Below the pieces are notes generated by a model that did not search any database, had not been told where the DNA came from, and saw nothing but the letters and a program-made list of their open reading frames with translations. Both the position numbers and the translations under genes were made by a program. Positions 1 to 20,672 of a stretch of DNA of 20,672 nucleotides are shown in pieces. The first letter of the stretch is position 1. Each line of letters starts with the position of its first letter. This stretch comes from a virus, in IMG/VR virus record IMGVR_UViG_3300030450_000594, positions 1,631 through 22,302 of that record; one strand, written 5' to 3'.

Positions 1-131
1 CGTCTTGCACCATATTGTAGATATTCAGCTATGTCTAACTGAACAGGTGTAGGATCTGGTAGGTTTAGATGTCTCCAAGTAACGATTAAGAAATATCTAA
101 AGTCTTGTAGTTTTTTTGGTAAAGGTTGCAA
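1..131 (-). CDS. terL: Terminase large subunit, N-terminal fragment (runs off the window)
   Basis: The packaging motor subunit that cuts concatemeric DNA and pumps it into the prohead; only about 43 N-terminal residues are present. Translating leftward from 131 gives LQPLPKKLQDF, then FLIVTWRHLNLPDPTPVQLD and IAEYLQYGARR. Aromatic/basic residues leading into 'H-L-x-L-P-x-P-T-P-V-Q-x-D-I-A-x-Y-L-Q' are typical of large-terminase N-termini in T7-like marine phages. The ATPase and nuclease domains lie beyond the left edge. The codon before residue 1 is the small-terminase TAA in the same frame, and there is no ATG in the visible part, so the start is most likely the TTG at 131-129. No clear Shine-Dalgarno sequence precedes it, so translation is probably coupled to the gene upstream. 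The identification is firm; the start codon is inferred. Confidence 0.8.
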   Translation of the reverse strand, partial: MQPLPKKLQDFRYFLIVTWRHLNLPDPTPVQLDIAEYLQYGAR

Positions 132-353
132 TTATAAATCTGCTAAAGGTACAGCATCTAGGTCTGGTAAGTTTTCCATAAGCTCTTGCATTGGGTTACT
201 TTCTACAGGTAAGCACTCAACACCATTATCTTTTAGAAACTGTCTAGCTACGTTTAGATCCCCTGCTTTTGCTTCGCCACTTTGTATCTTACCTAGTAAT
301 TCTTTTGCTAAACATAAATGCAAAGTGTTTAAAACTTCTAAGCTTTTATCCAT
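132..353 (-). CDS. terS: Terminase small subunit (73 aa)
   Basis: Small terminase, which recognises phage DNA and recruits the large subunit for packaging; the T7 counterpart is gp18. The protein is 73 aa and mainly helical. It carries the stretch 'L-x-x-K-I-Q-S-G-E-A-K-A-G-D-L-N-V-A-R-Q-F-L-K-D-N-G-V' at about residues 21-46, a pattern I know from small terminases of marine podoviruses and related phages. The tail is short and acidic, ending L-P-D-L-D-A-V-P-L-A-D-L. It is immediately followed by the large-terminase frame with no spacer, the expected neighbour. A 27-base A/T-rich gap separates it from the 102-aa gene upstream. The product is somewhat shorter than T7 gp18 (about 89 aa). Function is assigned from the motif and position; oligomeric state and DNA site cannot be read here. 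Confidence 0.78.
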   Translation of the reverse strand: MDKSLEVLNTLHLCLAKELLGKIQSGEAKAGDLNVARQFLKDNGVECLPVESNPMQELMENLPDLDAVPLADL

Positions 354-380
354 GATTAGTCTTGTTTTTAAATAATATAA

Positions 381-689
381 TCATTTCTTACCTGTATTGC
401 CAGTAAGAAGATACTTTATCTTACCAAAAAACCCTAGTTTTTTTACTTTTTTATATAGTTTTATACCTCTTTCATACTTGTATAGTTTGGTTTCTATCTC
501 TGATATACGCATTATTGCTGAAGTTAAAAGCAAATCTTGTAGTCTTGTGTATTTAACTAGGTCTAAACAGTATGCTCTTACAGTTTCTTCTGGCATTTGT
601 TCTGTCTCACGTTGTTTGACTTCAATTTCAAACTCTATTTCTGGTGGTGGGTTGCCAATAAGGATTTTAAAAAACTCTTTGTGGTTCAT
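381..689 (-). CDS. Conserved small phage protein of unknown function (102 aa)
   Basis: A 102-aa soluble protein with an acidic N-terminal half containing I-G-N-P-P-P-E-I-E-F-E-I at about residues 11-22. A predicted helical middle (V-R-A-Y-C-L-D-L-V-K, then L-L-L-T-S-A-I-M-R-I-S-E-I-E) follows, and the C-terminus is very basic (KLYKKVKKLGFFGKIKYL). The proline/glutamate block next to a helical segment resembles small proteins I recall just upstream of small terminase in marine picocyanobacterial phages, where they are hypothetical. It starts one base after the stop of the 54-aa gene (TGA, T, ATG), so the two are probably translationally coupled, and it belongs to the leftward terminase transcript. 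A basic amphipathic tail could bind DNA, RNA or membrane; I assign no function. The opposite-strand frame here lacks phage-like features and is treated as a shadow. Confidence 0.65.
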   Translation of the reverse strand: MNHKEFFKILIGNPPPEIEFEIEVKQRETEQMPEETVRAYCLDLVKYTRLQDLLLTSAIMRISEIETKLYKYERGIKLYKKVKKLGFFGKIKYLLTGNTGKK

Positions 690-690
690 A

Positions 691-855
691 TCAGTTCATT
701 TTAGGAAACAACTGTTGCTCTAACATATCAACAGCCCTGTCATCAAGAGTATTCGAGGTCTGCTTACAGATTGCACGAAGCAAATCTACGATAAGTCGTT
801 TTACAGCAGTTGTAGTAAAGAACTTTAGTAGTATTGGTTTTAAGAGTTTGAGCAT
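691..855 (-). CDS. Small hydrophobic/basic protein, first gene of the leftward terminase cluster (54 aa)
   Basis: A 54-codon gene read leftward from ATG at 855 to TGA at 693-691. It begins MLKLLKPILLKFFTTTAVKR, continues LIVDLLRAICKQTSN and TLDDRAVDMLEQQL, and ends FPKMN. Two amphipathic helices separated by a polar turn (T-S-N-T-L-D-D-R) can be seen. The N-terminal 25 residues are hydrophobic with regularly spaced lysines, so peripheral membrane association is possible, but there is no clear transmembrane span. Support for it being real: it fills an otherwise empty gap, its stop lies one base from the next start, it uses the same ATTATTATG start context as three other genes here, and small proteins of this form (M-L-K-L-L-K-P start, D-D-x-A-V near the end) are familiar from marine cyanophages. 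Function unknown. Confidence 0.6.
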   Translation of the reverse strand: MLKLLKPILLKFFTTTAVKRLIVDLLRAICKQTSNTLDDRAVDMLEQQLFPKMN

Positions 856-871
856 AATAATCTTGTGTTAC

Positions 872-899
872 TTTTCAAACATAGCTACATTGCTAGTAT
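872..899 (+). promoter_or_regulatory. Candidate rightward promoter for the opposed cassette
   Basis: TTTTCA (872-877) and TAGTAT (894-899), 16 bases apart, each match four of six bases of the -35 and -10 consensus and lie 21 bases before the ATG at 921. They interleave with the leftward candidate, so polymerases could compete for this 65-base divergent gap. A weak AAGAG (905-909) is the only purine-rich block near a ribosome-binding position. This is the weaker of the two promoter candidates. Confidence 0.25.
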
Positions 900-906
900 T
901 AGACAA
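878..906 (-). promoter_or_regulatory. Candidate leftward sigma70-type promoter
   Basis: On the minus strand TTGTCT (906-901) and TATGTT (883-878) are separated by exactly 17 bases. Each matches four of six bases of the bacterial -35 and -10 consensus. The site lies 23 bases before the ATG of the 54-aa gene and would drive that gene, the 102-aa gene and the terminases, which the opposed cassette otherwise separates from the virion operon. The matches are moderate and AT-rich DNA yields chance hits, so this is a candidate only. Confidence 0.3.
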
Positions 907-920
907 GAGTTTGCACTTCT

Positions 921-1175
921 ATGGAAGAACCAGAAGAAAAAGAAGGTACGGATTGGGGTGAACTTTTTGGTCACGCTGTTCGTTTTATGATTCTTGTTTG
1001 GTCATTAGCAATGATGACTCTTGGATATATGGATAAAATCCGTAATGACGGAGCTTTTTTAGCAGGTTTGACCTCTGGGGTCTTAGGCAGCTATGGTATC
1101 AGTGTGAACAAAAAGAAACCTAATAACGCTGCTAAAATAGTAGATAACAAAGACACTAACGTGGGTATCAAATGA
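921..1175 (+). CDS. Two-helix membrane protein, holin-like (84 aa)
   Basis: An 84-aa protein with a very acidic N-terminus (MEEPEEKEGTDWGE) and two hydrophobic segments at about residues 19-37 (AVRFMILVWSLAMMTLGYM) and 44-62 (AFLAGLTSGVLGSYGIS). They are joined by a short charged turn (DKIRND), and the tail is lysine-rich (VNKKKP and onward). Size, two transmembrane helices, Gly/Ser-rich second helix and charged tail are those of small class II holins, which perforate the inner membrane at lysis. No endolysin is adjacent, so holin is inferred from form only; a membrane anchor or exclusion protein is also possible. Its last four bases (ATGA) overlap the start of the next gene, so the two are co-translated. 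It is transcribed against the virion and terminase genes. Confidence 0.6.
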   Translation: MEEPEEKEGTDWGELFGHAVRFMILVWSLAMMTLGYMDKIRNDGAFLAGLTSGVLGSYGISVNKKKPNNAAKIVDNKDTNVGIK

Positions 1176-1531
1176 AAAAATTACTGTTATTAAGCTTATT
1201 TGCTTTCCCTATTGCAGCACAAGCTGAACTTCCTACTTGGAGTACAGGTACATCTAATCGTACAGAGAATACAACTCAAACCATAACTCGATCTGTAGTA
1301 ACAGAAAAATATGGTGCTACTGTAAATAGTTGGGAGGGATCTAATATATCTGTAGCTGCATCTGCTGGTATCGCTGGCGGTGACGCAGTATTTACAGTTG
1401 CAGACAGTACAAAGGATTGGTCCCTTAATGTAAGCACTAGGGCAGCAGGTTTAATGATTGAAAAGATCACACAGAATGACACGATCAACACTACTAGCGT
1501 TATCACTGCTTTGTCTGTCTTTAGTCAGTAA
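1172..1531 (+). CDS. Secreted protein with Sec signal peptide, unknown function (119 aa)
   Basis: The first 18 residues, MKKLLLLSLFAFPIAAQA, form a textbook Sec signal peptide: basic n-region, leucine-rich core, and A-Q-A before the predicted signal peptidase I cut. The mature part is about 101 aa, has no cysteine and is rich in Thr, Ser, Asn and Val. It has alternating polar/hydrophobic stretches (TENTTQTITRSVV, then ISVAASAGIAGGDAVFTVA) suggesting beta structure. It should be exported to the periplasm or cell surface. Short proteins of this kind, paired with the type encoded next, are in my recollection found in marine cyanophages without known role. It overlaps the holin-like gene by four bases and the next gene by 56. 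No lipobox is present. Coding status is well supported; function is not assigned. Confidence 0.65.
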   Translation: MKKLLLLSLFAFPIAAQAELPTWSTGTSNRTENTTQTITRSVVTEKYGATVNSWEGSNISVAASAGIAGGDAVFTVADSTKDWSLNVSTRAAGLMIEKITQNDTINTTSVITALSVFSQ

Positions 1532-2003
1532 TAAAGCTAGAGCCGAAGGCGATACCAACGTACAGGCTCAACCTAATGCTGTTGGTAATTCCAGTATTAT
1601 CAATCAAAACATGAATGTTAATAATGGAATGACAGGTAAACAGCAGTTTGGATCTTTAGTTTGTAGTCAACCTACTATGGCATTTACACCTTTTTATACA
1701 GGTAATGATGCTCAAGGAGAAGATACATATAGCATCAATGAAGGTTGGGGATTTCAAATGTCGTTTATGGTTCCACTAGGAGATAATCAAACTTGTAATG
1801 AGTTATCAAAAGTAAAGCTAGAGTTAGCCAAAGAAGAACTAGACAAGCAAGTCCATGATAAGCAATTAGTGAGAGTTTTAAAGTGTTCACAACTCCACGC
1901 TGCTGGTTATATGATTAATCCTAAATCAGAGTTTGCTTATATCTGTAATGATGTAATAAATATTAGAGCTTATGTCAAAGCCAACGCAGATAAATTTAAG
2001 TAG
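1476..2003 (+). CDS. Secreted four-cysteine protein with Sec signal peptide, unknown function (175 aa)
   Basis: The ATG at 1476 is preferred over the TTG at 1458 because it gives a compact signal peptide, MTRSTLLALSLLCLSLVS followed by NKARA, cut before E-G-D. The mature protein is about 152 aa. It starts with a low-complexity Asn/Gln stretch (NSSIINQNMNVNNGMTGKQQ), followed by a compact domain with four cysteines (VCSQ, QTCNE, LKCSQ, YICND) that could form two disulfides after export. Motifs include W-G-F-Q-M-S-F-M-V-P-L-G and K-L-E-L-A-K-E-E-L-D-K-Q. I recall related proteins (N-N-G-x-T-G-x-Q-Q-F-G, then Cys, then V-P-L) from marine cyanophages as hypotheticals. The signal-peptide codons lie inside the 3' end of the preceding gene in another frame. 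Periplasmic or surface action is inferred; the partner is unknown. Confidence 0.65.
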   Translation: MTRSTLLALSLLCLSLVSNKARAEGDTNVQAQPNAVGNSSIINQNMNVNNGMTGKQQFGSLVCSQPTMAFTPFYTGNDAQGEDTYSINEGWGFQMSFMVPLGDNQTCNELSKVKLELAKEELDKQVHDKQLVRVLKCSQLHAAGYMINPKSEFAYICNDVINIRAYVKANADKFK

Positions 2004-2046
2004 CTAGTTTAGACGCCACATATACAGGTATGTGAACTCTAGCTAC
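2000..2046. terminator. Hairpin between convergent genes, candidate bidirectional terminator
   Basis: GTAGCTAG (2000-2007) is the exact inverse complement of CTAGCTAC (2039-2046). Inside it CACATA (2017-2022) pairs with TATGTG (2029-2034) around a six-base loop, giving an 8-bp outer and a 6-bp inner stem separated by an asymmetric internal loop (9 and 4 bases). It sits exactly where the rightward cassette and the leftward operon meet, and both stop codons (TAG 2001-2003 on plus, TAG 2041-2039 on minus) are in the outer arms. Downstream on plus is CTTTATTATTATC, U-rich but not a clean U-run, and the minus side has no U-run. The structure is certain as sequence; termination is inferred. Confidence 0.5.
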
Positions 2047-2539
2047 CTTTATTATTATCCATCTTTTCTTTCACATTTGCGACTTCTTTTTTAAGAATTT
2101 TAGTAAAAATTTTCTTAAATGTTTTTTTGATAAAAGCTAATACTGATTGCATAGCAATACCACCAACCACACTAGCAACTGAAGCTGTACCTGCTGCGAT
2201 TACACTAGAAGCTATAACTTCTGGTGCAGGTATAGGCATTTCACCATAGAAAGGTATAGTAAAGGTAGCTATAGCTTCTTCACTTGGTAAAATTTCTTTG
2301 GTGGCTGGCAGGTTTGTCGGTATTGTTTCTTGTTTTATCTCTAACCCTGCCTCCTTTGAGGATTCTTTTTCTTCTTCAGCAGAAGATCCCTGATCTCCCA
2401 AGCCCGACTTTACCTGTTCCAAACTTGGAAGAAGAACTGGATCTAGATATGGAATCTCTGCCACAGGTGGATAGAAAATTGTTTTAGGCGGTATTAAAAT
2501 ATAATCTGTATCTGGTAAATCAGGCAGATTTATTTCCAA
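2039..2539 (-). CDS. Proline-rich protein with a hydrophobic segment and lysine-rich tail (166 aa)
   Basis: A 166-aa protein in three parts. Residues 1-45 are proline-rich with isoleucine/leucine (LPDLPD, LIPPKT, FYPPVAEIP). Residues 46-90 are acidic and probably disordered (SSAEEEKESSKEAG). From about 107 to 136 runs a long small-residue hydrophobic segment (EVIASSVIAAGTASVASVVG onward), followed by an amphipathic lysine-rich stretch (KKTFKKIFTKILKKE). The last 60 residues look like one membrane-spanning or membrane-inserting helix plus a cationic anchor. Similar proline-rich/hydrophobic proteins occur beside fibre genes in marine cyanophages as I recall, with no known role. The gene follows the 111-aa gene after six bases. 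It could be a lysis accessory protein or a minor virion protein; neither is shown. Confidence 0.6.
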   Translation of the reverse strand: MEINLPDLPDTDYILIPPKTIFYPPVAEIPYLDPVLLPSLEQVKSGLGDQGSSAEEEKESSKEAGLEIKQETIPTNLPATKEILPSEEAIATFTIPFYGEMPIPAPEVIASSVIAAGTASVASVVGGIAMQSVLAFIKKTFKKIFTKILKKEVANVKEKMDNNKGS

Positions 2540-2545
2540 TTCTTT

Positions 2546-2881
2546 TTACCAAGCCACACCTGTTGCTTGTACTGGTGTATTAATTAAATCTATCTCTGCT
2601 TTTAAACTTGCTTCAATAGCAGCAACTTTAGTTGATCCTAGTGTATCTTTAACCCAAGTTACCATTGTTGCACTGTTTGGGGTTTTTGCAGAGGTGTCAT
2701 AAGCAATAAAATCAGAAGGTAGTGATTCAGGTTTTGTAAATACAACTTCGCCTGTACGTCTAGCTTTTTCTGTATTATCATCCATACCTTTTACTCGATA
2801 GACAACATTAGTAAAGTAACCATCTGCAACATCTCTTATACAAGCATTGCCATTGATTTCCCATTCGTAAGTGATAGCCAT
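2546..2881 (-). CDS. Conserved phage protein with C-terminal NTPVxATGxxW motif (111 aa)
   Basis: A 111-aa cytoplasmic protein. The N-terminus (AITYEWEINGNACIRDVADG) and the strand pattern Y-F-T-N-V-V-Y-R-V-K-G-M-D are beta-like. The second half is helical (TMVTWVKDTLGSTKVAAIEA), ending in I-N-T-P-V-Q-A-T-G-V-A-W. I recall small proteins of the same form, with W-V then an E-A-x-L helix and a P-V-x-A-x-G-x-P-W-like tail, encoded near the fibres of many marine phages. Their role is not established; a structural or fibre-associated role fits the position. A good ribosome-binding site (AAAGGA, 2896-2891) supports the ATG at 2881. The 25-base gap upstream follows the stop of the 64-aa gene. Confidence 0.65.
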   Translation of the reverse strand: MAITYEWEINGNACIRDVADGYFTNVVYRVKGMDDNTEKARRTGEVVFTKPESLPSDFIAYDTSAKTPNSATMVTWVKDTLGSTKVAAIEASLKAEIDLINTPVQATGVAW

Positions 2882-2890
2882 AATAATAAA

Positions 2891-2896
2891 TCCTTT
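2891..2896 (-). promoter_or_regulatory. Ribosome-binding site for the 111-aa gene
   Basis: AAAGGA on the minus strand lies nine bases before the ATG at 2881. It is one of the few recognisable Shine-Dalgarno sequences in the window; most other genes here have only A/T-rich leaders. It supports the chosen start. Confidence 0.5.
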
Positions 2897-2906
2897 GTGA
2901 TATAAG

Positions 2907-3101
2907 TTAAGCTGTTTGCTTAACTGTTTGTGTAACTTTCTTTAAAGCTTTTATAGCACCCTGATCTTCAATAAGTGGTTGCTGTAAAGCTCTTAGTTGT
3001 TCTTGTAATTTTGTTATTTGTTGTTCTATCTGTTGTGCTTGAGCAAGGTTCTGGTCAAAACGCTGTTGAGTTTCGTTTAGTTCTTCTTCTAGTGTTGGCA
3101 T
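2907..3101 (-). CDS. Short coiled-coil protein (64 aa)
   Basis: A 64-aa protein that is almost entirely one predicted coiled coil from about residue 3 to 48 (LEEELNETQQRFDQNLAQAQ, then QIEQQITKLQEQLRALQQ), with Leu/Ile at heptad spacing and many Gln and Glu. It ends in a short basic tail (IKALKKVTQTVKQTA). It lies 30 bases after the large repeat fibre and starts in the ATTATTATG context used by that fibre. Short coiled-coil proteins just after fibre genes are often fibre-assembly helpers or trimerisation partners, which is a possibility here. The glutamine-rich composition could also suit a small scaffold. No family was recognised. Confidence 0.55.
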   Translation of the reverse strand: MPTLEEELNETQQRFDQNLAQAQQIEQQITKLQEQLRALQQPLIEDQGAIKALKKVTQTVKQTA

Positions 3102-3131
3102 AATAATTTGATTATATGTTTTCCTAATATA

Positions 3132-6100
3132 CTAAGCACCTTCCAAAACTGCAACTTTAGCTGATAACTCTTGTATTGCTTTGACTAAAGGTGCAATAAT
3201 CTGATTATAATTTAAACCCATTGCAGTGTGTTGTGGTTTGTGAATCGCTCCAAAGTCATCTAAAGTTTTACCTTCTGATTTAATTGCATCTTCAATGTTT
3301 TGTGCAAGTAAACCATAGTGAGTTTTAGATCCTAGCTGCTCATCTTTCCATTTATATGAAACAGGATTTATTTTATTCACAAAATCTAATCCTAAATCAC
3401 AGTTATTGATATCTTTCTTTTCGTTTTCATCAGATGTATTTAAATTATTAACAGCGTATATAGTCGCCCATCTTCTATCCGACGCACCAAGATCGTGGCT
3501 GTTGCTTGCGGCGGGTCTTAAAACTCCATTAATAGCAACTCCAATACTTTCAGTTACTAATTTGTAAGAGCCATTATAATAAAGATATGAGGACATATCA
3601 GAACGTATATAAAGTGTATGAATACTATTATTTGCATCTCTGAACTCAATCAAATTTGAAAGCACTTTTAATGAACCAGTACCCTGATCGCTTATATAAG
3701 AATGTGAGCCATCATGATATAGCCTGAGATCTGCTGAATTTCCAAGTTTTATAGTTTGATTATCGTCACAATAAAGATCGCCAAACCATTTAACACCAGA
3801 AGACTGTGTTTCAAGTTTTAAAGCATTGTCATAAAAAAGTTGTACAAATGAATTAACCTCGTATTTTACTCCCCATTCAGAAGCACCAGCACTTATAAAA
3901 CCGCTCCTATCGCCTCTTACGTATAACGTACCTGTAGCACTGTAAATATTATTATTATTTCCATCGTGCCATAACTGTAGATCTCCACTATTACCCAGTC
4001 TTAATTCACAGTTGTCATCAGCTCTTAGATTTCCATAAAATTGTACGCCAGTGGATTCTGTATTAAGTTTTTTACTACTACTTCCGACTCCAGATATATA
4101 GAAAAGTTCTACACTTCCAAGTTTATTACATATTAAAGAGTTTTCTCGCCCAGCTTGTAAAACAATAGTTGAGTATGTACCTGATGAATTTGTTCTTAAT
4201 ATTAAATTTCCATTACCAGCCTCATCAACATACGAGTGTGTAGCATCATGGAAAAGCCTTAAATCTGCACTAGCCCCAATGTTAAGTCTAGAACCAGAAC
4301 CACCTCCATCTCCATCGTCACAGAAAAGATCACCGTGCCACTTAACTCCTGAAGACAGAGTTTCTAATTTTAAACTGTTGTCATATCTTAACTGTACGGA
4401 TCCATTTTCTGAACAGTTAAGCATTACCTCACTATTAGCTGAATTATTAACTCTAAATTCACTACTTGTAACTCTTAAACCACCTGTACCTGTATCAGCA
4501 ATATATGAGTTACTACCATCATGATGAAGTTGTAAATCATCACTATCTCCAAAAGTAACTTTGCGATTATCTCCAAGTTTTAAATTACCTGTTAATAAAG
4601 CTCCATAACTTGTTGTCTCAAACTTTTTAGATGCAGCCGAGCCACTCATTCCGTGATATAACTCTACGGCTCCGTCTTTAACAAACCTCGCCATGTATTC
4701 AGAACCAGCAATAATTTGTACGGTTGTACTATTGGTTAAAGCTCTAAGGTTTAAATCACCTTGACCATTATCAATGTAGCTATTTGTGGCATCGTGGTGT
4801 AATTGTAGATCTGCTGAAGAACCTAATTTTAAGTATTGGCTGTCATCACAGAAAAGATCACCAACCCATTTTGCTCCAGTACTTTCAGTTGAAAGCTTAG
4901 TAGAACCATCATGTTGAAGTTGTACTCCACTATCAGCAGTTATAAATCCAGAACTTCCGTTATAGTAAAGCTTTAATGCGTCATCACCATCACCGTCAGC
5001 ATTACCAAGTATTAATTGGTCGTTATCGCCATACAAAGCATTTATAGTACTTTTTGTTTCAGCAGCCCCAGCCGCAGCCCAAGTTAATCCACCAGTATTA
5101 CCTGACTGTGCTGTTAATACATAGCCATTTGTTGGAGAGTTAGATACTTTTAGGTTTGCTTCATCTACTACATTATCTGCAATAGTTAAAGCTCCACTTC
5201 CTGTTACTTCACCTGTATGAGTGGCGTTGGTTACTTTAGCTGTATTTGCTGCAACATCTGTCGCAATATCAATCCCGTCAACTGTTCCTGTAACTGTAAG
5301 ATTTCCAGATAGAGTTGCACCTGAGCTGGTTGTTTGAAATTTAGCACTATTGTCATAGTACAGTTTACATCCAGTACTACTATCTTGAGAAAATTCAGCA
5401 ATTTTATGAGCAGCATCTGATTTCTCGTGAAAAATGATATCTGATGCGTAAAATAATAAGCTTCCATTACCAGTTGCATCAATAATAGAATTATTTGAGT
5501 CGTGATATATTTCTAGATCAGCCGAATTACCTAACCTAATTTTGTTTACATCACCTGAGATAGAGTCATCACAAAACAAATCTCCATGCCATTTCACACC
5601 TGCGTTTACACTTTCTATTTTTGTAGAACCGTCAAATTGTAAATGAACTCCTGTATTAGCAGTTATAATACCTCTATTAACAGAAGCGTTATAAAACAGT
5701 TCTAGTTTTTCATTAGTAGTACCACCAAAGATAATACGAATATCATCATTAAAGCTGACACCGTTAGCACCACCTACGGTTGTGCCAGAAGAAGCACTTA
5801 AGACACCATTACCATCAATACTTAAATTAGTACCTACTTTGATACCACCTAAAGTACTGCTTGATGCAGTAGGTAGTGTTGTATCTGTATCATCTGCAAA
5901 TTCTAGTTGTCCTATAGCTGTAGATCCACTACCGCTAACACTTTTAACTTTTAATATTTTATTTACTGCTATCTGATTATCAGGAAGAATAATTGTATAA
6001 GACTGTCCTGCACTATGATTTGGTGATTTAATTTTTACACCATGACTGTTAGCAGAACAATTTAACTGTATAGAACCATCAGTGCTATTGCTGCTGTCAC

Positions 6101-7517
6101 CTTTTATTTCTATACCATTATCTGTTGTAATTAATTTTTCTTTATTGTTTTTATATAGCTTGACTGTATTTGGGTGAAAATCAGCCATCACATTTGATGT
6201 ACCAGACTCTTGAATGATTACATTAGAACCGAAAACTAACAGTGATCCTGTACCTGAATCGTCAATTATAGAGTTTGTATTATCGTGATAAATCTGCAAG
6301 GCTCCACTTGGCCCCATTTTGATTTTACCTCCACCACTGTTAGTGAAGGCATCAGCAAATAAGTCACCACTCCACTTTGCACCCGCTGTATCTGTCTCAA
6401 ATTTTAAAGCACCATCATAATATAATTTAACTGCATTACCACCAAAAGCTTCTATCATCAAACTTTCTGGTGTAGAGTTTGTCCTTTGTAATTTTATAGA
6501 TGTACCAAACAGTAAAAGATCACCTGTACCTGTGTCATCAATTATTGAATTATTGCCATCATGATAAATCTCTAAACCATCATTATTTGTACCAAATATA
6601 GCTTTTACATTATCATCAAAAGTTTGACTTGAACTAGAAGAAGTTGTGGTAGCAAAATCTAACTTACCTGTACCGTCACCAGCATCATTATATGTAACTG
6701 ATATACCTGTTTCAGTATTACCAGTGACCATAGCTCCTACAATATCCTGTACCTGTTCTGTTGTTAATTGTGAAGGAATAGTAGGTAAATTATCTAAGTC
6801 GTTATAAGAAATACCAGAAACAGTACCAGTAAAGGTAGGACTATTTAAAGGTGCTTTTGCTGCTAAAGCAGTAGTTATAGTTGTAGAAAAATCAGCATCA
6901 TCACCTAAAGCAGCAGCTAATTCATTAAGTGTATTTAATGCGTCAGGACTAGAATCGACTAGGTTTGATATAGCAGTTTGTACAAAGGCAGTAGAGGCTA
7001 ATTTAGTTGTATTGTCAGTTGCACTCTGCGTTGTAGTAACACCTGTTATTGTATTACTACCAAAGTTAGGATTTATTTTTGTTCCATCTATAGCAGCGTT
7101 AGCAGCTACATTTGCATTTGTAATAGTGCTTATACCAGTTGTATCTGCCAAAGGCAATCTTGATAAGACAACACCAAAGAAAGCAGTGCCATTGCTGGGA
7201 GCAGAAGCAAAAGTTATCGTACCGTTTACAGAATTTATCGTATAAGCAGTAGAAGGTTCTTGTAGATGACCTGCTAATACGATATGTAGAGATTCAGCAC
7301 TAGCTGGTTTAACAGTAATGTTATCAACTTTTAAATTAAAAGTAGTTAATACACCATTGAAATTACTAGAAATATTATCTAATTTCTGTGCATTTATAGT
7401 ACCTGTATCATACTTTCCTTGTGATACCCATTTAACACCATCAAAAACATATTGCAGACCATTAGCAGCATTATGTATGTCTGTTACTGAAGGACTAGAA
7501 GGAAAGTCAAGAGCCAT
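3132..7517 (-). CDS. Giant repeat-rich tail fibre with C-terminal S74 intramolecular chaperone (1461 aa)
   Basis: A probable receptor-binding fibre. The N-terminus (residues 1-35) has a short P-S-S-P-x-V-x-D then G-L-Q-Y-V-F-D-G-V-K-W motif, seen in many marine phage fibres. Residues about 40-120 form a beta module. At about 150-240 is a phage-fibre repeat (KLASTAFVQTAISNLVDSSP, then T-F-T-G-T-V). Residues about 310-1300 alternate two short motifs: 'D-L-x-L-x-H-D-x-x-x-S-Y-I' (eight copies) and 'L-x-Y-D-x-x-x-K-x-x-T-x-x-x-G-V-K-W-x-G-D-L-F-C-D-D' (about ten variants). The last 110 residues are an S74 chaperone: NTSDENEKKDINN, then V-S-Y-K-W and Y-G-L-L-A-Q-N-I. Ser1362 with Lys1367, five residues on, fits the self-cleavage Ser/Lys pair, so cleavage before Ser1362 would release about 100 residues. 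It starts six bases after the gp17-type gene, and the start lacks a Shine-Dalgarno sequence. Confidence 0.85.
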   Translation of the reverse strand: MALDFPSSPSVTDIHNAANGLQYVFDGVKWVSQGKYDTGTINAQKLDNISSNFNGVLTTFNLKVDNITVKPASAESLHIVLAGHLQEPSTAYTINSVNGTITFASAPSNGTAFFGVVLSRLPLADTTGISTITNANVAANAAIDGTKINPNFGSNTITGVTTTQSATDNTTKLASTAFVQTAISNLVDSSPDALNTLNELAAALGDDADFSTTITTALAAKAPLNSPTFTGTVSGISYNDLDNLPTIPSQLTTEQVQDIVGAMVTGNTETGISVTYNDAGDGTGKLDFATTTSSSSSQTFDDNVKAIFGTNNDGLEIYHDGNNSIIDDTGTGDLLLFGTSIKLQRTNSTPESLMIEAFGGNAVKLYYDGALKFETDTAGAKWSGDLFADAFTNSGGGKIKMGPSGALQIYHDNTNSIIDDSGTGSLLVFGSNVIIQESGTSNVMADFHPNTVKLYKNNKEKLITTDNGIEIKGDSSNSTDGSIQLNCSANSHGVKIKSPNHSAGQSYTIILPDNQIAVNKILKVKSVSGSGSTAIGQLEFADDTDTTLPTASSSTLGGIKVGTNLSIDGNGVLSASSGTTVGGANGVSFNDDIRIIFGGTTNEKLELFYNASVNRGIITANTGVHLQFDGSTKIESVNAGVKWHGDLFCDDSISGDVNKIRLGNSADLEIYHDSNNSIIDATGNGSLLFYASDIIFHEKSDAAHKIAEFSQDSSTGCKLYYDNSAKFQTTSSGATLSGNLTVTGTVDGIDIATDVAANTAKVTNATHTGEVTGSGALTIADNVVDEANLKVSNSPTNGYVLTAQSGNTGGLTWAAAGAAETKSTINALYGDNDQLILGNADGDGDDALKLYYNGSSGFITADSGVQLQHDGSTKLSTESTGAKWVGDLFCDDSQYLKLGSSADLQLHHDATNSYIDNGQGDLNLRALTNSTTVQIIAGSEYMARFVKDGAVELYHGMSGSAASKKFETTSYGALLTGNLKLGDNRKVTFGDSDDLQLHHDGSNSYIADTGTGGLRVTSSEFRVNNSANSEVMLNCSENGSVQLRYDNSLKLETLSSGVKWHGDLFCDDGDGGGSGSRLNIGASADLRLFHDATHSYVDEAGNGNLILRTNSSGTYSTIVLQAGRENSLICNKLGSVELFYISGVGSSSKKLNTESTGVQFYGNLRADDNCELRLGNSGDLQLWHDGNNNNIYSATGTLYVRGDRSGFISAGASEWGVKYEVNSFVQLFYDNALKLETQSSGVKWFGDLYCDDNQTIKLGNSADLRLYHDGSHSYISDQGTGSLKVLSNLIEFRDANNSIHTLYIRSDMSSYLYYNGSYKLVTESIGVAINGVLRPAASNSHDLGASDRRWATIYAVNNLNTSDENEKKDINNCDLGLDFVNKINPVSYKWKDEQLGSKTHYGLLAQNIEDAIKSEGKTLDDFGAIHKPQHTAMGLNYNQIIAPLVKAIQELSAKVAVLEGA
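3690..4820 (-). repeat. Regular protein-coding repeat array in the large fibre
   Basis: Copies four to eight of the 'D-L-x-L-x-H-D-x-x-x-S-Y-I' motif lie about 85-95 codons apart (roughly 275 bases per unit) and alternate with the 'K-x-x-T-x-x-x-G-V-K-W-x-G-D-L' motif. Copies one to three, upstream to about 6580, are spaced less regularly (about 94, 262 and 234 residues). DNA copies are diverged but still visibly related, for example repeated ATCATGATxxA and CATCGTGxxxxA blocks on the plus strand. Unit boundaries are approximate. Confidence 0.6.
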
Positions 7518-7523
7518 AATAAT

Positions 7524-9779
7524 TTAAGGGAATGTAGTCTGACCAGTAGAATAGCCAGCACAGAATTGTATAAAATTATCGTTACTAGCATTAACATTAC
7601 CACTTCCATTATCAGTTAACCACTCAATACCACCTGTTTGATTTCCAGAAACATCAACACCAAGAATTACTATGTGATCGTGGTTATTACCGTTTACTTG
7701 GATTCCATATCTTTGTGGACCAGTACCACTTAAGTCAACAGTTGTACCGCCACACTTACCACCTGATATATAAACATGATTAGATGAAGAAGCAATACTT
7801 ATACCATGATAATAGTTTGATTGAGAAGATCCATTTCCACCAATAGTAGGGTTTGAAATACTTACATTTTGTGTTGGAGAATTTATTAATATTCCGTTTT
7901 GTCTATTGTCTCGACAGTTAACATTAGAAATTTGTACTGTTGAATTTTGTGATGTACCTAAATTAATACCTTGTTCGTAGTTAGTACCAGTAAAACAGTC
8001 GGCTATTGTTATAAAATTACCAGTACCATTTATATTAAATCCATCATAAGCAGCCCTTTCTGCTTCAGCATTTTCAAAGTTTATAAAGTTACCATCCCAA
8101 GTACCAGTTACATAATAATTATCTCTACATCTTATGACAGAGGTTCTTGAAATAAAAACAGTACTAACATCAGCATCTATATAAACACCTCTTACTGACT
8201 GGTTAATTTTATTACCTAACCATTTCCATGTAACACCACCATCAGTAATACTTTGTCCAGTACCAGTAGGTCCACCAGAACTAGCTGAAGTACCTGCAGA
8301 TATACATTCATATATCCTTTCTCTATCATTTTGTACTTTAGTTCCTACAGAGTAAGAAGCACTTGCAGACCAATTATTGGCAGATAATCCCGCAGCAGGA
8401 CTTCCATCAATAATGCAATCAACAATTCTAATTTGATCCATACGGTCAGTAGAACTACTGCCATGTAATTTAATAACATGACTTTCGCCAGAAGAAGTTT
8501 CTGGAATAGATCTAAACTTGCAATTTCTAATCATTGATGAACTTAATCCATCAAAATTCATGCAAAAAGTTATACCATGAAAATGCAAATTTTCGTATAT
8601 ATGTTCTTGCGTACCTGCTTGAGCAACAACATGAATCGCACCATCAGGAGGTTTTACCCCTGCTCCACCTGTATTTTGGTTATTTACGGTTCCACCAATA
8701 AATCCAATATTTCTTATTTCTATTGATCTTGCATTTGTAATACTTATAAAAGTATTATTATCGTTATCATCTCTTTTAAATCTAGCTCCGTAGTTATCAC
8801 TATTTACAACCATTCCGCAAGCTCCTTCAAGAACAACAGCGTTTTTAGTAATAGTTATGGCAGAAGTTAATTTATAAAGTCCCGAAGGAAATATAATTTT
8901 ACCTCCTGTTGCTGGTAAAGCATTTATCGCATTGTTTATAAATCCAGCACAGTTAGTAGTACTTGTAGTTGTACCAGCAGGAATAAAATCATTAATGTTA
9001 ATTATACTATCTAATCTAGATTCAAGAGTTCGTACTTGACCACCACTTGCTGAATTAGCATAAACAATTTTTGAAGCATCTATAGCTGCACTTGCATTAA
9101 CATCAGCATTAACTATATCTAAATTTGCAAGCTTAGATTTTGCTATTGCTGCATTACTATTTATTTCAGAATTAGTTATAGATAAGTCTAATTTAGATTG
9201 TGCTATTGCAGCATTACTAGCAATATTATTATTAGTAAGGTTTGATATGTTTACGTTAGATAAATCACCAACACCAAAAGGTGGATTAGCTTCTATCCAT
9301 TGTGCAGAATCAGTATCAACATAATAAACAAAAGTACGACCAGACACCGTATCAAACCATCTAGCACCATTACTTACGTCAGTAGGTGCAGAAGAGCTAA
9401 CAAAAGTACTAATAAGACTTTCCACATCTGACTTAGTTTCTTGCATACCAAATAAAATATGCTTGCTGTTGTTGTCTAAATCAGATTCAGTTAATACAGA
9501 ACCGTCTTCAAAATCTACTTTAGGTAGTGTTATGTTAGTATTTCTTTTGATTTCTATAACTTCATTTAATGTTGGAAAGTTATTAGCAGTAAATTCTATT
9601 TGTGCTTTTGTAGGAAATGTATAATGTGTATTTCTTGTTTTTAAAACTCCATTAACAGTAACTTGTATATCTGCTTGATCTAAATAATCAAAAGAAATTG
9701 CATAAGGACCAGAAGTATTGCCACTGCTATTATTAGTTGCCGAATGAGTTTGCTTTGAAGGTACTGTATTAAAAGCCAT
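7524..9779 (-). CDS. gp17: T7 gp17-type tail fibre/spike with beta-helix domain (751 aa)
   Basis: An adsorption protein attached to the tail. Residues 1 to about 125 match the T7 tail-fibre N-terminal domain that joins fibre to tail: P-Y-A-I-S-F-D-Y-L, then V-N-G-V-L-K-T, H-Y-T-F, I-E-I-K-R-N-T and L-T-E-S-D-L-D. At about 180-245 is a repeated 'N-A-A-I-A-x-S-K-L' segment, likely a trimeric linker. From about 260 (F-I-P-A-G-T-T-T, then G-K-I-I-F-P-S-G-L-Y-K-L) begins a pectate-lyase-like right-handed beta-helix with many G/N/S turns. A module at about 465-520 (SASYSVGTKVQ, then Y-E-C-I-S-A-G, W-K-W-L-G) looks like an inserted carbohydrate-binding fold. The T7 protein is 553 aa, so this one is longer and enzymatic or binding activity toward host polysaccharide is plausible. 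It starts two bases after the gp16-type gene. Confidence 0.85.
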   Translation of the reverse strand: MAFNTVPSKQTHSATNNSSGNTSGPYAISFDYLDQADIQVTVNGVLKTRNTHYTFPTKAQIEFTANNFPTLNEVIEIKRNTNITLPKVDFEDGSVLTESDLDNNSKHILFGMQETKSDVESLISTFVSSSAPTDVSNGARWFDTVSGRTFVYYVDTDSAQWIEANPPFGVGDLSNVNISNLTNNNIASNAAIAQSKLDLSITNSEINSNAAIAKSKLANLDIVNADVNASAAIDASKIVYANSASGGQVRTLESRLDSIININDFIPAGTTTSTTNCAGFINNAINALPATGGKIIFPSGLYKLTSAITITKNAVVLEGACGMVVNSDNYGARFKRDDNDNNTFISITNARSIEIRNIGFIGGTVNNQNTGGAGVKPPDGAIHVVAQAGTQEHIYENLHFHGITFCMNFDGLSSSMIRNCKFRSIPETSSGESHVIKLHGSSSTDRMDQIRIVDCIIDGSPAAGLSANNWSASASYSVGTKVQNDRERIYECISAGTSASSGGPTGTGQSITDGGVTWKWLGNKINQSVRGVYIDADVSTVFISRTSVIRCRDNYYVTGTWDGNFINFENAEAERAAYDGFNINGTGNFITIADCFTGTNYEQGINLGTSQNSTVQISNVNCRDNRQNGILINSPTQNVSISNPTIGGNGSSQSNYYHGISIASSSNHVYISGGKCGGTTVDLSGTGPQRYGIQVNGNNHDHIVILGVDVSGNQTGGIEWLTDNGSGNVNASNDNFIQFCAGYSTGQTTFP

Positions 9780-9781
9780 AA

Positions 9782-12700
9782 CTATTTACTAAAGGTGTTC
9801 AAAGACTTCTCAAGTGCATTGTAATATTCTTCTTTAATTTTATTCTTTTTGTCTACTCTTTGCTGCAATTCATTTTGACCTCTGCTTTCAAAATATAAGT
9901 TTTCACCATGTTTAATATATGTTCTATTTATCTCAGCCAAATCTAAATATATTTCTTGTGCTGCTTCTTTACCCAAAGCGTTAGTCAATCCATATTCTTC
10001 TACAATACCTGCTCTTCTTGTATAGGCTGGTGATTCCAAATAATTGTTCATAGTTTCAAGTATTGTTTTTTCTCCAAATCCGTCATAATTTAATTTTTGT
10101 GTATTTATAACTTCTTTTAATTTATTGTAATCACCTGTTGTTAATTTAAATGGTGTTATTGTTTCAGTTCCACCTCTAATAGTACCTGTAATTATTTCTT
10201 TGGGTTCTGGTAACATTCTTCCAATCAAAGCTTGTGCTTTGTAAATCTTGTAATTTTTACTTCTACTATGCCTTGATAAAGAAAATAAATCTAGTCCTTT
10301 TTTCTGTGGATATAAAACTGGTTCGTTAGTTATGTGTTCATACATAAAAGGTAAATCATAATTTAGACCCATAAATTTCTCTTGTGATTGGTTAATTATG
10401 TCTCTTAAAGCTCTTTGATACATACTATGTTTATTAAAATCAGGATCATCTATTGAAAGTTCTTGATTTATTACATCACCTTCTCTAACTTTTGTATCGA
10501 CTCTCTGTTGTAAAAGCTGTACTTCTTCATCACTAAAACCCATTATTTTCAAAACGTCTGCTGGTGTTTGTTTTAATCTCGCACCTAAATTTGAGTATGG
10601 TATTAGTCTTCCAACTAATTGTCTGCCTACATATTCTGAAAATTTTTTAACTCTATAGTTTGTAGGACTATCAACTTCGCCTTCATCTCCTTCTCCTACT
10701 TTTGGTACTGCTTGAAATATATTCATCAATTCATTTATTTGTGCTGTAAAACTTCTGTTAAATATATTCCTACCAACTGCACCTACCCAACCAATAGTAA
10801 AATCGTCATAAGGTTTTTCACCAATTACACCAGAAGCGTTGATAAAATCTACCATTAGACGTAGATAACCAGCCATAGGTTCGGGTATATTTTCGTAAGT
10901 TTCATACTCATATACTGGTTCACCATCATCACCAAATAAAGGTTCGCCATCTTCGTCATACTGCAAAGTTCCTTTACTGTATGGTCGCCAACCATTTTTC
11001 CACATAGACTTCCACATAGCAGCACCTTCTGGTTTTTTAAAATCAGGACCACCACCTGTCAATATAATTGGAGGTACAAATTCTTCATCTCTTAATTTTC
11101 TTCTATAGTCCATAGCAGTTGCACCAATCAGCATTGCTAGACCCATACCTAAACGTATTTCACCTCTTGTTTGTTGTGCAATGATTGGATCTGCACTTAA
11201 CAAATCATTTCTTATCTCTGGTAAAAGTACTTGGTTTAATCGGTTTAAATTAGTAAAACTTTTGCCAGTATCAATAATCATAGGTTGATTGATAATAGGA
11301 AGTAATCTTGCGTTTGATTTTAAGATGTTTGTTGGTGCTTTTGTAAAAGAAAAATAAAATCTAGCAAGTGGGTGTTTATTAGCAAATTTATTTAAAGCAG
11401 AAGCAGCTTTGCCAAAATAATCTTCTGTTCTTATATCTTGTGTAAAGGTTATTGTTTTACCAAAATCCTGTGCTTGTTTTAATATTTTTTCTGTTAACGT
11501 ATTTTCTAAAGGTATCTTTCCATTTTCAGCATAGTATTGAAGAATTGAATCGACATGACCTTTTATAAAATTATCTAATTCATCTCCTTGCTTACCAAGT
11601 CTAAGACCTTCATTAAAAGATTCAAAAGTAGCAGCAGCAATAATGTTAGGAGCTTGTATCAGAGCATCAGTAGATGTCATCAATCTCATTGGCAGTCTTA
11701 TACCTTTACCTGTTTTGTCTACAAATCTAGAAGCTAAATTATCGCCATCAGAAGAAATCATAAATCTCTGTCCAGTATCACCTTTAAAGTTTCCAATATT
11801 TACAAAGTTATCTTCCATATCCCAAGACTTTTTCCAAGCTTTAAGACCAAAATTTAAATTAGAATGTAAAGCAAACAAATGTCTTTTAGCACCTTCTAGC
11901 TCTTTTAAATTGTTTGAACCTAAAGCTAACTTTAAAGCTGCTAAATAACTCTGTGCTACTCCTGATATAAAGTTAACTTCTTGAGTAGTAGGTGCAGAAA
12001 GTAGTGCGTTGATACCTACTTCGTTTACTCCTCTAACAAATTTGTCTAAGGCACTTGAAAAACCATCTACTTTTTTCATGGCAACTATCTGTTCTACTTT
12101 GCCATCTGTGCGTTCAATACGATTTGCTAATCTATACAAATCATCTAAATCTCCTGATTCTTGTGCTTCTCTAATACGTTGTTTTAATAATGCTCTAAAA
12201 TCTTTTTTCTCTCTTAATGCTTCATTAAAATCTAAAGTTGATTCTCCTACTTGTTCTGTTGCTTCTCGTTTTTGTGCAGGTGTCATATCCATTACTTCTT
12301 CTGGGCTTTTACCTGCAATACCAGAATCAGGTTTAGCTTGTAAAGTTTTACCTACACGACCAAAAGGAGTTCTGACTGCTTTTATATCCATAGTCAACCA
12401 ATCTTCTACTTTCTCTAAAGCGTCATCTAATTCATCTGCTGCCTGTTCTATTAATTTAAAATCTTTACTATCAAGAGCATTTACATATTTTGTATTTGCA
12501 TTAACAACTCCATCTGAAGCCAACACTACGTTTTGTGCTAAAGCAAAAGCCAACTCATCAGGTGGCCTTTCACCATAAAATTTTATATATTCTTTTGCCA
12601 TAGCTCTTATTCTTTTTGAATTTTTAAGGTCTATAACTCTGTCATCATATAAATTTAATGCACCAAGTTTTGTTTTTAATTGTGACTTTCTACCTTCAAA

Positions 12701-13960
12701 CACATTCTTATCTTTCATTTCTCTAATTGTTTGATCTATACCCTCTTGGAAAGTACCCTTAACTCCTTTGTTTGTATATTGCTGTGGTGTTTTTGTCTTA
12801 TCTCCTAAGTCTTGTTTTTTCTTTTTAGCAACTGTACTAACAGACTCACCAAGATATTTTGCATCTGCTGGTATTTTTAAGACAAGGCCAGAAGTATTAT
12901 CAGGAGATGCTTTAGCACTACCTGTCATTTCTGCAACCATATCTTTTACTTTTTGGTGAACCTTTACACCATGAGCTTTTATTTCTGATTTTGAAAACCC
13001 TTGAGCTTCTAATGCTTCTACAATTCTATCTTCAGCTTTAGATTTACTTTTATTACTTCTAATAATATAAGCAACTTGATCTAGTTCAGATTCAAACTGT
13101 ATGCTTGCCAACCCATATCTAGGCTTCATACGTTGTAAAGACTTAGGTAGTTGGAATACTCTTTTAGGTTTTGTAGTCTCTACTGTTTCTGTTTTATTTG
13201 GTTGTTCATCTACAAACTTCTTTGACTCACTAGCTTGTTTTATTATTTCATCTACTTGTTTCTTTTCTTCTGTAGTAATTGTGTTGTTTATTTCTTGTGC
13301 TGTCTTGCCAGTAAACTTTTTACTAATACCTTCAAGAGCATCTATAGCACCTTTAAAGGTAAGACCAAAACCAGCACCAAGAGTAGCAGAAGTTGTAAAT
13401 TCTGTTGGTGATAATAGTTCTTGTTCGTTTATAAGTTTTTGTATTTGTCTATCTGCTACTGCTGTTGAAGCACCTTGCAAAGCAGCCCTTCTTAAACCTT
13501 TTGCTCCTTTTGCTGTAGATCCAAAAGGTATCATTTGTATTAAACCTGCTGATATAGCTTCTCCATAATTTATTTTGTCTTCACCTCTGGTTTTCTGTGC
13601 AAGTATGCTTGATCCAAAACCAGAACCAAAATTGATAACACCATAAGCACCAACACCAACAGGACCACCTGCTAATAGACCTAAAGTTAATTTATCTGTA
13701 AGAACACCTGCACCAACTTCAAGACCTAAACCTGCTGCTTGTTTGTATGGATCTCCCTTTTCATCTTTAAATGTACCTTCATCACCTTCTGTATAAAAAT
13801 TATTTATAGAGTTTTCTAAATCTACATCTATATCCCAATCTAAAAAACTTTCTGTTTGTTTATATATATCGTTATTTATAGGCTGTAAAAAGTTAGTATC
13901 AGTTTGAAAGCCACTTATAGGTTGACTAGCTTGATTGTTATTTAAATTTGAATCTGTCAT
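9782..13960 (-). CDS. gp16: Internal virion/ejection protein, T7 gp16 type (1392 aa)
   Basis: By position and size (T7 gp16 is 1318 aa) this is the largest core/ejection protein, which leaves the capsid and helps form the channel across the cell envelope. The first 70 residues are polar. Residues about 75-121 are Gly/Ala-rich and hydrophobic (GLGLEVGAGVLTDK, then LLAGGPVGVGAYG) and could insert in the membrane. The middle is helical and charged. At about 650-685 is an 'A-L-L-S-A-P-T-T-Q-E-V-N-F' motif followed by hydrophobic helix, a pattern common in large phage ejection proteins. A further hydrophobic helix lies near 943 (LGMGLAMLIGATAM). Unlike T7 gp16 there is no transglycosylase motif at the N-terminus; that domain is in the preceding gene. 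It begins two bases after the gp15-type stop. Long frames on the other strand are shadows. Confidence 0.8.
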   Translation of the reverse strand: MTDSNLNNNQASQPISGFQTDTNFLQPINNDIYKQTESFLDWDIDVDLENSINNFYTEGDEGTFKDEKGDPYKQAAGLGLEVGAGVLTDKLTLGLLAGGPVGVGAYGVINFGSGFGSSILAQKTRGEDKINYGEAISAGLIQMIPFGSTAKGAKGLRRAALQGASTAVADRQIQKLINEQELLSPTEFTTSATLGAGFGLTFKGAIDALEGISKKFTGKTAQEINNTITTEEKKQVDEIIKQASESKKFVDEQPNKTETVETTKPKRVFQLPKSLQRMKPRYGLASIQFESELDQVAYIIRSNKSKSKAEDRIVEALEAQGFSKSEIKAHGVKVHQKVKDMVAEMTGSAKASPDNTSGLVLKIPADAKYLGESVSTVAKKKKQDLGDKTKTPQQYTNKGVKGTFQEGIDQTIREMKDKNVFEGRKSQLKTKLGALNLYDDRVIDLKNSKRIRAMAKEYIKFYGERPPDELAFALAQNVVLASDGVVNANTKYVNALDSKDFKLIEQAADELDDALEKVEDWLTMDIKAVRTPFGRVGKTLQAKPDSGIAGKSPEEVMDMTPAQKREATEQVGESTLDFNEALREKKDFRALLKQRIREAQESGDLDDLYRLANRIERTDGKVEQIVAMKKVDGFSSALDKFVRGVNEVGINALLSAPTTQEVNFISGVAQSYLAALKLALGSNNLKELEGAKRHLFALHSNLNFGLKAWKKSWDMEDNFVNIGNFKGDTGQRFMISSDGDNLASRFVDKTGKGIRLPMRLMTSTDALIQAPNIIAAATFESFNEGLRLGKQGDELDNFIKGHVDSILQYYAENGKIPLENTLTEKILKQAQDFGKTITFTQDIRTEDYFGKAASALNKFANKHPLARFYFSFTKAPTNILKSNARLLPIINQPMIIDTGKSFTNLNRLNQVLLPEIRNDLLSADPIIAQQTRGEIRLGMGLAMLIGATAMDYRRKLRDEEFVPPIILTGGGPDFKKPEGAAMWKSMWKNGWRPYSKGTLQYDEDGEPLFGDDGEPVYEYETYENIPEPMAGYLRLMVDFINASGVIGEKPYDDFTIGWVGAVGRNIFNRSFTAQINELMNIFQAVPKVGEGDEGEVDSPTNYRVKKFSEYVGRQLVGRLIPYSNLGARLKQTPADVLKIMGFSDEEVQLLQQRVDTKVREGDVINQELSIDDPDFNKHSMYQRALRDIINQSQEKFMGLNYDLPFMYEHITNEPVLYPQKKGLDLFSLSRHSRSKNYKIYKAQALIGRMLPEPKEIITGTIRGGTETITPFKLTTGDYNKLKEVINTQKLNYDGFGEKTILETMNNYLESPAYTRRAGIVEEYGLTNALGKEAAQEIYLDLAEINRTYIKHGENLYFESRGQNELQQRVDKKNKIKEEYYNALEKSLNTFSK

Positions 13961-13962
13961 CT

Positions 13963-16290
13963 TTAATCAGTAAGGAACTGTTTGTAGGAGTTATTTGTAT
14001 AAGCACCCCACGCACCAAACCCTTGTTGATCAAATAAGCGTTTAGCTGCTATTACATTAACAATAGGGTCATATAATTCATCTGTTGATTCAATATCAAA
14101 CAACCTTAACCTTTCTTCTAAAAAGTCATCAATCATATTTAATTGGAAAAGACCTATAGAAAATTCGTTTTTCTTTTGAGGATCTAAACCTGATTTTACT
14201 GTATCAATCATAGGATCACCTGCTGACTCTGCCATTGCTACAGCAGCCATAATCTTTGCATCTGCTGGTTTGAATCCTACAGCTAATAACATTTGTTCTA
14301 TTTTAGTTTGTGGTATTTTTTTAGTCTTATCTACTCCTTTTAATATTTCATCTAGTTTTTCTGTTTGATTTAGTTTACGTTCTCTTGCTTCATCTTCTGG
14401 GGTAGAAGGTGTAAATGCACCGCCTTCAATATTATCTTTCTTACCACCAAATAATAATTCAGTACCAGTTTTTTTAGTTTGGTTATTTTGATTAAAAGGA
14501 TTATTTGTTGAATCAACCTCATTAATAAATGGATTATTGTTAGTATTTTGCTGATTTAAAAACTCTTTAAAACGCTTGTCAACTTCTGACATAATTCCAG
14601 AAGCATCATATTTTCCTGCTTTTATTTTTTTAGCATCAACAAATAATTTAATAGTTTCTTCTTTAATTTTGTCATCTCTATCTTCTTGTTTGATAGTAAG
14701 ATCACTTTCTATCTTTCTAATTGCATTGATATATCTTTGTTCTAAATCATAAAAATCTGCTGTTTCTTGTTTCCCTAAAGTAATTTGACCCATAGCATCT
14801 TTCTCACCAATCATATCTTTTGCTGTTTTTAAATTATTAAATATCTCTGTGCTTCTATTTGTTCTTAATCCTTTACCTAAAGTTTCTTCTATTTCATTTT
14901 TAAGTCTTTGTAAGTTTTGCTTGTCTTCATCTGTAATCGTCACACCTAATGACTTCTCAAATCTAACTAACTCTGTGTATGCTTTTGAAGGGTTTGTATC
15001 ATATACACCTTTAAACCTAAGATCATTTTCAAAATTGGTAAACCAATTATCTCTATCAAAATCTTCTACTTCTATTTTATCTTTTAGAAAATCTAATTCT
15101 TCTGGATAAAGTTCAGCAAGTTTATTTAGTCTATCTCTATTTTGTTTGCCATCTACAACTTGAAAAAATCCATATTGTTTTATCTCATCAAGAAATAGTT
15201 TTTGTCTAGTTTCGGTAGCTTCTCTTTCTTCTTCTTCTCTAAACTTTTCACTAGCATTTAACAAATCAACTTTTAATTTTCTTATATCCTCTTCATAAAA
15301 ATCTTTTAATTTTGATTGTTTTACAGTGCCATCTTTTGTAATTTGTTGTGGCCCTACTTTTAATTCACCAGCATAATCTAAAAAATCTTTTACTTCGTCA
15401 TAACCATCTAATCCTTTATCTTCAAATTCTAAAAATATACTGTTAGCTGTATCACTTACAATTCCAATCATCTTAGAAGGAGATACAGATTCAGTTAATC
15501 CATTTACTGCAAATTCATTTATACTATCTTGCACAATACGTCTTGATTGATCTATACCAGTTTCATTTTCTTCTACTTCTAAAATACCTTTTTCTATTAA
15601 TTCTTGGTTTTCATCTATATTATAAAAAGTACTTTTTAAGGTATCACCAATTTTATTTTCAGCATTTTGTATGTTGTATTCATTATGCGCTTCTTGATGT
15701 GATAAATGTATTTTTTGTAAGGCTCGATTTTGTTGTGGTAAAAAGTATTGATTTACATAAAGTGGTCTAATACCTGATACATCACTTTGTTGTGTAGAAA
15801 TATATTCATTTAATGCTGTTTGAAACTCAGGAGACTCTACACTATATTGTTGTAGTGGTACGTTGAATATTGTGCCATCATTTAATTGTTTTTTTACTGT
15901 GTAGTCATTAAAAAAAGTTTTAGCTTTTGTTTCTGCAATACCACCTAAAGTAATAGCTAATTGTTTTTCTACCCCTGCTCTAAAAAAGATATTACCGCCA
16001 ACTAATTGTCTAGCTGCCTTACTGCCATCTTGTTTTTGTACTGCTTTAATAAGACGTTGTAACTCAGGCTTGCTTGCTTGCATAACCTTTTCCATACCAA
16101 GTTGTTCTTCTTCTTGTTTCTTTTTATCTATTTCTATAGCAAAGTAATTTTGTAATGCAGGGTTTATAAATTTTAAGGTATCTGCTAATTCCATCATGCC
16201 AGTTTTAGGTAAGACACTAGGAGGTGTTACAAAAGTATCTACAGGTCTTGCAGAGGATTGAAAAGCTGTACTTTGAAAACTAGATGTCAT
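13963..16290 (-). CDS. gp15: Internal virion protein, T7 gp15 type, with C-terminal lytic-transglycosylase-like domain (775 aa)
   Basis: An ejection protein (T7 gp15 is 747 aa) that would form the periplasmic part of the DNA-delivery channel. Residues 1 to about 640 are mostly helical and charged, with no membrane span, and contain low-complexity Asn/Gln near 590-610. Residues about 660-775 form a lysozyme-fold/SLT domain: A-M-A-E-S-A-G-D-P with Glu688 as the likely catalytic acid, F-S-I-G-L-F-Q-L-N as the G-L-x-Q motif, then D-P-I-V-N-V-I-A-A-K and Q-G-F-G-A-W-G-A-Y. It should cut peptidoglycan during entry. In T7 this domain starts gp16, so its location here is different. The gene overlaps the gp14-type stop by one base (TAATG) and precedes the gp16-type gene by two. 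Start and identity are well supported by context. Confidence 0.8.
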   Translation of the reverse strand: MTSSFQSTAFQSSARPVDTFVTPPSVLPKTGMMELADTLKFINPALQNYFAIEIDKKKQEEEQLGMEKVMQASKPELQRLIKAVQKQDGSKAARQLVGGNIFFRAGVEKQLAITLGGIAETKAKTFFNDYTVKKQLNDGTIFNVPLQQYSVESPEFQTALNEYISTQQSDVSGIRPLYVNQYFLPQQNRALQKIHLSHQEAHNEYNIQNAENKIGDTLKSTFYNIDENQELIEKGILEVEENETGIDQSRRIVQDSINEFAVNGLTESVSPSKMIGIVSDTANSIFLEFEDKGLDGYDEVKDFLDYAGELKVGPQQITKDGTVKQSKLKDFYEEDIRKLKVDLLNASEKFREEEEREATETRQKLFLDEIKQYGFFQVVDGKQNRDRLNKLAELYPEELDFLKDKIEVEDFDRDNWFTNFENDLRFKGVYDTNPSKAYTELVRFEKSLGVTITDEDKQNLQRLKNEIEETLGKGLRTNRSTEIFNNLKTAKDMIGEKDAMGQITLGKQETADFYDLEQRYINAIRKIESDLTIKQEDRDDKIKEETIKLFVDAKKIKAGKYDASGIMSEVDKRFKEFLNQQNTNNNPFINEVDSTNNPFNQNNQTKKTGTELLFGGKKDNIEGGAFTPSTPEDEARERKLNQTEKLDEILKGVDKTKKIPQTKIEQMLLAVGFKPADAKIMAAVAMAESAGDPMIDTVKSGLDPQKKNEFSIGLFQLNMIDDFLEERLRLFDIESTDELYDPIVNVIAAKRLFDQQGFGAWGAYTNNSYKQFLTD

Positions 16291-16850
16291 TAGTCTTGTT
16301 TAAGAGAAACGTAAGAATTAAGACCTGATGTGGCTACATTAAGTAAAGTACTCGCTAAAGAAGGAATTTGGTTATAAGCTTGATTTACATTGCTTTGTAA
16401 TTGATTTATTCGATTCTTATAATCTGCTTCAGTTGCAAGTATATTTCTTTCATATTGTCTTCTATAAGATTCTAATGATTGATTTACTGATTCTCTATAG
16501 TTTGCAGCTTGTCTTTCTTGATCCATTAATAATAATCCTATAGTTGTACCTGCCTGTTCTGAAGCTATTATAGATCGACTTGCTTGCAAAGCATCAATAT
16601 TTTTTGCAAATATATCTTGTGCTTTAGATTTTTCTGTTTCTGATTTTTGTTCTGCTAGTGCTTGTTGCTGTAATCTTTTTGAATCTTCTGCTGATTGTTG
16701 AGCTATTAATGCTTGATTATATGTTTGATTAGCTGCACTTATAGCAGCAGATCTTTGAACAAAAGCATTAGCAGCAGTAAGACCTAAACCTGCATAAAAT
16801 AAAGGTGCTGCGGAACCTAATCCTAATGCTGGTAACGCTGCAACACACAT
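16290..16850 (-). CDS. gp14: Internal virion protein, T7 gp14 type (186 aa)
   Basis: The smallest ejection protein, thought to form the outer-membrane part of the delivery channel in T7-like phages. Length 186 aa is near T7 gp14 (196). It begins M-C-V-A-A-L-P-A-L-G, like the M-C-W-A-A-A start of T7 gp14, followed by a Gly/Ala-rich hydrophobic helix to about residue 32. A long helical region rich in Ala, Gln and Glu follows (SAEDSKRLQQQALAEQKSET, then ATEADYKNRINQLQSNVNQA). A short Ser/Leu-rich tail ends it. It abuts the gp13-type gene exactly (TAG then ATG) and overlaps the gp15-type start by one base. The N-terminal Cys-containing start, size and position agree. Confidence 0.8.
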   Translation of the reverse strand: MCVAALPALGLGSAAPLFYAGLGLTAANAFVQRSAAISAANQTYNQALIAQQSAEDSKRLQQQALAEQKSETEKSKAQDIFAKNIDALQASRSIIASEQAGTTIGLLLMDQERQAANYRESVNQSLESYRRQYERNILATEADYKNRINQLQSNVNQAYNQIPSLASTLLNVATSGLNSYVSLKQD

Positions 16851-17303
16851 CTAGGCGATCCTCAGAAATTCGTAGAAAGGTTTTTTTTGATAACCATAAC
16901 TCTCATGCAACTTTATAAAAGTAAAACCAAGAGCTTTCAACCATTTTATAGCAGAAGTGTTTTCTGCATATACATAATTATAAAGTATTTTATAAGACTC
17001 AAGTAGATTATCAACCCATTTTCTGCCTTGTCTTATTAATTGTATTCTATATTTTTTATTATCAAACAATTCATCTGTAGCAACAAACCATATACAACCA
17101 TCTTTCTGTACACCACATAATCCTATTGGCTGGTCATTATCATCAGCAACAGTCATATTAGTTTTACTACCTAAGAAGGTATAACTAAGAGCATCTTCTG
17201 GACTTAAGCCTGTTTGATATAAGGCTTCAATCTTATCCATAACTCTCATGTTATCTACTACATATTTAAAATCTTTGATATTTGATTTTCTTAAATATCC
17301 CAT
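16851..17303 (-). CDS. gp13: GNAT-fold protein, T7 gp13 type (150 aa)
   Basis: A protein with acetyltransferase-like fold at the T7 gene 13 position. Visible features are R-K-S-N-I-K-D-F at the N-terminus, the core G-L-C-G-V-Q-K-D-G-C-I-W-F-V-A-T-D-E-L-F (residues 61-80) and V-Y-A-E-N-T-S-A-I-K-W-L-K-A-L-G-F (111-127). These parallel T7 gp13, which has C-W-F-V-T-S-D and N-Y-V-W-V-G-N-T-S-H-I-R-F-L-K. The usual acetyl-CoA loop (Q/R-x-x-G-x-G/A) is not clearly present; only I-R-Q-G-R-K is in the right place. Catalysis is therefore doubtful and a virion-assembly role, as for T7 gp13, is more likely. It overlaps the gp12-type stop by one base (TAATG) and abuts the next gene. Confidence 0.78.
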   Translation of the reverse strand: MGYLRKSNIKDFKYVVDNMRVMDKIEALYQTGLSPEDALSYTFLGSKTNMTVADDNDQPIGLCGVQKDGCIWFVATDELFDNKKYRIQLIRQGRKWVDNLLESYKILYNYVYAENTSAIKWLKALGFTFIKLHESYGYQKKPFYEFLRIA

Positions 17304-20008
17304 TATATTCTTCTACTCCTCATGTGAAATACTCCTTCATATTCTGCACTAGCTAATCTTGTAGGTAAAAAAGTATTGTTCTTTACATCTATATCTACTC
17401 TGTCTGATTTGCTCATAACAGGTACTCTAAAAGTTCCTGTATCTAAATTTATTTGCCCTATAGTTGCTGAACCCGATCCTAATAAATTACCTGTAAATTC
17501 ATAGGTTGATGTGCTTCTATTTTCTGGTGTTACTTCTACTTTAAAAAAGCCAGCATCTTCGTATTTAATATAAAAATGATGCAATTGTAATCGACCTCCT
17601 ATATATTCTGGTGAACCTGCACCTTGTTCTGTTAGCCTTTGTTTACTAAAGCGATAGTGCATTTCATAAGGCTCTCCAATAATAAATTTACTATTTCTAA
17701 AATCTCCTGTAGCTGTAATTGTAGAAGTAGATCCATTAGTAGCATTAGTGGTTTGTATTTGTTGACCTGCCTTTAATGTTTTTGTTGTACTATTAGCATC
17801 TATATATGTACTTGTTTCTCCACTAGCTAGATAACGACCAATAATATTCATAGTAGCTCTCAATCTATAAGGCACTGTAAAGGTGCTTAATCCAGTACTA
17901 GCGTTGTATGTAACTGAAACTCCTGTAGTTGCTTCAGTTACTTTATGATCTAAATGATATTCAAAGGTAGCATTAGGTTCTGTAAATTCAGTCTCAAATG
18001 GTATCTTTTCTAAAGTTACTTTATTAGCTTCTTCAATAACTGTTATTAAATCTGTACCAATAAAATCTACATTTAAAATTGATCTATTACTATTTATTGT
18101 GTAAGTAAACCAACTACTTAAAGCTTTCTGTCCATCAGCACCATATAACCATCTATATAAATATAATTTATTTGGATTGTCTGAACCTAATACAACAAGA
18201 ATATCCTGATTATTTGATACTGCCATTTTGTAAATATTACTTGGTATTAGTCTTGGTACATGGATCGTTATGTTTGCTGCGTCTTTTACTTGACTTTCAC
18301 CTTGAATTATATATTCTCTAATACCAGCAAACGACCCTTTTTGAGTAAGAAAATAAATAGAACTACCAGACCCTACAGGTTGTGCAGCAGCACTACTTTC
18401 AAATTCAGTTGCAACTATTATGTTAGCTGTTTTAGGTGTAAGATTTTCTGCTGAACTTGCTAATACAAATTGGGTTTGGTCACTAAATAATATAAGTTTT
18501 TCTCCCATAGTGACTGCACTTTTTAAATTAGCAACTTTTGTATGTGATGCTGCTACGTCTATAGGTTCATTATCTAAAACAGAAATAACAGTCTCAGGAA
18601 AGAAGTTAAAGAACTCTGATACTCTTGAAAGAATTACATTATCACCTGCTAAAAACCCTAATCTGCTTCTAAAAAAAAATACATTATTAATTGGACTTCC
18701 AATAAAAGAAGGGTTTGGTGCAGATACTAAATCACCTACAGTTCTTTCACCCCATTGAGGTATAGAAAAACCTTGACCTATCGTACAACTAGCGTTTGTA
18801 TTAGCACCTTCATTGGTAGCTGTAACGTAACTAAGAGTATTAGCATCAACTCTAGCAACCATAAATTGACCACTATTTAAGGTGCCATTTACTTTGACTA
18901 CATTAACTAAATCACCTGAAGCAAAACCATGATTAGTTTTTGTTATAGTAACTAAATTACTGCCAGTTGTTGAGGTATATGTAGCGTTAGATTGTAAAGT
19001 TGATATTCCATAATTGCCACCATCAACTCTTGCAAATCTAAACTCACCATTAGCTTGTCTTACTAAAACGTGTGGCATTTTATCATAATCAAATTTAAAA
19101 GGTATGCCAGCTTTTACAGTTTCTTCCCACTGCCCTTCTTCAAATAGTCCTCCATTATTGCTTACAAATTTAACGTAGTAATTATCGAAGTTAGTATCAT
19201 CATCTCCTTTAACTTCTATGATGTAACCATTCGGTGCGACTGTTGGTAAATCAGTAAACCTTTGTACTGAATCTTTAAATATAGACATCTTAGTATTACC
19301 TTGAGTATCGTTTCCATCAATATCAAAATTTGTACCATCATTCTTTCTGATCCATAAAACAGGACCATTTTGATTAATAGTAAAACCAGTAAGTCCAGAT
19401 TCAAGGCCAGTTTTTAAATCAGCAGCTATTGTTGTAGTGCTTAAAGTAGAATCTCCATCTGTATTATCTGTGACTGTAACACCATCTACAGTTACAGAAT
19501 AAGTTGTTTTTGCTGTAGCTTGATTAATAAATATAATTGCTTGACTTGCTAAACTTACAGTTTGATTATTAAGAACATCTTGTGTATAAGGACTAGAATC
19601 AGTATCCATTTTTGTCACAATACTTGTATTTACAACAAAAGTGAAATCAGCAATAGTAACAGTTTTTATAACACTTCTTGGGTCAGAAGTATTTAGATAA
19701 GAAGTTCCGTCAGGTTTATTAACAGTTAGTTCTGTACCATCTAATTCAAAGACTTGTACATTTCCATTACTAAATACAGCTACATATCTTTCGGTTGCAT
19801 CTCTATTAATAGTTTGAATATGTACATTACCAAGAGTTGAAGAAGATATACTTGATAAATAATTAAAACCTGATCGTTTTCTAAGACCTAAAACTGGATT
19901 GCTGTCAGCATTATCTTGTATGTCAGCATGATCTGGTTGTTTTAAAGAGTCAGATGATTGTGATATACCTCTTAATAAAGTAGGTATAGCTCTTGAAATG
20001 ACAGCCAT
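17303..20008 (-). CDS. gp12: Tail tubular protein B, T7 gp12 type (901 aa)
   Basis: Forms the nozzle of the short tail below tail tube A. The N-terminus has the family signature: R-A-I-P-T-L-L-R-G-I-S-Q-S-S-D-S-L-K, then D-I-Q-D-N-A-D-S-N-P-V-L-G-L-R-K-R-S-G (residues about 9-46). Long beta-rich stretches follow. In the middle are motifs usual for this family: P-Q-W-G-E-R-T-V-G-D, then F-F-R-S-R-L-G-F-L-A-G-D-N-V-I-L-S-R and Y-R-W-L-Y-G-A-D-G-Q-K. The C-terminus ends Y-E-G-V-F-H-M-R-S-R-R-I. T7 gp12 is 794 aa, so this one is about 100 residues longer. It starts two bases after the gp11-type stop, with no Shine-Dalgarno sequence, consistent with coupled translation. Confidence 0.9.
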   Translation of the reverse strand: MAVISRAIPTLLRGISQSSDSLKQPDHADIQDNADSNPVLGLRKRSGFNYLSSISSSTLGNVHIQTINRDATERYVAVFSNGNVQVFELDGTELTVNKPDGTSYLNTSDPRSVIKTVTIADFTFVVNTSIVTKMDTDSSPYTQDVLNNQTVSLASQAIIFINQATAKTTYSVTVDGVTVTDNTDGDSTLSTTTIAADLKTGLESGLTGFTINQNGPVLWIRKNDGTNFDIDGNDTQGNTKMSIFKDSVQRFTDLPTVAPNGYIIEVKGDDDTNFDNYYVKFVSNNGGLFEEGQWEETVKAGIPFKFDYDKMPHVLVRQANGEFRFARVDGGNYGISTLQSNATYTSTTGSNLVTITKTNHGFASGDLVNVVKVNGTLNSGQFMVARVDANTLSYVTATNEGANTNASCTIGQGFSIPQWGERTVGDLVSAPNPSFIGSPINNVFFFRSRLGFLAGDNVILSRVSEFFNFFPETVISVLDNEPIDVAASHTKVANLKSAVTMGEKLILFSDQTQFVLASSAENLTPKTANIIVATEFESSAAAQPVGSGSSIYFLTQKGSFAGIREYIIQGESQVKDAANITIHVPRLIPSNIYKMAVSNNQDILVVLGSDNPNKLYLYRWLYGADGQKALSSWFTYTINSNRSILNVDFIGTDLITVIEEANKVTLEKIPFETEFTEPNATFEYHLDHKVTEATTGVSVTYNASTGLSTFTVPYRLRATMNIIGRYLASGETSTYIDANSTTKTLKAGQQIQTTNATNGSTSTITATGDFRNSKFIIGEPYEMHYRFSKQRLTEQGAGSPEYIGGRLQLHHFYIKYEDAGFFKVEVTPENRSTSTYEFTGNLLGSGSATIGQINLDTGTFRVPVMSKSDRVDIDVKNNTFLPTRLASAEYEGVFHMRSRRI

Positions 20009-20010
20009 AA

Positions 20011-20622
20011 TTATCTAATTAAAGCACTTGAAGGGCTATATGTATCAAATACACTTGTAAGAGAAGGATCACCTCTCAATAGGTTGTGATCTGCATTAGC
20101 TAAATCTGTCTCAACAAGAATAGCTCTTGCTTTAATTTCATCTTGTTTTGTATAAGTTCTCAAGCCTTCATCTCCTACTAATCTATCTACAAAAAATCTA
20201 GCTGCCCTAATAGTTATGTATCTTCTAGCTTGTTCTGGTATTTCAGCAAAGGTTCTAAAATATACAACAGTACAAGTTAAGTCTTCATCAAATTCATATC
20301 TATTATTTTGTCGATCATAAAGTTTTAATCCACGTTGTACTGCATCTATTGTTGGGTGTTGATGAATATTTGGATCAATTCTTAAAACATCATTACCTAT
20401 ATTTATATGGTTATTACTAGAATCTCTTGATTGTGTTACATCTATTTCTGTATTAAATGACCAACCTTCAGATTGTACCTCTTTATTTATTTCAGCCAGA
20501 GTAGATTGAGCAATGACAGCATCAGCAGGTAATGTTCCTGACAAAGTATTTATAGGTGTTTCACCTATAGCAGCCATCATTATATTGACAGCTTCAAGTT
20601 CAGTGGTTGCAGCTACAGTCAT
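20011..20622 (-). CDS. gp11: Tail tubular protein A, T7 gp11 type (203 aa)
   Basis: The adaptor ring joining the portal to the gp12 nozzle. Length (203 aa) matches T7 gp11 (196). Signature stretches are E-A-V-N-I-M-M-A-A-I-G-E-T-P-I-N-T-L near residues 10-27, then E-I-N-K-E-V-Q-S-E-G-W-S-F-N-T-E, L-R-I-D-P-N, and R-G-L-K-L-Y-D-R-Q-N-N-R-Y-E-F. A helical segment R-R-Y-I-T-I-R-A-A-R-F-F-V follows near 140. It heads the visible part of the virion operon. No ribosome-binding site is close to its ATG; the leader is A/T-rich. The major capsid gene would be expected just off the right edge. Confidence 0.9.
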   Translation of the reverse strand: MTVAATTELEAVNIMMAAIGETPINTLSGTLPADAVIAQSTLAEINKEVQSEGWSFNTEIDVTQSRDSSNNHINIGNDVLRIDPNIHQHPTIDAVQRGLKLYDRQNNRYEFDEDLTCTVVYFRTFAEIPEQARRYITIRAARFFVDRLVGDEGLRTYTKQDEIKARAILVETDLANADHNLLRGDPSLTSVFDTYSPSSALIR

Positions 20623-20672
20623 TGTTTAATACTTTTTTATTTTAAGGGAATCCCTCCCACCTTTCGTTTTTT
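20623..20672 (-). other. Leader of gp11-type gene, possibly including the end of the upstream gene
   Basis: This 50-base edge segment contains a G-rich block on the minus strand (GGTGGGAGGGATTCCCTT) with a small palindrome AGGGA/TCCCT at 20643-20653. All three minus-strand frames stay open to the edge before reaching stops at 20626-20645, so the end of an upstream gene may be included, but none is recognisable. The palindrome can form only a four- to five-bp stem with no U-run, so a terminator comparable to that after T7 gene 10 is not supported. Confidence 0.3.

Follow-up and report, generated by a model that had tools for sequence, protein, structure and literature searches.

Tail fibres of ocean phages are long, change fast and are often annotated only as hypothetical proteins, traits that make it hard to study how phages track changes in host surfaces. 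One such fibre lies in the stretch of DNA analysed here, the 20,672-nt window that covers positions 1631–22302 of a virus record of 22,302 bases (IMG/VR IMGVR_UViG_3300030450_000594), and it alternates two sequence motifs along 1461 residues. The locus raises the question of how a fibre built from repeats comes to differ between phages. The initial annotation proposed that in-frame recombination could lengthen or shorten the regular part of the array. Our analysis indicates that this reading should give way to one in which phages trade fibre units and fibre ends with one another, mostly at conserved halves of the unit.

A long fibre in a T7-like tail module

The window holds the tail module of a T7-like phage, with minus-strand genes in T7 order: tail tubes (which match PHROG tail proteins), a gp13-like protein, internal virion proteins, a 751-aa protein and the 1461-aa fibre. 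PHROG tail-fibre families match the 1461-aa protein, at about residues 124–267. Because the nearest cultured relative of the tail-tube protein is that of Prochlorococcus phage P-SCSP2 (75% identity), the host is likely to be picocyanobacterial. The gene encodes the long fibre of this marine T7-like phage. The 751-aa protein contains the T7 tail-fibre N-terminal domain and is probably the tail anchor for the long fibre. T7 gp17 carries this domain (PF03906) in the same protein, whereas here it is absent from the 1461 residues and present in the neighbour. Cyanophage P-SCSP1u also differs from this phage, in that anchor and units form one protein (as seen for the sister phage P-SCSP1c) and are not divided between two genes.

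The fibre is built from a unit with two conserved halves

The repeat described in the initial annotation is real. The pattern [LI]x[IL]xHD occurs eight times in the fibre (mean 0.05 and maximum 2 in 1000 shuffles), KxxTxxxG[VA] also eight times (mean 0.08, maximum 2) and the strict core [VA]KWxGDL five times. Searching the window fibre with a profile of its five regular units gave ten matches, all covering the half with the second motif, in agreement with the 'about ten' copies claimed for that motif once degenerate copies are counted. Each full unit consists of a half A with the His-Asp motif, a variable stretch V and a half B with KxxTxxxG; the fibre comprises eight full units of 77–94 aa and two compact units, which the profile recognizes by the B half only. 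The histidines of the His-Asp motifs are residues 319, 411, 672, 908, 999, 1090, 1184 and 1268, giving spacings of 92, 261, 236, 91, 91, 94 and 84, so that copies four to eight do lie about 90 residues apart, as described. The early spacing is irregular because the two compact units, which are without V, and two other modules intervene: the long gaps contain the compact units at residues 590–655 and 835–894 and the profile-negative stretches 475–589 and 743–834. Of the earlier suggestion that units there were deleted or merged, 'merged' is a fair description of the compact units. The parts of the gene and its neighbour are as follows.

7524–9779, minus strand: 751-aa protein upstream of the fibre, with T7 tail-fibre N-terminal domain (Pfam)
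3132–7517, minus strand: whole fibre gene, 1461 aa, a single ATG-to-stop open reading frame
6618–7517, minus strand: N-terminal part, residues 1–300, without unit match; presumably the attachment side
6327–6602, minus strand: full unit 1, residues 306–397 (profile match)
6096–6326, minus strand: full unit 2, residues 398–474 (profile match)
5751–6095, minus strand: module without unit match, residues 475–589 (profile search)
5553–5750, minus strand: compact unit, residues 590–655 (profile on B half; A-like half by eye)
5292–5543, minus strand: full unit 3, residues 659–742 (profile match)
5496–5516, minus strand: switch point relative to contig G001, residues 668–674, within the His-Asp motif of unit 3 (codon alignment)
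5016–5291, minus strand: module without unit match, residues 743–834 (profile search)
4836–5015, minus strand: compact unit, residues 835–894 (profile on B half; A-like half by eye)
4563–4835, minus strand: full unit 4, residues 895–985 (profile match)
4531–4675, minus strand: isolated patch of 145 nt that begins in a B half and extends to the His-Asp motif after it, with 97.2% identity to G001
4290–4562, minus strand: full unit 5, residues 986–1076 (profile match)
4008–4289, minus strand: full unit 6, residues 1077–1170 (profile match)
3756–4007, minus strand: full unit 7, residues 1171–1254 (profile match)
3516–3755, minus strand: full unit 8, residues 1255–1334 (profile match)
3435–3515, minus strand: short link with PAASNSHDLGASDRRWATIYA, residues 1335–1361
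3135–3434, minus strand: Peptidase_S74 intramolecular chaperone and C-terminal end, residues 1362–1461

Across 343 distinct full units from related loci, the consensus is GxSxDLQIYHDGSNSYI-xx-TGxL for half A and NGAVELYYDNSKKLETTSxG for half B, and Gly 5, His 14, Thr 68 and Gly 72 are 96–100% conserved. V accounts for 36% of unit residues; at the DNA level, unrelated units are 59% identical in A, 55% in B and 43% in V. The two halves may themselves be related, a similarity that is suggestive only (hhalign P 0.00013, probability 54%). Comparison of the gene with itself yielded direct repeats of at least 66 nt that are 61–79% identical to the reference copy, and Tandem Repeats Finder, run with periods up to 500, reported no array of the unit period in the gene; judged by these identities, the copies within the gene are old at the DNA level.

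The unit has no match in Pfam-A or NCBIfam, and a dedicated model would therefore make many such genes readable; the only part that Pfam matched is the S74 chaperone (PF13884; residues 1362–1416, E 1.7e-12, 47.9 bits against a cut-off of 22). S119, D120 and K124 in the numbering of the aligned piece, which we take to be the catalytic residues of the self-cleaving site, are invariant in 14 S74 sequences including the query, as is an isoleucine. The C-terminal S74 domain with its invariant S-D, K and I resembles that of endosialidase-type fibres carrying PF13884; here, however, it is a cap only, and the same fibre body can carry a differing S74 domain or none detectable by Pfam.

In a tblastn search of 50,697 phage records, 257 matched some part of the fibre, 118 of them named Synechococcus phage, Prochlorococcus phage or Cyanophage; among the rest are 29 Escherichia and 27 Klebsiella phages, for which the chaperone or other modules may account for the match. 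The units are carried behind many different N-termini. Among 88 complete distinct open reading frames with a unit match, the window included, the number of full units ranges from 0 to 12: seven have none, 24 have one, 21 have two, six have three, eight have four, seven have five, six have six, six have seven, two have eight and one has 12. In the long fibres L082 and L083, the head-fibre family PF11133 is matched three and four times, respectively, which indicates that other repeat modules are mixed in among the units.

Most units have their closest relatives in other genes

Near relatives vary in fibre length and unit content, as the initial annotation anticipated, but the data do not support recombination within the gene as the cause. 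We compared 12 pairs with at least 88% identity in the first 300 nt, some genes belonging to two pairs. Five of the pairs differ in the number of full units, so repeat number is not constant among close relatives; in the closest pair it is eight in both, with changed content. For none of the eight full units of the window fibre does the nearest DNA relative lie within the same gene. When the fibres were pooled (326 units, 325 with a match), the best match lay in another gene for 311 of the 325 units and in the same gene for 14, against 4.4 expected by chance, which implies that duplication within a gene happens but is rare or old. At 80% identity, the tally is six within a gene against 205 between genes.

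Inside units, exchanged segments nearly always end in the conserved halves

From 103 fibre genes with at least two unit matches, 89 remained after removal of contained copies. Taking as a block any stretch of at least 100 nt with at least 92% identity, we found 58 blocks common to these genes, none of them within one gene. Removal of gene ends and repeats of the same end left 94 block ends; 56 of these fall inside units (21 in A, 34 in B, 1 in V), and 38 fall outside recognized units and are unclassed. Because matches can run on into conserved sequence, we passed simulated exchanges, placed at randomly chosen aligned positions, through the program that had called the real ends. The simulated ends fell in V in 34% of cases, in 35% on repeating the simulation and in 36% when the partner was the one that matched best among up to 60, in which case matches overran by 15 nt on average. 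Compared with the simulation, one V end in 56 has a p of about 1e-9; block ends are not independent, and counting by gene pairs gives a V end in 1 of 27 (p about 1e-4). Where exchanged pieces end inside units, the end thus lies in one of the two conserved halves and hardly ever in V.

Interior blocks exceeded the identity of the same phages' downstream gene in 33 of the 40 cases in which both phages have that gene and did not in the other seven. More than 150 nt separated the block from its matching position in 29 of 43 interior blocks. A whole V stretch was carried by 16 of the 58 blocks, and six of the 58 run from A to B across V at 92% identity or more.

Individual comparisons show that exchanged segments range in size from a fraction of a unit to the entire distal half, chaperone included. 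The closest relative, contig G001, is 96.8% identical to the window over 5371–9780, 96.8% over 2193–3172 and 96.6% over 16336–20672. Within the fibre, DNA identity is 96–100% in each 30-residue bin of residues 1–660. The switch occurs at residues 668–674, inside the LEIYHD of unit 3, and from residue 691 onwards identity is 31–80% per bin, except for a 99% bin at 961–990 that belongs to the isolated 145-nt patch. The G001 fibre ends in a differently sequenced S74 domain, its last 291–301 nt being 91–92% identical to the short fibre L173, and the end of the window fibre is 95.6% identical to L006 over 435 nt. In both G001 and L173, the last B half joins S74 directly, with no separate tip domain. 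Two further long fibres, in G007 (1956 aa) and G008 (1879 aa), have in common a 246-nt block at 98% identity that extends from one His-Asp motif to the next.

The G001 fibre gene (L079) contains a short run of N near the second unit, with near-perfect identity to the window on both sides. An apparent 6-residue insertion in G001 was considered as a repeat change and rejected, as the stretch is this run of N.

Two isolates differ in the distal fibre

The same pattern occurs in cultured phages. P-SSP2 and P-SSP3, whose hosts by record are Synechococcus WH8017 and Prochlorococcus MIT9312, are 99.6% identical over 6011 nt, of which the last 2081 nt are the start of the fibre, and again 99.6% identical over 1947 nt further on; across the roughly 8 kb compared outside the exchanged stretch, the divergence is thus about 0.4%. 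The P-SSP2 fibre has 1295 aa, five full units and an S74 domain, and that of P-SSP3 (L239) has 1012 aa, two full units and no S74 match by Pfam. Their replaced distal parts have one common block, 151 nt at 96% identity, running from B to A. The main switch lies outside any recognized unit, some 25 residues before a His-Asp motif, and the replaced stretch in P-SSP3 includes two small genes behind the fibre that are absent there in P-SSP2, so the exchange is not of units alone. Since isolates show it too, the pattern must be more than a metagenome artefact, and a change in content can evidently bring a change in unit number with it. Near its C-terminus, the P-SSP3 fibre also resembles the P-SCSP1 fibre (79 nt, 88.6%). 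In six P-SCSP1 isolates (host MED4), the fibre has 1079 aa in five and 1083 aa in one, a nearly constant length that fits constancy on a constant host and proves nothing.

Exchange between phages as the probable source of fibre variation

The fibre is a rod of related units of about 85 residues (A, V and B), capped by S74, and phages exchange its segments, with those ends that fall inside units lying almost always in the conserved halves; the account as a whole, including its bearing on folding and binding, we regard as probable. Units are thus replaced by those of other phages, often at another position in the rod, and unit number and order change as a by-product. The conserved halves may be the places at which a chimeric rod remains foldable, and perhaps also those at which DNA similarity permits crossing-over; with DNA identities between unrelated units of only 59% (A) and 55% (B), similarity could be too low to direct crossovers, and selection may direct them instead. 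The exchanged V stretches, together with the distal end, would change the cell surface that is bound. Receptor range, named in the initial annotation as something the array could alter, is a likely reason for the variation of the fibre; that the swaps alter it is something we infer.

In-frame growth and shrinkage by recombination among a fibre's own units could also change its length, and complete relatives do span 0–12 full units, with unequal numbers in five of 12 close pairs and five against two full units in P-SSP2 and P-SSP3; some in-gene similarity exists as well (14 of 325 units against 4.4 expected), although it is old. The absence of within-gene blocks among the 58 at high identity, the 6:205 ratio at 80% and the 0 of 8 window units closest to their own gene make this account improbable, and the first of these counts together with the 311 of 325 units matched elsewhere rules it out as the main process. 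A fibre maintained by slippage in a tandem array would need recent, near-identical units in one gene, which neither these blocks nor the window units provide. Fast divergence of V by mutation, through a diversity-generating system or positive selection, could make conserved halves mimic block ends, and V is indeed the least conserved part between units; but six of the 58 blocks cross V at 92% or more and 29 of 43 interior blocks sit at shifted positions, leaving this account very little probability. The proteins scanned, a subset of the open reading frames of a fragmentary record, show no sign of a diversity-generating retroelement (reverse transcriptase and template repeat beside the variable region). 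Assembly errors at conserved sequence in short-read metagenomes might likewise produce mosaics, given that all compared contigs except the isolates are metagenomic and that G001 has a run of N in this gene. P-SSP2 and P-SSP3 rule this out as a general cause, and misjoining should be unable to give a block with different neighbours on both sides unless that block was already shared; we give this explanation the least credence of all.

A bolder form of the preferred reading, in which segments are exchanged at the conserved halves, is that marine cyanophage-like viruses draw on a common stock of units, each an interchangeable cassette that contacts the receptor. In such a combinatorial rod, several different V stretches would contact the host jointly and replacements would enter by way of the conserved halves, a situation resembling the reassortment of modular surface antigens. 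We hold this as a tentative possibility. The units might otherwise be a passive spacer, with receptor binding elsewhere, in other modules or at a tip, and with repeats exchanged because they are similar and harmless. The conserved halves do make up most of the unit, the whole distal end is exchangeable together with its chaperone, and the fibre has other modules at residues 475–589 and 743–834. However, G001 and L173 have no separate tip domain, their last B half joining S74, and exchange can move a whole V stretch, as in 16 of the 58 blocks; a purely passive role seems to us the less likely reading.

Going by the title of a study of T-even gp37, conserved fibre motifs are reportedly the sites at which phages swap adhesin segments. 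Exchange between conserved motifs is alike in the two systems, here with 1 of 56 ends in V, as a matter of mechanism and not of kinship; unlike gp37, this fibre has a built-in chaperone domain, and what is exchanged is often a repeat unit that recurs many times along one fibre. The principle has precedents in T-even phages (by that title) and in general surveys of fibre mosaicism (PMC10684548). In its accessible part, the survey of Smug et al. 2023 (PMC10684548) describes recent fragment shuffling in tail fibres and spikes, as found here, at the level of protein domains and names no such unit, whereas unit and exchange positions are resolved here at the DNA level. Pelagimyophages have hypervariable host-recognition islands, which, in the part of the source available, are not described as containing this unit (PMC7029224). 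The unit is named nowhere among the literature matches listed, a search that covered mostly open-access papers; within that coverage, what is new is the definition of the unit, how widely it occurs and the mapping of the exchange positions. Together, a defined unit and mapped exchange positions make the question of host tracking testable, for example in P-SSP2 and P-SSP3, which differ distally.

Predicted structure and the His-Asp pair

A monomer model of three units, based on 43 sequences (mean pLDDT 77.6, pTM 0.49), consists of strands only, about eight short ones per unit. Used as query in a structure search of the PDB, it gave no match at E <= 0.001 among 304; the list was topped by Rhs proteins with poor TM-scores. 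The best Z by VIA-align was 5.2, and T4 gp34 and the T5 L-shaped fibre scored 4.0–4.5, values that depend on a monomer model with a pTM of 0.49. In BFVD there were 78 matches at E <= 0.001, and the named ones among the best 50 of 78 are mostly cyanophage proteins. By sequence, the fibre is related to P-SCSP1u gp28 (PDB 8I4M; E 1.3e-19), which has two units; residues 462–544, overlapping the module at 475–589, resemble it (chain 8i4m_e). In the accessible part of its description, gp28 forms trimers that dock on a T7-like tail, with the distal part unresolved (PMC10575957). Because this relative forms trimers, the window fibre is likely also a trimer, with three chains per rod.

The initial annotation further suggested that the His-Asp pairs, facing the same way in each unit of such a trimer, might bind metal ions along the shaft. 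Histidine is nearly invariant (96% of the 343 units), and iron-binding His-rich phage fibres are known, T4 gp37 among them, that use HxH according to the part of the source available (PMC11705849). The residue after the histidine is less constant, with 66% Asp and 17% Asn (HD 223, HN 56, HS 32), so that Asn or Ser replaces Asp in 88 of 343 units. HxH boxes, present in gp37, are absent from the 1461-aa fibre and occur in 6 of 343 units. At the corresponding position of half B, Tyr or Phe is far commoner than His (YD 171, FD 39, HD 32, HN 28), in a half-to-half alignment that is only suggestive. In the first unit of the model, His ends a strand and Asp starts the predicted turn to the next. This pattern of conservation argues against Asp as an obligatory ligand, and metal binding by the pair along the fibre is unlikely.

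Other variation in the tail module

The large internal virion protein at 9782–13960 has 1392 aa in the window, and a protein with the same start in contig G010 (L084) has about 1390 aa. That of G001 has about 1180 aa, no DNA match to the window being reported over 9780–13976, and is flanked in G001 by sequence 97% identical to the window. At the gp13 position (16851–17303), the encoded protein matches T7 gp13 (PF11090) and also, weakly and below cut-off, acetyltransferase families. The anchor-like 751-aa protein ends in FIQFCxGYSTGQTxFP, an ending common to its relatives in G001, G002, G007 and G008, so that a constant C-terminus is seen in this protein too.
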